Translations under genes and position numbers: made by a program
Origin: Candidatus Omnitrophota bacterium
GTDB lineage: Bacteria; Hinthialibacterota; Hinthialibacteria; Hinthialibacterales; Hinthialibacteraceae
Direction of reading: 5' to 3'
Length of the DNA stretch: 64,000 bases
NCBI GenBank assembly: GCA_013177805.1
Contig: JABLXU010000021.1
Coordinates: forward strand, 1 to 64,000
The notes under the pieces: generated by a model
The model's database searches: none
Told to the model about the DNA's origin: nothing
The model's input: the letters and a program-made list of their open reading frames with translations, nothing else
Part shown: positions 1-64,000 of the stretch, piece after piece
How positions within the stretch are numbered: position 1 is the stretch's first letter
Layout of the letters: every line of letters starts with the position of its first letter

Positions 1-1
1 A

Positions 2-1720
2 TACAATAATTACGGGGGAGGGTACGGGTACGGCGGTTCCAGCTTCGGCCAGCGGAGCGGTTTTGGCATGAGGTCTTCCATGAGCGGCTTAGGGGGAATG
101 GGAAGCAGCCGGCGGAGTAGCCGGTATAACACAACCGGCTCCGGTTATAGCACCCCCTCAGCTTCTTCCTCCTCGCGCCGTGGCCGAAGCATGAATTACG
201 GCAATACCTCCGCCGTAGGCGGAGTCGTGCCACAAAGCGCGCCAGGGCAGGGAACGGACCCCCGGCAAACCCAGTCCACCGGATCTTCCGCCAACCGCAA
301 GACCGCGGCGGCCAAAACCGGTCCGGCCGGTTCGGCCACCCCGAGCAGCGCTCCGGGCGGCATTCAAGTGCAAGGCTCGTCGAATATCGATGTTCAAGCC
401 CGCGTTCCCGGCAATCCCGCGCTACCGGTCCGGCCCGGCCAACCCCAGCGGGGGAAACCGGCTCCCCCTAAAAAAGACGAAGTGAAGACACGTCCAACCG
501 CCACATTCTATGTGGATACGCCCAACGCCTCGTTGGTCGTCGAGCAGCCGTTTACTGTATCCGTGGCATTGTCCAACAGTGGGAAACTGGAATATGACAC
601 TTTGGCCTTCGCCTTGTATTTCGATCCTGCCGATCTGATGCCCGTCAGCGGTGTGGATGAAGCCGGTCAGAGAACCCCTTTGACCGCCCTGGCATTCACG
701 GCTTCCCCACCGGAGCCGGCCGCCGGGAATGGCGGAGAGCCGGATGTCTCCGACGAGACGGATTCCGTGCAGCCGGCGGAAAGAACCTCAGGGGAGGAAA
801 AGTCCGGTTCGTTTATCGCCAAGAATCAGGAACGCTATAAGATTATCCAGAACGAAGTGGATGGGAAAAAAGGTCTGATCCGTTTCAAGGCCGAGGTCGT
901 AGGCCAGCCGGCCAAGGATTCCGGCCTCGTGGTCCAGATCCCTTTTAAACCGTTGCGGGTCTCCTCCACCAGTATTTCATTCGTTTTCTCCGATCCGTAT
1001 GATTCCGGCTCCGCCGAGGAAGGAAATTGGACGGCCTTGAGCCTGAAAGGAGCGGATCAGCTGGGTTCGCGGTATATGGAGTCCGACGGCGTGGTGAATC
1101 TCAACCTGAATATATACGAGACTCTGGAAAAGGCCCGGCAAAAGCCGATCGTGAAGGACGTGAAGGGTCAAAGTCTCGAATCTTCCGAGGAAGATTTGTA
1201 CGCCACCCAGATCATCTTGATTCCACGCCAGGAGACAATCGACGTCGGCGACGTGGTGGACGTGGATGTGGTTCTCGAGAATCCGGGCGCGGAACTGATC
1301 GACTCGGTCAGTTTGTTGGCGGCCTACAATCCCCGGGTGTTCGAAGCGGTAGACCTGGACGACTTTTCGCCGGGTGTCAATCTGTCCGACGAGGAGTACC
1401 GCAGCGAGTTCCCCTTTGATTTTCCCATGATCAACCATATCGACACCGAGAAAGGCTTGATCGAATACCGGAAAAAAACGATGAAAAAACCGGTTCGCGC
1501 GGAAGGGATTTTCGCCACCTTCCGGTTGCGCGCGATCCGGCCGACCACCAAAACCACGTTCCGTGTCTTTTTGAACGAGAAAGGGGAGGAACCGACGACC
1601 GGTGTGTTCTACCGTTTCCAAGACCGATTGGGCGATCCCGGCGATCCCTTCGATGGCGTCACCACATGTTCGCTGAGCGTGCGGCCCACCACCGCCTATT
1701 TGAACAAAATGGTGAAATGA
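2..1720 (+). CDS. Cohesin-like domain protein of a pilus/secretion operon (5' partial)
   Basis: The frame is open to the left edge of the window, so the true start lies outside; 572 residues are visible. The first ~70 residues are Gly/Tyr/Ser rich (for example GGGYGYGG), followed by a Pro/Ala/Ser/Gly-rich linker to about residue 160. Two beta-rich segments follow (about 165-335 and 395-550); each has the look of a cohesin or dockerin-binding-type beta sandwich, with phrases such as VDTPNASLVVEQPFTVSVAL and QETIDVGDVVDVDVVLENPG. It is followed after 210 bases by the PilM-PilN fusion gene on the same strand, so it probably belongs to the same pilus/type II secretion operon as a periplasmic or surface subunit. 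The fold assignment is inference from pattern; no signal peptide can be judged because the N-terminus is missing. Confidence 0.6.
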   Translation, partial: YNNYGGGYGYGGSSFGQRSGFGMRSSMSGLGGMGSSRRSSRYNTTGSGYSTPSASSSSRRGRSMNYGNTSAVGGVVPQSAPGQGTDPRQTQSTGSSANRKTAAAKTGPAGSATPSSAPGGIQVQGSSNIDVQARVPGNPALPVRPGQPQRGKPAPPKKDEVKTRPTATFYVDTPNASLVVEQPFTVSVALSNSGKLEYDTLAFALYFDPADLMPVSGVDEAGQRTPLTALAFTASPPEPAAGNGGEPDVSDETDSVQPAERTSGEEKSGSFIAKNQERYKIIQNEVDGKKGLIRFKAEVVGQPAKDSGLVVQIPFKPLRVSSTSISFVFSDPYDSGSAEEGNWTALSLKGADQLGSRYMESDGVVNLNLNIYETLEKARQKPIVKDVKGQSLESSEEDLYATQIILIPRQETIDVGDVVDVDVVLENPGAELIDSVSLLAAYNPRVFEAVDLDDFSPGVNLSDEEYRSEFPFDFPMINHIDTEKGLIEYRKKTMKKPVRAEGIFATFRLRAIRPTTKTTFRVFLNEKGEEPTTGVFYRFQDRLGDPGDPFDGVTTCSLSVRPTTAYLNKMVK

Positions 1721-1939
1721 CGATGAAGGCCTTTATAATTCCGGCCGGATCGTTTTGAATGCTTGACAGGAAGGCATACCGGAGAAGACATACCCGAATT
1801 TTGTGAAGGAAATGCCAGGCTTGAAAATGAAAAAGACTCCCCGCGGGGCCAGGTTTATCCCTTCCCCCTCGGGAGAAGAGTTGATAGAATTCGCAGGTTA
1901 TCGCGGCAGGACGATCACAACTAAGAAGGCATGGGTCTC

Positions 1940-4102
1940 ATGGTGAAGGTACCCGATGTAGTCATTGATATAGGACAACAACAGATCAAACTCCTTCAAA
2001 TCCAAGTCGATAAAAAAGGCGGCGTCACAGTTAAAAAAGCCGGAGTGGAAAGGCTGATGCTTTCCTCCGAAGAAGAATCGGATACCGCCTACCAACGGAT
2101 TCAGGAAACGTTGCCCATTCTCCTGCAGCGCCTGGGCGTCAAGGCCCGCCGGGCGGTCGTCTCGCTTCCGGGACGCTCCGCCTTCACCCGCCGGTTGCGG
2201 GTTCCCGTCGTGCGGGGCCGCCAATTACAGCGCATCATCAAATATGAAGCCCGCCAGCATATTCCGTTTCCCCTGGAACAAGTCAACATGGATTACCAAA
2301 TCACTCCTTCCAGCGGGGATTCCGAAGAATTGGAGGTGAATCTCGTCGCGGTCCGCAGCGAGATTGCTGAATCCTACAGCAAGGTCCTGAAGAAATGCGG
2401 CATCCGCTCTGACATCATCGAGGTAGCCCCTCTTTCTCTCTATAACGCATACGCCGCCTCCAAGTTACGCGACATCGAAGAAGTAACCGCTGTGGTCTGC
2501 ATCGGCGCCTCCAGTACGGATATCGTGATCGAGCAAAACGGGGTGATGCAGTTCATGCGCAGCGCTCCCGTGGCGGGAAATGCGTTGACCACACTGCTGG
2601 CCAAATCGCTGGATCTCCCTCCGGACAAAGCAGAAGACCTGAAAAAGAAACCGGCCGCCGAGTTCAGCAGCGCGAATCCCGGCGTGGCGGCGGAGCAGGT
2701 TTCATCCATCCTGGAGCGGGGATTTGACCGGATCATCACCGAAATCCGCCGGTCCTTTGACTTTTACGTATCGCAACCTGATGCTCAGCCGGTGACCCGG
2801 ATTTTCCTCTGCGGCGGATCGGTCCGGATGGAAGGCGTCTGCGAGTTTTTGGAAGACCGCCTGGGCGTGCCCGTGAGTATTTTCCATGTCCGGGACGTGG
2901 AAGGTTTCGAATACCCCCCCGAATACGCCGATCTGTTGGACAACGAAGCCGTGTTGGCGGGAATGGCCGTGCGGGCGGCCGGCCGGGCGTCCTGCGGGTT
3001 GAGTTTCGCTCCGCCCGCAATCAAACAGAAGTTGGAATTCGAGCGCCGCACCCCCATGTTCAGCGTGATGGCCCTGCTGCTGGCGGCCATGGTGGGGGGG
3101 GCGTTTTATTTCCTCGATCAAATGCTGACCACCACAGCCGAAGCCGTGGACCGCGTGCAGGAAATCGTTCAGCCCACTAAGAAATACGGGCCCGAACTGG
3201 GCCGGGTGCGCGGAGAACAAAACAAGTTTTTGGAACGGTATACCCGGATCAACGAAGTGGCCAACAAACGCGGCCGTTTGACGCGCGTGTACCTGGAAGT
3301 GCAGCGGCTGGTGCCCCAGGATATCTGGCTGAAATCCATCGATGTGGGCAGCGGGAAAATGGAAATCAACGGCCGGGCGTTGAACGACGAGCGCATCGCT
3401 ACGTACATCCAGGAGTTGATGCTCTCCCCCTTCTTCGATAACGAGGTCGTGGTGCTGAAAAGCTCCAACCCGGCCAGCGACATTCCCGAGGGCGGTTCCG
3501 TACAGATGGATTTCGTGATCTCCATCGACCGGTACAACAATCCGACGCCTGAAGAAATCAAGTTCGTGGATGAGTTCCGGAAGCTGACGAAGGAAGGGGA
3601 AGTGTTGCTCACCAAGTTCGAACGCGCCGATCAAACCAATGTGAACGCTCCCACAACTTTGGTGGTGGGAGTGTACCGGCGGGATACGGATCAGGAAAAG
3701 ATCTCCCTGTTCAACATCATTTATTCCTGCCTCTTGGCATCGGGCGATACCGCAGTGCAGACCATCGACGTGCGTTTCCATGACCGCGAGAGCAACTTGG
3801 TGGAACACATCCAGGTTCCCGTGGAGTTGATGAAGAAATACCGGGATAAAACCATCGCGGAGAGCGACTTGGTGACCGGTTTTATCGCCATCACCCCCTC
3901 GCCCAGTCCCGCGCCCACCCCCACTCCCACGCCGGAAAAGGAAGGCGGAGAAGAAGCCACGGGAATGGGCGGGTACGGCATGATGGGCGGGTACGGCATG
4001 ATGGGCGGTTATGGCATGATGGGCGGCGGTGGCATGATGGGCGGCGGCGCGGCACCTCCTGGCGGCGGCGCGGCCGAAAGCGGCTTGGATATCGGGCAAT
4101 GA
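1940..4102 (+). CDS. PilM-PilN fusion protein with Met/Gly-rich tail
   Basis: Inner-membrane platform protein of a type IV pilus or type II secretion machine. Residues ~1-335 match PilM (actin-like ATPase fold: VVIDIGQQQIKLLQIQVD near the start, conserved IKYEARQHIPFPLEQV around 100, FLCGGSVRMEGV near 290). A single membrane helix follows at about 374-394, then a PilN-like periplasmic ferredoxin-fold stretch (WLKSIDVGSGKMEINGRAL). PilM and PilN are normally separate proteins. A Pro/Thr linker leads to a tail of four GGYGMM-type repeats. ATG at 1931 is also possible, but AAGAAGG lies 10 nt before the ATG at 1940. The genes around it (cohesin-like, TPR membrane protein, secretin) support the role. 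The region 545-655 has no clear assignment. Confidence 0.85.
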   Translation: MVKVPDVVIDIGQQQIKLLQIQVDKKGGVTVKKAGVERLMLSSEEESDTAYQRIQETLPILLQRLGVKARRAVVSLPGRSAFTRRLRVPVVRGRQLQRIIKYEARQHIPFPLEQVNMDYQITPSSGDSEELEVNLVAVRSEIAESYSKVLKKCGIRSDIIEVAPLSLYNAYAASKLRDIEEVTAVVCIGASSTDIVIEQNGVMQFMRSAPVAGNALTTLLAKSLDLPPDKAEDLKKKPAAEFSSANPGVAAEQVSSILERGFDRIITEIRRSFDFYVSQPDAQPVTRIFLCGGSVRMEGVCEFLEDRLGVPVSIFHVRDVEGFEYPPEYADLLDNEAVLAGMAVRAAGRASCGLSFAPPAIKQKLEFERRTPMFSVMALLLAAMVGGAFYFLDQMLTTTAEAVDRVQEIVQPTKKYGPELGRVRGEQNKFLERYTRINEVANKRGRLTRVYLEVQRLVPQDIWLKSIDVGSGKMEINGRALNDERIATYIQELMLSPFFDNEVVVLKSSNPASDIPEGGSVQMDFVISIDRYNNPTPEEIKFVDEFRKLTKEGEVLLTKFERADQTNVNAPTTLVVGVYRRDTDQEKISLFNIIYSCLLASGDTAVQTIDVRFHDRESNLVEHIQVPVELMKKYRDKTIAESDLVTGFIAITPSPSPAPTPTPTPEKEGGEEATGMGGYGMMGGYGMMGGYGMMGGGGMMGGGAAPPGGGAAESGLDIGQ
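3965..4036 (+). repeat. Four tandem 18-bp repeats encoding MGGYGM units
   Basis: Four head-to-tail 18-mers start at 3965, 3983, 4001 and 4019. The first two are identical (ATGGGCGGGTACGGCATG), the third and fourth differ at a few bases, and a partial fifth unit follows. They encode Met-Gly-Gly-Tyr/Gly-Gly-Met units at the C-terminus of the PilM-PilN fusion. This is a slippage-prone coding minisatellite, so copy number may vary between strains. Confidence 0.95.
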
Positions 4103-4169
4103 CCGGCGTTGGGGGAAACCAGGCGGCAGGAGACCCCACCCAATCCTAATCCATACGTGGAGCACGACG

Positions 4170-5729
4170 TTGGCACTGAAATTGGATCAAGATTCTATCT
4201 TGGAATTTCTCGACCGATACAAAGATCAATTGTTTATCGGCACGCTCGCCTTGATGCTGGTAATTGGGGGCTGGTCGCTGTATCAACGCAGCGCGCTGTC
4301 GGTGGATGATCTCATCCGCGAAGTGACGGAAGAACCCGACCGGGCGGGAAGCGGACCGCGGTCGGAGCGGGTGTCACCGCAGGAAGTCGTGGACAAACTG
4401 GTCGCCAAACGGCCGCCGGATATGTACACCATCACCCGGAATCCCTTCGGTTCCCAGGAAGAACAACTGCGGAAGCGCAACGAGGTGAAAAGCGCCTACG
4501 ACCGCGGCATCGAACTGTTTCAAGCGGGGGATTACGAAGCCGCCATCCAACAGTTCGAACGTGTCATCGCCCTCGACGTGACCGAAACCCGCATTCCCTA
4601 CGCTGTGCTGCCTTCGGAATACAAACGCCGTGCTCAGAGCGAATTTCTCAAACGGAATTTTGACCGCGTGCTGGCCAGCGCGAAGAGCGATCTGCAAGAA
4701 GGAGACCGGCTGGTGAGCACGGGCAAACTGCCCGAAGCAGAAGCGGTCTTTTTGCGGGCGAATAAAAACCTGACCGATGCCATCACCGCCGATCCGGAAG
4801 GCGCGTCGGTGGGCAAGGAAAACCTGGACGCGCTCAAGCAAATGCAATCCCAGGCTTTCAACAAGATGATTGCGGTGCAATCCACGGTCCTCAAGAGTGA
4901 GTTGCAGCAAGGGATCCAACAAGCCCAACTTTTGCTGGGCCAGAACGATCTGATCGCCCTCCTCAAATCCAATTTCAACCTGGTGGCCCTCCAACAACGG
5001 TTGAACGAAGTGGATCCCAACCAGGAATTGATCAAGGCAGCCGAGCGGAACCAAGTCACCGCCCTGAGCCAACAGATTCAAAAACGGCTTGCCGATAGTT
5101 ATGCTGAATTGGTAATTCAGGCGGAAAAGCAATTCGCCGAGGCGCTGGTCCAGAAAGACATGAACAAGTCCAAGGAAGCGATCGCCGCCATGCGCCTGGC
5201 ACTGCAGACCAATCCGCAAGATCCAGAACTGCAGACGAAGATCAACAACGCCGTGATCAAGCGCGCGGAAATGGTGGTGGAGCTCGCGGATGCCTTCATT
5301 GCGCAACAGCAAGCCCTTTTGAACCAGGGGCAGTATGATCAATTCGATGCCCAGGGCAAATTGCGTTTCATGGATGAGCTCAATGCCCTGCGCACCATCG
5401 GCCCGTCCACGGATGCCACCTTGCGCAACCAGGTGGTTGACCGTTTGAAACAAATTCAAAACTTGCGCAAACCGCCGGTGTTGACCCAAGATTATGAGAT
5501 TCAGAGCGTTCAGGAATCGGGACGGGGTATTTTCAAAATCGAAATCCTCGATAAAACCGTCCGTACCGGTCCCCGGAAACGGGTTCTCACCAATATCCGG
5601 GAAGGGGCCAACCGGGGCGACCGGTCTACCGGGATCTATATCAAGAAAGTTGACACGGAGAAGGGCTCTGTTATACTCTCCAAATCTGGTTACTCGGATG
5701 TGGAAGTGAAATTAAGTCCAAGTAATTAA
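4170..5729 (+). CDS. Membrane-anchored TPR protein of the pilus/secretion operon
   Basis: 519 residues. A short cytoplasmic N-terminus is followed by one membrane helix (about 18-38, FIGTLALMLVIGGWSL), a linker, and TPR-like helical repeats from about 105 on (YDRGIELFQAGDYEAAIQQF). Residues ~160-410 are long helices rich in Gln and Ala. The last ~85 residues are beta-rich (ILDKTVRTGPRKRV ... KVDTEKGSVILS) and could be the secretin-contacting domain, comparable in position to PilP or GspC, although sequence resemblance is weak. The start is TTG with GGAG eight nt upstream. The gene is 67 bases after the PilM-PilN fusion and 281 bases before the secretin gene, so it probably links the inner-membrane platform to the secretin. 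That role is inferred from context. Confidence 0.65.
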   Translation: MALKLDQDSILEFLDRYKDQLFIGTLALMLVIGGWSLYQRSALSVDDLIREVTEEPDRAGSGPRSERVSPQEVVDKLVAKRPPDMYTITRNPFGSQEEQLRKRNEVKSAYDRGIELFQAGDYEAAIQQFERVIALDVTETRIPYAVLPSEYKRRAQSEFLKRNFDRVLASAKSDLQEGDRLVSTGKLPEAEAVFLRANKNLTDAITADPEGASVGKENLDALKQMQSQAFNKMIAVQSTVLKSELQQGIQQAQLLLGQNDLIALLKSNFNLVALQQRLNEVDPNQELIKAAERNQVTALSQQIQKRLADSYAELVIQAEKQFAEALVQKDMNKSKEAIAAMRLALQTNPQDPELQTKINNAVIKRAEMVVELADAFIAQQQALLNQGQYDQFDAQGKLRFMDELNALRTIGPSTDATLRNQVVDRLKQIQNLRKPPVLTQDYEIQSVQESGRGIFKIEILDKTVRTGPRKRVLTNIREGANRGDRSTGIYIKKVDTEKGSVILSKSGYSDVEVKLSPSN

Positions 5730-6010
5730 AGAGATTATCCCGAGTGTCCTTGTTTTCCCAATTGATCCATGCTCTGATTTTGGTCCGGAAGGACATGGCG
5801 GGGTTGATGTTGTGCGCCGGAAATTTTTCTTTCCAAGGATATGCGTTTTACCGTTCCACGGAAGGCGGGTTGCGCCCCCGGGATGATTGCGCCGAAGGCT
5901 GGGTGTTTTTCTGTGAAGGAGGGGGCTCAGGATGGATGTAATTCCTCTCTTTTGCAATGCAAAAATAGATTCTGTTCCAATCCGTACATCGTAGAGTAAG
6001 GAGTGCATAG

Positions 6011-9000
6011 ATGTTATCAATTCTTCTGTGTCAGCATCGAGTCAACCTCCGCTCCCTATCTCATTTCCTCTGGATCCTTTGGCTGATGGGAGGACTGATA
6101 GTGGGTTCGGATTTGCCATCTTTTGCGGGCTCGATGGAATTCCGGGTTCTTGGTGGTTTGGTGATGCATACCCAAAGCGGGAAAGCGCCTTCGGTCCGCT
6201 CCCAGACGAATACCTTGTATCAAATGGCGCGTAAGGAAATCCGGGCGGGGAATATCGAGAAGGGCCGATCGCTGTTGCAAGAAATTCTCGCCCTCGACCC
6301 CCTGAACAAAAGGGCCAAGCAGGAGTTGGAGAAACTCGCGAATCAAGACCCCGCCCTCGCCCAAGCCCCGTCGGCCGGGGTAACCCAGGCGATAGAAAGC
6401 CTTTCGGCTAAGGAAATGATCGACGTGGCAATTTCCTCCATGCGGGACGGGGATTATGACAACGCCAAAACCGTCCTGGAAAAAGCCCTGAAACAATCCC
6501 CTAACGAGAAGGAAAAGAAGCAGATTCAATCCTTGTTGGCCACGATCGAAAAAGACCGCCAGCGTACGGAGCAAATCCGGCAGAGTGTTCTCGATTACAA
6601 CCTATCCACTCTCGACAGCCATCTTCAGAAAGCCTCTATTTACCTGGAGAACCAGCAGTTTGACCAAGCGGAAGCCGAGTTGCAAAAAGCCAAACTCATC
6701 GCTCCCGACGACAAGCGCATCGAGCAATTCCTCAATCACATTAACAACCAGCGCAGCAGCGCTCTGAGAACGCAGGCGAAACAAGAACAAGCCGCTCTTG
6801 CCGCCCAGGGGCGCGAGATCCAGATGACCGCTGAGAGCCTCTTCAAGGAAGGCGTGCTTCTGTACCGGCAGGGGCAGGTGATCCAAGCCGTGGATAAATG
6901 GAACCAGGCCTTGGAAATCGCTCCCGGCCATCAGAAAAGCCAGACCTATCTCAACAACACCCGCGTGGAATTTGAACAGGCGGTGGCGGCCCAGGAAGCG
7001 GCCGAAAAACGGGCCATTGAGGAAGCGGATTACGAAAAGAAACTGGATACCCCCATCGTCCAGTACTCTACCGCCGGGGAAAACCTGGATATCAAGGACG
7101 TGCTCAGCACGCTCAGCAAGCTGAGCGGCTTGAACATGGTCATGGGCGAAAACCTGGAAGGGAAAGTCAGTTTCGACGTCAAGGACACCACGATCCGCAA
7201 CGTCTTGAATCTTCTTCAAAAACAATACGGTTTCATTTGGCACCGTGAGAAGGACACGATTTTCGTCGAGCGGGGATTCCAAACCCGGATTTTCCCGCTG
7301 TCCGAAGCGCAGTATAAAACCATCGAAGCTATCCTGACAGATCCCTCCGTGCTGGAAGACTCGTCCAGGAATTTAAAAGCCATTTTGTACGGACCTACCG
7401 AAGAATTTAACGTTCCTGGCAAGCAACTCTTCCTGAACCGGGCCACCCGCTCGCTCGTGGTCACCGATACCCAGGATAATCTTCGCGTGGTGGAAGCGTT
7501 TCTCAAAGAGATGCCGCCCATCGTGGGCACGGCCCAGCAGCCGGTGGAAACACGGACCTACCGGCTGGACCGGGACATCGCCAAAGAGGTATATGAGATC
7601 GTCAAACTGGTACTCTTCAAAGGGCAGGGCGCATATGACATCACCGACTTGCGCCGTCAATTGTACCTGGAGCCCAACTCGAACGTCTTGATCGTGATCG
7701 ATTACCCCGAGAATATTCAGGAAGTTGAAAAAATTCTGGCCAACCAGCAAATCACCCGGGGACTCGAAGCGGGGGATCTGGTGGCCAAGCAATTTCAACT
7801 CACCGATTACGATGATGTGGAAGACACGCCGGAAGCCTACCAGCGGCGCGAAGAATTTGTGACCCACATCACGGATATCATTCAGCAGATGTTGTACGGC
7901 AAGGAAGGCGTGGACGCGGCCCGCCTGCAAGGGCGGATGATCGTCCCCAATCCCGCCCGGGGCACCGTGGACATCGTGGACACCCGGGAAAACATCCGGC
8001 GGGTGGAAGATTACCTGAACAGTGTGAAGGGGGAGGAGACGCAGGATATCCTGATCCAGACCTATCCCATCCGCCACGTGGACGTATTCACAATCTCCGA
8101 CGCTCTGGGATATCTCTTCTTTGATTCCCAGCAATCGACCCGGTCGAACTACTTGAGCCAAAACGCGTTCCAATCGATCGGATCCAGCGAGCAGGGCGAC
8201 ACCGGCGCCGACGCGGGCAACCTGTTCGAGGAAACCACGCGGAACCGGTTCCAATTGTCCGGCGGCGGCGGCAGCACGGACTTGCTGCAGTTCCTGGCCC
8301 TGCGCTTCTATCCCGATGTCAGCACCAACAGCATCGTGCTCTTTACACCAGACCAGGACACCATCAGTCTGGTAAACCGGGTCATTACCACCTTTGACAA
8401 ACCGCAACGGATGATCGAACTGGAGATCCGGACGGTGTCCGCTTCTCTGACCGATTTGCGCTCCATCAATTTTGATTACATGCTGACCGATCCCTTCGTG
8501 GACAAAATCTCTCTCAATCCTGAAAGAATGCAGATGGATATGCAAATGTCCACCGATCAATCGAGCGGCTTTAACATGGGGATTCACACCTTCGGCCGCT
8601 CCCGGTTGGATTTCTTGATGAGTCTGCTTGAATCGACAAAAAGCTTTAACGTCCTGTCCTCACCCAAGGTCCTCTCGATCGCTAACCCCATCGATCCTCC
8701 CTTGGTGTTCGTCGGCCAGCAGATTCCCTACGCGGATAGTGCTCAATTCGATGACCAGGGTGACGATGATCCGACTAACAACCGGCTGGTGATCAACTAC
8801 AACCGGACCTTTGTGGGCAACATGCTGCCGGTCATCCCCTTCATCCTCAACGACGACCATATTTATCTGGAATTGGCCCCGCAGATCATCGAACCCGGGG
8901 AACGGCTTCCGGTCGAAATCACCGGGCAAGTCACCACGGGTGCGGAAATTCCCAACGTTGGACCCTTGCTCTTGAATCAGCAGTACCTGCGCACCAGCAT

Positions 9001-9193
9001 CCGGATGAAAAACGGAACGACGGTGGTTCTGGGTGGATTGATCACGGAGCGGGAAAACGAAACCCAGGATAAGGTGCCGATTCTTTCTAAAATTCCTTTG
9101 CTGGGCAACATGTTTATTGACCGGCGAATCGAGAAACAGAAATCCTCCATTCTGTTCTTCATCACGGCTCGCATTATTGAACCTTCGCTGTAA
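6011..9193 (+). CDS. Type IV pilus/type II secretion secretin with N-terminal TPR region
   Basis: 1060 residues, much longer than a typical PilQ or GspD. An N-terminal hydrophobic segment (~18-38) serves as the signal peptide. Residues ~60-310 are TPR-like repeats (RAGNIEKGRSLLQEILALDP; EGVLLYRQGQVIQAVDKW). A secretin N0/STN-like domain lies near 350-430 (ISSUE-type pattern LDIKDVLSTLSKLSGLNMVM), followed by two or more KH-like N domains (about 510-790). The secretin core fills ~800-1060 with GTTVVLGGLI and VPILSKIPLLGNMF, the family signature close to the C-terminus. It forms the outer-membrane channel for pilus or pseudopilus assembly. It is the last gene of the operon; a perfect terminator follows 28 bases after the stop. 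Confidence 0.92.
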   Translation: MLSILLCQHRVNLRSLSHFLWILWLMGGLIVGSDLPSFAGSMEFRVLGGLVMHTQSGKAPSVRSQTNTLYQMARKEIRAGNIEKGRSLLQEILALDPLNKRAKQELEKLANQDPALAQAPSAGVTQAIESLSAKEMIDVAISSMRDGDYDNAKTVLEKALKQSPNEKEKKQIQSLLATIEKDRQRTEQIRQSVLDYNLSTLDSHLQKASIYLENQQFDQAEAELQKAKLIAPDDKRIEQFLNHINNQRSSALRTQAKQEQAALAAQGREIQMTAESLFKEGVLLYRQGQVIQAVDKWNQALEIAPGHQKSQTYLNNTRVEFEQAVAAQEAAEKRAIEEADYEKKLDTPIVQYSTAGENLDIKDVLSTLSKLSGLNMVMGENLEGKVSFDVKDTTIRNVLNLLQKQYGFIWHREKDTIFVERGFQTRIFPLSEAQYKTIEAILTDPSVLEDSSRNLKAILYGPTEEFNVPGKQLFLNRATRSLVVTDTQDNLRVVEAFLKEMPPIVGTAQQPVETRTYRLDRDIAKEVYEIVKLVLFKGQGAYDITDLRRQLYLEPNSNVLIVIDYPENIQEVEKILANQQITRGLEAGDLVAKQFQLTDYDDVEDTPEAYQRREEFVTHITDIIQQMLYGKEGVDAARLQGRMIVPNPARGTVDIVDTRENIRRVEDYLNSVKGEETQDILIQTYPIRHVDVFTISDALGYLFFDSQQSTRSNYLSQNAFQSIGSSEQGDTGADAGNLFEETTRNRFQLSGGGGSTDLLQFLALRFYPDVSTNSIVLFTPDQDTISLVNRVITTFDKPQRMIELEIRTVSASLTDLRSINFDYMLTDPFVDKISLNPERMQMDMQMSTDQSSGFNMGIHTFGRSRLDFLMSLLESTKSFNVLSSPKVLSIANPIDPPLVFVGQQIPYADSAQFDDQGDDDPTNNRLVINYNRTFVGNMLPVIPFILNDDHIYLELAPQIIEPGERLPVEITGQVTTGAEIPNVGPLLLNQQYLRTSIRMKNGTTVVLGGLITERENETQDKVPILSKIPLLGNMFIDRRIEKQKSSILFFITARIIEPSL

Positions 9194-9220
9194 CACCCTT
9201 TGCAATAGGTACGAAGTCGA

Positions 9221-9255
9221 AACCCCGGGTTGAAATACAACCCGGGGTTTTTCCT
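9221..9255 (+). terminator. Rho-independent terminator after the secretin gene
   Basis: A perfect 11-bp inverted repeat (AACCCCGGGTT at 9221-9231 and AACCCGGGGTT at 9239-9249) with a 7-nt loop runs into TTTTTCC. It lies between the secretin stop and the convergent response regulator gene. Confidence 0.9.
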
Positions 9256-9368
9256 TTAAGCACATTTGAACGGCCAAAGTTGTGGAAAGTATGACGAAAG
9301 ACGCGGGGAGAGATTCTGGTTACCGCCGTGAGAGACTGGGCGCGTATGGCGGTGGGAATCCTGGACGC

Positions 9369-10049
9369 TTACCGGATGAACTTATACCCCATGCGGTGAA
9401 CGGTGATGATATGGCGGGGGGAATCCGGATCGTCTTCGATCTTTTGCCGCAGTTTGGCGACATGGTTATCCACCGTGCGGGTTTGGGGCAGGGAGGTGTA
9501 CCCCCAGACCTCCTTGAGGAACTCCTCCCGCGACAAGGTTTCGCCTTCCCGTTCCACGAAGAGGCGCATCATTTCGAACTCCCGGGGCGAGAGATCGAGG
9601 GGTTTTCCCGCTTTGTATGCCTCATATTTATCGAAAGAAAGCGTGACATCCCCGAAAGAATATTCGTGAACGGCCGAGGGGTGGGTTTGGGTACGGCGCA
9701 GGATGGCTTTGATCCGGGCCAACAGCTCCTGGAGGCTGAAAGGTTTGGTGATATAATCGTCCGCCCCGGATTCCAGACCTTCCACCTTATCGGATTCGGA
9801 CTCCCGGGCGGTCAACATAATAATAGGAGTCCGGGATCCGGCTTCCTTGAGCCGGCGGCACACTTCCATCCCATCCATGCCGGGGAGCATGAGGTCCAGA
9901 ATGATCAGATCGAAGGATTCCTTCAGGGCCAACCGCAGGCCTTCGTTTCCGTTCGCTGTCCCCACTGTTTCGTATTCTTCGAATTCCAGATTATCCTGCA
10001 ACCCCCTCCGCATATCCGGTTCGTCTTCGATGATGAGAATCCGTGTCAT
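9369..10049 (-). CDS. OmpR/PhoB-family response regulator (orphan)
   Basis: 226 residues, the usual length. The receiver domain (1-120) has the acidic pocket IEDE at 7-10, phospho-acceptor Asp52 in LILDLMLPGMDG context, Thr80 and Lys102 (YITKPFS). The C-terminal winged-helix DNA-binding domain (~130-225) has the typical LSPREFEMMRLF, TRTVDNHVAKLRQKI and GYKFIR segments. No histidine kinase gene adjoins it in the window, so its partner is encoded elsewhere. It is divergent from the pilin-like gene at 10224 (174 bases between the start codons), which might be a target; that link is only positional. Confidence 0.93.
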   Translation of the reverse strand: MTRILIIEDEPDMRRGLQDNLEFEEYETVGTANGNEGLRLALKESFDLIILDLMLPGMDGMEVCRRLKEAGSRTPIIMLTARESESDKVEGLESGADDYITKPFSLQELLARIKAILRRTQTHPSAVHEYSFGDVTLSFDKYEAYKAGKPLDLSPREFEMMRLFVEREGETLSREEFLKEVWGYTSLPQTRTVDNHVAKLRQKIEDDPDSPRHIITVHRMGYKFIR

Positions 10050-10223
10050 GATTTCACCCGCTTTCCTCCGCCTTTTTCATTCTACCATGGGCAGGAACCG
10101 GTTTCCATGCGCTGGACCGTTCCGGTATCTTCTTTACACCGTCCCAGCGGTTTTGCTACCATGGAACCACCGATGCGGTCCAACTGTGGATAATCCGATG
10201 CGCCAGGGGTAAGAGAATCCGCT

Positions 10224-10781
10224 ATGCCGTCCCGTTCGTCGTTCACCTTGATTGAATTGTTGATTGTAACCGCCATCATCGGCATCCTGGTGGCCATCGC
10301 GATCCCGAATCTGTTGCACGCCCAGATCCGCGCCAAGGTCGCCGCCACCCAATCGGATTTGAAAATGCTGGTGGACGCGATGCAGCAATATTACCTCGAT
10401 AACAATTCCTACCACGCGCACCGCGATACCGACAACCAGCAATTCCCCCTGACGACACCGGTTCCCTATTTGAATGGATTTCTGCGGGATCGTTTCCAGG
10501 GCTTGCCGGACATGGCCTTGCGCACTGGCTTCGATTGCTCACGCTCCTTTTATCATTGGATTCCGTACGAAACTCATGCCCACATTTGGGGGGATCCCTG
10601 GCGGCGTTGGGATTCCGTGCTGGACGACGCGCACCGGAAGCAGAGCGGTCTGGTGGATGGTTGGGGGCCGGCGGGCATCCGGGGCGGCCCCCGGTATGAT
10701 CCCACTAATGGTTTAATCAGCCAGGGCGGATTCTTCCGCTTGGTACCTAAGGGAACCAAGGTGCATTTGTATACGCCGTGA
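10224..10781 (+). CDS. Type IV pilin/pseudopilin-like protein
   Basis: 185 residues with a class III signal: a very short leader (MPSRSS) followed by FTLIELLIVTAIIGILVAIA, the hydrophobic helix of pilins and GspG-type pseudopilins, with the conserved Glu at +5. Residue -1 before the mature Phe is Ser, where Gly is the rule. After the helix comes AQIRAKVAATQSDLKMLVDA and YYLDNNSYHA, a pattern common in pseudopilin-like proteins of several uncultured phyla. The C-terminal part is Trp/Gly/Pro rich with no known domain. It is likely assembled or exported by the pilus/secretion machine encoded at the left of the window. Confidence 0.85.
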   Translation: MPSRSSFTLIELLIVTAIIGILVAIAIPNLLHAQIRAKVAATQSDLKMLVDAMQQYYLDNNSYHAHRDTDNQQFPLTTPVPYLNGFLRDRFQGLPDMALRTGFDCSRSFYHWIPYETHAHIWGDPWRRWDSVLDDAHRKQSGLVDGWGPAGIRGGPRYDPTNGLISQGGFFRLVPKGTKVHLYTP

Positions 10782-10928
10782 AGTTTCCTCTCTGCCTTCT
10801 TTGCGTCTCCACGGTGCTTCATCTTTTTATGTGGATGGGAAGCAAGCGGGAAGGGTTATCCGCCGTCCGGAATGATGATATAAAAAACGTAACCACATAT
10901 CGATTCGTATGCCAGTGAGGGACGAACC

Positions 10929-12797
10929 ATGCTCAAACTCAGCGGCTTCGGCGACGAAATCGCCGCGGATTTCGAGACTCAATTGCGCGAAATGCGCGGG
11001 ATGCATCTTAACCACATTGCTTTGCGCAATCTATGGGGCACGAACATTCTGGATCTCAATCCAAAACAGAAGAAAAAAGCCAAGGATCTGCTGCGGAAAT
11101 ACGGCATGGGCGTGTCGGAGATCGGTTCGCCGCTCGGCAAGGTGCTCATCACCGATCCCTGGGAGAAAGAGTGGGAGCGCTACGAGCGGGCGATTGAGAT
11201 GGCCCATTATTTTCTCTGCCCCCGCATCCGTATTTTCTCCTTCTATTTCCCAGAAGGGGATAAGCCCGAACAACACCGGGCCGAAGTGATCCGCCGGCTC
11301 AAAGAAATGGCGGAACGCGCCGAACAGGAAGGCCTCCTGCTCCTCCTCGAAAACGAGGCCCGGATCTACGGCGAGGATGGATTGCATTGCAAGGACCTGG
11401 CCGATTCGGTCAATTCGCCCCATTTCAAACTCATCTTCGACCCCGCCAACTATGTGACCTGCGGCACCAAGCCTTTCTCGCAATGGTTCGAAATGCAGGC
11501 GGACCACATAGTTCACCTGCACATCAAGGATTGCACCTTCGAAGGCCGATTTACTCCTGCCGGGCAGGGCGATGGCGAGTTCCCCCAACTCATCCGGGCA
11601 TTGGCTGAACGGGGCTTTACTGGCTATGCCACCATGGAGCCGCACCTGCTGCAAGGAGGACAATTCGCGGGCTTCACTGGGCCGGAGAAATTTGTGGAAG
11701 CCACCGAGGCCTTCCGGAAGGTCTGCGACCAAGCGGGCATGCCGCACCGCGAAGTCCGGATCGGCGTGGTGGGCATGGGATTCATCGGCATGTTCCACTG
11801 CGACGCCATGCGGCAAGTTCCGGAGGCGCATCTGGTGGCGGTGGCGGATACCGTTCAATCGCCCAATCTGAAAAAGGCCGAGGAAAAGTTCAACGTCATG
11901 GCCTACACCGATCCGGATGAATTACTGCAACGCCCGGACATCGACGCTGTCACCCTAGGCACTCCCAGTGGATTACACATGGAAATCGCCGTTAAGGCCG
12001 CCAACGCCAAGAAGCATGTGCTTACCGAAAAGCCCATCGAAGTCACGTTGGAGAAAGCGGACCGGATGATCCAAGCGTGCCGGCGCAATGGAGTCAAACT
12101 CGGCGTAATCTCGCAGCGGCGCTGGGACCGCGGGATGAAGGAACTCAAGCAAGCGGTGGATTCCGGCGCCCTGGGGAAATTGATCCTGGGCGAGGCCTAC
12201 GTAAAGTGGTACCGCACGCAGCAGTACTACGACAGCGGCCAATGGCGCGGGACCTGGGAACTGGACGGCGGGGGATGCCTCATGAATCAGGGTGTCCACA
12301 CCGTCGATTGCCTCCAGTGGGTAATGGGCGGCGTGGCCGAAGTCACCGCCCAGACCGCGCTCTTGGCTCATGAGAAGATTGAGGTGGAAGACATCGCCCA
12401 GGCGCTGCTCAAATTCAAAAACGGCGCGGTGGGCACGATTATCGCTTCGACAGCCGTTTATCCCGGCATGGACGAACGTATCGAGGTGTCCGGAACCAAG
12501 GGCACGATGATCATGAACAAGAGCGACATCGTATTCCGCAAGATTATGGGCGAAGAGGAATCCGCGGACATGGGCGGGAAGACCGAGCGTGGTTCCGGAG
12601 CCGCCGATCCCCAGGCAATCACCAACGAGGGGCACGTGGCCCAAATCCAGGACTTCTGCCAGGCCATCGCGGAGAACCGGGATCCGATGATCACCGGGGA
12701 AGACGGCCGCAAACCGCTGGAGATCATCCTGGCCGTCTATCAATCCGCCCGCACCGGCAAACCGGTGAAGCTGCCACTGAAGAGGAAGAAGAAATAA
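10929..12797 (+). CDS. Fusion: sugar isomerase/epimerase (TIM barrel) + Gfo/Idh/MocA oxidoreductase
   Basis: 622 residues with two enzymes in one chain. Residues ~1-265 are a xylose-isomerase-like/AP-endonuclease 2 TIM barrel, with metal-site type residues in LLLLENEARIYG, HFKLIFDPANYV and HIVHLHIKD. Residues ~277-615 are a Gfo/Idh/MocA NAD(P)-dependent dehydrogenase: Rossmann motif VVGMGFIGMFH at 277-290, the EKP signature (LTEKPIEV) near 365, and a C-terminal beta-sheet domain with GGGCLMNQGVHTVDC. The two activities often sit in neighbouring genes of inositol or keto-sugar catabolism, so a fused two-step oxidation/isomerisation is likely; the substrate is unknown. GAGGGA lies upstream of the ATG. 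Confidence 0.88.
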   Translation: MLKLSGFGDEIAADFETQLREMRGMHLNHIALRNLWGTNILDLNPKQKKKAKDLLRKYGMGVSEIGSPLGKVLITDPWEKEWERYERAIEMAHYFLCPRIRIFSFYFPEGDKPEQHRAEVIRRLKEMAERAEQEGLLLLLENEARIYGEDGLHCKDLADSVNSPHFKLIFDPANYVTCGTKPFSQWFEMQADHIVHLHIKDCTFEGRFTPAGQGDGEFPQLIRALAERGFTGYATMEPHLLQGGQFAGFTGPEKFVEATEAFRKVCDQAGMPHREVRIGVVGMGFIGMFHCDAMRQVPEAHLVAVADTVQSPNLKKAEEKFNVMAYTDPDELLQRPDIDAVTLGTPSGLHMEIAVKAANAKKHVLTEKPIEVTLEKADRMIQACRRNGVKLGVISQRRWDRGMKELKQAVDSGALGKLILGEAYVKWYRTQQYYDSGQWRGTWELDGGGCLMNQGVHTVDCLQWVMGGVAEVTAQTALLAHEKIEVEDIAQALLKFKNGAVGTIIASTAVYPGMDERIEVSGTKGTMIMNKSDIVFRKIMGEEESADMGGKTERGSGAADPQAITNEGHVAQIQDFCQAIAENRDPMITGEDGRKPLEIILAVYQSARTGKPVKLPLKRKKK

Positions 12798-12821
12798 TTG
12801 AATTTTCCTCATTGATTCTCC

Positions 12822-13925
12822 ATGTCCCGGCCCTATCGCATCCTCCACATCGACACCGACCGCACCTGGCGGGGTGGACAGCAGCAAGTGGCCTCCTTGC
12901 TGAAACAACTGCACGCGCTCGGCCATACCAATTTCATCGCCTCGCCTCCCGGCAGCGAGCTGCTGCGGCGCCTTCCCCCCGGTGTGGCGCAAGCCTGCCC
13001 GGTGCCCATGCGCAACGAATGGGATTTCGTCTCCGCGTGGCGCCTGGCGCGAATCATCCGGCGGGAACACCCCGATCTCCTCCACGCTCATTCCGGCCGG
13101 GCGCACACCATGGGCATCCTGGCGCGGGCGTTTTCGGGCATGAAGATTCCCTTGGTGGTGGCGAGAAGGGTGGATTTTGCCATACGCAATGACGGGATCG
13201 GGCGATGGAAATATGCCAACGCCGATTATTATATTTGCGACTCGAACGCCATCGCCGAGGCTATGAAGGCGGGAGGTGTTCCTGAGGATAAACTGTGTGT
13301 CATCTATGAATGCGTGTTCGAGGAACGATACGAAAATGCCGACCGCCGGCCATTGATCGAAGAATTCCAGATCGAGCCGGGAAGCGTTGTGATCGGGAAT
13401 GTAGCGGTTTGTGAGGATCGTAAAAATCAGCGTTTGATCGTTCAAGCCGCGCCGGAGGTATTGAAACAATTTCCTCAGGCGCATTTTTTTATCGTGGGAG
13501 ATGGCCCATTGCGCAATGAATTGATTCAACTGAGCCAATCACTGCATGCCGCGCATCGGGTCCATTTTCCTGGTTACCGAATTGATATCGGAAATTTTTT
13601 AGCCTTGTTTGATATTTTCGTTTTGGTATCCAAAATGGAAGGTTTGGGTTCTTCGATACTGGACGCGCAATACTTTTCGCTTCCCGTCATCGCCACGCCG
13701 GTAGGGGGTATACCTGAAATTGTCGTGGATGGGGAAAACGGCATTTTCGTTCCGGTTGATGATCCGCCTTCATTGGCTAAAGCCATCATGTCTTTGATCG
13801 CTTCGGAAGAAAAACGGAAACGGTTCGGGGCGAAGGGCAGGGAACGAATCCAAAAATTTCATACTCCCGGAATCATGACCGAGCAGACGATTCGGATTTA
13901 TGAACAGTGGTTGAAGGACCAATGA
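12822..13925 (+). CDS. Glycosyltransferase family 4 (GT-B)
   Basis: 367 residues. The N-terminal half has the acceptor-side pattern RTWRGGQQQVASLLKQL and HAHSGRAHTMGILA-like residues (LLHAHSGRAHT); the C-terminal half is Glycos_transf_1 with SVVIGNVAVCEDRKNQRLI, FFIVGDGPLRNEL and the nucleotide-sugar site SKMEGLGSSILDAQYFSLPV, then ATPVGGIPEIV and DGENGIFVPVDD. In the EX7E motif the second Glu is Asp. It probably adds a sugar in lipopolysaccharide or capsule synthesis. It starts 24 bases after the fusion enzyme gene and is convergent with the methyltransferase/glycosyltransferase run that follows. Confidence 0.9.
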   Translation: MSRPYRILHIDTDRTWRGGQQQVASLLKQLHALGHTNFIASPPGSELLRRLPPGVAQACPVPMRNEWDFVSAWRLARIIRREHPDLLHAHSGRAHTMGILARAFSGMKIPLVVARRVDFAIRNDGIGRWKYANADYYICDSNAIAEAMKAGGVPEDKLCVIYECVFEERYENADRRPLIEEFQIEPGSVVIGNVAVCEDRKNQRLIVQAAPEVLKQFPQAHFFIVGDGPLRNELIQLSQSLHAAHRVHFPGYRIDIGNFLALFDIFVLVSKMEGLGSSILDAQYFSLPVIATPVGGIPEIVVDGENGIFVPVDDPPSLAKAIMSLIASEEKRKRFGAKGRERIQKFHTPGIMTEQTIRIYEQWLKDQ

Positions 13926-13929
13926 GATT

Positions 13930-14730
13930 TCATTTCCGGCAAACTGCCTTCACGATCAGTGTTTCGCCGAACAGAACTGGAGTTGAGAACATTTGACGCA
14001 GTATTTCTTGGTTTCGAATTTTCTGATCGGGATCTCTCTCATGTTTCCGGTAAACTACGCGTGTAGCCAAGTAGCTGAATGGCAAGCAAGGAATATAAAG
14101 ATAACTGACAGGTTTGATACGATTGGTCGTGATCGTCGTGATTTGAAATCCATTGGAATGCAACAGGTAACGGATTTCCGGATAGGAAATCATGCTGATA
14201 TGATGCAGCGGATTGGGATGGCATTCGTCCAGGGGGGTGCGGCACTTGTTATGGTGTCCGGTTAGGAACCACCGCCATCGGGAACGCAGGGAACTGATGT
14301 TAGGAGTGGAAATGATCAGCTGACCCCCGGTTTTCAGGATGCGATGGCATTCCCGGACAAAATCGAACGGCCGCTCGATATGTTCGATTCCATCGATGCT
14401 GACCACGGCATCGAAAAAATCCGGAGCAAAGGGCAGCGGTTGATTCATATCTGCTGGTTGGAAAAGAGGATTTGGGCATTGCAGGATGTTTTCAATATCG
14501 CTCGCATACACCATAAATTTATGTTGCAAAAGCCGTTGGGTGAACGCACCGGCTCCGCAGGGAATATCCAGCACGGTTCGGCAATCCTGATTCTCGAGGA
14601 GTAACTGATAAACAACGTTGTGAGTATTTTTTGTCGTGTTTTCAGCGATGGTTTTCATGAAGGTATCCGAAGCGTGTATCCGCTCACAGCCCATTCGTTT
14701 CTTGGGAAACGGATTGACCGGCCGTCTCAT
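13930..14730 (-). CDS. SAM-dependent class I methyltransferase
   Basis: 266 residues from the first ATG; Met13 and Met25 are alternative starts, and the domain begins only around residue 40. SAM-binding motif I is VLDIPCGAGAFTQRLL, the acidic loop is YASDIEN, and the post-motif AVVSIDGIEHIERPFDFV plus HRILKTGGQLIISTPN are typical of the UbiE/Methyltransf_11 group. It lies 15 bases downstream of a second methyltransferase gene in a polysaccharide cluster, so a sugar or lipid-linked acceptor is likely. The exact substrate cannot be told. Confidence 0.85.
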   Translation of the reverse strand: MRRPVNPFPKKRMGCERIHASDTFMKTIAENTTKNTHNVVYQLLLENQDCRTVLDIPCGAGAFTQRLLQHKFMVYASDIENILQCPNPLFQPADMNQPLPFAPDFFDAVVSIDGIEHIERPFDFVRECHRILKTGGQLIISTPNISSLRSRWRWFLTGHHNKCRTPLDECHPNPLHHISMISYPEIRYLLHSNGFQITTITTNRIKPVSYLYIPCLPFSYLATRVVYRKHERDPDQKIRNQEILRQMFSTPVLFGETLIVKAVCRK

Positions 14731-14745
14731 AGGATTGCCGGGTGT

Positions 14746-15525
14746 TCACTTGACTCCTTCCACGATAACCGTGCGTGCGGTCAGCGCGGCGAATGAATTG
14801 ATTTCCTTCAGCAATGGTTGGTTTTCCTCGAAAATCTCTCTCATCCGGCGTTTGCTTCTCGCTTGATACCCAGCGAAGGCCAAGCGGATTAACGGATAAA
14901 ACATCAACGTGAGAAAGGCGCCTGATTTTTTCATGCGGTCGTAATGGATGCGCACCTGACAAAATCCCGCGCGGTAGAAAGCATACCCAAGATAATAGAG
15001 ATTGAGAGGATGGATGTGTCCTTCGCAAAAGGCGGGAACTTTTTCGCGTAAGGGAAGCGGATTGAAAAGCAAAGCGAAGCCAGAATGAAAAGCGCGCAGG
15101 CGTGAATTAATGTTGAGCAGGTTGGGTGTGGTGACAAAGACTTTACCGCCTTTTTTCGTTACCCGGTGGAGTTCGTGAACGAATCCATAGGCATTCTCCA
15201 AATGCTCGATTACCTCGATGCTGGTGACAAAGTCGAAACCATCATCCACAAAAGGCAATCCCTTGCGTGCATCAAAGGGTACACAGGATATTTCGCGGTA
15301 TTGATGGAAAGAGGGATTCAAATCGCAAGCATATAGATGTTCTGCTGGAGAGGCTCCCTGGAGGGACAGATAATCGCCAAGTTTTTGGAGAAAATAACCT
15401 TCCCCGGAACCCACATCCAAAAGCCGTTTGTCCGTAAGTCCATTTTGAATGATGAAATCGAAAATTTTTTGATTGGTTTTCGTACAGGAATAGGGACGGA
15501 TTTCACGCATGGCATTTTCTTCCAC
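14746..15525 (-). CDS. SAM-dependent class I methyltransferase
   Basis: 259 residues. Motif I is LLDVGSGEGYFLQKLG, motif II CDLNPSF, followed by DFVTSIEVIEHLENAYGFV and HRVTKKGGKVFVTTPN. A C-terminal hydrophobic stretch (FLTLMFYPLIRLAFAGY) may associate with the membrane. Its start overlaps the end of the upstream glycosyltransferase gene by 23 bases, which indicates translational coupling. It is similar in layout to the next methyltransferase downstream and probably modifies the same glycan. Confidence 0.86.
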   Translation of the reverse strand: MEENAMREIRPYSCTKTNQKIFDFIIQNGLTDKRLLDVGSGEGYFLQKLGDYLSLQGASPAEHLYACDLNPSFHQYREISCVPFDARKGLPFVDDGFDFVTSIEVIEHLENAYGFVHELHRVTKKGGKVFVTTPNLLNINSRLRAFHSGFALLFNPLPLREKVPAFCEGHIHPLNLYYLGYAFYRAGFCQVRIHYDRMKKSGAFLTLMFYPLIRLAFAGYQARSKRRMREIFEENQPLLKEINSFAALTARTVIVEGVK

Positions 15526-16267
15526 TGTCTATGGCCCATAATTTGGCATATTTCACAAAGCCATACATTCCCGCCAGCGCGCAAACGATGAATCCCGCCA
15601 CGCCATCCAAAAATCCCAAACGCAAAAAATACGAACGGATGAACCGCCACAACGGGCGGGACACTATGTCGATGGTGGAAAATTTCTTGCCTTGTTGGAG
15701 CAAATGCAAAGCGGCATCCGTTGTATAGCGATTGAATTTATTGAAATATTCTTCCACATTTACATAGGGATGATGAACAATGGGATTCGTAAGCCGTCCG
15801 ATGGGCTCTGTGATTCGAATTTCACCATGAAAAGTACCACATTCCTCAAAAATGGCGCTGTTACGGTGAAAAAAACGGATAACCCAATCGTTTCCCCAAT
15901 CTCCATGCCGTTGCAAATGGCCCAAAAAATAATTCCAGCGATGAATTTTATAGAGTTTATAATCCGGCCCTTTTTCTAAGATGGCGCGGATTTCTTGATG
16001 CAACTCAGGCGAGCATTGTTCATCCGCGTCCAACAGAAGCACCCAGGGATGGGATGACTGCGGAATGGCCCAATTTCGTTGCGAGGCATGGCTTCCGTAC
16101 TCGCGTTGAATGACTCGCGCGCCGAAACTTTGAGCGATTTCCACCGTGCGGTCCGTCGAAAACGAATCCACGACGAGAATTTCATCGGCCCAGCGGACGC
16201 TTTCCAGGCAACCGGGAAGATTGTGTTCCTCGTTTAATGTGGGGATCAACGCGGTGATTTGGTTCAT
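15503..16267 (-). CDS. Glycosyltransferase family 2, WaaE/KdtX-like
   Basis: 254 residues when started at the Met of MNQITALIPTLNEEHNLPGC; a longer frame upstream would run into the neighbouring gene. GT-A signatures are LIPTLNEE, WADEILVVDSFSTDRT, and the DxD-type LLDADEQ. The pattern SFGARVIQREYGSHASQRNW is typical of lipopolysaccharide core glucosyl/heptosyl-type transferases such as WaaE. A C-terminal hydrophobic segment (GVAGFIVCALAGMYGFV) may anchor it to the inner membrane. It follows the next glycosyltransferase gene with a 2-base gap. Confidence 0.88.
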   Translation of the reverse strand: MNQITALIPTLNEEHNLPGCLESVRWADEILVVDSFSTDRTVEIAQSFGARVIQREYGSHASQRNWAIPQSSHPWVLLLDADEQCSPELHQEIRAILEKGPDYKLYKIHRWNYFLGHLQRHGDWGNDWVIRFFHRNSAIFEECGTFHGEIRITEPIGRLTNPIVHHPYVNVEEYFNKFNRYTTDAALHLLQQGKKFSTIDIVSRPLWRFIRSYFLRLGFLDGVAGFIVCALAGMYGFVKYAKLWAIDSGRKCHA

Positions 16268-16269
16268 AA

Positions 16270-17256
16270 TTACACCTGCCTTCCTCGACGCTCCTGCCTT
16301 ACCCGCCGCCGCGCGAAGCCCTTCAGCCAGAAATAAAGCGCTTTCGGCAGTTGGGTGGCGTAGGCCAGGAGCAAGGGAGCGATTTGTTGCCGCAGGTGGC
16401 AACGCCGGTACCATTCCATCTCGGCAGGAATGAAGGTTTTGAGAAAGTAACGCAGGCCGAAATGCTTGAGAACAAACCGCATCCGTCCCCGGTGGTATTT
16501 ATAGTAATACCGGGCGCTGTGTTTTTTCGTCCCGAAGGTTTCGAAATGATAGACCACCGATTCGGGCTGATAGAGAATCTTGTAGCCCGCCTGGCGGACG
16601 CGATAACTGAGATCCAGATCTTCGAAATAGAGGGGAAAGCCCTCGTCGAGTCCACCCAGCCGGTCCAGCACATCCCGGCGGATCGCCAGCGACGCGCCGG
16701 TCAGGTAATCCACTTCCTTGAGCTGATTGAATGCCTCCCCATCGGGCAGGCCATAACCTACATGATGGGTCAGGCCGTTGGGCTCCATGACGCCCCCGGC
16801 GAACTGAATGCGGTTGGAATCGGGAAACAAAAGTTTGGAACCGGTCATCGCGAGAGAGGCATCGCGCCTCAGCGGCTCGATCAACTTTTCCAGCCAGCCT
16901 TCGCAAACCACGGTATCCACATTGAGCAACACAATCACATCTCCCCGCGCCACTTGAATGCCCTGGTTGCATCCCTTGGGGAATCCGTAATTCCGTGGAT
17001 TTTGGACGATCGTGATCCGGTCTTGATACGCCCAGGCGAGGTTCATAGAACCATCCGAAGAGGCGTTATCCACCAGGAGGATCTCCTTGGGCCAGTACGA
17101 ATCGGCCAGCACCGATTCTAGGCACGGAACCAGAAACCGTTGGCCGTTGTAATTGAGGAGGATGACTGATACTAAAGGCCGTTGGGAGGGCGATGCCACT
17201 GCGGAAGGCAATGGGAGCGTGGAATGAGCGCATGAGTGCGGGGAATGGGAGATCAT
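16270..17256 (-). CDS. Glycosyltransferase family 2, rhamnosyltransferase-like
   Basis: 328 residues. The GT2 domain begins at about residue 28 with VSVILLNYNGQRFL, continues with EILLVDNASSDGS, NYGFPKGCNQGI and VLLNVDT (DxD equivalent), and has the lower-domain signature GASLAIRRDVLDRLGGLDE and PLYFEDLDLSYRVRQAGY. This is the WbbL-like rhamnosyltransferase pattern. The C-terminus is basic (RRRVRQERRGRQ), which fits membrane association. It is the first gene of a four-gene glycan unit read on the minus strand. Confidence 0.9.
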   Translation of the reverse strand: MISHSPHSCAHSTLPLPSAVASPSQRPLVSVILLNYNGQRFLVPCLESVLADSYWPKEILLVDNASSDGSMNLAWAYQDRITIVQNPRNYGFPKGCNQGIQVARGDVIVLLNVDTVVCEGWLEKLIEPLRRDASLAMTGSKLLFPDSNRIQFAGGVMEPNGLTHHVGYGLPDGEAFNQLKEVDYLTGASLAIRRDVLDRLGGLDEGFPLYFEDLDLSYRVRQAGYKILYQPESVVYHFETFGTKKHSARYYYKYHRGRMRFVLKHFGLRYFLKTFIPAEMEWYRRCHLRQQIAPLLLAYATQLPKALYFWLKGFARRRVRQERRGRQV

Positions 17257-17271
17257 ACCGGATCAAGGGAT

Positions 17272-18333
17272 TCAGGCGGTTTTCACCTGCACATCGTCTA
17301 CTTTCAGTTTGGCGAAGATCAGGCGGCCAGCGGAAGTCTGCATCACGGAGGATACTGTGACATCTACTTGTTTATCCAGATAACGCCGGCCGTTTTCGAC
17401 CACCACCATGGTCCCGTCCTCAAGGTAGCCGATCCCTTGATGAGGTTCCTTGCCCTCGCGGATGAGATGGATTTCCAGGGTTTCGCCGGGCAACACGGCC
17501 GTTTTGAGCGATTGCGCCAGCTGGTTGATGTTCAGCACCGCTACCTGCTCGATCTCGGCTACCTTATGCAGATTGAAGTCGGTAGTCACCAAGGTTCCTT
17601 CGTACCGTTTGGAGAGGGCCAGGAGTTTTTTGTCCACGTCCGGCAAATTGGGGAAATCCTCCTCCAACACCTCCACCACGCAGCGGGTAACCCGTTGCAG
17701 GCGCTTGGACATATCGAGCCCCCGGCGGCCGCGGCTGCGCTTGATGTGGTCCTGGGAATCGGAGAGGTGCTGCAATTCCGTGAGCACAAAGGAAGGGATG
17801 ATCACTAGGCCATCGAGAAAACCGGCCTCGGTGATTTCCAGAATACGGCCGTCGATCAGCACGCTGGTGTCGAGGATCTTGCACCCGTAGAGGCGGTCAT
17901 GGCTGCGGGTGAGGATTTTCGTGGCGCTGAAGTCGAAGCGGTGGGCATATCGCAGGGCGATGGCCACGCCGAAATACCCCAAAAACAAGTGCAGCGACAT
18001 GCGCGTCAGATCCATTGTTTTGGGATCCATGTTGTTGGGCAAGCCCATCTGGATCAAGGTGGAGGTGATCAGCCCCAAAATCATCCCCACCACGCCGATC
18101 AACAACTCCTGAGGAAAGGCGTAACGGATCTGGCATTCGATCACCACCAGGATGGAAGCGATCAGCATAGCCAGAAAATCATAGTAAATAAGATCCTTGT
18201 TGAGGATGTGGGGATTGATCAGCGTAGCCGAGTTGTGGGTGATCAGACCCACCATGAGAATGAAAATCAGCCGCACCACGCCTAAAAAGGGCGCGTCATT
18301 GCCGGAACGGGGTTTTCTGGATTCTTCCGTCAT
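17272..18333 (-). CDS. PIN-TRAM domain membrane protein (YacL-like)
   Basis: 353 residues. Four membrane helices occupy about 18-130 (LIFILMVGLITH; FLAMLIASILVVIE; LLIGVVGMILGLITS; LFLGYFGVAIALRY). A PIN nuclease-like domain follows at ~150-265 with CKILDTSVLIDGR, VLTELQHLSDS and LVTTDFNL, keeping the acidic residues. A TRAM domain ends the protein (GIGYLEDGTMVVVENG). This architecture is the YacL family, often located next to RadA or disulfide/isoprenoid genes. Its start overlaps the radA stop by 4 bases, so the pair is translationally coupled. Confidence 0.92.
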   Translation of the reverse strand: MTEESRKPRSGNDAPFLGVVRLIFILMVGLITHNSATLINPHILNKDLIYYDFLAMLIASILVVIECQIRYAFPQELLIGVVGMILGLITSTLIQMGLPNNMDPKTMDLTRMSLHLFLGYFGVAIALRYAHRFDFSATKILTRSHDRLYGCKILDTSVLIDGRILEITEAGFLDGLVIIPSFVLTELQHLSDSQDHIKRSRGRRGLDMSKRLQRVTRCVVEVLEEDFPNLPDVDKKLLALSKRYEGTLVTTDFNLHKVAEIEQVAVLNINQLAQSLKTAVLPGETLEIHLIREGKEPHQGIGYLEDGTMVVVENGRRYLDKQVDVTVSSVMQTSAGRLIFAKLKVDDVQVKTA

Positions 18334-19709
18334 GATTCAAACAGCGCCGCTTTCATTTCCTCGACCGCGCCCGCCTGGGCCCATCCTTCGAAGTGGATTC
18401 CCTGCCGCCTCAGATCCCGTGCGTTTCCTGCGGGAATCATACCGGCATTATAGCCCAATTGGCGGGCTTCGCGGATACGGGGTTCCGCCCCGTGCACGGC
18501 GCGCACTTCCCCCGACAAACCAATTTCCCCAAAGAGAATGTACTGCGAAGGCAGAGAAATGTCAAAATAGCTGGAGAGGATAGCGGCCGCAATGCCCAGA
18601 TCGCCCGCCGGTTCTGACAGCGTGATGCCTCCCGTGACGTTAACGAACACGTCCCGGGATCCCAGCGGGATATTCAGCCGCTTTTCCAGCACGGCTAGAA
18701 TCATCGCCAGGCGGTTGGCGTCGATGCCGGTGACCGTCCGGCGCGGAAAGCCATATCCGTGAAAAGGGGCTACCAGCGCCTGGACCTCGAGCAGCAAAGG
18801 CCGGTTGCCCTCCAGCATGACCGTCACCACGGAGCCGGGCGGCCGCGATCCACCGGTGCCGGCGAAGACTGCGGCAGGATTGGGCACCTCGCGCAGGCCT
18901 TTTTCAGACATCTCGAACAGGCCGATTTCGTACGTGGAGCCGAACCGGTTCTTGATCCCCCGCAGAATCCGGTAATGCCGGTGCGGATCGCCCTCGAAAT
19001 ACAGCACGACATCGACCAGGTGCTCCAGCATCCGGGGTCCGGCGATGTTCCCGTCCTTGGTGACATGGCCAACCAGGACGATGGGCGTGGCGGTTTCCTT
19101 GGCCAGGCGCACCAGCAGGGCGGTGCAATCCCGGACCTGGCCGACCGAGCCGGGGGCTGAGGTGAGTTCCGACCAAGCAGTAGTTTGGATGGAATCCACA
19201 ATGGCTAAAAACGGCTGCAAGGAGCGGATTTCGGCGATTATGCTTTCCAATTGAGTATCGGCTTTGACGAATAGCTCCGGCGATTGAGAACCGAGCCGTT
19301 GCGCTCGTAGTTTGATTTGCGCGGGGGATTCTTCCCCGCTGATATAGAGGACCCGCCCGTAGCGCGCGGCGATCTGATCGGCGGCCTGCAACAACAAGGT
19401 AGATTTGCCGATGCCCGGTTCGCCCCCTAGCAGAATGGCCGCGCCGGGCAGGAGACCACCGCCCAGCACGCGATCCATTTCCGCGATGCCCGTGGCATAG
19501 CGTTCGCTTTCCGATACCTGGATCCCGCTCAGCGGTTCTGCGCGGGATGATCCGGGTGTGGCGCGCAACACCTCCTCCCGCACGCCGGCCGGCGGCTGGA
19601 TCTCTTCCACCAGCGTGTTCCATTCCCCGCATTGGGAACAGCGGCCGAACCATTTGGGGTGAACATGCCCGCAAGCCGTACAGCAAAAGACAGTTTTTGG
19701 TTTCCCCAT
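18330..19709 (-). CDS. radA: DNA repair protein RadA (Sms)
   Basis: 459 residues, the usual length. The N-terminal C4 zinc finger uses Cys10/Cys13 and Cys24/Cys27. The RecA-like ATPase has Walker A GGEPGIGKST and Walker B FLAIVDSIQT, the RadA-specific KNRFG motif is present (GIKNRFGSTYE), and the C-terminal Lon-protease-like domain has LFGEIGLSGEVRAV. RadA is a hexameric helicase acting in branch migration during recombination. It is coupled to the PIN-TRAM gene. Confidence 0.97.
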   Translation of the reverse strand: MGKPKTVFCCTACGHVHPKWFGRCSQCGEWNTLVEEIQPPAGVREEVLRATPGSSRAEPLSGIQVSESERYATGIAEMDRVLGGGLLPGAAILLGGEPGIGKSTLLLQAADQIAARYGRVLYISGEESPAQIKLRAQRLGSQSPELFVKADTQLESIIAEIRSLQPFLAIVDSIQTTAWSELTSAPGSVGQVRDCTALLVRLAKETATPIVLVGHVTKDGNIAGPRMLEHLVDVVLYFEGDPHRHYRILRGIKNRFGSTYEIGLFEMSEKGLREVPNPAAVFAGTGGSRPPGSVVTVMLEGNRPLLLEVQALVAPFHGYGFPRRTVTGIDANRLAMILAVLEKRLNIPLGSRDVFVNVTGGITLSEPAGDLGIAAAILSSYFDISLPSQYILFGEIGLSGEVRAVHGAEPRIREARQLGYNAGMIPAGNARDLRRQGIHFEGWAQAGAVEEMKAALFES

Positions 19710-19737
19710 GAGAACCGGCTCCGGGACGCAGTCCGGT

Positions 19738-21240
19738 TCAGAACCGCATTTTCATTCCGATATTCGGGAATTGTTCGGCGGTGACATCCTGGACTCCGCC
19801 CACCAAGTACAACTGATTCCAAATCCGGATTTCTGAATAAGCGTCTAGCCGTTCTTCGTCATTATCGGTGAGGCCTATGCCTTCCAAGCCAATCAGCAAC
19901 CGTTCGAACGGCCGCCAATCCACTCCCAGGCCCAGCTCGGATTCAATGACGCCGCCGTGGAGGGCGAAAGGCCCTAAGCGGTAACCGAACTGGGCTTCGA
20001 ACTCGTTGGACGTGCCGATGTTGTTGCCGCCCAAATAGGCATACAACTGGTCATTCAAATCGAATCCGATCCCTAGATCCACCCGGGCGTTATTGTCGTG
20101 CTCGCTGAAACGAGGACGGTCCGAAAAATACCGGGCGTCCACTTCGAAAAACAAACTTTCACCCATGGTGGTGACGTGGTTCATGACTTTGGAAGTTTTG
20201 GTGATGGCCGTCTTGGCGGATTGGGACAATTCCTCGTCGTAAATGAGTTTCCCGGCCAAGCCCTCTCCTGTTTGGATATGATTCAGCATGGAGTCGATCC
20301 GCTCGGAGGCACTCTTGGCCTGTGCCGTGATATCTTTGATGTTGACGATGGTTTCCCGGATTTCCGGCCGGCTTTCCTCCATCAGGGTCTCCAATTGCGC
20401 GATGATCCGGTCGGTTTTTTCCATGGTCTCATGCAACTGGGAGGACAGTGCGGCAATCTGAGTAGCCATGCGAACCAGGGGGCCGGAGATGTCTTCCCGC
20501 AGGGTGGTACTGAACTCCGCCGTGTTTTGGAGTGTTTTGGCGAGATGGGGCCGGGTTTCGTTGATCATTGCGCGAGCATCCGTGATGAACAACTCGGCCG
20601 TGGCCATCATGTTCTTGAGATTGGCCGTGGCCGCCTGCGTATTGGCCAGGATGTTTTTCAGGGGTTTTTCTTCCCCCCCCACGACCTCGTTGATTTGCCT
20701 GGACACCTGTTCCAGATTGGCGATCAATTGCACGATATTTCTTTGCAACTCTTCATTGGCAATGATGTCGTTAAAAGCTTGGACGGTCTTCTGCACTTCG
20801 TTGGTCAAATTAACCGCCACTTCCATCACCCGGTCCAAATCGACAGGCCCCTGGCCTTCGATCCGGGTCCCGGGAGGCGCCTTGCCTTCCGTGCCGAAGG
20901 TGATTTCCAGGTATTTTTCACCCATCATTCCCAGGGTCTGAATCGAGGCTTTCGAGTCCCGCGAAATCATCGCGTTTTCCGTGACCTGGACATTCACCAC
21001 GACATAGACGGTGGGTGTGGGTTCGTGCACCGTTTCGATCGAGAGGCCCACGACCTCGCCCACATCGAAACCCGCTTGTTTGACCGGAGCGCCGACCTCC
21101 AACGTTCCCACATTGGTGAAGTACACGGGATAATGGTCTGTCTTGCCTTTCAAAAATCCTTTCCCCATGTTGATCGTGAAGAAAAGCAAAACCAGAAAGA
21201 CGGTGACGACAAACAAACCCAACTTGGCTTCCTTATTCAT
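19738..21240 (-). CDS. mlaD: MlaD/MCE-family lipid transport protein with C-terminal beta-rich domain
   Basis: 500 residues, far longer than MlaD of Escherichia coli (about 180). One membrane helix lies at 6-24 (LGLFVVTVFLVLLFFTINM), the MCE domain at ~38-116 (VYFTNVGTLEVGAPVKQAGF), then helical coiled-coil-like sequence to ~350. The last ~145 residues look like alternating beta strands (VDLGIGFDLNDQLYAYLGG; GVDWRPFERLLIGLEG) and end in aromatic Phe, as in outer-membrane barrels or barrel-like tails of MCE proteins from other phyla. It is the substrate-binding subunit of the Mla ABC system encoded by the next two genes upstream and may span the periplasm as a tube. Confidence 0.87.
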   Translation of the reverse strand: MNKEAKLGLFVVTVFLVLLFFTINMGKGFLKGKTDHYPVYFTNVGTLEVGAPVKQAGFDVGEVVGLSIETVHEPTPTVYVVVNVQVTENAMISRDSKASIQTLGMMGEKYLEITFGTEGKAPPGTRIEGQGPVDLDRVMEVAVNLTNEVQKTVQAFNDIIANEELQRNIVQLIANLEQVSRQINEVVGGEEKPLKNILANTQAATANLKNMMATAELFITDARAMINETRPHLAKTLQNTAEFSTTLREDISGPLVRMATQIAALSSQLHETMEKTDRIIAQLETLMEESRPEIRETIVNIKDITAQAKSASERIDSMLNHIQTGEGLAGKLIYDEELSQSAKTAITKTSKVMNHVTTMGESLFFEVDARYFSDRPRFSEHDNNARVDLGIGFDLNDQLYAYLGGNNIGTSNEFEAQFGYRLGPFALHGGVIESELGLGVDWRPFERLLIGLEGIGLTDNDEERLDAYSEIRIWNQLYLVGGVQDVTAEQFPNIGMKMRF

Positions 21241-21270
21241 AATGCCTCGGCTTTCCTGGATCGGAATACA

Positions 21271-22089
21271 TTACAAGTTGGTTAAAGGCCCTTCCGACCG
21301 TCCTTGGATAAATTGCTGAATGATTTCGTCATCGGTGTCCCGGATTTCTTCGGGTGTGCCGGTGAAATGAAACCGCCCTTCGTACAGCATCGAGATCTGG
21401 CTGGCCACCTTGAAAGCGCTCACCATGTCATGCGTGATTACCACGGAGGTGACCTGCAACTCCTCGGCCAACTTGATGATCAAATCGTTGATCGCGTCCG
21501 AGGTGACCGGATCGAGGCCGGTGGTGGGCTCATCGTAGAGCAGGATCTTGGGATTCTGAATGATGGCGCGCGCCAGACCCACCCGTTTCCTCATCCCCCC
21601 CGACAACTCGGACGGCATTTTCTCGAGAATGTCGCCCAACCGGACCATTTTCAAGGTTTCCAGGACCTTCTCCCGGATTTCCCGTTCTGTCAATTTACGT
21701 TCTTCGTAAAGCGTGAAGCCCACGTTGTGAAGAACGTTCAGTGAATCGAAAAGCGCCGCGTTCTGAAAGAGCAATCCGATTTTCCGGCGGATGGGCGTGA
21801 GCGCACGCTCTCCCAGCCGGGATATTTCCACCCCATCCACGTAAACTTCCCCCGCGTCCGGTTGGAACAAACCACAGATATGCTTAATCAGGACGCTTTT
21901 CCCCTCGCCACTGCGTCCGATGATCACGCGCGTTTCCCCCGGGTAGATGGATAACGTGGCTCCCCTCAAAATCGGCTTCCCGCCCAACGTTTTGTATACA
22001 TTTGACAGGAGGATCATCTCACCGTTGAGGGGGGCGGAAGGGGGAGGCGATCCGTAAGACGGCTTTAGGGAAAGATTTGGATGATCCAT
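21271..22089 (-). CDS. mlaF: Mla-type ABC transporter ATP-binding protein
   Basis: 272 residues when started at the ATG at 22089, overlapping the permease stop by 25 bases; the Met at 22017 is an alternative that removes a Pro-rich extension. Walker A is GRSGEGKSVL, signature LSGGMRKRVGLARAI, Walker B ILLYDEPTTGLDP, and the switch His is in VVITHDM. The Ser/Glu spacing GRSGEGKS is the form seen in MlaF. It energises phospholipid movement between membranes with MlaE and MlaD. Confidence 0.93.
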   Translation of the reverse strand: MDHPNLSLKPSYGSPPPSAPLNGEMILLSNVYKTLGGKPILRGATLSIYPGETRVIIGRSGEGKSVLIKHICGLFQPDAGEVYVDGVEISRLGERALTPIRRKIGLLFQNAALFDSLNVLHNVGFTLYEERKLTEREIREKVLETLKMVRLGDILEKMPSELSGGMRKRVGLARAIIQNPKILLYDEPTTGLDPVTSDAINDLIIKLAEELQVTSVVITHDMVSAFKVASQISMLYEGRFHFTGTPEEIRDTDDEIIQQFIQGRSEGPLTNL

Positions 22090-22877
22090 GTCGTTAACAG
22101 AAAATTGGCCACCAGAATCAGAATAGACGACATGACCACCGACTGGGTGGTGGCTTCCCCCACCCCTTGCGCGCCGAAGCCGGTTTCGAATCCTTTGAAA
22201 CATCCCACTGTGCCCACAATCATGCCGAAAAAGATGGTTTTGAAGAGACCGCTCAGATAATCCTGCAGGGTCAAGAACTTCCAGATATTGGTAATGTACA
22301 TGCCGGGAGTGATTTGGAGGATTGTCACGCCGACCACAAAACCGCCGCCGATGCCCACCGCAATGGCGAGAATCGTTAGGGCGGGAAACATGAGCGTCGC
22401 GGCGATGAAGCGGGGAACCACCAAATAACTAATGGGATTGGTTCCTAGGGTTTTTAGGGCATCGATCTGTTCGGTGACTTTCATGGTGCCGATCTCGGCG
22501 GTGATTCCCGCGGAAACCCGGCCTGCCAGAACGACTGAGGTCAGCACCGGCCCGATTTCCCGGGCGAAACTGATCGCCGAGATCCCGCTGGCGTATACCT
22601 TCATCCCCATGGGCTTGAGTTGGGTTCCGGTTTGCAACACCAGCACCATCCCGGTGAATATGGCTGTCAGCAAGGCGATGGGGACCGACATCACCCCGAT
22701 CAAAACCATCTGTTCGATGGTCAACCGAATTCTCCAGGGCGGACAGAAGCAAAGGTAGAGCGTTTGGAAATACAATTGAGTCAGACGGCCGACGCTGTCA
22801 AAGAACTCCGCGGTCCGCTGGCCAATATGGCTTAAAACTGATCCCACACTGTGTCCTGCGGTAGTAGCTCCATTCAT
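22065..22877 (-). CDS. mlaE: Mla-type ABC transporter permease
   Basis: 270 residues, typical MlaE length, with about five membrane segments (for example IGVMSVPIALLTAIFTGMVL; LVANFLLTTWIIQIF). Signature stretches are REIGPVLTSVVLAGRVSAG, EIGTMKVTEQIDALKTLG and PRFIAATLMFPALT, all strongly conserved in MlaE/YrbE. It is the first Mla gene on the minus strand and precedes mlaF and mlaD in the usual order. No mlaA, mlaB or mlaC gene is in the window. Confidence 0.95.
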   Translation of the reverse strand: MNGATTAGHSVGSVLSHIGQRTAEFFDSVGRLTQLYFQTLYLCFCPPWRIRLTIEQMVLIGVMSVPIALLTAIFTGMVLVLQTGTQLKPMGMKVYASGISAISFAREIGPVLTSVVLAGRVSAGITAEIGTMKVTEQIDALKTLGTNPISYLVVPRFIAATLMFPALTILAIAVGIGGGFVVGVTILQITPGMYITNIWKFLTLQDYLSGLFKTIFFGMIVGTVGCFKGFETGFGAQGVGEATTQSVVMSSILILVANFLLTTWIIQIFP

Positions 22878-22935
22878 GACTTTTTCGCGAAGCCTCCCCC
22901 CGGGACCGGTTGATTTTTACCCGGAATGCCAGCCC

Positions 22936-23892
22936 TTACGTCGCCCGGGCCGCGGATTCTTCTTCCGCTTTCATTTCATCCACATATTTGGCGGCGGCAA
23001 TAGCGGCCGTGACGCCATCTCCGGCTGAACTGGCCAACTGCCGCGCAGCCTGGGTACGGCAATCCCCGCAGGCGAACATCCCGGGAAGCGATGTGCGCAT
23101 CCACAGATCCACCTTGATCAGCTTGTTTTCGTCCAGTTCCACTAAATTTTCGACCAAGCGGGTATTGGGAATATGGCCCACGAAGATGAATACCCCGTCC
23201 GTCGGAAATTCCTCGATTTCTTTGGTTTTCACATTCTCCAGCACCACATGTTTGACCTTGCCGTTGCTGACGATTTCATTGACCACTGTGTTCCAAATAA
23301 ATTGGATCTTCGGATGCGCAAAGGCCCGTTCTTGCAATATTTTACTGGCCCGCAGCTCGTCGCGCCGGTGAATGATCGTCACTGACGAGGCATAGCGGGT
23401 CAAAAACAAACCTTCTTCCACCGCCGCGTCGCCTCCTCCGACCACCACGACTTTTTTATCCCGGAAAAAGGCGCCGTCGCAGGTGGCGCAGTAGGAGACG
23501 CCCGTCCCTACGTTCTTATCCTCGCCGGGGACACCCAGTTTACGGGGATCGGCCCCCATCGCGCAAATCACCGTGCGGGCCGTATAGTCTTTCCCATCGG
23601 CCACCACGGTAAACATCTTGCCCTCCGGACGGATTTCACTCACCGTACCGTTGATGACCTGCGCCCCGAAATGCTCCGCCTGTTTCTGGAAACGGTCCGC
23701 CAGGTCCAAGCCGGTGATCGGTTCGGGAAATCCAGGATAATTTTCCACGGCTTCCGTCAACGATATTTGTCCCCCGCTGACCCCCTTTTCGATCACCAAG
23801 GTGCTCAGCCGGCCCCGGGCGGTGTAGAGGGCGGCTGCCAACCCTGCAGGGCCCGCGCCGATGATGATGGTGTCGTATATCCGGGATTCCAT
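22936..23892 (-). CDS. trxB: Thioredoxin reductase
   Basis: 318 residues. FAD-binding GAGPAGLAAALYTARG near the N-terminus, redox-active CATC in YCATCDGAFF, NADPH motif VVGGGDAAVEEG, and the C-terminal FAD contact FACGDCRTQAARQ, which in the classic enzyme reads GDVxxxxxRQ. The enzyme passes electrons from NADPH to thioredoxin in the cytoplasm. It lies 58 bases upstream of mlaE on the same strand and could be cotranscribed. Confidence 0.96.
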   Translation of the reverse strand: MESRIYDTIIIGAGPAGLAAALYTARGRLSTLVIEKGVSGGQISLTEAVENYPGFPEPITGLDLADRFQKQAEHFGAQVINGTVSEIRPEGKMFTVVADGKDYTARTVICAMGADPRKLGVPGEDKNVGTGVSYCATCDGAFFRDKKVVVVGGGDAAVEEGLFLTRYASSVTIIHRRDELRASKILQERAFAHPKIQFIWNTVVNEIVSNGKVKHVVLENVKTKEIEEFPTDGVFIFVGHIPNTRLVENLVELDENKLIKVDLWMRTSLPGMFACGDCRTQAARQLASSAGDGVTAAIAAAKYVDEMKAEEESAARAT

Positions 23893-24252
23893 AATTTTTT
23901 CTTCCTGCCTTCTGTTTTGAGTTGAATTTATTGTATATCTTCCAGCAGGGATTGGCTATGTGGGCGGATTTCCCGGTAATGTCTGGAACTTTACGGCACA
24001 TTGGGCCACCGGACGTTTTGATCTCTGGTCAGTTCAAGTCTTGAATCGGGAAGATGTTCGATTCCTCCACCGGCACATGACTCTCAATGAACCGGTTGGA
24101 TCGATCGGACTGAGCACCCCATTAGGCTTCCTTGGAGGTTCGCCCTCTCACTGGCGTTATGATAAGATGACCTCACCCTGTATCCCGGGACTTGGCTTTG
24201 GGATACTAACGTTTGGGATTGAAATCCGTTACGCCTACCGAGAGGTGCGATC
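23893..24252. other. Divergent intergenic region, no gene recognised
   Basis: About 360 bases between the divergent trxB and the exported protein at 24253. A short frame here (23960-24256) has no support. A stretch ending near 24083 superficially resembles the T-arm and acceptor end of a tRNA but does not pair. Promoters for both neighbours should lie here; none could be assigned with confidence. Confidence 0.5.
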
Positions 24253-25845
24253 ATGATGCGACGTATGGCGGCAACCGTCATTCTGGCAGCTGGATTTTGG
24301 GGAATCACCGCGTGGGGAAATGCCTCCACACTGTTTTTTCAGGCAGAAGGGAATGGCTGGCAGGCTCAAGACACCTTCCAACATTGTTACCGGTACCTTC
24401 ACGGCTGGCTGGCCCACCGCGATCCATCCTCCGGCCTGATTCCGCGCAACCTGACCCGTTCCTGGTTCTGGAACGCCCAGGACTCCGCGGCGGATAACTA
24501 TCCCTTCATGGTATTGGCCGCGTCCCTGCTCGACCGGAACCTGTACCAAACCACCCTGCGAGAAATGCTCCAAACTGAGATACGGCTGACCAACCGGCTG
24601 GATAACCTTCCGGACGATTATGATTTTGCCTCCAAGCAATTCGTTCATCCGGAAATCGATATGCGGCGGTTGATCTTCGGCGGTTCGGAGTACATGAAGG
24701 ACGGCTTGATACCTCTTACCGAATGGCTGGGCCCTACCGAATGGACCGGCCGGATGATTGGCATCATGGATTCTATTTGGAAACACGCTCCGGTGGATAC
24801 CCCTTACGGCAAGATCCCGGCCGGGGATCACGAGGTTAGTGGCGATCAACTGCAAACCCTCTGCCGCCTCTATTGGATGACCGGCGAGGAACGGTACAAG
24901 AATTGGGCCTTCCGCCTCGCCGATTATTTTCTGCTGGATCACCATCCCGCCGATGAGGAAAAATTGAGCCTGGATGATCACGGCTGCGAAATCATCGGTG
25001 GCCTTTCCGAAGCGTATGTTCTGGCCGCATATACCGATACCGCCCGCCGGGAGTCATACCGCGCCCCTCTCTACCGCCTGTTGGACCGCATCCTCGAGGT
25101 GGCGGCCAACGAGGACGGGCTGTTGTACATGCTGATCAATCCCCGGGAAGGAACGGTTTTGAACGAGGAACTCACGGATAATTGGGGATACGATTACAAC
25201 GCGATCCTAACGGCCGCTCAACTGGATGGCGAACCACGTTACCGGGATGCGGTCCGCCATGTTCTTGAAAATGTGTATAAATACCTGGATTATCCCTGGG
25301 AAGGAGGAGGAGCCGACGGCTACGCGGACAGCATCGAGGGCGGTATCAACCTCTTGAACCGCGTGACGGTGGAAAGCGCGTGCGAATGGGTCGATCAAAG
25401 CATGAAAATCCTGTTGAACAAACAGCGCAAGGACGGAATCATCGAGGGTTGGCATGGTGACGGCAACTTCACCCGAACGGCTTTGATGTATGCCCTTTGG
25501 AAAACCCAGGGCGTCAGCGTGCATCCTTGGCGGCCGGATCTGGCCATCGGCGCGGTACGGCAGGGGGACGATCTGTTTCTCTCGCTCACCGGGGATTGGA
25601 AATGGTCCGGTGTGGTGAAATTCGATATCCCCCGCCACCGCGCATATTTCCATATGCCACTGGATTACCCCCGCATCAACCAGTTCCCTGAATGGTTCAC
25701 TGTGGATCCGGAAAAAACGTACCAGGTGACAATTGGTCAGCAAGAATCCGTGTTGATCCAAGGAAGTAAACTGCGGGATGGAATTTCCGTGCAGACGGAA
25801 GCCGGGATGCCACTCTGGATTCAGATTTCTCAGGCCGGATCATGA
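24253..25845 (+). CDS. Exported alpha/alpha-toroid glycosidase-like protein
   Basis: 530 residues with a signal peptide (MMRRMAATVILAAGF..., cleavage near residue 25). The body is made of helical hairpins rich in Trp, Tyr and Asp (YRYLHGWLAHRDPSSGL; LQTLCRLYWMTGEERYKNWA; LDRILEVAANEDGLLYMLIN), which resembles the six-hairpin fold of glycoside hydrolases such as families 88, 105 or 127. The last ~110 residues look like a beta-sheet domain. No catalytic motif could be recognised, so the activity is unknown. GAGGTG lies about 7 nt before the start. Confidence 0.6.
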   Translation: MMRRMAATVILAAGFWGITAWGNASTLFFQAEGNGWQAQDTFQHCYRYLHGWLAHRDPSSGLIPRNLTRSWFWNAQDSAADNYPFMVLAASLLDRNLYQTTLREMLQTEIRLTNRLDNLPDDYDFASKQFVHPEIDMRRLIFGGSEYMKDGLIPLTEWLGPTEWTGRMIGIMDSIWKHAPVDTPYGKIPAGDHEVSGDQLQTLCRLYWMTGEERYKNWAFRLADYFLLDHHPADEEKLSLDDHGCEIIGGLSEAYVLAAYTDTARRESYRAPLYRLLDRILEVAANEDGLLYMLINPREGTVLNEELTDNWGYDYNAILTAAQLDGEPRYRDAVRHVLENVYKYLDYPWEGGGADGYADSIEGGINLLNRVTVESACEWVDQSMKILLNKQRKDGIIEGWHGDGNFTRTALMYALWKTQGVSVHPWRPDLAIGAVRQGDDLFLSLTGDWKWSGVVKFDIPRHRAYFHMPLDYPRINQFPEWFTVDPEKTYQVTIGQQESVLIQGSKLRDGISVQTEAGMPLWIQISQAGS

Positions 25846-26117
25846 CTCCCAGTCCCGCATGGAATCCAATAATGGGAGTGCGAAATTGAAAAATCCACAT
25901 TGTTCTGTGGTAAAAAAGCCACAGGCACGGAAACGAAAATCTGCATGTATTCTACTTAATTTATTACACTTAGATCTGAAACAGATTAAATATTCTATCC
26001 GCTCTATTCGTCTAAATGGTTACATGACCTGAGAATCAGTGCTATGGTCTAAGAAATGAAGGCTTTGTCGATCTGGCGTTAGGCCTAGAGAAGAAACCAA
26101 GTGAGGATTGAATCCAA

Positions 26118-27191
26118 GTGGGGAAATCCCGCTCCAATATCAACATAAAGATTCGGAATAGGCAGATTGCTTTTCTAAAGAGGTTGATGGTTTTGATTTG
26201 GAAACACGCCTTCTTTTTGAAATCGGGAGTTTATCTGGGAATCTGTGTGATCCTTGCGGGGGCTGGCGCGGCCGGATGTATGAAAACCGGTGGCTCCATT
26301 CAAGCCAACTATACAAAGGTGAGCCTGGTTGAAGAGGCTGATCGTTTGTTTGAAAAAGGTCAATACCAAACCGCTCTCTTGAAATATTCCGGGTACGTGC
26401 TTTCGCCCTATCCCAACAAGGATAAAAGAGATCTCCCCTACGCGCGGTATCAAATGGCGCTGTGCCAGTTCCTATTGGGCCAATACACCGATGCCCGGAT
26501 GACTCTGTCAACCTTGATGAAAGAAAATCCTGGCCAATACCGTCAGGAAGCAGACGCCCTGATGGCGAAAATTAATGAAAAAATCCAAGCCCGCGACCAA
26601 ATCCTGGCTCAAAAACAGGATGAACTCCAACAGGAAATTCAAAAAGTGGAACAATTCGCCGCCCAGAATCCCAACAGTGCGGAATATCATTTCCAACTGG
26701 GCGACTTGTACTGGAAAGCGGGACGGACTACGGACGCCGTCAAAGAATACGAAAAAGCCGCCAAACTCGATCCTTCTTACCTGGAAAAAAGCACCCTCCG
26801 CCAACGGGTCCGGGTGACCAGTGCCGGTGAATTTACAGTGCGCGATTCCATCCCCCTGGCGGCCCCCCAAAGCCCGGTGCGGGTGACTGGGGCGCGGATG
26901 CAAATTGTCCAGCGCGAAAATTGGTTGGGTAAAAAAGAAACCATCCGCCTCAGCGGCCAAGTGGAAAATGTAGGCCTCTACGATGTGACCAACGTCCAAG
27001 TAGAAGTCACCATTTATGATTTCCATGATACCGTACAGGGCGTTCAATTGGCCAAAATCGGAACCCTCCGGGCTGGCCAAAAACGTCCCTTTTCTGTTCT
27101 CTTCGACGACTACAGCGAACTGGCGATTGATATCAACAAATACACGACGCAGGTCTTTTATGATGAACCCCGGAATGCGGTAAAAGGGTGA
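26118..27191 (+). CDS. TPR lipoprotein with C-terminal FxLYD-like domain
   Basis: 357 residues from a GTG start. A hydrophobic segment ends in GAGAAGC at Cys54, a plausible lipobox; starting at the internal ATG at 26187 would place this Cys at residue 31, a normal lipoprotein signal. TPR-like repeats cover ~65-145 (ADRLFEKGQYQTALLKYSGY) and ~190-225 (YHFQLGDLYWKAGRTTDAVK), separated by a Gln/Glu-rich coiled coil. The C-terminal ~255-345 is a beta domain of FxLYD type (LSGQVENVGLYDVTNVQVEV). It stands directly before two short secretin-like genes, so it may act as a pilotin or assembly factor for them. Confidence 0.65.
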   Translation: MGKSRSNINIKIRNRQIAFLKRLMVLIWKHAFFLKSGVYLGICVILAGAGAAGCMKTGGSIQANYTKVSLVEEADRLFEKGQYQTALLKYSGYVLSPYPNKDKRDLPYARYQMALCQFLLGQYTDARMTLSTLMKENPGQYRQEADALMAKINEKIQARDQILAQKQDELQQEIQKVEQFAAQNPNSAEYHFQLGDLYWKAGRTTDAVKEYEKAAKLDPSYLEKSTLRQRVRVTSAGEFTVRDSIPLAAPQSPVRVTGARMQIVQRENWLGKKETIRLSGQVENVGLYDVTNVQVEVTIYDFHDTVQGVQLAKIGTLRAGQKRPFSVLFDDYSELAIDINKYTTQVFYDEPRNAVKG

Positions 27192-27263
27192 AGGGGCATG
27201 GGAATACCACTCTGTTTCTTTTTCTTTAATTGCGGACGGTTTGGGGCCAATTCGAGTAGTGAG

Positions 27264-28382
27264 ATGAGAATGATGAAGAAATCGTTGCCAATGCGCTGTT
27301 TGGCAGGAGGGATCCTTCTAGGGATAGCCTTTGGTCTGATCCCAGTCAGCGGTGCCTTTGCTCAAGATGCGCCCATCACCCGGGATGAAAAAGGCGAACT
27401 GACCAAGGAACAATTGAATCAAATCATCGAACAAAAGAAAAACGCGAAGGAAGGCCCATATCAGATCCTGCTGCAAGTCATTATTTTCGAAGTATTTCTG
27501 CGTAACGAAGACAAGATCGGTTTCTTGTATGATATTCTGGGCGAAGTGGGAGAATTCCGCGGGACCAACCTGGCCGGTGATCCGGTGGTCGAAAGTGATT
27601 TAAGTGTCTTAGGCAGCGGCAACCGGAACGAACTCCTGCCCGCTGGCGCGAACATCGTGACCAACATTTTTGAAGGCGACGAGGGCCGGGTGGAGGCGAT
27701 TTTCCAAGCCTTGGCCGAAGACCAAAAAGTCACGGTGCACGCCAATCCCAATCTATTGACCCTGGAAGGCGTCCCCGCCCGTCTCGAGAACGTGGAGGAT
27801 GTCCCGTTCCTGGAACGGCAGGTGGTGGGCGAGAGCGAAACCTTCACCACCGAGTTCCGCAACACCGGCGTTTCCCTGGAAATGACACCCACGGTCGAAT
27901 TCGGCGAGATGGATGTCCTGCGCGAAAGGCCGTTTATCTGGCTGGATGTCACGGCCAACCTTTCCAATGTCTCCCGGTACCGTGAAGAAGAAGGATTCAC
28001 CCAGCCGATCCTGGATAGCCGGAATTATCACAGCCGCCTGTGCGTGCGCGCCGACCAGCGGGTGATCATCGGCAGCCATTACCGCGATCAACAGACCAAC
28101 CAGATGCGGGGGATACCCATCCTCAAAGATATTCCCGTCATGGGGCGGCTGTTCAAGGGCACGAGTGACACCAACCGGATTTCGCAACTGTACGTCATTA
28201 TCAAACCCACCTTGCTGGATCTATACGGTCAACCGGTCGCTGGGGAGTCGGCGGGCGATCCCGAACTCGATGCCAAGAAAATCCGGGAACTGTTGGATGA
28301 GCGATCCAAGGAAATCAATACCAAAACCAGCCCCTTCGAAAATTTCCGGGAACTCTTCATCGACCGGACTTCACCGCAATGA
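27264..28382 (+). CDS. Short secretin-like protein (type II/III secretion family), first of a pair
   Basis: 372 residues when started at the ATG that opens a normal signal peptide (MRMMKKSLPMRCLAGG..., ending SGAFAQ); a frame with 22 more residues exists but its spacing to AAGGGG is too short. Residues ~50-140 are an N-terminal region without recognisable N0/N1 domains. The secretin core follows: HANPNLLTLEGVPARLE, FRNTGVSLEMTPTVEF, RVIIGSHYRDQQTNQ and the signature GIPILKDIPVMGRLF, then ISQLYVIIKPTLLD. It probably forms or lines an outer-membrane ring. The unusual point is its short length and its pairing with another such gene. Confidence 0.78.
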   Translation: MRMMKKSLPMRCLAGGILLGIAFGLIPVSGAFAQDAPITRDEKGELTKEQLNQIIEQKKNAKEGPYQILLQVIIFEVFLRNEDKIGFLYDILGEVGEFRGTNLAGDPVVESDLSVLGSGNRNELLPAGANIVTNIFEGDEGRVEAIFQALAEDQKVTVHANPNLLTLEGVPARLENVEDVPFLERQVVGESETFTTEFRNTGVSLEMTPTVEFGEMDVLRERPFIWLDVTANLSNVSRYREEEGFTQPILDSRNYHSRLCVRADQRVIIGSHYRDQQTNQMRGIPILKDIPVMGRLFKGTSDTNRISQLYVIIKPTLLDLYGQPVAGESAGDPELDAKKIRELLDERSKEINTKTSPFENFRELFIDRTSPQ

Positions 28383-28417
28383 CAAATGGATTGTTGGAAG
28401 AGAGCGAGTGAGAGACG

Positions 28418-29596
28418 ATGAGCTTACGAATCCGGAACCTGGATAAATGCCGCCACCCCGGACCCCGCTGGATCCCTTGGCTTCTCCTGGGATTGGGCGG
28501 ATTCATCCCGGCGGCCTGGGGACAAGGCCCCCGCCCGGTCATCGAAATCTCGGCGGATATCTACGAATACCGGCTGGACGGCGAAAAACAGCTGGGCATT
28601 TTCTACCAATACAACCGCCAATCCGGCTCCATTCAGAACAGCGACATTTTCTTGCCGGGGAGCGAAAACGTAAAAGAAAAGGCCATTGGCGCCCTCGATA
28701 TCTCAGGCAGTTTCGCCAAACTTTCCTACGGCACCATCGACTACAACATTAAAACCGCCATTGAAGAAGGGCGGGCGACCGTGATCAGCAACCAACGGCT
28801 GATCACCGCCGATGGCGAAACCGCCAACATCACCGCCGGTGAATCGGTCCCCATCACGGTGCTCTCGATGATGGGCAATATCACCAAACTGCAGACCCAA
28901 TACCGCCCTGCGGGTATTAAACTGATCGTCACGCCCCGCATCTTCCGGGATGATTTGATCATCATGAACCTTGAAATCGAATCCAGCGAAATTGCCCGGA
29001 TCACCACCTTCGATCGCGGCGACCGGAAACGCTATGAACTGCCCGTCATTACCAAGCGGAATATCAAAACGGTCGTCTGCGTGCCATCTTCGCAAAAACT
29101 GTATATCGGCGGCCTCTACACGGACAGTTCGGGTGACATGACCCGCAAGGTTCCTATCGTGGGGGATTTGCCCGGTATCGGCTTCTTCCTGCGGGGTTTC
29201 AACAAGAAACGCCGTTTGTCCGAGACGATTTTCCACATCACCCCAGTCATCCGGCTTCCCGGCGAGGGCATTGAGGTTGAGTCGGCCGTGTTCGAGGAAC
29301 TGCTGCAACCCAATAACACCCAGGAACCAATCAAATCTCCCCCCGGGCCAAATCCCACGGTCAGCCATGGGGGAGACGCGGATGCCGCAGCGGAATCCAC
29401 TGATAATCAACCGGCGGATTTCACCATAGAATCCGCTTCACCTACACCGGATTATCCTTCCACCTCGAATCCGGCGGCCGCCGGAGATTCATTCGCGGCC
29501 CAGGAGCCGCCAACTGCCCAAACTGCTTCCCGGACCAAGAGTCCGCCGCAATCCAACCGCGGTTCGGCCATCAATAAATGGCGTTTCAACAATTGA
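28418..29596 (+). CDS. Short secretin-like protein, second of a pair
   Basis: 392 residues. Signal peptide at the N-terminus (WLLLGLGGFIPAAWGQ region). Secretin core features are ATVISNQRLITADGETANI, YRPAGIKLIVTPRIF, KLYIGGLYTDSSGD and the signature KVPIVGDLPGIGFFL, then ETIFHITPVIRL. A Pro/Ser/Ala-rich tail of about 90 residues follows. It lacks the large periplasmic N domains of PilQ/GspD. It starts 35 bases after the preceding secretin-like gene and differs clearly from it in sequence, so the two might build a mixed ring. Confidence 0.78.
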   Translation: MSLRIRNLDKCRHPGPRWIPWLLLGLGGFIPAAWGQGPRPVIEISADIYEYRLDGEKQLGIFYQYNRQSGSIQNSDIFLPGSENVKEKAIGALDISGSFAKLSYGTIDYNIKTAIEEGRATVISNQRLITADGETANITAGESVPITVLSMMGNITKLQTQYRPAGIKLIVTPRIFRDDLIIMNLEIESSEIARITTFDRGDRKRYELPVITKRNIKTVVCVPSSQKLYIGGLYTDSSGDMTRKVPIVGDLPGIGFFLRGFNKKRRLSETIFHITPVIRLPGEGIEVESAVFEELLQPNNTQEPIKSPPGPNPTVSHGGDADAAAESTDNQPADFTIESASPTPDYPSTSNPAAAGDSFAAQEPPTAQTASRTKSPPQSNRGSAINKWRFNN

Positions 29597-29703
29597 GCAG
29601 AGCGGTTTGGGGGTACGGAGACCCTGGAAAGGGTGACATTCATCTTTTTCTAATATCGTGAAAGTAATGTTAGGGGATTTTTCTTTTGGCTACTCTTGCT
29701 TCT

Positions 29704-29719
29704 ATAGCTATGAATATGA
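29704..29719 (+). promoter_or_regulatory. ATAGCTAT box upstream of the exported protein at 29829
   Basis: ATAGCTAT at 29704-29711, extended as ATAGCTATGAAT, is identical over 12 bases to the box at 50563 in the cytochrome locus. It overlaps a possible core promoter (TTGGCT at 29686, 17 bases, TATGAA at 29709). Confidence 0.45.
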
Positions 29720-29828
29720 TAAATTGATTTACCGATTCCATTTCAGGACAGATTCTTGAAATGGATATGGGTGAATTCCGGGAGAACCCTGAATTCCAAC
29801 ATGGTTTCATGGCAAAAGGAGAGACAAC

Positions 29829-30959
29829 ATGATAAGGCAAACCGCTTGGATCCTTGTATTCGGATTGGCCATGGCGACAATGGTCAGCGCGCAAGAACAA
29901 CGAGTCAATATCACGAGTTTTGAGGAGGAAGATTTTACCTGGCAATGGACCGGCGGAAACATTCAGTATTCCGGGGTTGAAGAAAATCCGGGGGGTGTGG
30001 CGGCCGCGGATGGGAATTACGTCTTGGTGGTTGTGTATGACAATCGAGGCTCGACATGGCAATACACGAACATGTCATTTCCCATCGGGTCCGTAGATTT
30101 GACGGGAATGAGGGAAATCCGCATGTCGGTCTTCTTCACCGAACAATGCCAGGGAAATCTGAGCATGCGGTTGGATTTGGCCAGCGGCAACATCCTGGGA
30201 ATGGCTTATGCGCCTTCCAAGGGCCAGTGGCATGAGTTGGTGTTTCCGATTGACCGCAAATTGTCGGAAAGCGACTTCATTAAATCCATCAATTGGTTTG
30301 GGGGCTTTTTTGCTCCGGAAACCGGAACCAACAGCGGGGAAGTTTATATCGATAACATCTACGGGATTCGGCCGGCTGGTACCCCCGAAGTGGAAGAAGT
30401 ATTGATTTACGGTTTCAACGAGGCCGATCCTGGAACTGGAGAACCCGCCGGCTGGACGGTAGGTGCCGAAGGCCACATTCCTCCTGAGTTGGGAACTGGA
30501 GATGTCACGCCCAAGGAAGGCAACAATTACATGGTGATGTGGACTGGCCCGGGGTATGTTTGGAGCGTACAAACCACGAATGCCCTGGCGGCGTTCAACC
30601 GGTGGCCGGATGTCAAGGAAGTCCTGTTCGATGTATACGTAGGTGATCCCATCGCGAGTGGATGGCTGCAATCACGGATCGATATCACTTCGAATATCAC
30701 AGGGAGCGGTGTGGATGACGCCTACACAAGCACCCGGGAAATCGGATACGCCGACGCCACCAGCAATTGGAAAGAATTGCTCTACGAAGTAGACATGACA
30801 CCGCACTTGGCCAACATCGCGGATCCCAATGGCTGGCTGCGGATCCGGATCAGCACGAACAACGACGCCAATAACGATCTGGATAAACGGGTGTTTGTTG
30901 ATAATTTCCGGGTCGCGGTCGCCAAAAGTACGGATGTGACGGATTGGATGTGCTACTAA
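29829..30959 (+). CDS. Secreted protein with two beta-sandwich (carbohydrate-binding-like) domains
   Basis: 376 residues with a clear signal peptide ending VSAQ near residue 22. Two similar-looking halves follow: ~23-190 (FEEEDFTWQWTGGNIQYSG ... LTGMREIRMSVFF ... GEVYIDNIYGI) and ~200-370 (FNEADPGTGEPAGWTV ... VKEVLFDVYVGD ... VFVDNFRVAV). Each carries the pattern of galactose-binding-like or family CBM sandwiches, with the VxIDNI/VFVDNF strand near the end. GGAG precedes the start. The upstream box matches the one found at the cytochrome genes, so its expression may follow the same signal. No enzyme domain is present. Confidence 0.6.
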   Translation: MIRQTAWILVFGLAMATMVSAQEQRVNITSFEEEDFTWQWTGGNIQYSGVEENPGGVAAADGNYVLVVVYDNRGSTWQYTNMSFPIGSVDLTGMREIRMSVFFTEQCQGNLSMRLDLASGNILGMAYAPSKGQWHELVFPIDRKLSESDFIKSINWFGGFFAPETGTNSGEVYIDNIYGIRPAGTPEVEEVLIYGFNEADPGTGEPAGWTVGAEGHIPPELGTGDVTPKEGNNYMVMWTGPGYVWSVQTTNALAAFNRWPDVKEVLFDVYVGDPIASGWLQSRIDITSNITGSGVDDAYTSTREIGYADATSNWKELLYEVDMTPHLANIADPNGWLRIRISTNNDANNDLDKRVFVDNFRVAVAKSTDVTDWMCY

Positions 30960-31020
30960 GAAGCCCGCTGCCGGTTTTTCCCGATGTAGTAAAATATGGT
31001 GAAAGAATTGGTTTGATTGA

Positions 31021-31053
31021 AAACACCACTGAACCTCCGGTGGTGTTTTTTTA
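31021..31053 (+). terminator. Rho-independent terminator
   Basis: AACACCAC at 31022-31029 pairs with GTGGTGTT at 31040-31047, followed by a run of T. It ends the secreted protein gene and lies just before the convergent gene. Confidence 0.85.
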
Positions 31054-31080
31054 TGGGGGGAATTTCCGTTATTTCTTCAA

Positions 31081-32328
31081 TCAAGGCCGTTTCCAGCTCT
31101 TATTTTGATCCATCACGCCTTGATCCCGGAAGCATCCAAATAGAATCCCAATAAAACACCAGGAAAAGTAATGGGTGTGAATGTTATAAATCATCGAAGA
31201 GGCAGCAAGCATGACCAGACTCACAATAGCCGCCCGCATAAACCGTTTTTCGTCAGAACTCAGGTGAGGAACACATCGGGCATCATACCACCCCGCAAAA
31301 AGCAACCCCAAGATCCAACTGAATGCCAGTACACCTAAGATTCCACTCTCTGCCAGGATGAGAAGCAATGTGGAACCGGGACTTCCTATGGATCCTGCAG
31401 TTTCGGGGTACGCCCAGCGTACGTAAGATTCATACTGGCCGGGACCGGTACCCAAAAAAGGATGCGTTGACCAAATGCCTAAGGCCGATAATCCGCTTTC
31501 CGCGAAATTGGAAGTGCCTTGGTCAGGCAGCCAGGGCTGGATCGACTTCCACATTCCAAAATCATGCCCCTGCAATCCATGCAACAGCCCCACGGCGGCT
31601 AGGGGGGCCAGCCATAATAGCATTTCACGGTTCATCAAACGGGCGATTCCGCACAGCAACACGGTAAACAGCAGTAAAAGAGCTTCCCTCCCTGGTCCGG
31701 TCATCCAACTGATCCACAGAATCGATAAGAACACTCCCGTCCAAAAACCCTCCTCCCGGGAAGTTTGCGCTTTGTGAAAGGCCAGGAGGACAAACGGAGT
31801 CATCCAGGAGAGAAATACCACGAAATAACCGCTTTCAGTAAAACCTGCCTGGACCGGGACGGGGGAATCCCTGGTACTCAACCAAACTTGAATCAATGCC
31901 AGGGCAAGAGCCGCCAATACCGAAGCCCGAAAGGGAAATGTCACATAAGGGTTTGAATTGGGTTGGGGCCAATACAAACCGATGAAATAAGCGGCCGCCG
32001 CATAACCGAGCCATGTTCCGATTTCCTTCAAGGCGGCAAGGGGGTGGATACAGATAAGGCCCGAGAAGAGAAAAGTAACCAGCAGAAAAACAAGTGCGGC
32101 CAACCATTCGCGATGGATTTGCCGGGACAGCATCAACCGGAGCAGGGCGCTGCATAAAAATACAATGAGCACCGCCGCCGGCAATGGGACATCCGCCCCG
32201 AATGCCGGAATCCGCCCCACTTCGATCGTGCTCATAAAAACGAGCACGCTGATCCCTAATATGGGGAACGCGGCAAACACGGCCGTCGAGACGGTCATTA
32301 CTAGCAAGAGAATCAGGTTCCAAATCAT
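31081..32328 (-). CDS. O-antigen ligase/polymerase-like membrane protein
   Basis: 415 residues with about ten hydrophobic segments, a large periplasmic loop with LGIWSTHPFLGTGPGQYESY, and aromatic residues before it. The motif HPFLGTGPG is the typical Wzy_C/WaaL loop sequence. It probably joins or polymerises polysaccharide on the outer face of the inner membrane, in line with the glycosyltransferase genes near 13-17 kb, although it is not adjacent to them. Whether it is a ligase (WaaL) or polymerase (Wzy) cannot be decided from sequence. Confidence 0.8.
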   Translation of the reverse strand: MIWNLILLLVMTVSTAVFAAFPILGISVLVFMSTIEVGRIPAFGADVPLPAAVLIVFLCSALLRLMLSRQIHREWLAALVFLLVTFLFSGLICIHPLAALKEIGTWLGYAAAAYFIGLYWPQPNSNPYVTFPFRASVLAALALALIQVWLSTRDSPVPVQAGFTESGYFVVFLSWMTPFVLLAFHKAQTSREEGFWTGVFLSILWISWMTGPGREALLLLFTVLLCGIARLMNREMLLWLAPLAAVGLLHGLQGHDFGMWKSIQPWLPDQGTSNFAESGLSALGIWSTHPFLGTGPGQYESYVRWAYPETAGSIGSPGSTLLLILAESGILGVLAFSWILGLLFAGWYDARCVPHLSSDEKRFMRAAIVSLVMLAASSMIYNIHTHYFSWCFIGILFGCFRDQGVMDQNKSWKRP

Positions 32329-32654
32329 TACGGGTTCAAGGAAATCGACTCCTGGGATAGTCTAGTGAAACGGTCAGATTGTCAACCTGGCGCAATTCCT
32401 ATTTTGATCAGGATGCCTTCAGGCCATTTTGGCGCATCCCGGCCTGGATCCACAAGACGTTTTGGCGGAATTCAGGATATCGCTCCAATTGTATGGTTAT
32501 AATAAAGTCTTGATAAACAAATAGATAGGAGAAAACCGACTTCTGGCAGAGCCGCTTGGGCCTCTTTGGCATTCTCATTGCTCTAATGATGTCGAGGCAA
32601 ATAAAAAGCCTATCTCTTACATGTTCAGTGGATTATAGAAAGGAGTTTCGGGTC
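32329..32654. other. Promoter region of groES-groEL
   Basis: About 326 bases between the divergent O-antigen ligase-like gene and groES. It contains an exact TATAAT at 32498-32503 without a convincing -35 element. No CIRCE inverted repeat is visible, so heat-shock control by HrcA is not indicated. Confidence 0.5.
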
Positions 32655-32942
32655 ATGGCAGTAAAGCCACTCGGAGACAGGGTTCTCGTAAAACGGTTGG
32701 AAGAAAAAGAGGAGAAAAAAGGGGGAATCATCATTCCGGATACAGCCAAGGAAAAACCCCAGGAAGCGGAAGTGATTGCTGTCGGTCCCGGCCGGCGCGG
32801 TGAGGATGGCAAACACATCCCCATCGAACTCAAGAAGGGAGATAAGGTGCTGGTCAGTAAATACGGGGGAACCGATGTGAAAATCAATGGGGAAGAGCAT
32901 GTCATTCTGCGGGAAGACGATATCCTGGCGGTGGTGGAGTAA
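32655..32942 (+). CDS. groES: Co-chaperonin GroES
   Basis: 95 residues, starting at [14 protein letters not shown] with AAAGGAG nine nt upstream; a longer frame exists but lacks support. Conserved features are the mobile loop [29 protein letters not shown] and [17 protein letters not shown]. It caps the GroEL chamber during ATP-driven protein folding. groEL follows after 77 bases in the standard operon. Confidence 0.98.
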
Positions 32943-32992
32943 GTGAACTTTCCAACCCCCATTCACATCGTGGGTCTTTCGAAACCAAGTAG

Positions 32993-34663
<1,671 letters not shown>

Positions 34664-34720
34664 TCATCGCCTGGCAGCCTGGACAATCTTGGTTTTGCCA
34701 CCACAAACCACCCAATCTCC

Positions 34721-34749
34721 AAAGCCGTCTGGTTCAGACGGCTTTTTTC
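34721..34749 (+). terminator. Rho-independent terminator of groES-groEL
   Basis: Perfect 10-bp stem: AAGCCGTCTG at 34722-34731 and CAGACGGCTT at 34735-34744, a 3-nt loop, then a T run. Confidence 0.92.
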
Positions 34750-34752
34750 TTT

Positions 34753-35108
34753 GTGCGCCCGGCAGGGCGCGTCGACTTGGAGGTGCAAGTCCTCTACAGA
34801 CCCGACAGGGGGAACTGTTAGCCGGACGGCAAGGGCGTCCACCGCGAGGTGGAGTCTGAAGGAAGCCGCAGGCAAACCGCTGGCCCGACGAACAGAAATC
34901 GCATACGAGACGTGCAGGCCGGATGAGAAGGCGAATATTTTCAAAGTCCCATACCTGTACGGAAGGCATGCCCGTATATGCGGCGGACATAAGCGGGAAG
35001 GTCGATGCGCATTACCCGGGGAGGTCTGTCCATATGACACGCTTTTGATTAGAGGCGGCATATCCCTCCATTCCGTACGAACCATCAGGGTTACACCGGA
35101 CAACAGAA
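34753..35108 (+). mobile_element. Group II intron 5' remnant (domain I region), lacking reverse transcriptase and 3' end
   Basis: Begins GTGCGCCCGGCAGGGCGC, the conserved 5' boundary form GTGCG of group II introns, directly after the groEL terminator. It continues with segments conserved in domain I of bacterial group II introns: CTTGGAGGTGCAAGTCCTC, GTTAGCC, AAGGGCGTCCACC, GGTGGAGTCTGAAGGAAGCC, GAACAGAAATCGCATA, then TTACCCGGGGAGGTCTG and GGGTTACACCGGACAACAGA, which normally precede the intron-encoded LtrA-type protein. No reverse transcriptase gene, domain V or domain VI follows; glgP begins at 35196. It is therefore a truncated, non-mobile copy. No gene is supported in the whole interval 34664-35195. 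Confidence 0.8.
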
Positions 35109-35195
35109 GGTTGTATAAATGGATAATATCCAGGAAAACCGGTTGGCTGATCCGAACACAAATTCACTCCCTGGCCCGCAGAGAGGAACTCTGGG

Positions 35196-37751
35196 ATGAA
35201 AATTCGATCCTTTTACGTGACTCCCACCCTGCCCGATGAATTGAAGGCGCTCAAAGACATCGCCATGAATTTATGGTTTTCGTGGAACTGGGAAGCGGTC
35301 CGGCTATTTATCCGTATTGATGCCGATTTGTGGGAAAAAGTTTACCAAAACCCGGTGGCCATGCTTGGCCAGGTCCCCCAATCCCGTTACAAACAATTGG
35401 CCCAGGATGACAGTTTCGTGGCCAATGTGGAACGGGTTTACAGAGATATGCAGGAGTACATGGACCAGAAAAAATGGTTCCTGCGCGCGTATGAAGACCG
35501 TAAGACGATGCAGGTCGCCTATTTCTCCTGTGAATACGGCCTGGATGAGGGATTGCCTATCTATTCCGGCGGCCTGGGAGTGCTCTCCGGTGACCATTTG
35601 AAATCCTGCTCGGATTTGGGCATTCCCTTGGTGGGCGTGGGTTTGCTCTACCGGCAGGGCTATTTCCGGCAGCGGCTTAATTCGGATGGCTGGCAGATGG
35701 AAGAGTATCCCGAAAATGACTGGTACAACATGCCGGTCACCCTCGAAACCGATGAAAAAGGGGACCCACGCCTGATCACCGTGGAGATGGGCGATCATCC
35801 GGTCAAAGCTCAAATCTGGCGGGTTCAGGTGGGTACCACGCGGCTTTATTTGCTGGATACGAATTTCGATCTCAACGACCCCTGGGCGCGGGAAATCACG
35901 ACCCAGCTGTATGGCGGTGACCGGGACATGCGCCTCCGCCAGGAATTGCTGCTGGGCATTGGAGGAGTCCGGGCTTTGCGGGCGCTAGGCATCGCGCCCA
36001 CTGTGTTTCATCTCAACGAAGGCCATTCGGCGTTTCTGATCTTAGAACGGATCCGGGAAATCATGAAATCCCAAGGGATCTCGTTCTTCGAGGCCCGCGA
36101 AGCGGTCCGGCAATCCAATGTGTTCACCACGCACACGCCGGTCCCCGCCGGCAACGAGCAATTTGATTCTCATCTCCTGAAAAAATATTTAGAAAAATCC
36201 ATCCGGGACCTGGGGATTGGTTGGGATCAGTTTCTGGATTTCGGCCGTGTGAATCCCCGCGATGAAAACGAGCCGTTCGGCATGACGGTTTTTGCCTTGC
36301 GTTTCGCTTCCTTCCGCAATGGGGTAAGTGAATTGCACGGTCAGGTATCGCGCGCCATGTGGCGGGGGATCTGGCCCAGTGTCCCGGTCAATGAAATCCC
36401 CATCACACATATCACCAACGGTATTCATACCCGCACGTGGCTGAGCCACGATATGGAGAGCCTGTTTGAATCCTACCTAGGCCCCCGGTTCTCCCAAAAA
36501 CCATGGGAATTCGATGTATGGGAGCGGATCAATCAAATCCCGGGGATCGAATTGTGGCGGACGCATCAGCGGCGGCGCGAGCGTCTGGTCTTTTTCGCCC
36601 GCAAGCGGCTCCGGATTCAGATGCAACGGCGCAACGCGAAGCAATCGGAAATCGCGGCGGCCGAGGAGGTTCTCAATCCGCACGCCCTGACCATCGGTTT
36701 CGCCCGCCGGTTCGCGGCCTACAAGCGCGCTTTGCTGCTCTTCCATGACATGCAACGTCTAGCGAAGTTGCTGAGCAATCCCGACCGTCCGATTCAAATT
36801 CTCATCGCCGGTAAAGCGCATCCCCAGGACAATCCCGGCAAGGAAATCATCAAGAACATCATCCATAACATCCGGGAGGAGCCGTTCCGTTCCCGGATTG
36901 TTTTTCTGGAGGATTACGACATCAATGTTGCCCGTTATCTAGTCCAGGGTGTGGATGTGTGGCTCAACACGCCCCGCCGCCCTCTGGAAGCCTCGGGCAC
37001 CAGCGGGATGAAGGTGGCCGCCAACGGAGGATTGAATGTCAGCATTCTGGATGGCTGGTGGTGTGAAGGATTCTCGACCGATACCGGCTGGGCCATCGGG
37101 CGCGGAGAAGAATACAAGGATCCTGTTTACCAGGACGAGGTGGAAAGCCAGGCGTTATACGACTGCCTCGAAAACGAAGTGATCCCCACTTTTTTCGATC
37201 GCGATTCCACTGGCCTGCCCCGCGAATGGGTGAACAAGATGAAAACCTCCATGCGCATCCTGGGAGCCTACTTCAACACCCACCGCATGTTGCAAGAATA
37301 CACGGAGAAACTGTACCTGCCTGCCCACCTGGTCGGTCAACGGATGGCAATGGAATCCTGCAAGTACGCCAAAGCCTTGGCCGCCTGGCGGAAACGAATC
37401 CGCGATATGTGGGGTCAGGTCTCCATCCAGAAGGTGGAATCTTCCATCACCAATTCGGTCCTGCACGTGAACGACGTCCTGACGCTGAACATCGAGGCTT
37501 CCCTTGGCCACCTGACCCCGGACGACGTCGTGGTGGAAGTGCTTTGTGGTTCCTTGAACTCCCGGGGCGAGCTGGAAAATCACGTTTTATACCAAACCGA
37601 CTTTGTCGGTCCCGTGCGGGATGATGTCTATTCCTTCAAGGTGGACATTCACTGCCATGAAAGCGGGCGGCATGGCTACGTGGTCCGGATCCGTCCCTTC
37701 CATCCCGATTTGATCCGCAACTTTTCTATCGAATACGTGACCTGGGGGTAA
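35196..37751 (+). CDS. glgP: Alpha-glucan (glycogen/maltodextrin) phosphorylase
   Basis: 851 residues, GT35 family. The N-terminal ~100 residues are the DUF3417-type region of the short phosphorylases (LWFSWNWEAVRLF). The catalytic core includes AYFSCEYGLDEGLPIYSGGLGVLSGDH (in parts), VFHLNEGHSAF, FTTHTPVPAGNEQF, ITHITNGIHTRTW, GFARRFAAYKRA and the pyridoxal-phosphate lysine region ASGTSGMKVAANGGLN. It releases glucose 1-phosphate from glycogen or maltodextrin in the cytoplasm. AGAGGA precedes the ATG by 8 nt. The intron remnant lies immediately upstream. Confidence 0.95.
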   Translation: MKIRSFYVTPTLPDELKALKDIAMNLWFSWNWEAVRLFIRIDADLWEKVYQNPVAMLGQVPQSRYKQLAQDDSFVANVERVYRDMQEYMDQKKWFLRAYEDRKTMQVAYFSCEYGLDEGLPIYSGGLGVLSGDHLKSCSDLGIPLVGVGLLYRQGYFRQRLNSDGWQMEEYPENDWYNMPVTLETDEKGDPRLITVEMGDHPVKAQIWRVQVGTTRLYLLDTNFDLNDPWAREITTQLYGGDRDMRLRQELLLGIGGVRALRALGIAPTVFHLNEGHSAFLILERIREIMKSQGISFFEAREAVRQSNVFTTHTPVPAGNEQFDSHLLKKYLEKSIRDLGIGWDQFLDFGRVNPRDENEPFGMTVFALRFASFRNGVSELHGQVSRAMWRGIWPSVPVNEIPITHITNGIHTRTWLSHDMESLFESYLGPRFSQKPWEFDVWERINQIPGIELWRTHQRRRERLVFFARKRLRIQMQRRNAKQSEIAAAEEVLNPHALTIGFARRFAAYKRALLLFHDMQRLAKLLSNPDRPIQILIAGKAHPQDNPGKEIIKNIIHNIREEPFRSRIVFLEDYDINVARYLVQGVDVWLNTPRRPLEASGTSGMKVAANGGLNVSILDGWWCEGFSTDTGWAIGRGEEYKDPVYQDEVESQALYDCLENEVIPTFFDRDSTGLPREWVNKMKTSMRILGAYFNTHRMLQEYTEKLYLPAHLVGQRMAMESCKYAKALAAWRKRIRDMWGQVSIQKVESSITNSVLHVNDVLTLNIEASLGHLTPDDVVVEVLCGSLNSRGELENHVLYQTDFVGPVRDDVYSFKVDIHCHESGRHGYVVRIRPFHPDLIRNFSIEYVTWG

Positions 37752-37904
37752 AACAGCCCGGCGGACTTCCTATCCCAGGCCTGAGAGAGATGATGTATGA
37801 TTTGGAAATTCTGCATTGTTTCGATTCTCTTCCTGTGTGGATTTCCAAAACATCCGGAAAAATGACTTTATATCATTGGATCTTCTTTTCCATCCGCGAA
37901 AACC

Positions 37905-39299
37905 ATGAGACGAACCAAAATCCTCTGTACAATTGGGCCGGCTTCCAAATCCCCCGAGATCCTGCGCCACATGGTGGAGAGCGGCATGAATGCCGTCCGT
38001 GTCAACACCAGTCATGGCGCGTTCGATGATTACCGGGAAATCATTCAGACAGTCCGGTCCCTGGCGGATATCCCCATCGTGATGGATACCCAGGGACCTA
38101 AAATCCGTCTGCGCATGACCGCCAGTTTGCGGGCTGTCACAGGCAACACCATCCGCATTGGCTTTGATCCCCGGGATGAATTCTACTTGGACGCCGATGT
38201 TTACGATGCTCTCCAGCCCGGCGACCGGGTGTTGCTGGATGACGGCGCGTTCGAGGCGGTGATCGAGGAAGTCAAGGACCGGGCCATCCGGATCCGCTTT
38301 AATAACGGTGGGCATCTCATTAGTGGACGGGCGGTCAACTTCCCCAAGAAGCCGCTGCCGCTTCCTCCCCTGACGGCCAAGGATATGCAAAGCCTGGTCT
38401 TCGCGCGCGAGATGAATGTGGATTTCATCGGCCTCTCCTTTACCCGGGGCAAGGAAGATATACTGGCCTGCCGCCGCCACCTGGGGGACGATACCATCAA
38501 AATCATCGCCAAGATCGAGAACCAGCAGGGCATCGACAATTTCGAGGAAATCCTCGAATACGCCGACGGCGTAATGATCGCGCGCGGCGACATGGGCGTG
38601 GAACTGGCCCCGGAAGAAGTGCCCATCATCCAAAAACGGCTGATTCGCGAATGCAACGCCCATAACAAACTGGTGATCACCGCCACCCAGATGTTGCAAT
38701 CCATGATCTTCAATCCCAGCCCCACGCGGGCGGAAATCTCCGATGTGGCCAATGCGATTCTGGACGGATCGGATATGGTTATGCTCTCGGGCGAAACCGC
38801 TACCGGCAAGTACCCCGTGAAGACTGTGCAGATGATGTCCCGCATTGCCCAGTACGCCGAAAAATTCGTGCATATCCACAACCGTCCCCTCAAAGCGGGC
38901 GATGTGGAGCGGGCTATCTGCGATTCCATCGAAACGCTCTGCGAAGCCGCCCATGTGACCAAGATCGTCTCCGTGACCCGCCGCGGCAACACCGCGAAAC
39001 TCATTTCCCGCTTACGCCTCCAGCCGGAAATCCTGGCGCTGACCTCCCAAGAGAAAACCTTCCGCGAACTACACATGTATTATGGAATTCATCCCATTAT
39101 GTATCCCAACCTGCCCGGCTCGATCCGCACCGCCACGGCCGGCATGTTTCTCTACGAAAAGGGGCTGATTCAAGAGGACGACTTAGTTCTTTTCGCCTCG
39201 GGGGAATACAATCCCCGGGGCCGCACCACCAACACCATCCAGGTTTTACGCATGCGGGAACTCCTCGAGTATTGTCAGACCTTCGGAATTCCGCAGTGA
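37905..39299 (+). CDS. pyk: Pyruvate kinase
   Basis: 464 residues. Start MRRTKILCTIGPASKSP, substrate-site region MNAVRVNTSHG (Thr instead of the usual Phe in the NFSHG motif), MDTQGPKIRLR, catalytic KIENQQGIDNF, GVMIARGDMGVEL with the signature lysine/glutamate site, and TATQMLQSMI. The C-terminal domain (MSRIAQYAEKF onward) is complete. It makes ATP and pyruvate from phosphoenolpyruvate, the end of glycolysis, and pairs functionally with the glucan phosphorylase before it. Confidence 0.96.
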   Translation: MRRTKILCTIGPASKSPEILRHMVESGMNAVRVNTSHGAFDDYREIIQTVRSLADIPIVMDTQGPKIRLRMTASLRAVTGNTIRIGFDPRDEFYLDADVYDALQPGDRVLLDDGAFEAVIEEVKDRAIRIRFNNGGHLISGRAVNFPKKPLPLPPLTAKDMQSLVFAREMNVDFIGLSFTRGKEDILACRRHLGDDTIKIIAKIENQQGIDNFEEILEYADGVMIARGDMGVELAPEEVPIIQKRLIRECNAHNKLVITATQMLQSMIFNPSPTRAEISDVANAILDGSDMVMLSGETATGKYPVKTVQMMSRIAQYAEKFVHIHNRPLKAGDVERAICDSIETLCEAAHVTKIVSVTRRGNTAKLISRLRLQPEILALTSQEKTFRELHMYYGIHPIMYPNLPGSIRTATAGMFLYEKGLIQEDDLVLFASGEYNPRGRTTNTIQVLRMRELLEYCQTFGIPQ

Positions 39300-39359
39300 G
39301 AAAGAGAAAGATCCTATGGAAGGGATTGGATCTCAGAGGAGTCCAGCTTGGAGGTGATT

Positions 39360-39632
39360 ATGGCACTAGCGAATGAAGATCTCACGGCACCATCGGTAGT
39401 TCCCCGAGTCGATCGGTCCGGTATGCGCGTGAGAACGGAACTGAATGACTCCAGTGGGTGGAAAATCATGACAACCATTTCGGGTGTGGAGTTTTCCATC
39501 TGTTACTCACGACGCGTTACGGCCGAGATTGATGGGATCTCTGTAAATCTGATCGGACTGGAGGATCGGAAGATCAACAAACAGACCAGCGGCCGGAACA
39601 AAGACTTGAACGATTTGGAGCCACTGCCCTAG
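39360..39632 (+). CDS. Small hypothetical protein
   Basis: 90 residues. The start is chosen by an excellent ribosome binding site: GGAGGTGAT lies directly before the ATG at 39360. The protein begins MALANEDLTAPSVVPRVD, has a central beta-like stretch (WKIMTTISGVEFSICYS) and ends in a polar Lys/Asn-rich tail. No family was recognised. It begins 60 bases after pyk on the same strand. Confidence 0.5.
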   Translation: MALANEDLTAPSVVPRVDRSGMRVRTELNDSSGWKIMTTISGVEFSICYSRRVTAEIDGISVNLIGLEDRKINKQTSGRNKDLNDLEPLP

Positions 39633-39746
39633 CCGGGAACGAACGGCATTCTCGTTTGTTACCGGATTTGTCACGATTTACACGAATGCGGAAATTTTTC
39701 AGGGCGATATTCGGAGTGTGAGTGTGCATGGGAAAACTGATTGATT

Positions 39747-39778
39747 CCTTCTCCCTTGAGAGAGGATCAGGGTGAGGG
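39747..39778. repeat. Dispersed palindromic intergenic repeat (copy 1)
   Basis: CCTTCTCCCTTGAGAGAGG followed by ATCAGGGTGAGGG. Related copies lie at 42577 and 62271 in this window, all outside genes. Confidence 0.7.
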
Positions 39779-39850
39779 CTGAAAATAATAAATCCCTCCT
39801 TTATCTGCAACGAGTACAGGATTGCCGCATTTCCATATGGACTTCCGCCT

Positions 39851-39879
39851 TTGCTTTTCCGTATCTCCTAAGGTAAAAT
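39851..39879 (+). promoter_or_regulatory. Sigma-70-type promoter of the arsR-zntA operon
   Basis: TTGCTT at 39851-39856, a 17-bp spacer, and TAAAAT at 39874-39879. The operator palindrome starts 10 bases downstream, where transcription would begin. Confidence 0.65.
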
Positions 39880-39888
39880 CATCCATAC

Positions 39889-39914
39889 AACGATTGAATA
39901 TATGTTCAATCGTT
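39889..39914 (+). promoter_or_regulatory. ArsR/SmtB-type operator
   Basis: Perfect inverted repeat AACGATTGAA - TATATG - TTCAATCGTT covering the predicted transcription start. Its form (arms ending TTGAA/TTCAA around an AT-rich centre) resembles SmtB/CadC/ZiaR operators. It should bind the repressor encoded 25 bases downstream. Confidence 0.85.
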
Positions 39915-39939
39915 ATTCATATGAAACGGAGGACTTGCC

Positions 39940-40341
39940 ATGAACCAGGTTCTCTCCTCCAAAAACGGCGCGCGGGATGTGTGCGAGGTGGTCTTTATCG
40001 ACCACCAGAAAGTGGAACGCGTGCGCCAAGCGTTGCCTAGCCTGGATGTCTTCTCTTATCTGGCCTATACCTTCAAGGCGCTGGGAGATCCCACCCGCGT
40101 TAAGATGCTCTATGCCTTGTCTAAGGAAGAACTGTGCGTTTGCGACATGGCGGCTTTGTTTGGTGTGACGCGCTCGGCTATCTCGCACCAACTCCGCACT
40201 TTGCGTAATTTGCGGCTGGTCAAGTACCGGCGCGATGGCAAGGTAGTGTATTACTCGTTGGACGATGACCACGTGACCCGTTTTTTGCGGGACGGCATGG
40301 ATCATGTCCGTGAGTACGTTTTAAACGACCAGCGCCTCTAG
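39940..40341 (+). CDS. ArsR/SmtB-family metal-responsive repressor (CadC/ZiaR-like)
   Basis: 133 residues. Helix alpha-3 motif ELCVCDMAALFGV (Cys pair as in CadC) and DNA-recognition helix TRSAISHQLRTLRNL. The alpha-5 site has DDDHVTRFLRDGMDHVREYV, keeping the Asp, His, His and Glu pattern of the SmtB zinc site; the N-terminal Cys in RDVCEVV may complete the alpha-3N site. It should dissociate from DNA when Zn, Cd or Pb binds. It is cotranscribed with the ATPase gene that begins 12 bases later. Confidence 0.93.
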   Translation: MNQVLSSKNGARDVCEVVFIDHQKVERVRQALPSLDVFSYLAYTFKALGDPTRVKMLYALSKEELCVCDMAALFGVTRSAISHQLRTLRNLRLVKYRRDGKVVYYSLDDDHVTRFLRDGMDHVREYVLNDQRL

Positions 40342-40353
40342 GAGCATCGGATT

Positions 40354-42492
40354 ATGGAGAATTCATGCAAACGCCTGACTCTTCACGTGCAAGGATTGGA
40401 TTGTCCCAATGAAGAAAAACTCCTGCGCAAGGCGTTTCAAGGCCGCGAGGGTGTCCGGCCCTTGGCGTTCGATCTGATCCAGGGACGCATGACCGTGGAG
40501 TATGATCCCGCGCGGGTCCAGGAAGAAGAGATCCATGGCTGGATCGCCTCGACTGGCATGAAGACCTCCAGGCCCCAATTCAATCCTCCTCGTTCTCCCT
40601 ATTCAGGTGGGGTGTTCGGACAGGGGATTCTGCGCGAATCCCCCCTGCTTCTGGTAGCCGCCGGTTTGTTGTTATTGTCCTTTGGTTCATGGGTGTCCGG
40701 AACTCCGGAATGGATTACCGAAACCGTTCTAGCCGGAGTACTGGTGAGTTCCGCCTGGAAACTGGCCCCCAAGGTTTGGATGGGATTTCGCGCCCTGCGC
40801 TTCGATATGCATGTGCTTATGGCCATCGCCGTGGCTGGAGCGATCGGCTTGGGAGAATGGTCTGAAGCGGCAATTGTGGCTTTTCTCTTCGCCCTGTCCC
40901 AGGAGTTGGAAAAATTCAGCATCGGCCGCGCGCAAAGCGCCATTGAAAGCCTCATCGCTCTTTCCCCCGCCACAGCCGATGTCATCCGGGATTCTGGAAT
41001 TGAAAACCATCCCGTGGAAGACGTGTTACCCGGAGAGCGCATCCTGGTGCGGCCCGGTGCCCGGATTGCCCTGGATGGCAAAGTCATGCGTGGCTCCTCC
41101 TACGTGAATGAAGCGCCGATTACCGGCGAATCGGTTCCCGTCCCGAAAGGAGAGGGCAGCACCGTATATGCGGGATCTCTAAACCAGGATGGCTCGCTCG
41201 AAATACAGGTGGACAAGCGCGCGCACGAAAGCACCCTCGCGCGGGTAATCGAACTGGTCGATAACGCCCGTACCCGCCGCGCCCCCGTGGAACATTTGGT
41301 GGACCGCTTCGCCCGGGTCTACACGCCAGCCGTCATCGCCCTGGCGGTTGTGCTGGCGCTAGCGCCTCCCCTCCTGGGAGGTTTATGGCCGGATTGGATC
41401 TACCGGGCTATGGCTCTGCTGCTGATCTCGTGTCCCTGCGCGTTGGTGATTTCCACGCCGGTTTCTCTGATCTGCGCGCTGACCTCGGCGGCCCGGAACG
41501 GAATTCTGATCAAGGGCGGGGCTTATCTGGAAGAAACCAGCCGCACCCGGGTAGTGGCCTTTGACAAAACCGGCACTTTGACCTCCGGCCGCTTGCGGGT
41601 CGCCCATGTCGTGGCGCTGAATGGCCAGCCCATGGAGGATGTGATCCGCCTGGCGGCGGCTGTCGAACATCATTCCCAACATCCCTTGGCCCGGGCGGTC
41701 GGAGCCTATGCGGAAACTTCTTGCCGGCGCGGGGTTCCCGAAGCCCGGGATTTTATCAGCTTCCCCGGCCGGGGTGCGATGGCCGAGGTGGAAGGCCGGC
41801 GGATTCTGGTCGGCAATCACCGCTTTTTCCACGAAAAGGGCTTTTGTTCCGAAGAAATGCACGAACGGATGGTGCTGCATGAGCAGGATGAACGGATCGC
41901 GGTTGGTGTGGCCGCTGATGGCATTCCCCTTGGCGCCATCCTGATCGAAGACACCGTGCGCCCCGAAGCGGCCGCTTGTGTGCGAGCGCTAAAGAATTTG
42001 AATATCAGCCGGGTGATCCTCTTATCCGGGGATAACGCGGGAACTGCCCGGAAAATCGCGGACGATGTGGGAATCGAGGAGGTTCACGCGGAACTGCTGC
42101 CCCAGGACAAGGCCAGCCTGATCGAAGAGTTGGCACGCCAGGAAGGCCATGTACTGATGGCCGGGGACGGTGTGAACGACGCGCCCGCCCTGGCTGCCGC
42201 CACGGTAGGAATCGCCATGGGCGCGATCGGCGCGGATGTGGCTCTCGAAACCGCTCCGGTGGCCCTGATGAACGATGATCTTGGCAAAATCCCCTGGCTG
42301 ATCTGCCACAGCCGCCGCACCGTGCGGATCATCGGCTGGAACATCGGTCTCGCCTTGGGAATGAAGATGTTTTTTGTTCTGATGGCGATTCTCGGATGGG
42401 CGACCTTATGGATGGCGATCCTGGCCGACATGGGGACCTCACTGCTGGTGACCTTCAATGGCATGCGGTTGCTTAAAGGGAAAACGGCGTGA
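40354..42492 (+). CDS. zntA: Zn/Cd/Pb-exporting P-type ATPase (P1B-2)
   Basis: 712 residues. The N-terminal metal-binding domain (~1-75) has GLDCPNEE, a variant with one Cys instead of CxxC. Eight membrane helices, the transport motif SCPCALVIS, phosphorylation site DKTGTLT, HP motif HHSQHPLARA, and GDGVNDAPAL are present. The last helices contain ILADMGTSLLV with the Asp typical of the Zn(II) group. It exports Zn, Cd or Pb across the inner membrane. GGAG lies eight nt before the ATG. Together with the repressor and operator it forms a self-contained resistance unit. Confidence 0.95.
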   Translation: MENSCKRLTLHVQGLDCPNEEKLLRKAFQGREGVRPLAFDLIQGRMTVEYDPARVQEEEIHGWIASTGMKTSRPQFNPPRSPYSGGVFGQGILRESPLLLVAAGLLLLSFGSWVSGTPEWITETVLAGVLVSSAWKLAPKVWMGFRALRFDMHVLMAIAVAGAIGLGEWSEAAIVAFLFALSQELEKFSIGRAQSAIESLIALSPATADVIRDSGIENHPVEDVLPGERILVRPGARIALDGKVMRGSSYVNEAPITGESVPVPKGEGSTVYAGSLNQDGSLEIQVDKRAHESTLARVIELVDNARTRRAPVEHLVDRFARVYTPAVIALAVVLALAPPLLGGLWPDWIYRAMALLLISCPCALVISTPVSLICALTSAARNGILIKGGAYLEETSRTRVVAFDKTGTLTSGRLRVAHVVALNGQPMEDVIRLAAAVEHHSQHPLARAVGAYAETSCRRGVPEARDFISFPGRGAMAEVEGRRILVGNHRFFHEKGFCSEEMHERMVLHEQDERIAVGVAADGIPLGAILIEDTVRPEAAACVRALKNLNISRVILLSGDNAGTARKIADDVGIEEVHAELLPQDKASLIEELARQEGHVLMAGDGVNDAPALAAATVGIAMGAIGADVALETAPVALMNDDLGKIPWLICHSRRTVRIIGWNIGLALGMKMFFVLMAILGWATLWMAILADMGTSLLVTFNGMRLLKGKTA

Positions 42493-42576
42493 GAGTTTAG
42501 TATTCATTTCCCCGCGCAATGTTCTTTTTCAATGCTTTATTCGTGGCATGAACAGGAATGAGCCTACGAACAGATT

Positions 42577-42609
42577 CCCTCTCCCTCTGGGAGACGACAG
42601 GATGAGAGA
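42577..42609. repeat. Dispersed palindromic intergenic repeat (copy 2)
   Basis: CCCTCTCCCTCTGGGAGACG followed by a decayed GATGAGAG; the left arm is the same as in the copy at 62271. Confidence 0.65.
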
Positions 42610-42738
42610 ATGCAGGAAAGAAAGTCGTTCTTTTTACGCAATCCCGCAAATGGCATGATAGTTATTTTATTATCTATTATGGATCTTGTCTGCATACTGG
42701 GGAGAATCAATAATTATATTTTTATTATAAGATTTTCC

Positions 42739-42776
42739 TTGAAATTTCCTCCATAGCTATGCTAGAATTTAGCTAA
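42739..42776 (+). promoter_or_regulatory. Promoter with two embedded TAGCTA palindromes, upstream of the ArsR-family gene
   Basis: TTGAAA (42739-42744), 18-bp spacer, TAGAAT (42763-42768). ATAGCTAT (42753-42760) lies inside the spacer and TTAGCTAA (42769-42776) directly follows the -10, so a bound protein would block RNA polymerase. This fits autorepression by the gene that follows. Confidence 0.6.
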
Positions 42777-42803
42777 TATAACATCCAGCCACGGCATAAT
42801 AAT

Positions 42804-43142
42804 ATGAACATGCATGATGAACTCGCCAACCAGGAATTCCGCGAAATGCTGGCCGAACGTATTCGGGCGTTAGGGGATCCAACTCGTATCCTTTTGTTAC
42901 ATGAACTGATGAAGGGAGAGAAATGTGTCCATGAACTGGCTGATATCGTGGGGAAAAGTCAAGCGACGGTGTCCAAGCACTTGGCGATCCTGCACCGGCA
43001 CGGTTTTTTGCAGCATAGGCGGGAAGGGGTGCAAACTTTTTACCGGATCGGCAATTCTAGTATGCAAACATTTTGTGAATTGATGTGTGAATCCCTCAAA
43101 AAACACCTCAGCAACATGGCCAAGGTCGGTGCGTCCGAATAA
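42804..43142 (+). CDS. ArsR-family transcriptional regulator at the head of the cytochrome locus
   Basis: 112 residues, winged helix. RALGDPTRILLLHEL is the family signature; recognition helix SQATVSKHLAILHRHGFL. Cysteines are Cys41 (helix alpha-3, EKCVHELAD) and Cys91/Cys95 near the C-terminus (FCELMCESL). This placement would allow a thiol switch or metal binding, but the sensory ligand is not determined. It is convergent with the cytochrome operon that ends at 43170, and its promoter carries the box shared by the cytochrome units, so it is the best candidate for their regulator. Confidence 0.88.
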   Translation: MNMHDELANQEFREMLAERIRALGDPTRILLLHELMKGEKCVHELADIVGKSQATVSKHLAILHRHGFLQHRREGVQTFYRIGNSSMQTFCELMCESLKKHLSNMAKVGASE

Positions 43143-43169
43143 TTCGGGCGGAACTATGCCTCTCTCCCT

Positions 43170-44324
43170 TCATGACCCACCGAATCCCTTTTCCTTCGTG
43201 TATTTCCGGTCATCGTCGTGACATGCCGCGCATGAATAGGCAACTCCGCCGGCTTTGGGAATCAGGTTGCCATTGGATTCTTCCATCGAACCCTCATGAC
43301 ACACCACGCATTCCGCCTGACGATGGACCTCATCCAGGGCCACGCCGGTGACGGTGTGGTCGAACGTTTCCGCTTTCCATCCTTCGATGTGGCAGTTCGT
43401 GCAACGGTTGTCCAGTTTCCGCAGATTACCCCGCTGGATGTGGCAATCCAGGCAGTGCAGGCGGTCATGGTAGATCTTCAGGGGCCATCCGCTGGCGGCG
43501 TGATTGAACACATCGTTAGGATCCCGCCCATGGCAATGCTCACACGTGTCGTTTTCATGGCAAACAAAACAATGATCGTGCATAGCCTCCGGAGTCAGAT
43601 TGCCCATGGGCTTCAGCTCGGCGGCGTATTGGTCATGACACGCTTCACACCCCTGTTGCTGGTGGCAATCACCGCAGTTGCGGTCGTACTTATACGCGTG
43701 CGTTTTGTGATGAAAGGGCACTTGGTCGTTTTCTTCGTAATTCGTATTGTAAATAATCAAATCCCGCATTCGGACTGGTGGGTAATGCTTGGTTTCGGAG
43801 GGGGAGACCGCCGTGCCGTGGAGCGGACCGCCGGATTTCTTCTCGTGGCAGATCACGCAGTCGGTGTTCCGGTCCCATTGGGTGTGGCAGCCGACGCATT
43901 GCCGGTGATACGCCCCTTTAAGGCCCGGCTGGGCGATGTTCTCGTGAATGATATCCACGGGATGACAGCTTTTACACGAAGCGGGAATGGCGCCCTTTTC
44001 GTTATAATGATGGCACATCTGGCACCCTTCGACCGTGCTGGACATGTGGGCGTGCGTCGCGTGGTTGAAGCGTACCGGCACGTATAGATCCTCCACTGCC
44101 TTCAATTCGTCCAGAATCACCACGTCAGGTCCCTGGGTGGCCAAGGGCACATAGGCCCCTTTGGGCCGGGGACATGGCTGCAAACAGGGATTTTCCGAGG
44201 TTGGATGAAGACAAGTATGGCATTGTGCGCAGTCCACGATGGGATGTTCCTCAGCGGCCGCGATTCCGGCGAGGGGAATGATAAAGAGCGCAATGGATAT
44301 CCAAAAGCGGGATGAATGATTCAT
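43170..44324 (-). CDS. 13-heme periplasmic cytochrome c
   Basis: 384 residues with a signal peptide ending near residue 24 (LAGIAAAEE). Thirteen CxxCH motifs run from CAQCH (residue 32) to CAACH near the end, several in close pairs as in CGDCHQQQGCEACH and CFVCHENDTCEHCH. Right after the first heme there are extra cysteines at 38, 47 and 51 (CHTCLHPTSENPCLQPCP) not used by heme motifs. It is the last gene of a three-gene minus-strand operon after the CbcL-like and HybA-HybB-like proteins, so it probably takes electrons from, or gives them to, that quinone-linked complex in the periplasm. Confidence 0.92.
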   Translation of the reverse strand: MNHSSRFWISIALFIIPLAGIAAAEEHPIVDCAQCHTCLHPTSENPCLQPCPRPKGAYVPLATQGPDVVILDELKAVEDLYVPVRFNHATHAHMSSTVEGCQMCHHYNEKGAIPASCKSCHPVDIIHENIAQPGLKGAYHRQCVGCHTQWDRNTDCVICHEKKSGGPLHGTAVSPSETKHYPPVRMRDLIIYNTNYEENDQVPFHHKTHAYKYDRNCGDCHQQQGCEACHDQYAAELKPMGNLTPEAMHDHCFVCHENDTCEHCHGRDPNDVFNHAASGWPLKIYHDRLHCLDCHIQRGNLRKLDNRCTNCHIEGWKAETFDHTVTGVALDEVHRQAECVVCHEGSMEESNGNLIPKAGGVAYSCAACHDDDRKYTKEKGFGGS

Positions 44325-44344
44325 TATGATTTATCCTCTCGCGA

Positions 44345-46459
44345 TCAAGATTCCTTCTCTTCCATCGTGGGAATAATGGGGAACACCGTCACCATGATCC
44401 GGTACACTAACATCAGTCCAGCAATTAATCCCAACGTCACCACGATTTCACCCCAGCTGGGGAAATAGGCCGTGACTTTATACACCGGCGTATACGCCGT
44501 AATGAATACGTTGATCCGGTTGAACGCCACGCCGATCACCACGAGGGCGGACGCGATAAACAGCAGCCCAGGATTCTTTCTTACTCCTTTCATCAGGAAC
44601 ATCCCCAGAGGGATGAGTACGCCGATCAACATCTCCGCCATAAACATGTAGGATTGCACGCTGCCGTCGAACAGGTACTTGCCCGCCTCGCGGATGGTGA
44701 TATCCCCCAACTTGGTGGCGAAATAGGCGGCCAGGAAAATGGCGATCGACTTGCTCAAAGGGCTGAGAATATGCATCTCCGGCTTTTGGTTGAAGATTCG
44801 CGAGGCGATCATCGACTCGAAGATGACCATTGGAAATCCGACGCAAAACGCCGTAAGCAAAAAGAGCAGGGGCAGGATCGGGGTGTACCAGAGGGGATGC
44901 ATCTTGTAGGGGGCGATCAGCATCAGCGCGCCCAGAGAGGATTGATGCAGGAATGACAGCACCACCCCCGCGATTACGATCACCGGCAAAATCCGGAATA
45001 AATACCGTTCTGCCAACCCCAGCACTCCTTCCACCATGCCGTTGAACCGTGAGAGGATCCCGGGCAGATTCACCTGGCCTTTGAACCGCTCCACCACGAT
45101 GGGCACAAACTCAAGGTACAGCACCGTAAGGTAGGCCATGACGCACATACCCACCTCGAAAAGCACCGAGTGGCCGGACCACATGGACGGCATCATGGGA
45201 TGCCAGATGTTGTAGTACCGCCCGAGATCCACCAGCAGGCCAAAGACCACGAAGGTATACCCCAGTAACGCGGTCAACAGGGCGGGCCGCACAATCGGTT
45301 CGTAATGCTTGCGGTGGAAGATATGAGCCAGCGCCGCGGTGGTGTAACCCCCAGCGGCCAAGGCCACGCCCGTGGCCACATCTACTGCGATCCACAATCC
45401 CCAGGGATATTGGTCATTCAGGTTGGTCACCGCTCCAATTCCGAACAGAAAACGGTATACGGCCACGCTGAGACCCATGAAAATGAATCCCAACAACAAC
45501 AAAACGCCAGGGGTGATCAATTTCTTGCCCATCGGCGCCGCCTTGGAGGGATTGTATTTCAAAGGAACTTTCGGCAGATGTTCGTCTTGGTTTTGTTCAC
45601 CGTACAACCAGGAAATCATGCCCAGAATGGAGAAAAGGGCAACCGGCGGGATGAAATAGTTGAAGATCCCATGCTGCAATCCTTCCGTGAGCCGGGGTGG
45701 CGCGGTTTCTCCCAAAACGGGCAGGCCGATCTCCTCAAACGGCTTGCTGGAGATATAAAGCCACGAGGTGCCGCCCGCTTCGTGCTCGCCATAAACATGG
45801 GGGACGTATTTCTGAGGATTTTTGGCGATTTTCTGCTTTGCGAGTTCCAGCAGATCTTTTCGCTTGCCGAAGGTCAGGCATTGGGGCGGGCAGATTTCCA
45901 CGCAGGCGGGGACGCCACCCTCCTGGGAAATGCGTTCGTAACATAACGTGCATTTCTGGACCTTAGGCGTGAGGGGATTGTCGTATTCATAAGCCGGGAT
46001 CTGAAATGGGCAGGCCACCATGCAATAGCGGCACCCCATGCACCGGTCCGCATTGTAAACCACTGCTCCCGTCGCGGTTTTGGTGAAGGCGGTGACCAGG
46101 CAGGCCGAATAGCACGCCGGATGATTGCAATGAAAACATTGAAACTTCACCCACAGCGGGCGTCCGCCTTCTTCCGGGCCGGGATATTCATTGACAATGG
46201 TGTAATGCCCGGCGTCCGGACGCCGATGTTTCTCAAAAACCGACTTATCCTCGAACGTCTCCAAAGGCTGCATGGGCAGGTGGTTGGCTTGGTTGCAGGC
46301 CCATTCGCATTTGCGGCAGCCGATGCATTCGGTGACATCCGTCAACACGCCATAATACTCGGCGGCGGTTTCTTCCGGATCGGCGGCCGCGCTTGATGCG
46401 GCGGGAATTCCGGTGGTTCCAATGGAAGCCACAGTGGCTAGAAAATTCCGGCGGTCCAT
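44345..46459 (-). CDS. HybA-HybB-like fusion: 4x[4Fe-4S] ferredoxin plus NrfD/HybB quinol membrane subunit
   Basis: 704 residues from the ATG at 46459 (GGAG six nt upstream); a GTG 12 bases earlier is possible. The N-terminus MDRRNFLATVASIG is a twin-arginine signal. Four Cys clusters for [4Fe-4S] centres follow: CIGCRKCEWAC, CFHCNHPACYSAC, CMGCRYCMVAC, and CTLC...CVEIC. A membrane helix at ~265-285 and then 8-9 helices (~330-700) resemble HybB/NrfD (YPWGLWIAVDVATGVALAAG). In most complexes these are two proteins. It should exchange electrons between the quinone pool and periplasmic cytochromes, coupled to the 13-heme and c/b cytochromes of this operon. Confidence 0.92.
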   Translation of the reverse strand: MDRRNFLATVASIGTTGIPAASSAAADPEETAAEYYGVLTDVTECIGCRKCEWACNQANHLPMQPLETFEDKSVFEKHRRPDAGHYTIVNEYPGPEEGGRPLWVKFQCFHCNHPACYSACLVTAFTKTATGAVVYNADRCMGCRYCMVACPFQIPAYEYDNPLTPKVQKCTLCYERISQEGGVPACVEICPPQCLTFGKRKDLLELAKQKIAKNPQKYVPHVYGEHEAGGTSWLYISSKPFEEIGLPVLGETAPPRLTEGLQHGIFNYFIPPVALFSILGMISWLYGEQNQDEHLPKVPLKYNPSKAAPMGKKLITPGVLLLLGFIFMGLSVAVYRFLFGIGAVTNLNDQYPWGLWIAVDVATGVALAAGGYTTAALAHIFHRKHYEPIVRPALLTALLGYTFVVFGLLVDLGRYYNIWHPMMPSMWSGHSVLFEVGMCVMAYLTVLYLEFVPIVVERFKGQVNLPGILSRFNGMVEGVLGLAERYLFRILPVIVIAGVVLSFLHQSSLGALMLIAPYKMHPLWYTPILPLLFLLTAFCVGFPMVIFESMIASRIFNQKPEMHILSPLSKSIAIFLAAYFATKLGDITIREAGKYLFDGSVQSYMFMAEMLIGVLIPLGMFLMKGVRKNPGLLFIASALVVIGVAFNRINVFITAYTPVYKVTAYFPSWGEIVVTLGLIAGLMLVYRIMVTVFPIIPTMEEKES

Positions 46460-46525
46460 GATGTTCTCCACTCGATAAATCGTGAGATGAAACTCCTAGT
46501 GGGGTGAATGGTACCAGGCCGCGTA

Positions 46526-48484
46526 TCACGACTCGGTGTCACTGTTTCCCTTGTTCTCGTCGGCGGTTTCCCGCAGTTCCGTTACCTCTTTCCGGGCTTC
46601 AGATGCGAATGTTCGTTCATATTCCAATGGATGGCGGCTCCTCAGATGATGCAGGGTCATCCGCCCGTTTAGCCAGGTGACGCTCATGGGATACTCCTCT
46701 GGATGGAAAATGACGAAAAAGAAATGCCACACGACGATCGCCAACGTGGCCAGCACGGCTTCGTAGTAGTGGATCAACTCGGCGATGTCGATCGCCCACT
46801 TGGGCAGATATTGGAAGGCTAGGATCGGAAACCAGAGGATGAGGCCGGTTACCGCCATGATAATCACACCCCAGACCAGCGCCCAGAATTCCATCTTTTC
46901 CGCATAATCATACCGGTCGAAACGCGGCGGCTCGGTCCGTTTGCCCCGGTAATACTGCAGGTTTTCCCATACATGGCGGATGTCCCGCGGCCAAAACAGG
47001 AAGGCGGCCAGTTCTTCCCGGCCCCGCCGGAAAGCCAGCATGTAGAATGCGTAAGCCATCGCTGTGGCCATCATCACCACCGCCGCAACACGGTGGCTGA
47101 CCGAACGAATCCCTTCACTGAAGCCCAAGTAGGACAGCATGGTGACCCACCACGAATTGGGGCTGACCAGCGCAAATCCAGTGATCACCAACACGATAAA
47201 GGTGATCGTCAGCAAAATGTGGCAAATGATCTCAAACCGGGTGAACCGTTGATAGGTGGGCTGGCTCACTTCCCTCTTGAATTTCTCCTTCAGCAACGCC
47301 CAGAGGATCACACCGTTGTGAACCAGCATGCCCCCGATGATCACGACGATCAGCGGTATATAAATCCGGGGAACCCAGGCGGCAATTGCGTCCGAGCGCA
47401 GAGTGACTTCCGTGTGAATGGGAGCGGCCAGCACATTGGCCGTGATCCCTGGATGACAGCGGCCGCACGTCTCAACCAACCGCTCGGGACTGACCGTGGA
47501 ACGCGGATCGGACGAAGGCAGAATCAGGTGATTCCCATGGCAACTGCTGCACAGGGCCACTTTCTTGGACCCGTGCTGCAAGGCCAAACCATGGTAACTT
47601 TCGAAATAATTTTGTACCCGGCCCTTGGGGATGTTGTACTTTTCGTTAATCACAATAGACGAGTGGCAGCGCCCGCAGGTATTGCCCGATACGTTGGCGT
47701 ACGAAACCGGTGAGCGTTCGTCTGTTACCCGGAAGATGGCGTGCTCTCCGTGACAATCGGTGCAAATAGGTGCATCTTTATGGCCGTAGGCCGCCGATTT
47801 TCCATGCACGCTTTCCTGGTACTGTTCTTTCTCGGTGGTGTGACACTGCCCGCATGTCTCGGCCACGTTCATGAAATTGGTGCGCGAGTTCGGATCCCGC
47901 AACGGCAAAATCGCGTGTGAACCGTGGCAATGAACACACGAGGGGGCCTTGTCGTTCCCCCGCAACAATTCCGTGGCGTGGACGCTTTCCCGGTACAGCA
48001 TTTCCCGTTGAAGGACATCTTTGCTATATTCGGCCATGATGGCCGATTCGGAATGGCACTTGCCGCACACATTTGCCACCCGGAATAAATTGGTGAGCGA
48101 GTTGGGGTGGCTGGCCGGGAGGATTTTGTGGGCGTCCCCATGGCAATCCACGCACGAGGGACCATCCGGCACGTCATGGACCGAGGATTTCAACTCCTCG
48201 GCGGTCGAATGGCAGGAGGAACAATCCACCTTCTGGAGTTCTGTATCGTGCGGCAATTCCGTGATGTCAGAATGGCAACCGGTGCATCCCGCGTCCTTGT
48301 GGACCGATGCCTCGAACAACTTTAAATCGACGAACATGGATTGTTCCTGGCCGTCCCGCTCCCCCACAATGTCGGCATCCGCGTGGCATTCCAAGCAGGA
48401 TTGCGGTTCTTCCAGGTCTTGCGTCAGCGTGAATGGATTGGAGACGAACAGGATCAGTACGGCAAAGCGGAAATACGGCTTCAT
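46526..48484 (-). CDS. CbcL-like multiheme cytochrome c / cytochrome b fusion
   Basis: 652 residues from the ATG at 48484, which has GGAG eight nt upstream and opens a signal peptide (MKPYFRFAVLILFVS). Eleven CxxCH motifs occupy ~15-365, from CLECH to CGRCH. The C-terminal ~380-600 has four to five helices of the FdnI/HydC-type di-heme cytochrome b, with His residues in RFEIICHILLTITF, GIRSVSHRVAAVV, and VVWHFFFVIFHPEEYP. This two-part plan is that of CbcL, the low-potential quinol oxidase of Geobacter metal reduction; CbcL has nine c hemes. It heads the three-gene operon and probably passes electrons from menaquinol to the periplasm. Confidence 0.9.
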   Translation of the reverse strand: MKPYFRFAVLILFVSNPFTLTQDLEEPQSCLECHADADIVGERDGQEQSMFVDLKLFEASVHKDAGCTGCHSDITELPHDTELQKVDCSSCHSTAEELKSSVHDVPDGPSCVDCHGDAHKILPASHPNSLTNLFRVANVCGKCHSESAIMAEYSKDVLQREMLYRESVHATELLRGNDKAPSCVHCHGSHAILPLRDPNSRTNFMNVAETCGQCHTTEKEQYQESVHGKSAAYGHKDAPICTDCHGEHAIFRVTDERSPVSYANVSGNTCGRCHSSIVINEKYNIPKGRVQNYFESYHGLALQHGSKKVALCSSCHGNHLILPSSDPRSTVSPERLVETCGRCHPGITANVLAAPIHTEVTLRSDAIAAWVPRIYIPLIVVIIGGMLVHNGVILWALLKEKFKREVSQPTYQRFTRFEIICHILLTITFIVLVITGFALVSPNSWWVTMLSYLGFSEGIRSVSHRVAAVVMMATAMAYAFYMLAFRRGREELAAFLFWPRDIRHVWENLQYYRGKRTEPPRFDRYDYAEKMEFWALVWGVIIMAVTGLILWFPILAFQYLPKWAIDIAELIHYYEAVLATLAIVVWHFFFVIFHPEEYPMSVTWLNGRMTLHHLRSRHPLEYERTFASEARKEVTELRETADENKGNSDTES

Positions 48485-48527
48485 GGGGTTGACTCCATGC
48501 TGAAAAACTACGATGGTGGTTTTCACC

Positions 48528-48557
48528 ATTATATAGCTATATAGCTAAAAATGTAAT
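48528..48557 (-). promoter_or_regulatory. Promoter with embedded TAGCTA boxes for the CbcL-like operon
   Basis: On the minus strand ATTACA (48557-48552), 18 bases, TATAAT (48533-48528). The spacer is filled by ATAGCTATATAGCTAA (48533-48548 read on the plus strand), two overlapping TAGCTA palindromes. The layout matches the promoter at 42739. Confidence 0.6.
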
Positions 48558-48712
48558 CGATCCCAGAGTAATTTTCCTTGCGGATTCATGGAATGAAATT
48601 CAATAAAAAAATATTTTAATTTATTTAGTTTGTATATAGGTCTCACATCAATTGAGATCATACTGGTGCCGTAAAAGAGAGTATGGCCGGAAATCCGGCT
48701 AACTCAGAATAT

Positions 48713-48729
48713 TGGAATACAGATTGCAC
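48713..48729 (+). promoter_or_regulatory. Candidate sigma-54 promoter of the ImcH-like gene
   Basis: TTGGAATACAGATTGCA has GG at 48714-48715 and GC at 48726-48727, the required 10-bp spacing, with TTGCA at the -12 element. It is 110 bases before the gene start. A GCCGG-AAAT-CCGGC dyad is at 48695-48708. Confidence 0.35.
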
Positions 48730-48837
48730 AGAAACCGGTTGAAAATTCTGGCCGGTTTGCCGTAAAACCCGGCTGACGGTCTCAACCCATTTTAAGCAAA
48801 TATCTAACCAAGTCCGGTTCGACGGGAGACAATGCGA

Positions 48838-50352
48838 ATGACAGAACAATCCACATCCCCCCTTCATAAACCTTTGACCCACAATTGGGTGTCGGTTTTT
48901 GGATTCATGCTGGCTATGGCGTTTCTGGTTGGAGAAGCCCTGATCATCACCCTGGATTTCGTGTATGGCCAAAATAATCCCTACGTGGGGATTCTGATTT
49001 ACGTAGTGGGGCCTGCGATCCTAATCCTGGGATTGCTGATGGTCCCGCTGGGGATGTGGCTGCAATTCCGGCGGCGTCAAAAAGGAATGGTGGAGAAAGA
49101 GTTTCCCGTTTTTGATTTAAATACACCCCGCCACCGCCTCTATTTGACTACGTTTGTCATCATTTCCACCGTGTTTATCTGCCTCTCGATGATCGGTTCC
49201 TATCAGGCCTATCACGTGACTGAATCCACTGAATTCTGCGGACTGATGTGCCACCAGGTAATGAAGCCGGAGTACACAGCATATCAATACTCCCCGCACG
49301 CCCGGGTGGATTGCGTGCAATGCCACATCGGGCCGGGCGCGAGCTGGTACGTAAAAAGCAAACTCTCGGGCTTGCGGCAAGTCTGGGCGGTGGCGACGAA
49401 TTCCTATGAACTGCCGATCCAAACCCCGATTGAAAATCTGCGCCCCGCCCGAGACACCTGCGAGCAGTGTCATTGGCCGGAGAAATTCTACGAAGCGGTG
49501 GAAAAATCATTGACCTATTACGCCAACGACGATGAGAACACACCCTATCACGTCAAGCTGCTCCTCCACGTGGGCGGCAGTTCCACGATTCTGGGCCATT
49601 ATACGGGAATTCACTGGCACATCGCCCGGGATCACAAATTAGAGTACTACCCGGCCGATTACGCCCGCCAGATCATCCCTTGGGTCCGCGTCACTCATGA
49701 AGACGGGCGGGTGGAGGAATTCATCAGCACTGAAGCCACGGATTTCGACAAATCGCAAATCGATCCCGCCGCGATCCGCGAACTGGATTGTATCGACTGC
49801 CACAACCGCCCCTCGCACCGGTACGAATCTCCTTTTGCTTCCGTCAATCAGGCAATGGAACTGGGGCTGATCGATCCTAAGTTGCCGGGAATCAAGGGAG
49901 TGGCGGTCGAGGCCTTACAAGGCGAATATCAAACCACCCCCGAGGCCTTACAGGCTATCGAGGACAAAATCCGCGGACAGTTTGAAGAAACCGCGGCAAA
50001 CGACCCTGAAATCAAAGCCAAAGTGGATCAGGCCGTTAAGCAAACCCAAGCCATATTTGAGCGAAGTATCTTTCCCGAAATGAAAGTGGATTGGACGAAA
50101 TACCCCTCCAATATCGGCCATTTCGACTTTCCTGGTTGCTACCGGTGCCATGATGGGAAGCACGCCACTCCGGAGGGGAAAGTCATCCGGGATGATTGCA
50201 ATCTGTGTCATTCAATCATCCAACAGGGCGAAGGCTGGGAAGAGATCAACCAACTCGAATACAAGTTGCAAGACTTTGTACATCCCCGGGGCATGGGCGA
50301 TGCCTGGGAAGGGCAAAACTGCCATGAATGCCACGGCCCCGGCATGATGTAA
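48838..50352 (+). CDS. ImcH-like NapC/NirT-family 7-heme inner-membrane cytochrome
   Basis: 504 residues from the ATG at 48838 (GGAG nine nt upstream). Three membrane helices precede the heme domain (FGFMLAMAFLVGEALIITLD; LIYVVGPAILILGLLMVPLG; FVIISTVFICLSMIGSYQAY). The first heme motif is CGLMCH (CX3CH) followed by six CxxCH motifs: CVQCH, CEQCH, CIDCH, CYRCH, CNLCH, CHECH. Three helices plus seven hemes match ImcH, the high-potential quinol oxidase used by Geobacter for extracellular electron transfer. It probably oxidises menaquinol and reduces periplasmic cytochromes. It lies divergent from the CbcL-like operon. Confidence 0.88.
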   Translation: MTEQSTSPLHKPLTHNWVSVFGFMLAMAFLVGEALIITLDFVYGQNNPYVGILIYVVGPAILILGLLMVPLGMWLQFRRRQKGMVEKEFPVFDLNTPRHRLYLTTFVIISTVFICLSMIGSYQAYHVTESTEFCGLMCHQVMKPEYTAYQYSPHARVDCVQCHIGPGASWYVKSKLSGLRQVWAVATNSYELPIQTPIENLRPARDTCEQCHWPEKFYEAVEKSLTYYANDDENTPYHVKLLLHVGGSSTILGHYTGIHWHIARDHKLEYYPADYARQIIPWVRVTHEDGRVEEFISTEATDFDKSQIDPAAIRELDCIDCHNRPSHRYESPFASVNQAMELGLIDPKLPGIKGVAVEALQGEYQTTPEALQAIEDKIRGQFEETAANDPEIKAKVDQAVKQTQAIFERSIFPEMKVDWTKYPSNIGHFDFPGCYRCHDGKHATPEGKVIRDDCNLCHSIIQQGEGWEEINQLEYKLQDFVHPRGMGDAWEGQNCHECHGPGMM

Positions 50353-50385
50353 AATCTCATCCACTGCTATGTCCCTGGCCGCTGC

Positions 50386-50410
50386 CACCCTAATTGGGTG
50401 ATATGCCCCA
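50386..50410. promoter_or_regulatory. CACCC-AATT-GGGTG dyad, copy 1
   Basis: CACCCTAATTGGGTGATATG continues to GCCCCA; almost the same 25 bases occur at 56581. Lies 220 bases before the 9-heme gene. It might be an activator site. Confidence 0.4.
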
Positions 50411-50562
50411 ATTCCGGTTCCGTTATTGGTGGATTTAACCCGATCGGTTTTCTACTGAAGAATTGTGAATAATTTCGTTGATTTTTATTCAAAAATTCTG
50501 CATGATTATCCAAATCGGGGATTGAAATGGAATAGAGAATCAGGTAAAAGATTATTTGATCA

Positions 50563-50578
50563 ATAGCTATGAATCCAA
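50563..50578 (+). promoter_or_regulatory. ATAGCTAT box upstream of the 9-heme cytochrome gene
   Basis: ATAGCTATGAATCCAA matches the consensus ATAGCTATNNATCTAA at 13 of 14 fixed positions. It is 53 bases before the gene start. Confidence 0.55.
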
Positions 50579-50630
50579 AATTGAAAATATGGATAGTTTA
50601 TAAAGAAATTACTTTCTATATCAGAATCCT

Positions 50631-52541
50631 ATGAAAAATTCCTCCAATTTACTTCCTTTCCTGGCAATCTTGGTTATATCAACGCTTGTATGTACTGCGC
50701 TGGCCGGAGCGGGGATTGAAGTATTAACCGTCTCTCCCCGCTTGATTGCGGATGATGAAACCGGATTCCTTGATCAACGCACAACCGGTTTGTCCAACGT
50801 GGGATTGGGAGATAAATGCTATCTCACGGTCCGTCCGGACAATCCGGACGATCAACTTACCAGTATCGCATGGTTCTTTGCCGGTCGGCCCGCCTCCTCG
50901 GCCGCGGCGTTTCAATTTGTGGATCAGGCCCAGACATGGTTTATCCCGGATAGGATTGGCGAATATATTGTGCAAGTCACCGCTCAAAGCACCCTCACAG
51001 GGGAGACGATGACTTTCCAACGGAGAATCCTGGGCGCGGTTTTTACGGGAGTCGGGGGACGGAACAACGAGGCACCCCAGTTCCCGCAATGCCAACTCTG
51101 CCACGGGGCGATTGTGGACCGGTGGGAAACCACCCGGCATGCGCATGTGCTCGAAAATCACCTCAATGGGCAGCGTTCCGATCAATACGATCCAACCTGC
51201 TTCGAGTGCCATACAGTGGGATTCAACGCGCAATCGGTGGCGGCCAACAATGGCTTCAGTCATACTGCCCGTATCCTCCAAGCCGATCTCAACCAACTGG
51301 CCGGTCAAGTCAACGAAGCCTTCCGCCGGAATCAGGATGCCAATCCCGGGAATGATGTGTTGTATTATGAGACCCTGGCACCCCAGTTGCGGGCCAAGGC
51401 CAATGTACAATGTGAAAATTGCCATGGGCCGGGCAGTGAGCACTTTGGCAATCCCGCCAATATCGGCAAGGCTTGGGACGCCCGTGTGTGCGCTCAATGC
51501 CATGACGCGATGGGATTCGACGGGTATCCCTACCCGTTCGATTCCTCCAGCCACAAGAAGTTGACGGCTTCCCTCCAAAACAATCCCGGTTTGTTTAACT
51601 CCAGTTGCGCCAAATGCCACACTGCCGAAGGTTTTTACCGTCTCGCGGTTCTGAACAATCCCAATATTCTCCCGGATGACAATCTCGAACCGCATGGCGT
51701 CTCGTGCGTAGCTTGCCATGATCCTCATAACCTCGTCCATCCCATGCAACTCCGGTTGATGGGAGATATCCCGCTTGACAGCGGCCATGTATACACGGAG
51801 GGCGGTACGGGAAGCCTTTGCGCGGTGTGTCATCAGTCGCGTGTGTCAGGCAGCCTGGAATCGGTGATCCAAACCCAAAACAATGCTCCCCATTTCGGAC
51901 CCCAAGCGGATGTCATGATGGGCATCAACGCTTGGGATTTCGGCACGGGATTTGTGAATAAAACATCCGTCCATAAGTATGTGGTCCAGGATACATGCGT
52001 GGCCTGCCACATGGCCCGCATCCCCGAAAATGGTTGGAGCCTGGAACGGGGAATTCTCCTGGGCGGGCATAGCTTTCGGGTCACCAACATCGGGGACGCG
52101 GCCGGGCATGCGATATCGAATTACCAAAATTCCTGCTTGCCGTGTCACCTGACCATGACTTCCATCGACCGGCGCATGTCCACCAGCCAGGACTACGACG
52201 GGAATGGGAAAATCGAGGGTATCCAGACCGAGGTCAAGGGATTGCTCCGGATCATTGCGGCTCAATTACAACAACGATATCCAGACATCCAGGTAAGAGA
52301 AGATCAGGAATTGATCATTCCCTCCGCGGTCTTTAACCAGGCGTCGTTCCTAGAGCGGGCCGCTATCTACAACTACCGCCTGGTAGTGCGGGACGGCAGT
52401 TTCGGCATTCACAACGCGCGGTTTATCGTCGAGATTTTACAAAAAACATATGGGGCATTGACGCAACGATCGTTCAATTCGGACTATCCTATGGCGTACG
52501 CGGTGGGAACCTCCTCCGTCCAGGGATGGTCTGAATATTAA
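50631..52541 (+). CDS. 9-heme cytochrome c with N-terminal beta domain
   Basis: 636 residues, signal peptide ending near ALAGA (residue ~26). Residues ~28-140 form an Ig-like beta domain (YLTVRPDNPDDQLTSIAWF; EYIVQVTAQSTLTGE). Nine CxxCH motifs follow: CQLCH, CFECH, CENCH, CAQCH, CAKCH, CVACH, CAVCH, CVACH, CLPCH. The end is a long helical segment with YNYRLVVRDGSFGIHN, a pattern shared with the helical C-termini of NrfA/hydroxylamine-oxidoreductase-type multiheme proteins. It could be an electron-transfer cytochrome or an enzyme; no distal-ligand heme variant (for example CxxCK) is present. No clear ribosome binding site. It begins a four-gene plus-strand unit. Confidence 0.88.
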   Translation: MKNSSNLLPFLAILVISTLVCTALAGAGIEVLTVSPRLIADDETGFLDQRTTGLSNVGLGDKCYLTVRPDNPDDQLTSIAWFFAGRPASSAAAFQFVDQAQTWFIPDRIGEYIVQVTAQSTLTGETMTFQRRILGAVFTGVGGRNNEAPQFPQCQLCHGAIVDRWETTRHAHVLENHLNGQRSDQYDPTCFECHTVGFNAQSVAANNGFSHTARILQADLNQLAGQVNEAFRRNQDANPGNDVLYYETLAPQLRAKANVQCENCHGPGSEHFGNPANIGKAWDARVCAQCHDAMGFDGYPYPFDSSSHKKLTASLQNNPGLFNSSCAKCHTAEGFYRLAVLNNPNILPDDNLEPHGVSCVACHDPHNLVHPMQLRLMGDIPLDSGHVYTEGGTGSLCAVCHQSRVSGSLESVIQTQNNAPHFGPQADVMMGINAWDFGTGFVNKTSVHKYVVQDTCVACHMARIPENGWSLERGILLGGHSFRVTNIGDAAGHAISNYQNSCLPCHLTMTSIDRRMSTSQDYDGNGKIEGIQTEVKGLLRIIAAQLQQRYPDIQVREDQELIIPSAVFNQASFLERAAIYNYRLVVRDGSFGIHNARFIVEILQKTYGALTQRSFNSDYPMAYAVGTSSVQGWSEY

Positions 52542-52571
52542 ATTTTAGTAATGAAAGAAGGAGCTGACGTC

Positions 52572-53162
52572 ATGAAGAAATCGAGCATCGTGGGGTTGTT
52601 GATTGGGCTGACTGCTCTGCTGGTGATTCCGTTTCATGTCCTCAAAGCCGGAGAAGAGAGCAAGGACGTGGAGAAAATTGAATTCGTGGGCGCGAACAAA
52701 TGCAAAATGTGCCATAACTTGAAAAAATTCGGTATGTTCCATGATGATTGGATGCAGACCAAACACGCGAAGGCCATGGATGTCCTGAACGAGGATGAAA
52801 AGAAAAATCCCGAGTGCTTGAAATGCCACACCACCGGGTACGGCAAACCGGGCGGTTTTGTCAGCTTGGAAAAAACTCCTGCCCTGGCCGGTGTCCAATG
52901 CGAAATGTGCCATGGCCCCGGACAAGAACATATTAAATCGAAACGCGGCGGCACCGTGATCCCTCATGCTTGGGAACCGGAAGAGGAAACCTGTGTGAAA
53001 TGCCATAATAAGGAGAATCCCAACTGGAAAGAAGACCGGTACACCGATCCAGAAACAGGTACCAAAGCCGGTTTCATTTACAAAGTCGCGGTGAAGGAAA
53101 TCAATCACGCCAAAGTTCTGGAACAACTGGGTAAAAAACCCAAAACTGCTGATTTGAAATAA
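52572..53162 (+). CDS. Tetraheme cytochrome c (c554 family-like)
   Basis: 196 residues from the ATG at 52572, with AAGGAG nine nt before it. Signal peptide to about residue 26. Four CxxCH motifs (CKMCH, CLKCH, CEMCH, CVKCH) in the c554/c-prime type arrangement, e.g. GANKCKMCH, CLKCHTTGYG, GVQCEMCHGPGQEH. Such proteins shuttle electrons in the periplasm. It follows the 9-heme gene by 30 bases and precedes the porin gene by 75, so it may feed the outer-membrane conduit. Confidence 0.92.
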   Translation: MKKSSIVGLLIGLTALLVIPFHVLKAGEESKDVEKIEFVGANKCKMCHNLKKFGMFHDDWMQTKHAKAMDVLNEDEKKNPECLKCHTTGYGKPGGFVSLEKTPALAGVQCEMCHGPGQEHIKSKRGGTVIPHAWEPEEETCVKCHNKENPNWKEDRYTDPETGTKAGFIYKVAVKEINHAKVLEQLGKKPKTADLK

Positions 53163-53237
53163 CCTCCGGGTATCTTTCTCAATAGCCCCGGCCGTCGGAG
53201 GGGATTCCCTCTCGTTGGGAAATAGACGGTAAATGAA

Positions 53238-54746
53238 ATGGAATCTGAACGTGTGTGGCGAAGAGGTATGAACGGGAAACTTCACATCCTTGTGGTTTTC
53301 TTCTTAGGAACAATCTGCCTCACCTGGGCTCCGGCTCCAAAGGCTGGAGCCCAGGAGTCCGCTGAATCCGTGGATACCAGGGAGACCGAAAGCCCGGAGG
53401 CCGAACAGCCGGCCGCCGGAGGTGCTGACGTGGAGAGTGCCGCTGGGGAAAGTGGATCGCCAGAAAAATCGGCATGGTTTGAATCCATGAAAGTATCCGG
53501 TACGCTCCACTCTAGTTATCAATTCCGCAGCTACGATGGCCGGGACGATAGCGATATCTATGAGTATTTCTCATTGCGGTTGCGTGATATCGTGAAGGAC
53601 CGGGTTGACGGAGCGTTTTCGCTTTTTTGGCATGAGGATCTGAACGGTGGCAGTACGCTCAAGGGATCTGAACTTTACGATCCCTTTTTGGACATCGACC
53701 AGGCGGACAGCAATCGCTTCCGGTTCTACACTGGTTACCTGGATTTCAAGCAACTGGGTTTCGAGGAAAGCCGCCTGCGCGTGGGCCGTCAATTCCTGGA
53801 GGATATCGACTACGCCCATTTCGACGGCGCGTCCTACCGGTTTTCTCCCACCGATCCGTTGGAAATTACCCTGTTCGGCGGCCGTCCCGTAACGTTTTAT
53901 TCGTCCTCCAGCGGTGACGCCTTCTACGGCGCGGATGTCCGTTACCGCTTCACGCCTCAAACCAAGGCCGCCGCCCGCTATTACCGTTACGACGCCGATC
54001 CGTTCCGGGATGACTTGGCCGCGGTAGAAGTCTGGCACATGTTCATGCCGGAACTGCAAACCCACGCCGAGTTCTCCCTGCTGGATGCCGATCCATATCT
54101 TTTCCAGAACGATTGGTATTACCGCTGGGATGAATACGACTTCGATATCGTGGCTCAAGTCGTCCGTCTATTCAGTGAAATCAGCGATCAAACTATTAAT
54201 TTCAATCCCTATTTCCCCGTCATGCATGGCTACGAGCCATTCACTTACGGTTCCACCCTCTTCACCAAGGGATTGAATGACTGGGTCAGCCTCAACGCCG
54301 GTTTCGATTTCCGGGTGTCGGATGGCGGCCTGGATCCCGTCGCGGAATACACCAACCGGGACTACGTCCGGGGGACTCTCGGGGCGGAATTCTATCCCAC
54401 CCGGCAATTGACCCTCAGCGTGAACGGAGAATACTGGAGCGTGGATTCTGATGATGAATTCACTGGAGTCTCCGGCGAGGTGGAATACAAGCCCACGAAG
54501 CAATGGACACTCACGGCCGGTGCGGAATATGGAGAATATATCCAAGAGTATATGGATGAATTTCTCTTGTTCTTTGGACAGGAAGAAGTGTTCCGGATTA
54601 CCCCGGATGTCATCACCTATTACGCCCGGGTCAAGTGGCAACCCACAAGCAGAATCTACACCGCCGCCCGCTTCGAAGTGGAGGATAACAGCCTCGAGAA
54701 CGACAATTGGTACGCATTCCAATTGCAAGTGGGAGTCAATTTTTAA
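53238..54746 (+). CDS. Outer-membrane beta-barrel porin of a porin-cytochrome conduit
   Basis: 502 residues. A signal peptide lies within 11-35 (GKLHILVVFFLGTICLTWAP); the Met at 53268 is an equally possible start. After an Ala/Glu-rich linker, alternating hydrophobic/polar strands fill the rest (HSSYQFRSYDGRDDSDIYEY; YTGYLDFKQLGFEESRLRVG; GADVRYRFTPQTKAAARYY) and the chain ends WYAFQLQVGVNF, with the C-terminal Phe needed for barrel insertion. The 11-heme lipoprotein gene begins one base after the stop, the arrangement of Geobacter-type porin-cytochrome complexes. It should sheath a cytochrome through the outer membrane. Confidence 0.85.
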   Translation: MESERVWRRGMNGKLHILVVFFLGTICLTWAPAPKAGAQESAESVDTRETESPEAEQPAAGGADVESAAGESGSPEKSAWFESMKVSGTLHSSYQFRSYDGRDDSDIYEYFSLRLRDIVKDRVDGAFSLFWHEDLNGGSTLKGSELYDPFLDIDQADSNRFRFYTGYLDFKQLGFEESRLRVGRQFLEDIDYAHFDGASYRFSPTDPLEITLFGGRPVTFYSSSSGDAFYGADVRYRFTPQTKAAARYYRYDADPFRDDLAAVEVWHMFMPELQTHAEFSLLDADPYLFQNDWYYRWDEYDFDIVAQVVRLFSEISDQTINFNPYFPVMHGYEPFTYGSTLFTKGLNDWVSLNAGFDFRVSDGGLDPVAEYTNRDYVRGTLGAEFYPTRQLTLSVNGEYWSVDSDDEFTGVSGEVEYKPTKQWTLTAGAEYGEYIQEYMDEFLLFFGQEEVFRITPDVITYYARVKWQPTSRIYTAARFEVEDNSLENDNWYAFQLQVGVNF

Positions 54747-54747
54747 T

Positions 54748-55695
54748 ATGATTCAGAACCGACTTTCCCCATTATCTTGGTTGATACCCCTGATTTGGGC
54801 AGTTTTTCTCTCTGGTTGCGATCCCAAGGAACTGGCCAATACCTTTCCGCACAAACCCCATATCGATCAGGGAGTGACCTGCGATGTTTGCCATGAAATG
54901 CAAGACAACCAAGTGACCAATCCGACCCTCGAAACCTGTCTGACCTGTCACACCCTGGACGAAGACCGGTATCAAAAATGCCAGGATTGTCACAATCAAA
55001 CCTCCGTGGAATGGAACGAACAGAGCCTCATCACTCACGAAAAAATGCTGCGGCCTTTCCTGCCAAAGGATTGGGAGGATATCTCGTACAAACACGGCGA
55101 ACATTTGAAGGACTACAACCATTGCGTGGATTGCCACAAGGGAGTCGAGCAATCCACCCAAATATCGATCGAGAACTTGCCCTCCATGAAAACCGCCATG
55201 GCCGTGCATGAGGAACTGGGATTATCCAATGATTGCGAAGCCTGCCACCTCGAACTCAATTCTTTTACTCCTCCCACCAGCCACGACAGCCGGTGGACGG
55301 AAACTCATGGCCGCATGACAGAGTTCACAGGCACAGACAGCTGTTTGCTATGCCACCAAGAAGAAACTTGCCAACTGTGCCATGCCACTCAAAAACCTCG
55401 AAATCACACCAATTTGTGGCGGCTGAAAACCCATGGCATTCAAGCCTCGTTCGACCGGGCGAAATGCATGGTCTGCCACCGGGACGATACCTGTCTGGTC
55501 TGCCACCAGGCATCTTCTCCCCCGGTGCCGCCTGCTTCCTATCACACACCGGATGCCACGTGTTTATCGTGCCACAGCCCCTTGGCCGCCCGGGGACCTA
55601 AACCCCGTCCCAAACCAAGCCTCTACAAACCGATGCCCCACCGCATGATGATGGGTGTAACTTCCCAAAAATGCCTGGAATGCCATCTGTTTTAG
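54748..55695 (+). CDS. 11-heme cytochrome c lipoprotein
   Basis: 315 residues from the ATG one base after the porin stop; a longer frame reading back into the porin is a shadow. Signal peptide with lipobox FLSGC (Cys about residue 26). Eleven CxxCH motifs from CDVCH to the very C-terminal CLECH; several are paired (CLLCHQEETCQLCH, CMVCHRDDTCLVCH). The lipid anchor and translational coupling to the porin point to a subunit of the porin-cytochrome conduit, on either the periplasmic or outer face. Sequence spacing resembles the 13-heme protein at 43170. Confidence 0.9.
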   Translation: MIQNRLSPLSWLIPLIWAVFLSGCDPKELANTFPHKPHIDQGVTCDVCHEMQDNQVTNPTLETCLTCHTLDEDRYQKCQDCHNQTSVEWNEQSLITHEKMLRPFLPKDWEDISYKHGEHLKDYNHCVDCHKGVEQSTQISIENLPSMKTAMAVHEELGLSNDCEACHLELNSFTPPTSHDSRWTETHGRMTEFTGTDSCLLCHQEETCQLCHATQKPRNHTNLWRLKTHGIQASFDRAKCMVCHRDDTCLVCHQASSPPVPPASYHTPDATCLSCHSPLAARGPKPRPKPSLYKPMPHRMMMGVTSQKCLECHLF

Positions 55696-55851
55696 TTAAA
55701 AGCTATCGGATATACGGATCGGGTTGGGCGGCGAGAGAATCGATTCCTAGTCCAGGGCGTTTGGCGGATAAGACCTATCTTAATGTATATCAGTTAGTTA
55801 AGAGTATAGAGAAGATCCCGTTTGGGCTTTGGGAAATGGCGGGAGTGCTGT

Positions 55852-56448
55852 TCAAGAACCATCCCGCTTCCAGTCTTGATGGCATCGCTGGCAATCCAAT
55901 CCGGTATCCGATTGCTGTATTCCGTGGGTCATGGCTGGTGAGGGGAAGGCTGGGGTTGGATTGATGATAACTTTTTCCATCTGGACGATGTTATAAGCCT
56001 GGAAGGTTCCGATGCTGGTCAGGATCAGGAACATGGGCGTGATGCCAATAAAGATACCCGTGCGTAACCGGTGAAGGTGATCCTCTTCATCGGAATCCAT
56101 TTCGGTGAAGGCTGTAGGAATCGATTTCCGGCGCTGGGTTTCCAGAATCTGGCCGATGGGGACCAGCGCGAGACTGGCCACCAGGACCGCCGGAGCCAAT
56201 AAGTAAATGAAAATCCGAACGTTATGGCTGAAAATGCCGAACAGCAAGTCGATTGGGATCAGTAAGGCTTCCAAAAAAAGCAAAAGAATAGCGGCCAATA
56301 GTCCGAACGTGGAAAATACGGATGGACCGGTAGAGAATCGGTCAGGTGAATTTGTATAAGGTTCCATCAAGTCGTACACCGTAAATCGATAGATCGATCG
56401 GATTATATGCCGCCTAATTATTTTTTCCTCAAATGTGGAGTTTATCAA
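55852..56448 (-). CDS. Truncated ImcH-like membrane protein with a single heme motif
   Basis: 198 residues. Three membrane helices (FGLLAAILLLFLEALLIPID; FIYLLAPAVLVASLALVPIG; IFIGITPMFLILTSIGTFQAY) align in order and spacing with the N-terminal part of the ImcH-like protein at 48838, including the shared end SIGTFQAY / SMIGSYQAY. The long heme domain is missing; only one motif, DCQRCHQD, remains ten residues before the stop. No further CxxCH coding is found downstream. It may be a decayed paralogue or a small membrane cytochrome. It is oriented against the neighbouring cytochrome genes. Confidence 0.65.
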   Translation of the reverse strand: MINSTFEEKIIRRHIIRSIYRFTVYDLMEPYTNSPDRFSTGPSVFSTFGLLAAILLLFLEALLIPIDLLFGIFSHNVRIFIYLLAPAVLVASLALVPIGQILETQRRKSIPTAFTEMDSDEEDHLHRLRTGIFIGITPMFLILTSIGTFQAYNIVQMEKVIINPTPAFPSPAMTHGIQQSDTGLDCQRCHQDWKRDGS

Positions 56449-56580
56449 TCAAGTGAATAGTTGCCAGGACAATAGGTGACAGGAATATACCCTGGTTTTT
56501 TGGATGATCCAGTGGAGCGCGCCGTTTATTCTCTTTCGTCATCCGTGGGTGACCTCCCCACTGGGGAGATTCATAATTCT

Positions 56581-56606
56581 CACCCAAAATTGGGTGATTT
56601 GCCCCA
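56581..56606. promoter_or_regulatory. CACCC-AATT-GGGTG dyad, copy 2
   Basis: CACCCAAAATTGGGTGATTT continues to GCCCCA; nearly the same as the copy at 50386. It stands 135 bases before the -24 element of the candidate sigma-54 promoter, a normal distance for an activator site. Confidence 0.45.
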
Positions 56607-56696
56607 CTCGGTTGGAACATGCATCTCTGGGAAGACATCCTGGAGTATCGGTGGAAACGGTAAGATCCGTGATCTTCGGGATTTTTATACCGATTC

Positions 56697-56712
56697 ATAG
56701 CTATTTATCTAA
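56697..56712 (+). promoter_or_regulatory. ATAGCTAT box upstream of the decaheme cytochrome
   Basis: ATAGCTATTTATCTAA is identical at 14 of 16 bases to the site at 48533. It ends just before the -24 element of the candidate sigma-54 promoter. Confidence 0.55.
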
Positions 56713-56713
56713 C

Positions 56714-56730
56714 AAGGAACGATCTTTGCT
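56714..56730 (+). promoter_or_regulatory. Candidate sigma-54 promoter of the decaheme gene
   Basis: AAGGAACGATCTTTGCT: GG at 56716-56717 and GC at 56728-56729 with 10 bases between, plus ACG after GG and TTTGCT at -12, close to TGGCACGNNNNTTGCW. Start codon is about 40 bases beyond the expected transcription start. Confidence 0.5.
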
Positions 56731-56778
56731 CCAAATTAGTGGCGCACTAAAACTTTTTTCAACGAGGTGTCAGTAACT

Positions 56779-58827
56779 ATGGATCGACGCGGATGGATTT
56801 TACCCCTGATGGGATTCGCTATCGGATTATGCGGTATGACGGCTTGGGGCGCGGACGGTTTGCAGGTCAAGATTTTGAGTACGGTAATCAACCAAGACCT
56901 CAAACCCGAAGTGACTTTCACCGTCCAGGATGGCGTAGGCAATCCCTTGGCGCTTTCTGAGGTGACGGTCCGTTTCATGATTGCCCGGCTGGATGTCTAC
57001 GACGCTCAGAAAGGCAGTTCGGCCTATTGGAGCTACAATGTCCGGACCCAGACCGTCCCGGAAGGATATCCCAACGCCGGCGCGCGGGCCGAGCAGGCCA
57101 CTCTCGACAGCAATGGGATCTTGACCCAGTTGGAATTCGGCAAGTACCTGTATACTTTCAATACGGCCTTGCCCGCGGATTACGACCGGACTAAGACGCA
57201 CACCGTGGGCGGGCAGATCCAGCGGAATGTGGACGATAAGGTCTTTTACGCCAATCCTCTCTATCATTTTGTCCCCAATGGCAGCGACGTCGTAGCATTG
57301 CGCAAGGTGGTCACTACCGAAGCCTGCAATGCTTGCCATGCCGGTTTGGCGTTGCACGGCGGCGGGCGGCGCGAGGTGGGATATTGCATCCTGTGCCATA
57401 GTCCTCAATCCACCGATCCCGATACGGGCAATACCGTGGACATGACGGTCATGATTCACAAGATCCACATGGGCGAGGATCTCCCCAGCGTCCAGGCGGG
57501 GAAGCCTTACCAAATTGTAGGCAACAGGCAGAGCCTTCATGATTATTCTAAAGTCGTGTTCCCTATGGACCATCGGAATTGCACGTCGTGCCACGACGGG
57601 CCACAGGGATCGGTGTACAAGACCGCTCCGAGCATCCGGGCCTGCGGTTCTTGCCATGACGATGTCAATTTCCAGACCGGTGAAGGCCATGGCCCCGGCA
57701 ATTTTCCCCAGCAAGATGATTCCATGTGCACCGCCTGCCATACCGCGGAAGGACCGGAGTTCGGCATATCCGTCGCCGGCGCGCATACTGTGCCCGCCAA
57801 GTCGCAGAAACTGCGCGGCTTGATCGCGGAGATCCTCGAAGTGACGGACGCCCTGCCCGGTCAGGCCCCCAAGGTGACTTTTTCACTAAAACAGAAAGAT
57901 GGCAGCGCGGTTGATCCGGTGGAACTTACCTCGTTCGCCATCACCTATGCTGGACCGACAAAGGAATACACCTCGTACACCCGGGAAGACGCCTCGAAAA
58001 CCTCCAGCAAGGTAGGAGAGGGGACCTATACCTATACTTTTACCAAAGCCCTTCCTGTGGACGCGCAAGGAACATATGCCTTCGTGATCGAAGGGCGGCG
58101 CACAGTGGTGTTGGAAGACAAGCCGGAAGGCATGCAAGATATAACCGTGGTCGAGGGATTAATGAATCCGGTCAAGTATGTCGCGGTTACCGATACGCAA
58201 CCGGTGCCCCGCCGCCAGGTGGTCAGCCTGGAAAAATGCAACGCCTGCCATGACCAGTTATCCCTGCACGGGTCCCAGCGCAATGTCATCGATAACTGTG
58301 TGACGTGCCACAATCCCAAGGTCAGCGACATCGGGCGCCGGCCGGAAGGCGTGGGTGGCGGCCAATCGGTCAGTTTCGCGTACATGATCCACAAAATCCA
58401 CGCCGGGGAGGAGTTGGAGAAGGATTACACCGTGTACGGGTTCGGCAATACCCCGCACAATTACAATCATGTCCTCTTTCCGGGTTTGTTGAACAAGTGT
58501 GACATGTGCCATGTGACTTCCGTTCCCGCTTTGCCGCTTTCTTCGGATGTATTGCCAATTAATTTCACTGACAAGGATGGCAAGAATGTCCGTATCCCGC
58601 CCACCAGCGCGGCGTGCAACTCGTGCCATGACAACGATTCCGCTCTCGCCCACGCGGAACTCAACACCACGTCGGAAGGAATCGAATCCTGCGCCGTTTG
58701 CCACCGCGAAGGCCGGGACGCCAGCATCGCGGAGGCGCATGCCGTCAAGCAGTTCCTGAACGTGATCGAGACGATGGGTCCGCCTCCCACCGCCGTGGAG
58801 CATTGGAGTATGTTCTTGAATCAATGA
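56779..58827 (+). CDS. OmcA/MtrC-family decaheme outer-surface cytochrome
   Basis: 682 residues from the ATG at 56779 (ACGAGG upstream; a GTG 12 bases earlier is possible). Signal peptide ends near TAWGAD. The family plan is complete: beta domain I (~25-165), pentaheme domain (CNACH, CILCH, CTSCH, CGSCH, CTACH), beta domain II (~345-455), second pentaheme domain (CNACH, CVTCH, CDMCH, CNSCH, CAVCH), ten motifs in all. The conserved CNACHAGLALHGGGRREVGYC-like stretch and MIHKIHMGE/MIHKIHAGE repeats are diagnostic. Members reduce minerals, electrodes or shuttles outside the cell. No lipobox is evident. A terminator follows. Confidence 0.95.
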   Translation: MDRRGWILPLMGFAIGLCGMTAWGADGLQVKILSTVINQDLKPEVTFTVQDGVGNPLALSEVTVRFMIARLDVYDAQKGSSAYWSYNVRTQTVPEGYPNAGARAEQATLDSNGILTQLEFGKYLYTFNTALPADYDRTKTHTVGGQIQRNVDDKVFYANPLYHFVPNGSDVVALRKVVTTEACNACHAGLALHGGGRREVGYCILCHSPQSTDPDTGNTVDMTVMIHKIHMGEDLPSVQAGKPYQIVGNRQSLHDYSKVVFPMDHRNCTSCHDGPQGSVYKTAPSIRACGSCHDDVNFQTGEGHGPGNFPQQDDSMCTACHTAEGPEFGISVAGAHTVPAKSQKLRGLIAEILEVTDALPGQAPKVTFSLKQKDGSAVDPVELTSFAITYAGPTKEYTSYTREDASKTSSKVGEGTYTYTFTKALPVDAQGTYAFVIEGRRTVVLEDKPEGMQDITVVEGLMNPVKYVAVTDTQPVPRRQVVSLEKCNACHDQLSLHGSQRNVIDNCVTCHNPKVSDIGRRPEGVGGGQSVSFAYMIHKIHAGEELEKDYTVYGFGNTPHNYNHVLFPGLLNKCDMCHVTSVPALPLSSDVLPINFTDKDGKNVRIPPTSAACNSCHDNDSALAHAELNTTSEGIESCAVCHREGRDASIAEAHAVKQFLNVIETMGPPPTAVEHWSMFLNQ

Positions 58828-58901
58828 CTGTCATTCACAGGTTGATAAGCCGCCGGTATTGATCCGGTGCTCCCATCTCTCATGGAATCTCCTATCCGAT
58901 T

Positions 58902-58930
58902 GGGGGAGTCGAACGACTCCCCCGGTTTTT
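58902..58930 (+). terminator. Rho-independent terminator after the decaheme gene
   Basis: Perfect 10-bp stem GGGGGAGTCG / CGACTCCCCC around AA, then GGTTTTTT. Confidence 0.92.
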
Positions 58931-59107
58931 TAATGGCATCTTCGTGATGGCCTTTTCCGAGGCAGGATGCGTTTCGCATACAGGGATTTTCAATTACCCG
59001 GAGGATGAGGGGATGGAAGGTATAGCCTGTCCTTTTGCCGAACGAAAAGGCACGTTGCCACATGCTTCTACCACGTGGCGGGCAGGGTGGGCTTGAACTT
59101 CAACATT

Positions 59108-60544
59108 TCAATCCGGAAAGGGGCCATACTCCCGGGATGGACTGATTTGGTATTTTTTCATCCGGTAGCGCAACGTATCACGTGAAATGCGTAACATCCG
59201 TGATGCTTTGCTTTGATTCCATCCGGCGTGTTCCAAGGCCTCGAGGATCATCCGTTTTTCCTGTTCCTCGAGCGGAGAAGAAAGCGCAGCAGGCGCGTTT
59301 TGATCGAACCGGTTCTGGCGGCTTTGCCGCACGATTTCGGCCGGGAGGGAATCGACGGTGATTAGCCCCTCGCGGCCCAGTAACACGGCACGTTCCAGGC
59401 AATTGCGCAGTTCGCGGACATTGCCCGGCCAGGAATAATGAATCAAGAGATCCACGGCGTCGGGAGTGATCTCAAGATGGGGCTTGGAGAATTCGGAGCG
59501 GAATTGTTCGAGAAAATGTTCGATGAGAGCGGGAATGTCCTCTTTCCGCTGATGGAGAGGAGGGACTTCGATGGGAATTACGTTCAGCCGGTAGAAAAGA
59601 TCACGGCGGAACTGGCCTTCCTCCACTGCTTTTTCCAGGTTTTTGTTGGTTGCGGTGATCACCCGCACATCCACGGTCCGTTCCTTGGTTGAACCGATGC
59701 GGCGGAACACCTTGTTTTCCAAAAACTGCAGCAGTTTGGCTTGGACGGTGGCTTCGATGTCTCCGATTTCGTTCAGGAACACCGATCCCCGGTGCGCGAT
59801 TTCTAAGAGTCCTTCCTTGCGGGTGCGGGCATCGGTGAACGCGCCGCGCTCGTGTCCGAACAGTTCGTTTTCCAGCAGATGGGCAGGAAACGAGGGGCAG
59901 TTGATTTCTACGAAAGGGCCGTTGGCCCGGGGGCTGAGCGCGTGAATGGCCCGCGCCAGCAGGTCCTTGCCGACGCCGGTTTCGCCCCGGATGAGTACCG
60001 TGCTATTCCCTTGCGCTGCCACACGGGTGATGATATCCAGGATTTCATGCATGCGCCGGCTCACGGCCACAATGTTCTGGAGACCTTGGTTGGTGGTTTG
60101 TTGGTTGCGGTACCGGTGAACTTCTTGCTCCAGCCCCCGCTGATTCAAGGCCTTATCGATACGTAAAATGATGTCGTCCAGGTCGAAAGGCTTGGGAATA
60201 TAATCACACGCGCCGGCACGTACGGCTTCGACCGCGTGATGCACGTCGGTGAAGGCCGATAACATGATCACCAGGCAAGTGATACCCATTTTCCGCAGTT
60301 CGCGCAGGACCTGAATCCCGTCGATGTCGGGCAGCCGGATGTCGAGCAACACCAGGTCCGGTTCTTGGGCTTTGATCATTTCCAACGCGTCGGCCCCATT
60401 GGCCGCGGTGCTGATTTGAAAACCCGCCCGCTTGAGATCGTTTTCCAGCGACCAGCGTACCAGTTGTTCGTCATCCACGACCAAAATGGTGGCGCCCGGG
60501 TGTTCCGTCATCAAACATCCATTCTGAAAAGAAAAATCACTCAT
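59108..60544 (-). CDS. NtrC-family sigma-54-dependent response regulator
   Basis: 478 residues (Met12 at 60511 is an alternative start). Receiver domain (~18-135) with VVDDE, phospho-acceptor in LVLLDIRLPDIDG and YIPKPFD. AAA+ domain (~160-400): Walker A GETGVGKD, sigma-54 contact loop GAFTDA, Walker B VFLNEIGD in which the usual Asp is Asn, and WPGNVRELRN. The Fis-type helix-turn-helix is at the end (NQSKASRMLRISRDTLRYRM). It activates transcription from -24/-12 promoters. It is convergent with the decaheme gene, and no histidine kinase adjoins it. The candidate sigma-54 sites in the cytochrome locus make it a possible controller there. Confidence 0.93.
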   Translation of the reverse strand: MSDFSFQNGCLMTEHPGATILVVDDEQLVRWSLENDLKRAGFQISTAANGADALEMIKAQEPDLVLLDIRLPDIDGIQVLRELRKMGITCLVIMLSAFTDVHHAVEAVRAGACDYIPKPFDLDDIILRIDKALNQRGLEQEVHRYRNQQTTNQGLQNIVAVSRRMHEILDIITRVAAQGNSTVLIRGETGVGKDLLARAIHALSPRANGPFVEINCPSFPAHLLENELFGHERGAFTDARTRKEGLLEIAHRGSVFLNEIGDIEATVQAKLLQFLENKVFRRIGSTKERTVDVRVITATNKNLEKAVEEGQFRRDLFYRLNVIPIEVPPLHQRKEDIPALIEHFLEQFRSEFSKPHLEITPDAVDLLIHYSWPGNVRELRNCLERAVLLGREGLITVDSLPAEIVRQSRQNRFDQNAPAALSSPLEEQEKRMILEALEHAGWNQSKASRMLRISRDTLRYRMKKYQISPSREYGPFPD

Positions 60545-61047
60545 CCACCTGAATCCTTGCCGCCGCGGTTTTTCGCGTCCGTTTCAACTGGACGAATTTT
60601 CGTAACAGCAAGTTACAGGCCGGATTGCCTCAGGTCATTGAATTTACTGATTTCTCACGATCAAATCTTCTTGGATCGTGATTGTCCATGCCGCGGTCCA
60701 GAGACTGCCGGCGTGGAGTGACCGGGTTGCGATGGGCGAGGTTGTGAAATCTACGAATCATCTTAACTTTTCGGAGAATTTTTGCAACATGGCCTCCATT
60801 CATGACCAGGAAATGGCTGGGGATTTGATACCCTCCTTAATGACGGATTTTTTTATCGACCGGAAACCGGAATCGTCGCGTGGATAGGAGGCCGGTGATT
60901 TCCCCCACAGTTTTAGGTTTAAAACTGGTACTCCATAATTAAACTGCCGCATTGGTACTCCGATTGAATCAGGCACCCGTTTTTGTTACGATGCCGTAAC
61001 GCCGAACGGCCCTTCGAAATCCGCTGCGTCCGAAATGGAAAGACCTT
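60545..61047. other. Intergenic region, no gene recognised
   Basis: About 500 bases between divergent genes. Short frames (such as 60678-60887) lack ribosome binding sites and recognisable content. No repeat or RNA gene was identified. Confidence 0.55.
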
Positions 61048-62193
61048 ATGAATTCCAGGGAACGATTGCTTACCACACTGAATCACCAAGTCCCCGACAA
61101 AGTACCGTTGGATTTTGGGGGCAACCAGACCGGCATCCATCATCTGGCCTACCGGAAAATCCTGGATTATTACGACCTGGATGAAGAAATTGTGATCATG
61201 GACGTGGTTCAGCAACTGGCCTCCCCCAGCGAAACCGTCTTGAAACTGTTCGAAATCGATACCCGCTACATCCGGCCCGGCATGTTCTTGCCTCCTCCCG
61301 AACTGCGCGAGGTGAAGCCAGGGTATTGGGGATTCACGGATGGGTTCGGCGTCATCTGGGCCATGCCTGGCCAGCGGCCGGGGGAAGGATTGTATTGCGA
61401 TATCGTGTATCATCCCTTGGCCCGCCTGGAGTACGAAGACCTCGATTTCTACGACTGGCCGGATGGAACCGATCCCGCCCCATTTAAGGGATTGCGTGAA
61501 TACGCGAAAAAACTGCGCGAAGAAACCGATTACGCGCTGGTCAGCGGCATCACTGGTGTGGTGTTCGAATACTGCTGGTATATGCGGGGATTCGAAAACC
61601 TGTACATAGACATGGTGGACAATCCCCGGTACGTGGAAAAACTGCTGGATCACATGCTGAAATATTGGACGGATTTTCTCGGCGTGTTTTTAGATGAGGT
61701 GGGTGAATATCTGGACGTGATCTGTGTGGGGGACGATATCGGCATGCAATCCGGTCCCCTCTTTTCCCCCGCCCTCTACCGGAAATTGATCAAGCCCTAT
61801 CAGAAGTCGTTGTACGAATTCATCCATTGGAAAACCCGGGCCAAACTGTGGTATCATTCGTGCGGTTCGGTAATCCAATATCTGCCGGATTTCCTCGACA
61901 ACCGGGTGGATATCCTCAATCCCGTGCAGGTCAGCGCGAAGGGCATGGACCCCCGGACCTTGAAACAAGAGTGGGGACGGGATCTGGTCTTCTGGGGCGG
62001 GGGGAATGATCCCCAAGGCATATTCAGCCGGGGGACGCCCGAGCAGGTACGGCAGCAGGTGCGCGAACGGATGGCGGTTTTCAAACCAGGCGGCGGATAC
62101 GTTTTCAACACCGTGCATAACATTCAGGCGGAGGTTCCTGTGGAAAACATCATCGCTCTTTGGAACGCCGCCAAGGAATTTCGGAAATATTGA
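61048..62193 (+). CDS. Uroporphyrinogen decarboxylase/MtaA-like methyltransferase-family protein
   Basis: 381 residues. Opens MNSRERLLTTLNHQVPDKVP, the typical start of the UroD-like MtaA/CmuA group. The zinc-binding HxC motif is present (WYHSCGSVIQYL), followed by DILNPVQVSAKGMD and the C-terminal FWGGGNDPQGIFSRGTPEQV and GGGYVFNTVHNIQ. Members transfer methyl groups between corrinoid and thiol carriers; true heme-pathway UroD has a different N-terminus. Such genes are amplified in several uncultured phyla next to carbohydrate genes, and the substrate here is unknown. Confidence 0.85.
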   Translation: MNSRERLLTTLNHQVPDKVPLDFGGNQTGIHHLAYRKILDYYDLDEEIVIMDVVQQLASPSETVLKLFEIDTRYIRPGMFLPPPELREVKPGYWGFTDGFGVIWAMPGQRPGEGLYCDIVYHPLARLEYEDLDFYDWPDGTDPAPFKGLREYAKKLREETDYALVSGITGVVFEYCWYMRGFENLYIDMVDNPRYVEKLLDHMLKYWTDFLGVFLDEVGEYLDVICVGDDIGMQSGPLFSPALYRKLIKPYQKSLYEFIHWKTRAKLWYHSCGSVIQYLPDFLDNRVDILNPVQVSAKGMDPRTLKQEWGRDLVFWGGGNDPQGIFSRGTPEQVRQQVRERMAVFKPGGGYVFNTVHNIQAEVPVENIIALWNAAKEFRKY

Positions 62194-62270
62194 TTCTCTC
62201 AAACGCCAACGGCACGCAAGATGATATCCCAGGGGAACGTCCTGGTAAAAAATCGAAGAAATAAATGAAT

Positions 62271-62304
62271 CCCCTCTCCCTCTGGGAGAGGGTCAGGGTG
62301 AGGG
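62271..62304. repeat. Dispersed palindromic intergenic repeat (copy 3)
   Basis: CCCTCTCCCTCTGGGAGAGG then GTCAGGGTGAGGG, the most complete copy in the window. A fragment of the same unit (ACCTCTGGGAGAGGGGAGAG) lies at 62465. Confidence 0.8.
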
Positions 62305-62406
62305 AAAGCGTTAGGAAAGGATTTCTCTCCCGAATGAGATACTCAGCGTAATCAGGGATTAGACAAAGCAGAGGAACGTTGTCACGTGCCCCTGCATGGA
62401 AAAAGC

Positions 62407-62435
62407 CCTGGATCCCCGCTTTCACGGGGATGACA
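62407..62435. repeat. Short palindromic repeat of the TGGATCCCCGC-GCGGGGAT type
   Basis: CTGGATCCCCGCTTTCACGG continues GGATGACAT. The hairpin CCCCG-CTTTCA-CGGGG with flanking TGGAT and ATGACA is a form common between genes in many bacterial genomes. Confidence 0.65.
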
Positions 62436-62531
62436 TCCTGGCTGGATTTATGGATGAAGAGCAGACCTCTGGGAGAGGGGAGAGAGTTTTGTACGAGCAG
62501 ACCGGCCGGTCCGCCCGTGTATACAGTAGCC

Positions 62532-62564
62532 GTAGGGTGGGCTCAAAGCGCAGCGTAGCCCACC
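62532..62564. repeat. Short palindromic repeat of the GTAGGGTGGGC-GCCCACC type
   Basis: GTAGGGTGGGCTCAAAGCGC continues AGCGTAGCCCACC. The arms GTGGGCT and AGCCCAC pair; a similar unit is found in many unrelated genomes. Confidence 0.65.
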
Positions 62565-62604
62565 ACCACTTCATTACATATTTCAGATAACCGCGAGGTG
62601 TCCT

Positions 62605-64000
62605 ATGAAACGGTACCATGCTTGGATTGTAGGTTGTACAGTCTTGTTGTTCGCTTTTGGGGCAGGCGGCACCCGTGCAGAAAATCCCGCGGAACTGCAA
62701 ATTCATTCCATGGCGGATGTGATGGAACATTTCGCCGATCCACCCGCCGCGTACCGCCCCGCTCCCCTCTATGTCTGGAACGACGATATGCAGGAGCAGG
62801 AAATCGCTTTTCAGCTGGATGAATTCAAAAAGCAGGGCTACGGCGGCGTATTTGTCCATCCCCGGCCTGGCCTGGTGACGCCCTATCTCTCCGAGCGCTG
62901 GCTCAATCTGTGGCGCTTCACCGCCGAGGAAGCTCACAAGCGGGGGATGGTCACATATATTTACGATGAAAACAGCTATCCCTCGGGATTTGCCGGCGGT
63001 TTCGTTCCAGACCAGATGCCCGAAACCCGGCAAGTCTTCCTGCGGCACAATCAATATACGCCGGATAACTACAAGGAAATCGGGATCACGCCGGAAACCA
63101 TCGGGCTGTACCGGATAGACAGTTCTCAAGGCACTTATGAACGGATCAAATTGCCGGAGGTCGGAGCGGGCCAAAAAATCACCGCGGAGGAATTGAAACT
63201 GGAGCCTGGCTATTACCTTCTTGCCTACCAACGCGATGGGGGAACCTCGCCCTGGTACGGCGGCAAGACCTACGTGGATCTCATGAATCCGCGCGTCACC
63301 GAGGCGTTCCTGGACATCACCTTCGGCGCGTACGACAAAGTCCTCTCCGATCTTTATGGCAAGAGTGTCCTGGCCTGTTTCACGGACGAGCCCCAGGTGG
63401 AAGGAGACTGGTCGCCTCTGCTGCCCCAGGCGTTCGAGGACCGCTGGGGATACAGCATCACCGATGTTTTGCCTTCCCTTTTCGCCCCGGTGGGGGATTG
63501 GCGGAAAGTCCGGCACGATTTCGCGGTCACGATTCTGGAATTGTTCATGAATAACTTTGCCCGGCCGTATTATGAAGCGTGCGAACAGCGCGGCCTCCCG
63601 GCGACCGGCCACGTGTGGGAGCATGGATGGCCGAACATGACACACAATCCTGACATCATGAGCTTCAACGCCTGGCAGCACTGGCCGGGGATCGATTGCC
63701 TCATGAACCAATACGACGAAGGTCCCAACGCTCAGTTCGGCAACTACCGGTCCAACAAGGAAATCGACAGCATCGCCAATCAGTTCGGCCGCGTACGCAA
63801 GTTATGCGAAACCTATGGTGCTGCCGGCTGGGATCTGAACTTCGAGGACATGAAACGGATTGGGGACCATCTCTACGCCGGCGGCATCAACCTGATGAAT
63901 CCCCATCTCAGCTTCTACACGATCCGCGGCGCGCGCAAGCGGGATCATCCTCAGTCCTTCTCGTATCACGCGCCGTATTGGGAAGCGTATCATATCTCCA
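62605..64000 (+). CDS. GH106-like (alpha-L-rhamnosidase-type) exported glycosidase, 3' partial
   Basis: The frame is open from the ATG at 62605 to the right edge, 465 codons visible, no stop. GAGGTG lies about 6 nt before the start. Signal peptide MKRYHAWIVGCTVLLFAFG, cleaved near TRAEN. The sequence QLDEFKKQGYGGVFVHPRPG, EEAHKRGMVTYIYDENSYPS and GFAGG is typical of the large GH106-like hydrolases of plant-polysaccharide degraders. Later parts have HVWEHGWPNM and DQLGRVRKLCETYGAAGWD-like residues. It probably removes rhamnose or a related sugar from polysaccharide; activity not proven. Confidence 0.7.
   Translation, partial: MKRYHAWIVGCTVLLFAFGAGGTRAENPAELQIHSMADVMEHFADPPAAYRPAPLYVWNDDMQEQEIAFQLDEFKKQGYGGVFVHPRPGLVTPYLSERWLNLWRFTAEEAHKRGMVTYIYDENSYPSGFAGGFVPDQMPETRQVFLRHNQYTPDNYKEIGITPETIGLYRIDSSQGTYERIKLPEVGAGQKITAEELKLEPGYYLLAYQRDGGTSPWYGGKTYVDLMNPRVTEAFLDITFGAYDKVLSDLYGKSVLACFTDEPQVEGDWSPLLPQAFEDRWGYSITDVLPSLFAPVGDWRKVRHDFAVTILELFMNNFARPYYEACEQRGLPATGHVWEHGWPNMTHNPDIMSFNAWQHWPGIDCLMNQYDEGPNAQFGNYRSNKEIDSIANQFGRVRKLCETYGAAGWDLNFEDMKRIGDHLYAGGINLMNPHLSFYTIRGARKRDHPQSFSYHAPYWEAYHIS

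Follow-up and report, generated by a model that had tools for sequence, protein, structure and literature searches.

A fused PilM-PilN protein with an additional domain and a Met/Gly/Tyr-rich tail, encoded beside cohesin-domain and TPR-secretin genes in a Candidatus Omnitrophota bacterium

A natural fusion of PilM and PilN, extended by a further domain, a Pro/Thr linker and a Met/Gly/Tyr-rich tail, is encoded near the start of the window, i.e. the whole stretch of 64,000 nucleotides that was analysed. The gene stands between that of a cohesin-domain protein and those of a TPR protein and a TPR-secretin (Table 1). The fusion is best read as a base protein in the inner membrane, part of a trans-envelope machine with a secretin, of the type IV filament kind. 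The tail would serve as a sticky periplasmic tether; the probability of this joint reading is put at about 0.55. Fusion of this kind is already known, and the new elements are the extra domain, the tail and the cohesin gene cluster. Among the matches listed in a literature search, no publication dealt with a Met/Gly tail on PilM or with a cohesin protein beside a pilus secretin, which is no proof of absence. The window corresponds to contig C14 of the source genome (G000) from base 1. The source assembly is 5.58 Mb in size, with a completeness of 98.28 and a contamination of 5.2.

Table 1. Positions of the fusion, its parts and the neighbouring genes in the window
Feature	Position	Strand	Basis or remark
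Cohesin-domain protein, Gly/Tyr/Ser-rich N-terminal region	2..1720	+	Pfam; 5′ end lost at contig edge
Gly/Tyr-rich stretch, after a hydrophobic start in relatives	2..200	+	at best 18/30 residues M/G/Y
Fused PilM-PilN carrying domain X (predicted periplasmic), a Pro/Thr linker and the Met/Gly/Tyr tail	1940..4102	+	720 aa
PilM (actin-like) domain	1964..2887	+	Pfam PilM_2 E=6.8e-39, residues 12-319 of 723
SFAP, at the position of the PilN N-terminal docking peptide	3002..3013	+	alignment, Pro invariant
Single membrane helix, C-terminus outside (predicted)	3059..3115	+	hydropathy, flanking charges
PilN domain	3296..3463	+	Pfam PilN E=4.7e-10, residues 456-511 of 723
Domain X, extra periplasmic domain, predicted alpha-beta-beta-alpha-beta-beta	3548..3841	+	AlphaFold2; no sequence family
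Pro/Thr linker	about 3892..3936	+	sequence; conserved in families f1 and f2
Met/Gly/Tyr-rich tail	3965..4099	+	18-bp units at 3965-4044
TPR protein, third gene after cohesin gene and fusion	4170..5729	+	519 aa; TPR_2 E=1.6e-7; conserved position
TPR-secretin	6011..9193	+	1060 aa; Secretin E=6e-32, Secretin_N, TPRs

The open reading frame of the fusion spans 1931-4102, giving 723 aa when counted from the first ATG. The ATG at 1940, already chosen in an earlier note on this DNA, is the better start, as the aligned relatives mostly begin with MAK, and it yields 720 aa. The PilM domain, single membrane helix, PilN domain, Pro/Thr linker and Met/Gly/Tyr tail described in that note are all present, and the occurrence of a PilM domain, one helix and a PilN domain in one reading frame defines the protein as a fused PilMN. 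In profile searches the PilM domain also matched the PilM chains of PDB 3jc8, 5eou and 2ych, and the PilN domain matched the PilN of 3jc8 (E=2.1e-7). Comparison by hhalign with four genes located 3′ of separate pilM in the class gave a probability of 93.8 for the segment from helix to linker and of 90.6 for the PilN part. The only hydrophobic segment (residues 377-395 of 723) is preceded by KQKLEFERR, and the tail should therefore be outside.

Twelve fusions were aligned, including that of the window, to which they are 28-66% identical. The fusion of G011 was excluded, as part of its ORF does not align; at L042 and L011 (G011) it is the middle of the fusion that does not align, with the frame open, perhaps owing to shifted frames or to divergence. 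Throughout the alignment, PilM, helix, PilN and domain X share one frame in 11 relatives. An assembly artefact was rejected on this ground, and the frame error that the earlier note regarded as fatal to a fusion has left no sign and is unlikely.

The fusion point reads SFAP in the window, NFLP in three aligned members of family f4, and NLLP, SLLP or DFLP in the six distant fusions whose printed end reaches so far. The PilN-place proteins of the class (n=4) start with INLLQ, VNLLP or INLIQ. The motif at the fusion point is presumably the PilN N-terminal docking peptide. The earlier note suggested that the fusion fixes the ratio of PilM to PilN, and a PilN-start peptide kept in cis at the junction fits a 1:1 ratio. 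Its statement that the two are separate proteins holds less generally, since fusion is known in kind from GspL and from other bacteria.

Fused PilMN is widespread and merits a dedicated survey. When 386 genomes were searched with a profile, at least 265 had a match at E≤1e-20. Of the best 17 loci outside the class, some of which share one family, one was separate and 16 were of fused length (514-753 aa from stop to stop). A tree built from 35 PilM domains unites the 13 rows of the class in one clade (100/99), which is sister to the fused PilMN of genomes G142 and G279 (98/95). The class and the other fused rows are set apart from five separate PilM (93/86), with the exception of a paralogue from the source genome (C7), which falls outside the fused rows on a long branch. 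Judged by this sequence kinship, the fusion is older than the class and would belong to a lineage of naturally fused PilM-PilN found well beyond it.

The sister loci share the order of fusion, small ORF and TPR-secretin (1228 or 1419 aa) in the 3′ direction; a TPR-secretin neighbour is found in the window, G142 and G279. The kinship extends to the domain level only. Their fusions, at 557 and 591 aa from stop to stop, are too short for domain X plus tail and lack a Met/Gly/Tyr tail, and their immediate upstream neighbours are PHP and EamA genes instead of cohesin. None of the best 17 loci outside the class (0/17) ends in such a tail; the fusion of G153 contains a Met/Gly/Pro-rich stretch, which is internal. 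Domain X, the tail and the cluster of activator, cohesin, fusion, third gene and secretin thus appear specific to the class as far as seen.

The best NCBIfam match of the window protein is the Amuc_1101 family (NF045709; 232.6 bits, E=1.1e-68, covering positions 8-492 of the 608 in the model), with a score far below the curated cut-off of 650, which was exceeded in 0/15 genomes. The model was matched in 16/16 fused genomes outside the class, again with 0/16 over the cut-off. It also matches in 8/14 control genomes; a match alone is therefore not specific, and only better scores suggest kinship. The gene following the fusion in G349 and G184 matches the Amuc_1100 or GspM models, below their cut-offs. 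The Akkermansia cluster Amuc_1098-1102 also includes a predicted type II/III secretion protein, Amuc_1098 (PMC5332112). The cohesin and TPR proteins of the window match no Amuc family at E≤0.1.

PulL/GspL is described as a natural PilM-PilN fusion in PMC10191384, PMC4471445 and PMC3815138, and the likeness to the window protein consists of PilM, membrane helix and PilN in one chain. The protein could thus simply be the GspL of a type II secretion system. In favour of this, GspD is the NCBIfam model with the best score for the secretin (170.6 bits, although its cut-off is 351), and there is a prepilin-like ORF 1 kb past the secretin. This identity is very unlikely. NCBIfam places the Amuc_1101 family and PilM first, and the plain GspL reading was rejected because no GspL model matched the fusion at E≤0.1 in Pfam or NCBIfam. 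The fusion also differs from GspL by the extra domain and the tail. No match to the T2SSE motor ATPase was found on contig C14, and no GspE, GspF or pseudopilin is seen among the five clustered genes. ATPase, secretin and (by eye) pseudopilin genes occur together on other contigs of the source genome. Fusion and elaboration at the base of type IV filament machines would here go beyond what is seen in GspL.

The extra domain, here termed domain X, was missed in the earlier note. It comprises about 100 residues (about 537-634 of 720) between PilN and the linker. An AlphaFold2 model of the domain alone, built on the single sequence of the window, has a mean pLDDT of 68.9 and a pTM of 0.63; a first model from helix to linker had a mean pLDDT of 43.5 and was kept out of the fold search. 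The domain of the window matches no Pfam family at E≤5, and a Pfam search with 12 copies gave seven families, each in one member only. The best Z in the fold search was 7.4, as is usual for models without a clear match, and the matches were unspecific; Foldseek returned no match at E≤0.001.

The periplasmic domains of PilN, PilO, GspL and GspM are ferredoxin-like (PMC3815138, PMC4471445). The best 50 fold matches of domain X include no row for any of these four proteins, which is uninformative either way. In the ferredoxin-like domains of PilN, PilO, GspL and GspM, the elements follow one another in the order predicted for domain X. The predicted order is thus compatible with PilO/GspM, and domain X may, as a hypothesis, be a substitute for PilO. 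Domain X was also tried as a second PilN, a PilO or a PilP, and as a relative of four PilO/GspM-place genes from other fused loci; the profile comparisons were silent in every case. Four genomes with separate pil loci supplied the PilN, PilO and PilP comparison sets, which were picked by gene position. The PilO-place proteins are confirmed as PilO by Pfam; the three PilN-place proteins and the one PilP-place protein that were tested have no Pfam family at E≤0.01.

A search with the fusion gave a match at E≤0.001 in 41/41 genomes (the source genome and 40 others), with 22-33% identity for the matches outside the class that were among the best listed. The long fusion is present in 13 of the 14 class members (G000-G013). 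The exception, G009, has a PilM gene that stands alone, with PilN-place and PilO-like ORFs after it, and a partial PilM-like match on another contig. A contig search for related loci added two partial matches (26-27% over residues 129-264), which were left unused. Separate PilM was recognised in 5/14 class genomes (G009-G013; that of G010 is in pieces). None was seen in G000-G008, where the other PilM matches are partial and unclassified. PilO matches at E 1.7e-15 or better are confined to G009, G010, G012 and G013, with weaker ones in nine others. The type IVa arrangement, in which PilM and PilN are separate, differs from the fusion, where both domains are recognised in one chain; G009, G012 and G013 have another locus with genes for separate PilM, for a protein that is PilN-like by its position, and for PilO, as does G010 with its PilM in pieces. 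The type IVa order of separate pilM and pilN, then pilO, pilP and pilQ, is absent at the fusion loci. The source genome encodes PilT-like ATPases on contigs C8 and C33, and the C33 copy is closer (57-59%) than the C8 copy (51-52%) to the PilT-like genes located next to separate pilM. Other fused or PilM-like long ORFs of this genome are found on C7 and C56.

A sigma-54 activator gene lies upstream in 12/12 loci of relatives, with 51-91% identity to the copy of G001; of three activators analysed with Pfam, that of G010 has no HTH. The order of activator, cohesin, fusion, third gene and secretin on one strand holds in 11 of these 12 loci. In the G011 locus the activator, the cohesin gene and the fusion were seen, together with a piece of secretin that matches weakly; the ORF calls between are unreliable. 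Gaps between the cluster genes are below 500 bases except in G002, where an extra cohesin gene intervenes. TPR_2 is found in 9/12 third genes; those of f4 (462-478 aa) gave no BLAST match to the TPR protein of the window. The latter is probably membrane-anchored, judging by a hydrophobic stretch seen by eye near residues 20-36, which is below the hydropathy threshold. Its identity as PilP was considered and dropped, as the profile comparison was silent; a search with the PilP family was uninformative, its controls being silent. The clustered genes include none that could be recognised as a motor gene or as a homologue of PilO or PilP. A scan for sigma-54 promoters revealed no convincing site recurring across relatives.

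The tail contains a tandem array at 3965-4044 (period 18, 4.4 copies, 91% matches, score 118), the sole array scoring ≥50 in the 64-kb window. The earlier note called the 18-bp repeats exact, which is correct for the two units at 3965 and 3983 and incorrect for units three to five: the third has two synonymous base differences, the fourth replaces Tyr by Gly and the fifth is decayed. Compared with synonymous resampling of this peptide, the DNA identity at period 18 is only slightly raised. The longest identity run was 26, where the resampled sequences averaged 13.9 (3.4% of 5000 resamplings reached it), and the total identity was 79 against 72.8 (reached in 2.6% of 5000). The 55-residue stretch after the linker holds nine Met in the window, and the tails of relatives hold 2-11.

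Tails were found in 11 of the 13 class genomes with a fusion. The survey of related genomes suggested in the earlier note therefore bears the tail out, and its concern that tails might be lacking in all relatives does not apply. Nine tails are of the Met/Gly/Tyr type (G000-G008) and two of a Met/Gly type without Tyr (G010, G012). The tail is missing in G013 and G011 and is thus not essential to the family. The M+G+Y fraction of the tail is 0.47-0.76 in f1 and 0.53-0.58 in f2, as compared with 0.10-0.13 in the first 600 residues of the same proteins (9/9 f1/f2 genomes).

Such a tail could have arisen through slippage in GGN/ATG repeats, combined with a habit of the lineage of forming Gly-rich stretches, and be tolerated without any particular function. 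The near-identical 18-bp units, the short DNA repeats with different periods (about 9 to 30 bp) in the tails of relatives, the two fusions lacking a tail and the Gly/Met-rich stretches in other envelope-type proteins (loci L089 and L091) are in keeping with this origin. It is nevertheless somewhat unlikely, as Met, Gly and Tyr are kept in 9/9 genomes of two families while the DNA units differ, the eight relatives among these being 40-66% identical to the protein of the window, and as the third 18-bp unit has changed only synonymously. A role in binding Cu(I)/Ag(I), or as an oxidisable methionine buffer of the periplasm, would suit the nine Met on the probable periplasmic side. This role is highly improbable, however, because the f2 tails have just 2-3 Met, but five Tyr, and the tail of the window contains no His and no Cys.

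The best candidate to be held by a sticky tether is the Gly/Tyr-rich N-terminal region of the upstream cohesin-domain protein. The earlier note pointed to a Gly/Tyr-rich N-terminus of this protein; the region is indeed Gly/Tyr-rich, but the window opens at the contig edge and the true N-terminus is thus cut off. The cohesin domain, which went unnoticed in that note, was found with Pfam (E=5.2e-8, residues 407-517, 33.6 bits); the genome-wide search scored the same stretch at 22.5 bits, below its cut-off of 24.1. Cohesin was matched at E≤0.01 in 14/14 aligned neighbour proteins, and their profile matched solved cohesins weakly in two places (best E 2.1e-4 and 0.0086). By sequence, the neighbour shares the cohesin domain with the cellulosomal cohesins. 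The cohesin proteins of relatives have a hydrophobic start (by eye; the hydropathy threshold was passed in 4/6 tested) followed by a Gly/Tyr-rich stretch, which in f1 and f2 is rich in Gly, Tyr, Ser and Arg. Judging by these relatives, the protein of the window is secreted.

Tail and Gly/Tyr-rich partner adjoin in 9/9 genomes of two families. Tyr makes up 0.06-0.14 of the N-terminal region in the neighbouring cohesin proteins of f1/f2 and 0.01 in those of f4/f5; in f4 a tail without Tyr goes with a partner region of about 0.01 Tyr. A tail with Tyr therefore seems to accompany a cohesin protein rich in Gly and Tyr, which fits a tail-partner pair and constitutes a single phylogenetic contrast between clades. 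In G001 the tail has ten Met and residues 26-165 of the partner have none, so that the composition is not matched residue for residue. A contact between tail and partner is plausible, on circumstantial evidence. At least 15 M/G/Y within 30 residues are reached in 24/309 ORFs (11 fusions, eight cohesin neighbours and five others); the 309 ORFs come from 23 stretches around pilus loci, of which L089 was picked for its tail pattern, and the figure is not a genome-wide rate. The pair offers a natural, testable case of low-complexity contacts in the periplasm.

A device for surface display has also been considered, in which the secretin complex holds the cohesin protein, the cohesin binds secreted proteins that bear dockerins, and the tail anchors it on the way out. 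Cohesin in 14/14 neighbours and dockerin matches, together with cohesin matches, in 14/14 class genomes (G000-G013; six dockerin matches in the source genome) are in its favour. The same genomes contain other cohesin matches, many of the dockerin E-values are modest, and cohesin modules outside cellulosomes do not necessarily bind dockerin, which makes a display device unlikely.

Computation supports the architecture, the single frame, the kinship of the fusions, the gene cluster, the persistent composition of the tail and the low complexity common to tail and neighbour; a working machine, its ATPase contact, the topology, the role of domain X and the function and partner of the tail are inferred. 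The fusion as an inner-membrane base protein would operate as follows. In the cytoplasm, PilM would engage an assembly ATPase, and the docking peptide in cis would keep PilM and PilN always at 1:1. The helix would carry PilN and domain X into the periplasm, where they may build an inner-membrane ring meeting the neighbouring TPR protein and the TPR-secretin. The flexible Pro/Thr linker would end in the Met/Gly/Tyr-rich tail, most likely a sticky tether. The fused complex may serve the PilT-like ATPases of the source genome, although the other fused or PilM-like long ORFs on C7 and C56 weaken this assignment. A more far-reaching version, for the nine genomes of two families, has the fused and tailed complex replace the base of a retractile pilus, with domain X for PilO, the TPR protein for PilP, the tail holding the Gly/Tyr-rich cohesin protein through low-complexity contacts and the machine displaying dockerin-bearing proteins on the surface. 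This combination is quite improbable; if true, it would place PilM, PilN and PilO in one chain.

Several further ORFs were recorded. In G002, a second cohesin gene without a Gly/Tyr-rich stretch (L034:6248-7939) adjoins the Gly/Tyr-rich copy. In G005, a protein of 313 aa encoded outside the cluster (L089:5099-6040) is Met/Gly/Tyr-rich right after a signal-like start and has no Pfam family at E≤0.01. On contig C54 of the source genome, a pseudopilin-like protein (by eye; L091:7822-8889) has a Gly-rich C-terminal end of the type GRGGMGGMGG. The prepilin-like ORF of the window, located at 10224-10778, has an N-terminal methylation motif, and an OmpR-type regulator (9369-10049) lies between it and the secretin on the opposite strand. 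Two successive short secretin-like ORFs (394 and 392 aa, with Secretin matches) are found at 27198-29596, on this contig without T2SSE match, and are preceded by an ORF at 26118-27191 with a TPR-like look.

Follow-up and report, generated by a model that had tools for sequence, protein, structure and literature searches.

A 66-heme gene locus that probably encodes an extracellular respiration chain, with a palindrome as its candidate operator

Positions 42804-58827 of the window (the whole stretch of 64,000 nucleotides that was analysed) are crowded with multiheme cytochrome genes, which raises the question of whether they encode a chain for extracellular electron transfer (EET), in which direction it would run and how its expression would be coordinated. 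The window corresponds to positions 1-64000 of contig C14, and the genome carrying the locus (G000) comprises 5.58 Mb in 93 contigs and is 98% complete and 5.2% contaminated. Class-wide comparisons covered 14 genomes of the class, including five sister genera of the same family. Motif counting per gene gave 66 heme motifs (65 CX2CH and one CX3CH) in eight genes, with 13, 11, 7 (six CX2CH and one CX3CH), 9, 4, 11, 1 and 10 motifs in locus order. This recount agreed gene by gene with the preliminary description, which had reported eight heme genes and 66 motifs within 16 kb. Since the motifs sit in orthologous reading frames conserved among the sister genera (approximately 41-69% identity), the heme genes were taken to be real. 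The single Fe-S/quinol protein reported earlier was also recovered, as one 708-aa ORF in which HmcB is fused to HmcC/HybB. The first gene of the range (42804-43142), which had been taken in with the cytochromes, was an ArsR-family regulator instead.

The quinol-linked part of the locus contains the following features.

43170..44324, minus strand: 13-heme periplasmic cytochrome, HmcA-like (PF02085, partial match to NF045713)
44345..46471, minus strand: HmcB-HmcC / HybA-HybB fusion, Fe-S domain plus NrfD-type membrane quinol module (NF045715, NF008133, PF03916)
46526..48529, minus strand: CbcL-like protein, 11 c-heme motifs plus b561 membrane domain (PF01292 E 7e-18, PF14522)
48832..50352, plus strand: ImcH homologue, 3 TM helices, CX3CH and 6 CX2CH (PF03264, feature test, orthologues)
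55852..56448, minus strand: truncated ImcH-like copy with one CX2CH (31% to ImcH 21-165, E 2e-13)

Family matches were found for each of the inner-membrane genes that had been called ImcH-like, CbcL-like and HybA-HybB-like, with diagnostic features in the first two. ImcH is defined by a length of 495-519 aa, three N-terminal TM helices, an adjoining CX3CH and six CX2CH motifs (PMC6295460). The homologue here has 506 aa, TM helices at 22-40, 52-70 and 103-121, the CX3CH motif CGLMCH at 136 after TM3 and six CX2CH, and thus matched Geobacter ImcH in all these features; its identity to the Malonomonas ImcH homologue was 39%. Proteins of the CbcL/MtrH/MtoC type were recognised by 3-23 N-terminal c-hemes and a C-terminal HydC/FdnI-like b-type TM domain. 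The CbcL-like protein showed this arrangement, as does Geobacter CbcL, with PF01292 at 428-610 and 11 hemes compared to 9 in Geobacter, while hydropathy gave five TM helices instead of the six expected.

The HmcB/HmcC fusion scored 343 bits against NF045715 and 357 bits against NF008133. It shares the Fe-S and NrfD domains and an adjoining 13-heme partner with Hmc (HmcA/B/C) and HybA/HybB, but B and C form one fused ORF here, and the curated Hmc cut-offs were not reached (HmcB 343 vs. 420, HmcC 300 vs. 550, and HmcA 59.8 vs. 400 bits). The one-heme gene covers just the N-terminal part of an ImcH-like protein, in which the TM region is kept, the CX3CH is lost and one CX2CH is followed by a stop; it looks like a degenerate ImcH copy. 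HmcBC and the 13-heme HmcA also lie beside a CbcL-like gene, and sometimes ImcH, in records of Planctomycetota/Phycisphaerae, Myxococcales and Hydrogenedentes, and CbcL, ImcH and HmcBC-like genes are clustered in a Bacteroidetes record. Because of this recurrence, the inner-membrane part was regarded as a widespread module. Unlike the Geobacter gateways, imcH and cbcL here adjoin a porin-cytochrome operon, with the following genes.

50631..52541, plus strand: 9-heme cytochrome with a heme-free N-terminal domain of ~130 residues, periplasmic or secreted (PF22113, PF13435, family alignment)
52551..53162, plus strand: tetraheme c554-type periplasmic cytochrome (PF13435 E 7e-19)
53238..54746, plus strand: outer-membrane beta-barrel of the porin-cytochrome (Pcc) type (pairing and profile comparison)
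54748..55695, plus strand: 11-heme cytochrome, a lipoprotein (lipobox LSGC) paired with the porin

The start of the 11-heme lipoprotein was placed at 54748, one base past the porin stop, rather than at the mechanical ORF start 54451. The coupling of porin and lipoprotein cytochrome proposed earlier was borne out by this 1-nt gap and by a pairing kept throughout the class: porin orthologues were present in all five sister genera (59-69%) and in other families of the class (29-34%), beside an 11-13-heme partner wherever both were seen, and the family sequences of the partner have the lipobox. No match to the porin was obtained in the PDB, by sequence or by profile, and AlphaFold models from two-row alignments had mean pLDDT values of 28 (porin) and 36 (11-heme lipoprotein). 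In the class of Malonomonas rubra, the weak porin matches were barrels of ~400 aa, most of them adjoining 8-10-heme cytochromes. Profile comparison with these Desulfuromonadia porins by hhalign gave 98.4% and E 4.5e-15 over 364 columns, making the porin their remote homologue over its full length. A general nutrient porin was ruled out, because the multiheme partner is kept across the class and the homologous Desulfuromonadia porins are likewise paired.

In Pcc systems, the porin gene always adjoins that of a multiheme conduit cytochrome, with a barrel of 18-22 strands and a cytochrome of 5-14 hemes (PMC4245776). The operon resembles the OmbB-OmaB-OmcB type in its barrel of ~430 residues plus signal and linker and in the adjoining conduit cytochrome, whose 11 hemes fall within the published range (PMC4245776). 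It differs in that the conduit candidate has a lipobox, the likeness of sequence appears only at profile level, and the 9-heme and 4-heme proteins stand where OmcB would.

A decaheme gene, mtrC10, lies downstream, followed by a regulator gene.

56767..58827, plus strand: OmcA/MtrC-family decaheme cytochrome without a lipobox (TIGR03507 488 bits; PDB MtrF E 8e-38)
58898..58927, plus strand: intrinsic-terminator-like hairpin 3' of mtrC10 (scan total not above shuffles)
59108..60544, minus strand: NtrC-family sigma-54 response regulator (orthologues of 71% and 56% adjoin mtrC)

With ten CX2CH motifs, the MtrC10 product scored 488 bits against TIGR03507, far above the curated cut-off of 209. It shares with Shewanella OmcA/MtrC/MtrF the ten hemes and domains II/IV, and MtrF was its best PDB match. 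The earlier assignment to this Shewanella type thus holds for family and heme number, whereas the lipobox is missing from MtrC10 and from the related proteins examined. Moreover, MtrB (PF11854) had no match in this genome, and no MtrA (TIGR03508) exceeded the cut-off in the class. The locus, which had been called complete, was nearly full. Given the absence of MtrB and of an MtrA above the cut-off, the decaheme protein probably works on the Geobacter-type conduit.

Four of the five sister genera had an orthologue of mtrC10. In genomes with both genes, the decaheme gene and the porin lay on different contigs, and the same EET parts were spread over at least two contigs in the sister genera. Geobacter-type gateways and a Shewanella-type decaheme gene are indeed joined in one locus here, as had been stated, but this single-locus arrangement is peculiar to the present genome. 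The mtrC10 gene directly adjoins the porin pair here and in G012, a genome of another family. In addition, the NtrC-family regulator gene is linked to mtrC in two sister genera (71 and 56%).

The ImcH homologue has a NapC/NirT-type domain and the genome encodes NrfA, as would suit inner-membrane cytochromes that feed a periplasmic reductase of nitrite, nitric oxide, sulfite or tetrathionate, the porin genes being incidental. We regard such a function as very improbable, since the locus lacks any reductase catalytic subunit, and the class as a whole has kept the porin-lipoprotein pair and the decaheme cytochrome. A nitrite-reductase gateway was ruled out, because NrfA lies on another contig (C21) with its own dedicated 4-heme NrfH. 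The EET interpretation thus held against the objections named in advance, namely clustering with reductases, absence of the porin or decaheme gene from relatives, and a nutrient porin.

The best known relatives of the ImcH, CbcL and HmcBC modules are quinol-oxidising types, which speaks against a flow in the opposite direction, with extracellular Fe(II), Mn(II) or partner-cell electrons reducing quinone via the porin conduit and oxygen as the final acceptor. The genome does encode three COX1 homologues (heme-copper oxidases) and has an operon resembling alternative complex III, as would suit such an inward flow, and Fe(II) oxidisers also carry and use relatives from the CbcL/MtoC family (PMC6295460), but ImcH has been reported from Fe(III) reducers only (PMC6295460). 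Inward flow was judged unlikely. Given the COX1 homologues and this operon, facultative respiration is probable for the cell, and the outward direction of the EET chain is an inference.

The intergenic gaps of the locus share the hexamer TAGCTA, which forms the core of the palindrome ATAGCTAT.

42753..42777, no strand: two TAGCTA operator cores, the first being ATAGCTAT, ~30-50 nt 5' of the arsR2 start
42804..43142, plus strand: ArsR-family regulator ArsR2, candidate regulator of the locus (PF01022 E 6e-15)
48533..48547, no strand: double operator ATAGCTATATAGCTA, directly 5' of cbcL in the divergent cbcL/imcH gap
50563..50570, no strand: operator ATAGCTAT, 68 nt 5' of the porin-cytochrome operon
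56697..56704, no strand: operator ATAGCTAT, 70 nt 5' of mtrC10

Of the seven TAGCTA copies in the window, six fell between genes of the locus, in four gaps (two before arsR2, two before cbcL, one before the 9-heme/porin operon, and one before mtrC10), compared to 0.27 expected from shuffling the intergenic sequence of the locus, and none of 5000 shuffles reached six. The entire 5.58 Mb genome has just 16 copies of the palindrome ATAGCTAT, versus 71 of the reversed control word. Four of the 16 copies, preceding the ArsR-type regulator, cbcL, the porin operon and mtrC, lie within the 14 kb locus span (Poisson P ~1e-7; the motif was first noticed by eye and the tests came later, making these P values post hoc and descriptive). 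Six copies outside the locus are inside ORFs. In the sister genera, several contigs also carried the core in front of arsR2, cbcL-type, imcH, porin-operon and mtrC genes, while only 7 TAGCTA were found in ~1.55 Mb of the sister genome G004 sampled elsewhere regardless of content. Generic promoter and terminator scans did not rise above shuffled sequence, and a sigma-54 promoter scan of the window was uninformative (21 sites vs. 18 expected from shuffles), two of its sites falling in the cbcL/imcH gap.

Although G001 and G003 have TAGCTA sites, no ArsR2 orthologue was seen in their fetched stretches, as might be expected if EET were read correctly and the palindrome were bound by another factor, e.g., a global redox regulator. 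We take this possibility seriously but lean against it, since the sites 5' of arsR2 itself in this genome and in G004 are typical of autoregulation, and three genera, this one included, have arsR2 close to the locus genes (orthologues of 64-67% in two of the five sister genera). ArsR2 is thus the preferred candidate, predicted to control the EET regulon through the TAGCTA palindrome, which it would bind judging from its HTH_5 match and the co-occurrence at promoters. Its C91xxxC95 pair is kept in three family orthologues, and C41 is not.

A fifth promoter-placed copy of ATAGCTAT was located 35 nt 5' of hemA, the first gene of a six-gene heme-biosynthesis operon (hemA-hemE-hemN-hemY-hemH-hemC; Pfam confirmed hemA, and the remaining five were named tentatively on inspection of their sequences). 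Heme synthesis possibly belongs to the same regulon as the EET genes, the site being known from this genome; the hem operon was not within the ~1.95 Mb of G004 looked at.

Taken together, we consider it likely that these genes specify a chain for extracellular respiration whose expression is coordinated by an ArsR-type regulator, with heme synthesis probably included. In this chain, three modules of the inner membrane would draw electrons from the menaquinol pool, namely ImcH, CbcL and the fused HmcBC together with the neighbouring 13-heme HmcA-like protein. The 4-heme c554-type protein, and possibly the 9-heme and 13-heme proteins, would carry them through the periplasm to the outer membrane, which they would cross by the porin and its 11-heme lipoprotein. 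At the cell surface, the decaheme protein, perhaps together with the 9-heme protein, would pass them on to an acceptor beyond the cell, which could be an oxide of Fe(III) or Mn(IV), an electrode or a second cell. The linked ArsR-type regulator would coordinate expression via the TAGCTA palindrome, and heme synthesis would probably fall under the same regulon. A more specific proposal, in which a CxxxC ArsR sensor regulon joins electron export with heme synthesis and an MtrC-type cytochrome is served by an unrelated conduit of the Pcc type replacing MtrAB, was held to be tentative, a little short of an even chance.

The EET parts of the locus belong to known families, and it is their combination and the regulon that look new. 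Pcc and Mtr systems have been described together with ImcH/CbcL in one organism, and no mtrAB beside imcH was reported (PMC6295460, PMC4245776, PMC12133095). Desulfuromonas acetexigens, which co-expresses Mtr, Omc and Pcc, likewise unites Pcc and Mtr-type parts, ImcH and CbcL, but it has a full MtrCAB (PMC12133095), whereas MtrB is missing here and the EET parts are common to one locus and one operator word. Our literature search found no description of an ArsR-controlled EET regulon. The new elements would be an MtrC-type protein that is combined, in the absence of MtrAB, with a conduit of the Pcc type, and an operator common to these genes whose reach may extend to heme synthesis. These results extend a near-full EET gene set to the class of a little-known uncultured bacterium, a class represented by few genomes, and suggest that the cytochrome at the surface and the conduit through the outer membrane are modules of separate systems that can be exchanged. 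Furthermore, they provide a concrete operator and a candidate regulator through which EET may be linked with the supply of heme.

Features of this part are as follows (strand not given unless marked).
Stretches L018:6816-9815 and L020:7240-10062, also L064 and L065: 19-heme CbcL-like protein
L182:6121-11322 (contig C67 of G000, the genome under study): alternative-complex-III-like operon
Window 48713-48728, + strand: sigma-54-like site, cbcL/imcH gap
Window 48795-48810, - strand: sigma-54-like site, cbcL/imcH gap
Window 39940-42492: second ArsR regulator, then heavy-metal P-type ATPase
Window 29704-29711: ATAGCTAT, fifth copy in the window
L303:7772 (contig C50 of G004, a sister genus genome): ATTCATAGCTAATTGG, extended operator-like word

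The 19-heme protein (about 950-1000 aa), a second CbcL-like type, was found together with the 11-heme type in sister genera and other phyla, and was absent from the EET locus of G000 (window 42804-58827). The alternative-complex-III-like operon encodes a 5-heme protein, a 1029-aa Fe-S protein and a membrane subunit, and its contig also carries an aa3-type COX1.

The two sigma-54-like sites point in opposite directions, and such sites were not enriched in a scan of the whole window. The second ArsR regulator carries a CVC metal-site motif and, with the ATPase, apparently forms a metal-efflux operon of its own. ATTCATAGCTAATTGG stands about 480 nt ahead of consecutive genes that look like HdrC-HdrB-HdrA and a hydrogenase small subunit. 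The gene about 125 nt downstream of the fifth ATAGCTAT copy encodes a 376-aa secreted protein with no Pfam match, and is possibly a further member of the predicted regulon.

Follow-up and report, generated by a model that had tools for sequence, protein, structure and literature searches.

Three adjacent minus-strand genes in the window, as the whole 64,000-nucleotide stretch of DNA analysed is called here, raise the question whether a multiheme c/b protein, a HybA-HybB (HmcB-HmcC) fusion and a 13-heme cytochrome build one complex with two quinone sites, as the original prediction proposed, or represent separate gateways on the same quinone pool. The trio and the identities of its members are confirmed by open reading frames, motifs and Pfam and NCBIfam matches. 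The CbcL/MtoC/MtrH-like c/b protein is encoded at 46526..48484 (ORF, Pfam, motif count, alignment, model), the fusion at 44345..46471 and the 13-heme periplasmic cytochrome c, the predicted partner of the iron-sulfur-NrfD unit, at 43170..44324 (384 aa, with 13 CXXCH motifs in its ORF). The cytochrome gene had been named in the heading of the prediction, although it lies outside the interval 44345-48484 to which that prediction was assigned. The gaps are, as predicted, 20 bases between the cytochrome and fusion genes and, counted from ATG 46459 of the fusion, 66 bases to the c/b gene; the latter narrows to 54 bases if the fusion starts at GTG 46471, the less likely of the two starts (708 aa, against 704 aa from the ATG).

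The HybA-HybB fusion protein

A Tat-signalled four-cluster ferredoxin and an NrfD/HybB domain are indeed joined in a single continuous frame, as demonstrated by motif, profile and relatives. From the N-terminus, the protein (all parts on the minus strand) comprises a predicted Tat signal peptide (MDRRNFLATVASIGTTGIPAASSAAA, 46382..46459) with the motif MDRRNFL, an iron-sulfur domain with 16 cysteines for four [4Fe-4S] clusters (45692..46354, residues about 40-260), a weakly hydrophobic anchor helix equivalent to the HybA tail anchor (45587..45652, residues 274-295), a polar, lysine-rich linker which is the site of fusion (45512..45586, residues 296-320; pLDDT below 50 at 296-306) and the NrfD/HybB membrane domain (44366..45511, residues 321-702) with the Q-site residues D364, D415 and S435. 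TatC is encoded in the same genome. NCBIfam models match as HybA/HmcB over residues 5-294 and as HybB/HmcC over 310-702, and the Pfam NrfD match (E=8.3e-24, 85 bits) covers residues 348-661. The 16 cysteines are kept in 43/43 alignment rows (one cysteine in 43/44), D415 and S435 in 43/43 and D364 in 41/43. The AlphaFold model (pLDDT 87, pTM 0.85) places ten helices in the membrane part, downstream of the iron-sulfur domain and the anchor, with ActC of alternative complex III and FdnH as the top Foldseek matches for the membrane and the iron-sulfur part respectively.

With the NrfD fold and the P-side Asp/Ser Q-site residues the protein belongs to the NrfD/HybB class, and with the RR signal, four cysteine sets and an anchor after the iron-sulfur domain equally to the HybA-type Tat tail-anchored class, whose anchor helix, however, is no longer the C-terminus here. 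The join connects the cytoplasmic C-tail of HybA with the HybB N-terminus; as both ends are cytoplasmic, the topology is unchanged by the fusion. D364, D415 and S435 correspond to D58, D109 and S129 of Escherichia coli hydrogenase-2 HybB, and all 16 iron-sulfur cysteines align with HybA, whereas the E. coli proteins are separate chains and the fusion has a cytochrome partner. NiFe subunits HybO/HybC are encoded neither in the operon nor in the examined neighbours, and the protein is not assigned to hydrogenase-2.

A sequencing or assembly error could in principle have created such a frame from hybA and hybB, which are adjacent and usually separate and which in some relatives are in frame and separated by hardly more than a stop codon. 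The original prediction had itself named this as what could undo it. Two further genomes of the family nevertheless carry the same fusion, 61-63% identical and with different linkers, and comparable hybA-hybB fusions occur at three further places on the tree; an error as the cause is thereby ruled out, its probability being practically nil. Most relatives keep hybA and hybB separate; fusion is a recurrent minor event, and on sequence comparison HybA-HybB joins arose at least three times.

A conserved cassette and its neighbour

The hybA-hybB-13-heme cassette was found at 44 loci in about ten phyla, with exactly 13 CXXCH motifs in 41/42 aligned relatives of the cytochrome and 11 further histidines conserved in 37-39 of 39. 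The two halves of the fusion score 343 and 300 bits against the HmcB and HmcC models, and the match of the cytochrome is to the C-terminal region of HmcA, all three scores lying below the curated cut-offs. An identity of the cytochrome with HmcA was considered and rejected, as only about 75 residues match. In contrast to the 16 or 9 hemes of the Hmc and Nhc systems (HmcABCDEF, NhcABCD) there are 13 hemes and, as HmcE/F-like genes are not found beside the operon either, the unit is not an Hmc complex. A module from a survey of Tat tail anchors shares the plan of a Tat iron-sulfur protein with C-tail, an NrfD/HybB protein and a multiheme cytochrome c, but its iron-sulfur and NrfD proteins are separate chains and its cytochrome often has eight hemes and belongs to the tetrathionate reductase family (PMC10924467). 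Likewise, as far as descriptions allow the comparison, iron-sulfur and membrane quinol subunits in separate chains feed cytochromes in electron export by Cbc4 (CbcSTU) of Geobacter and SirCD of Shewanella (PMC11434368). For a 13-heme cytochrome, the literature search returned an archaeal report only.

The c/b gene can be read from ATG 48529 (46526-48529, 667 aa), but ATG 48484 (652 aa) is the likely start because of its better upstream sequence. The protein consists of a signal peptide, a c-heme domain with 11 CXXCH motifs, an anchor helix and a four-helix di-heme b domain (five transmembrane helices in the model; Pfam Ni_hydr_CYTB, E=6.7e-18), in which four histidines, H422, H464, H572 and H587 as numbered from ATG 48484, are invariant in an alignment of 16. 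The fusion of a c-heme domain to a di-heme b membrane domain fits CbcL/MtoC/MtrH, a family with a range of 3-23 hemes (PMC6295460), while Geobacter CbcL in the strict sense differs with 9 hemes and six transmembrane helices. Matches from Desulfuromonadales share 32-34% identity over residues 208-613, the one checked possessing 9 hemes. In the model the b domain has an FdnI-like fold, for which an N-side quinone site is expected, so that quinol oxidation by the c/b protein would be energetically costly.

Whether the c/b protein is dedicated to the cassette can be judged from its distribution. Within the family, each of the three genomes with the fusion has the c/b gene directly upstream of it; co-occurrence is also high, with a c/b gene in 7/8 cassette genomes versus 29/137 others in one sample and in 20/24 in a second. 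On the other hand, among 22 cassettes well flanked (8 kb) only 9 have a c/b gene nearby and 13 do not, two genomes of the same family (G003 and G005) have it at the corresponding locus, where the cassette is missing, and its position varies, upstream in the window's family and at L073, downstream at six other loci (L035, L061, L066, L067, L076 and L117). Quinol-oxidising modules are swapped among five genomes of one family.

A stable complex of the three proteins, with two quinone sites working in a redox loop or by bifurcation, therefore appears quite unlikely, even though the genes are tightly spaced, the two quinone modules are distinct with conserved sites, and cytochrome b and NrfD subunits do coexist in DsrMKJOP and Hmc. 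What stands of the original prediction is the presence of two quinone-reactive modules of different type, with conserved HybB Q-site residues and heme-b histidines; a dedicated three-gene complex is not supported, and bifurcation or loop formation gained no positive support. By profile search (Pfam, NCBIfam) the three proteins contain no flavin-binding, Rieske or other bifurcating cofactor domain, a quinone-based crossover being invisible to sequence. The conserved unit is hybA-hybB-13-heme, from which the neighbouring c/b gene can be separated.

Proposed quinol gateways and the direction of electrons

An ImcH-like gene and genes for a predicted outer-membrane cytochrome/porin conduit are transcribed divergently from the operon, an arrangement that the original prediction missed and that provides a better functional context. 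On the plus strand follow the ImcH-like NapC/NirT cytochrome (48832..50352, 506 aa, 3 TM, 6 CXXCH and one CX3CH, PF03264), a 9-heme MtrC/C554-like cytochrome (50631..52541; Pfam, motif count), a 4-heme cytochrome c554-like protein (52551..53162; Pfam, motif count), a predicted porin-like outer-membrane beta-barrel (53238..54746), an 11-heme cytochrome with the lipoprotein signal LSGC (54748..55695) that begins straight after the porin stop codon, and a 10-heme MtrC/MtrF-like, predicted outer-surface cytochrome (56767..58827; PF22113, E=2.5e-52). The barrel, without Pfam match, is proposed from sequence appearance and position and is conserved in equivalent loci. The NapC/NirT protein is set beside ImcH by description, that family having about 495-519 aa, three N-terminal transmembrane helices, 6-10 hemes and a NapC/NirT domain. 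A scan for sigma-54 sites yielded 8 versus 9.9 expected, and counts of sigma-70 sites and terminators were not above chance, so that these scans gave no regulatory signal.

With a probability of roughly 60%, the trio represents the inner-membrane part of a locus for extracellular electron transfer, in which the fusion works together with the 13-heme cytochrome as a single quinol:cytochrome c oxidoreductase and the c/b and ImcH-like proteins are separate gateways; we infer direction, partners and complex formation, electrons probably moving from the quinone pool to the cell exterior. Menaquinol would be oxidised at the P-side NrfD site (D364, D415, S435), and electrons would run via the four [4Fe-4S] clusters into the 13 hemes and then reach the cytochromes of the periplasm and outer membrane and the porin conduit, which the divergent genes encode. 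The c/b protein would be a second gateway of the CbcL/MtoC/MtrH kind on this pool, with the ImcH-like protein as a third.

The close NrfD relatives HybB and QrcD, and perhaps HmcC, act as quinone reductases with proton uptake from the N-side (PMC6303296), so the iron-sulfur-NrfD-cytochrome unit could run in reverse, as an electrogenic, Qrc-like menaquinone reductase with periplasmic or extracellular donors and cytoplasmic protons, leaving quinol oxidation to the c/b and ImcH-like proteins. In line with this direction, the membrane half shares with HybB a set of conserved polar residues, among them H509, E439, E552 and E613. The reverse reading is nevertheless unlikely, as the neighbours are electron-export genes, including the ImcH-like protein, and neither a hydrogenase nor another periplasmic donor enzyme was recognised in the examined gene neighbourhood of the operon. 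ImcH has been reported in Fe(III) reducers only; members of CbcL/MtoC/MtrH occur in Fe(II) oxidisers as well as in reducers (PMC6295460). A further NrfD protein of the genome, resembling that of alternative complex III, is encoded close to a heme-copper oxidase gene, and the quinone pool thus has other routes.

A proposed Tat-first, Sec-second protein

Each module is a variant of a type already known, Hmc/Nhc-like iron-sulfur-NrfD-cytochrome, CbcL or ImcH; the least precedented aspect is the order of Tat signal, folded 4x[4Fe-4S] domain, weak anchor and ten-helix membrane domain in one chain. Dual Sec-Tat polytopic proteins such as Rieske, Sco3746 and the MLMS-1 polyferredoxin equally combine Sec-type helices with a Tat-exported cofactor domain and have a weakly hydrophobic, Tat-dependent helix with positive charges after it (PMC5449189), but in the fusion the order is reversed, the Tat domain preceding the polytopic one. 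We infer that Sec would insert the ten-helix NrfD domain while the N-terminal iron-sulfur domain waits; the latter would acquire its fold and its clusters in the cytoplasm and then cross via Tat, taking the weakly hydrophobic anchor along. A literature search for Tat-first multi-spanning iron-sulfur-NrfD proteins gave nothing beyond the work cited. That the fusion is a Tat-first, Sec-second mirror of the published class, and serves with its 13-heme partner as the NrfD-type quinol gateway of the locus, is a tentative proposal from sequence, to which we give slightly less than even odds.

The fusion offers a natural test of whether Tat can export a folded domain at the N-terminus while a polytopic domain is attached on its C-terminal side. 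A 2018 survey described three quinol oxidase families in bacterial extracellular electron transfer, CymA, CbcL/MtoC/MtrH and ImcH (PMC6295460); beside two of these, the locus would add an NrfD-type, iron-sulfur-wired module with a conserved 13-heme partner, and the relatives in which the modules are swapped allow asking which quinone site serves which potential.

The operon and its fused FeS-NrfD protein

On the minus strand, three genes separated by 66 and 20 bases (taking ATG 46459 as the start of the second) encode a c/b protein of 667 (or 652) amino acids (46526-48529) that combines 11 CXXCH motifs with a cytochrome b561 domain; a HybA-HybB fusion of 708 amino acids (44345-46471) that bears a twin-arginine signal, four [4Fe-4S] cysteine sets and an NrfD domain; and a cytochrome of 384 amino acids (43170-44324) that has 13 CXXCH motifs. 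The original prediction described this locus correctly save for its coordinates, which omitted the 13-heme gene. Adjoining the operon, a heavy-metal P-type ATPase gene (40354-42492) lies between two ArsR-family regulators (39940-43142); an ArsR-like gene is also close to the equivalent loci of G001, G004 and G005, other genomes of the family.

The fusion is, as first proposed, genuine and in a single frame, being carried also by G001 and G004 at 61-63% identity. Relatives taken from public genomes almost always have two separate genes, further one-chain versions being found in MAGs of Gemmatimonadetes (L033), Phycisphaerae (L036, second copy) and Myxococcales (L038, first copy). As the fused/split label needs four changes on a tree of 50 concatenated HybA and HybB sequences, at least three of them forced by well-supported branches, fusion (or its loss) has been repeated. 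Where the two parts meet, HybA has a membrane anchor followed by a short polar tail, and HybB opens with a brief polar stretch; by topology, tail and stretch are both cytoplasmic. Fused chains simply have a polar linker that varies at this place, and in some split relatives hybA and hybB are in the same frame with barely more than a stop in between. Loci L036, L038 and L063 contain tandem pairs of the FeS-NrfD-13-heme cassette.

All 16 cluster cysteines are conserved (43/43, one of them 43/44), and the quinone-site residues of Escherichia coli HybB, Asp58, Asp109 and Ser129 (PMC8076601), align with D364, D415 and S435, residues that 41-43 of 43 sequences retain. The AlphaFold model (81 sequences; mean pLDDT 87, pTM 0.85) is of low confidence at linker 296-306; in Foldseek its FeS part resembles FdnH (TMt 0.69), and its membrane part resembles ActC of alternative complex III (TMt 0.67).

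In published dual Sec-Tat proteins the Tat domain comes last, after the Sec helices (PMC5449189); the fusion has the opposite order. Sums on the biological insertion scale of Hessa 2005, taken with no position weights and so meaningful for their ranking only, are 4.1 for the weakly hydrophobic anchor (best 19 residues) and -0.1 for the first NrfD helix, several NrfD helices scoring no better than the anchor. Weakly hydrophobic and followed by five lysines within 30 residues, the anchor shows the pattern by which Sec can release the Tat-dependent helix of the Rieske class; TatC is encoded in the genome, and we infer that the fusion may assemble in a Tat-first order.

The three-gene plan has been described with split genes and an often octaheme cytochrome (PMC10924467), in contrast to the fused, 13-heme arrangement here; no description of the 13-heme version or the fusion was found in the literature searched, most subscription journals lying outside its scope.

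The 13-heme and c/b cytochromes

Exactly 13 CXXCH motifs are present in 41 of 42 relatives of the 13-heme cytochrome (the remaining one has 9), and its gene lies 3' of hybB in cassettes of about ten phyla, as named in record titles. No fewer than 37 of 39 sequences share each of 11 additional histidines, a result expected of mostly bis-His hemes; HmcA models match only about 75 residues. Residues 32-51 form the motif CxxCHxCxxPTxxxPCLxxCPR, in which three cysteines are additional to the first heme motif (C38, C47: 34/39; C51: 39/39), possibly a disulfide or an additional metal site. Nearly identical cassettes in MAGs labelled Gemmatimonas, Latescibacterota and Fibrobacter (L034, L045, L046) would be explained by misbinning, by incorrect naming or by a very recent transfer.

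The b domain of the c/b protein, matching FdnI of formate dehydrogenase N in predicted structure, has four invariant histidines in an alignment of 16, H572 and H587 sharing one helix at a spacing of 15 residues. CbcL of Geobacter carries nine hemes and spans the membrane with six helices (PMC9129911), whereas the c/b protein has 11 hemes and, in a moderate AlphaFold model (pLDDT 73, pTM 0.52), one anchor and four helices; a Desulfuromonadales match at 32% identity also has nine hemes. The protein is thus one of the CbcL/MtoC/MtrH kind, in which heme number ranges from 3 to 23 (PMC6295460), but is not a strict CbcL. Often close to the 11-heme protein is a larger one of c/b type that carries 19 CXXCH (G001, G005, G012; Planctomycetota loci L114, L116, L117, L035, L066, L067). 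A second c/b-type protein of the window's genome (L127 9325-12240, contig C56; 972 amino acids, 8 CXXCH) adjoins a large membrane protein gene.

Separable modules and a probable shared conduit

Among 22 cassettes whose flanks each extend for 8 kb or more, 9 have a c/b gene no further than 11 kb away, compared with 1 of 20 FeS-NrfD pairs lacking a 13-heme gene (Fisher p 0.01, uncorrected for kinship and overstating independence, as the samples include related genomes). By genome, c/b occurs in 7/8 with the cassette versus 29/137 others, and in a second set a match to it was found in 20 of 24 non-Desulfuromonadales genomes searched, most of them with the cassette. The c/b gene varies in position, being upstream of the cassette at certain loci and downstream of it elsewhere, and within the family the gene maps for five genomes make module exchange visible: alongside the conduit of divergent outer-membrane cytochrome and predicted porin genes stand the cassette, c/b and an ImcH-like gene in the window's genome, the cassette and c/b in G004, the cassette and two c/b in G001, and, with no cassette, c/b and ImcH-like in G003 and two c/b and ImcH-like in G005. 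The ImcH-like gene is grouped with the conduit in the window's genome but with c/b in G003 and G005. Cassette and c/b are thus modules related in function yet separable, which speaks against the single three-gene complex originally proposed; the suggested bifurcation has no observed feature behind it.

Divergent from the operon are genes for an ImcH-like NapC/NirT cytochrome, then 9-heme and 4-heme cytochromes, as well as a predicted β-barrel directly followed by an 11-heme lipoprotein cytochrome, and a 10-heme MtrC-like cytochrome. Downstream of this cluster lies an NtrC-type response regulator (59108-60544); sigma-54-like sites are no more frequent than chance across the window. The genome's only further NrfD match (contig C67) has as its neighbour a gene for a long FeS protein, which is probably ActB, and a heme-copper oxidase gene lies downstream of the match; given this locus and three COX1 matches, alternative complex III probably gives the organism a route to oxygen respiration as well.

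Comparable quinol modules, Cbc4 (cbcSTU) of Geobacter and SirCD of Shewanella, act in electron export (PMC11434368), and export is favoured here because ImcH homologues are reported from Fe(III) reducers only (PMC6295460). Less probably, the FeS-NrfD unit may run in the reverse direction, since electrogenic quinone reduction is the activity of QrcD and has been proposed for HybB and HmcC too (PMC6303296). Under the favoured export direction, several alternative quinol gateways would, most likely, serve one shared outer-membrane conduit.
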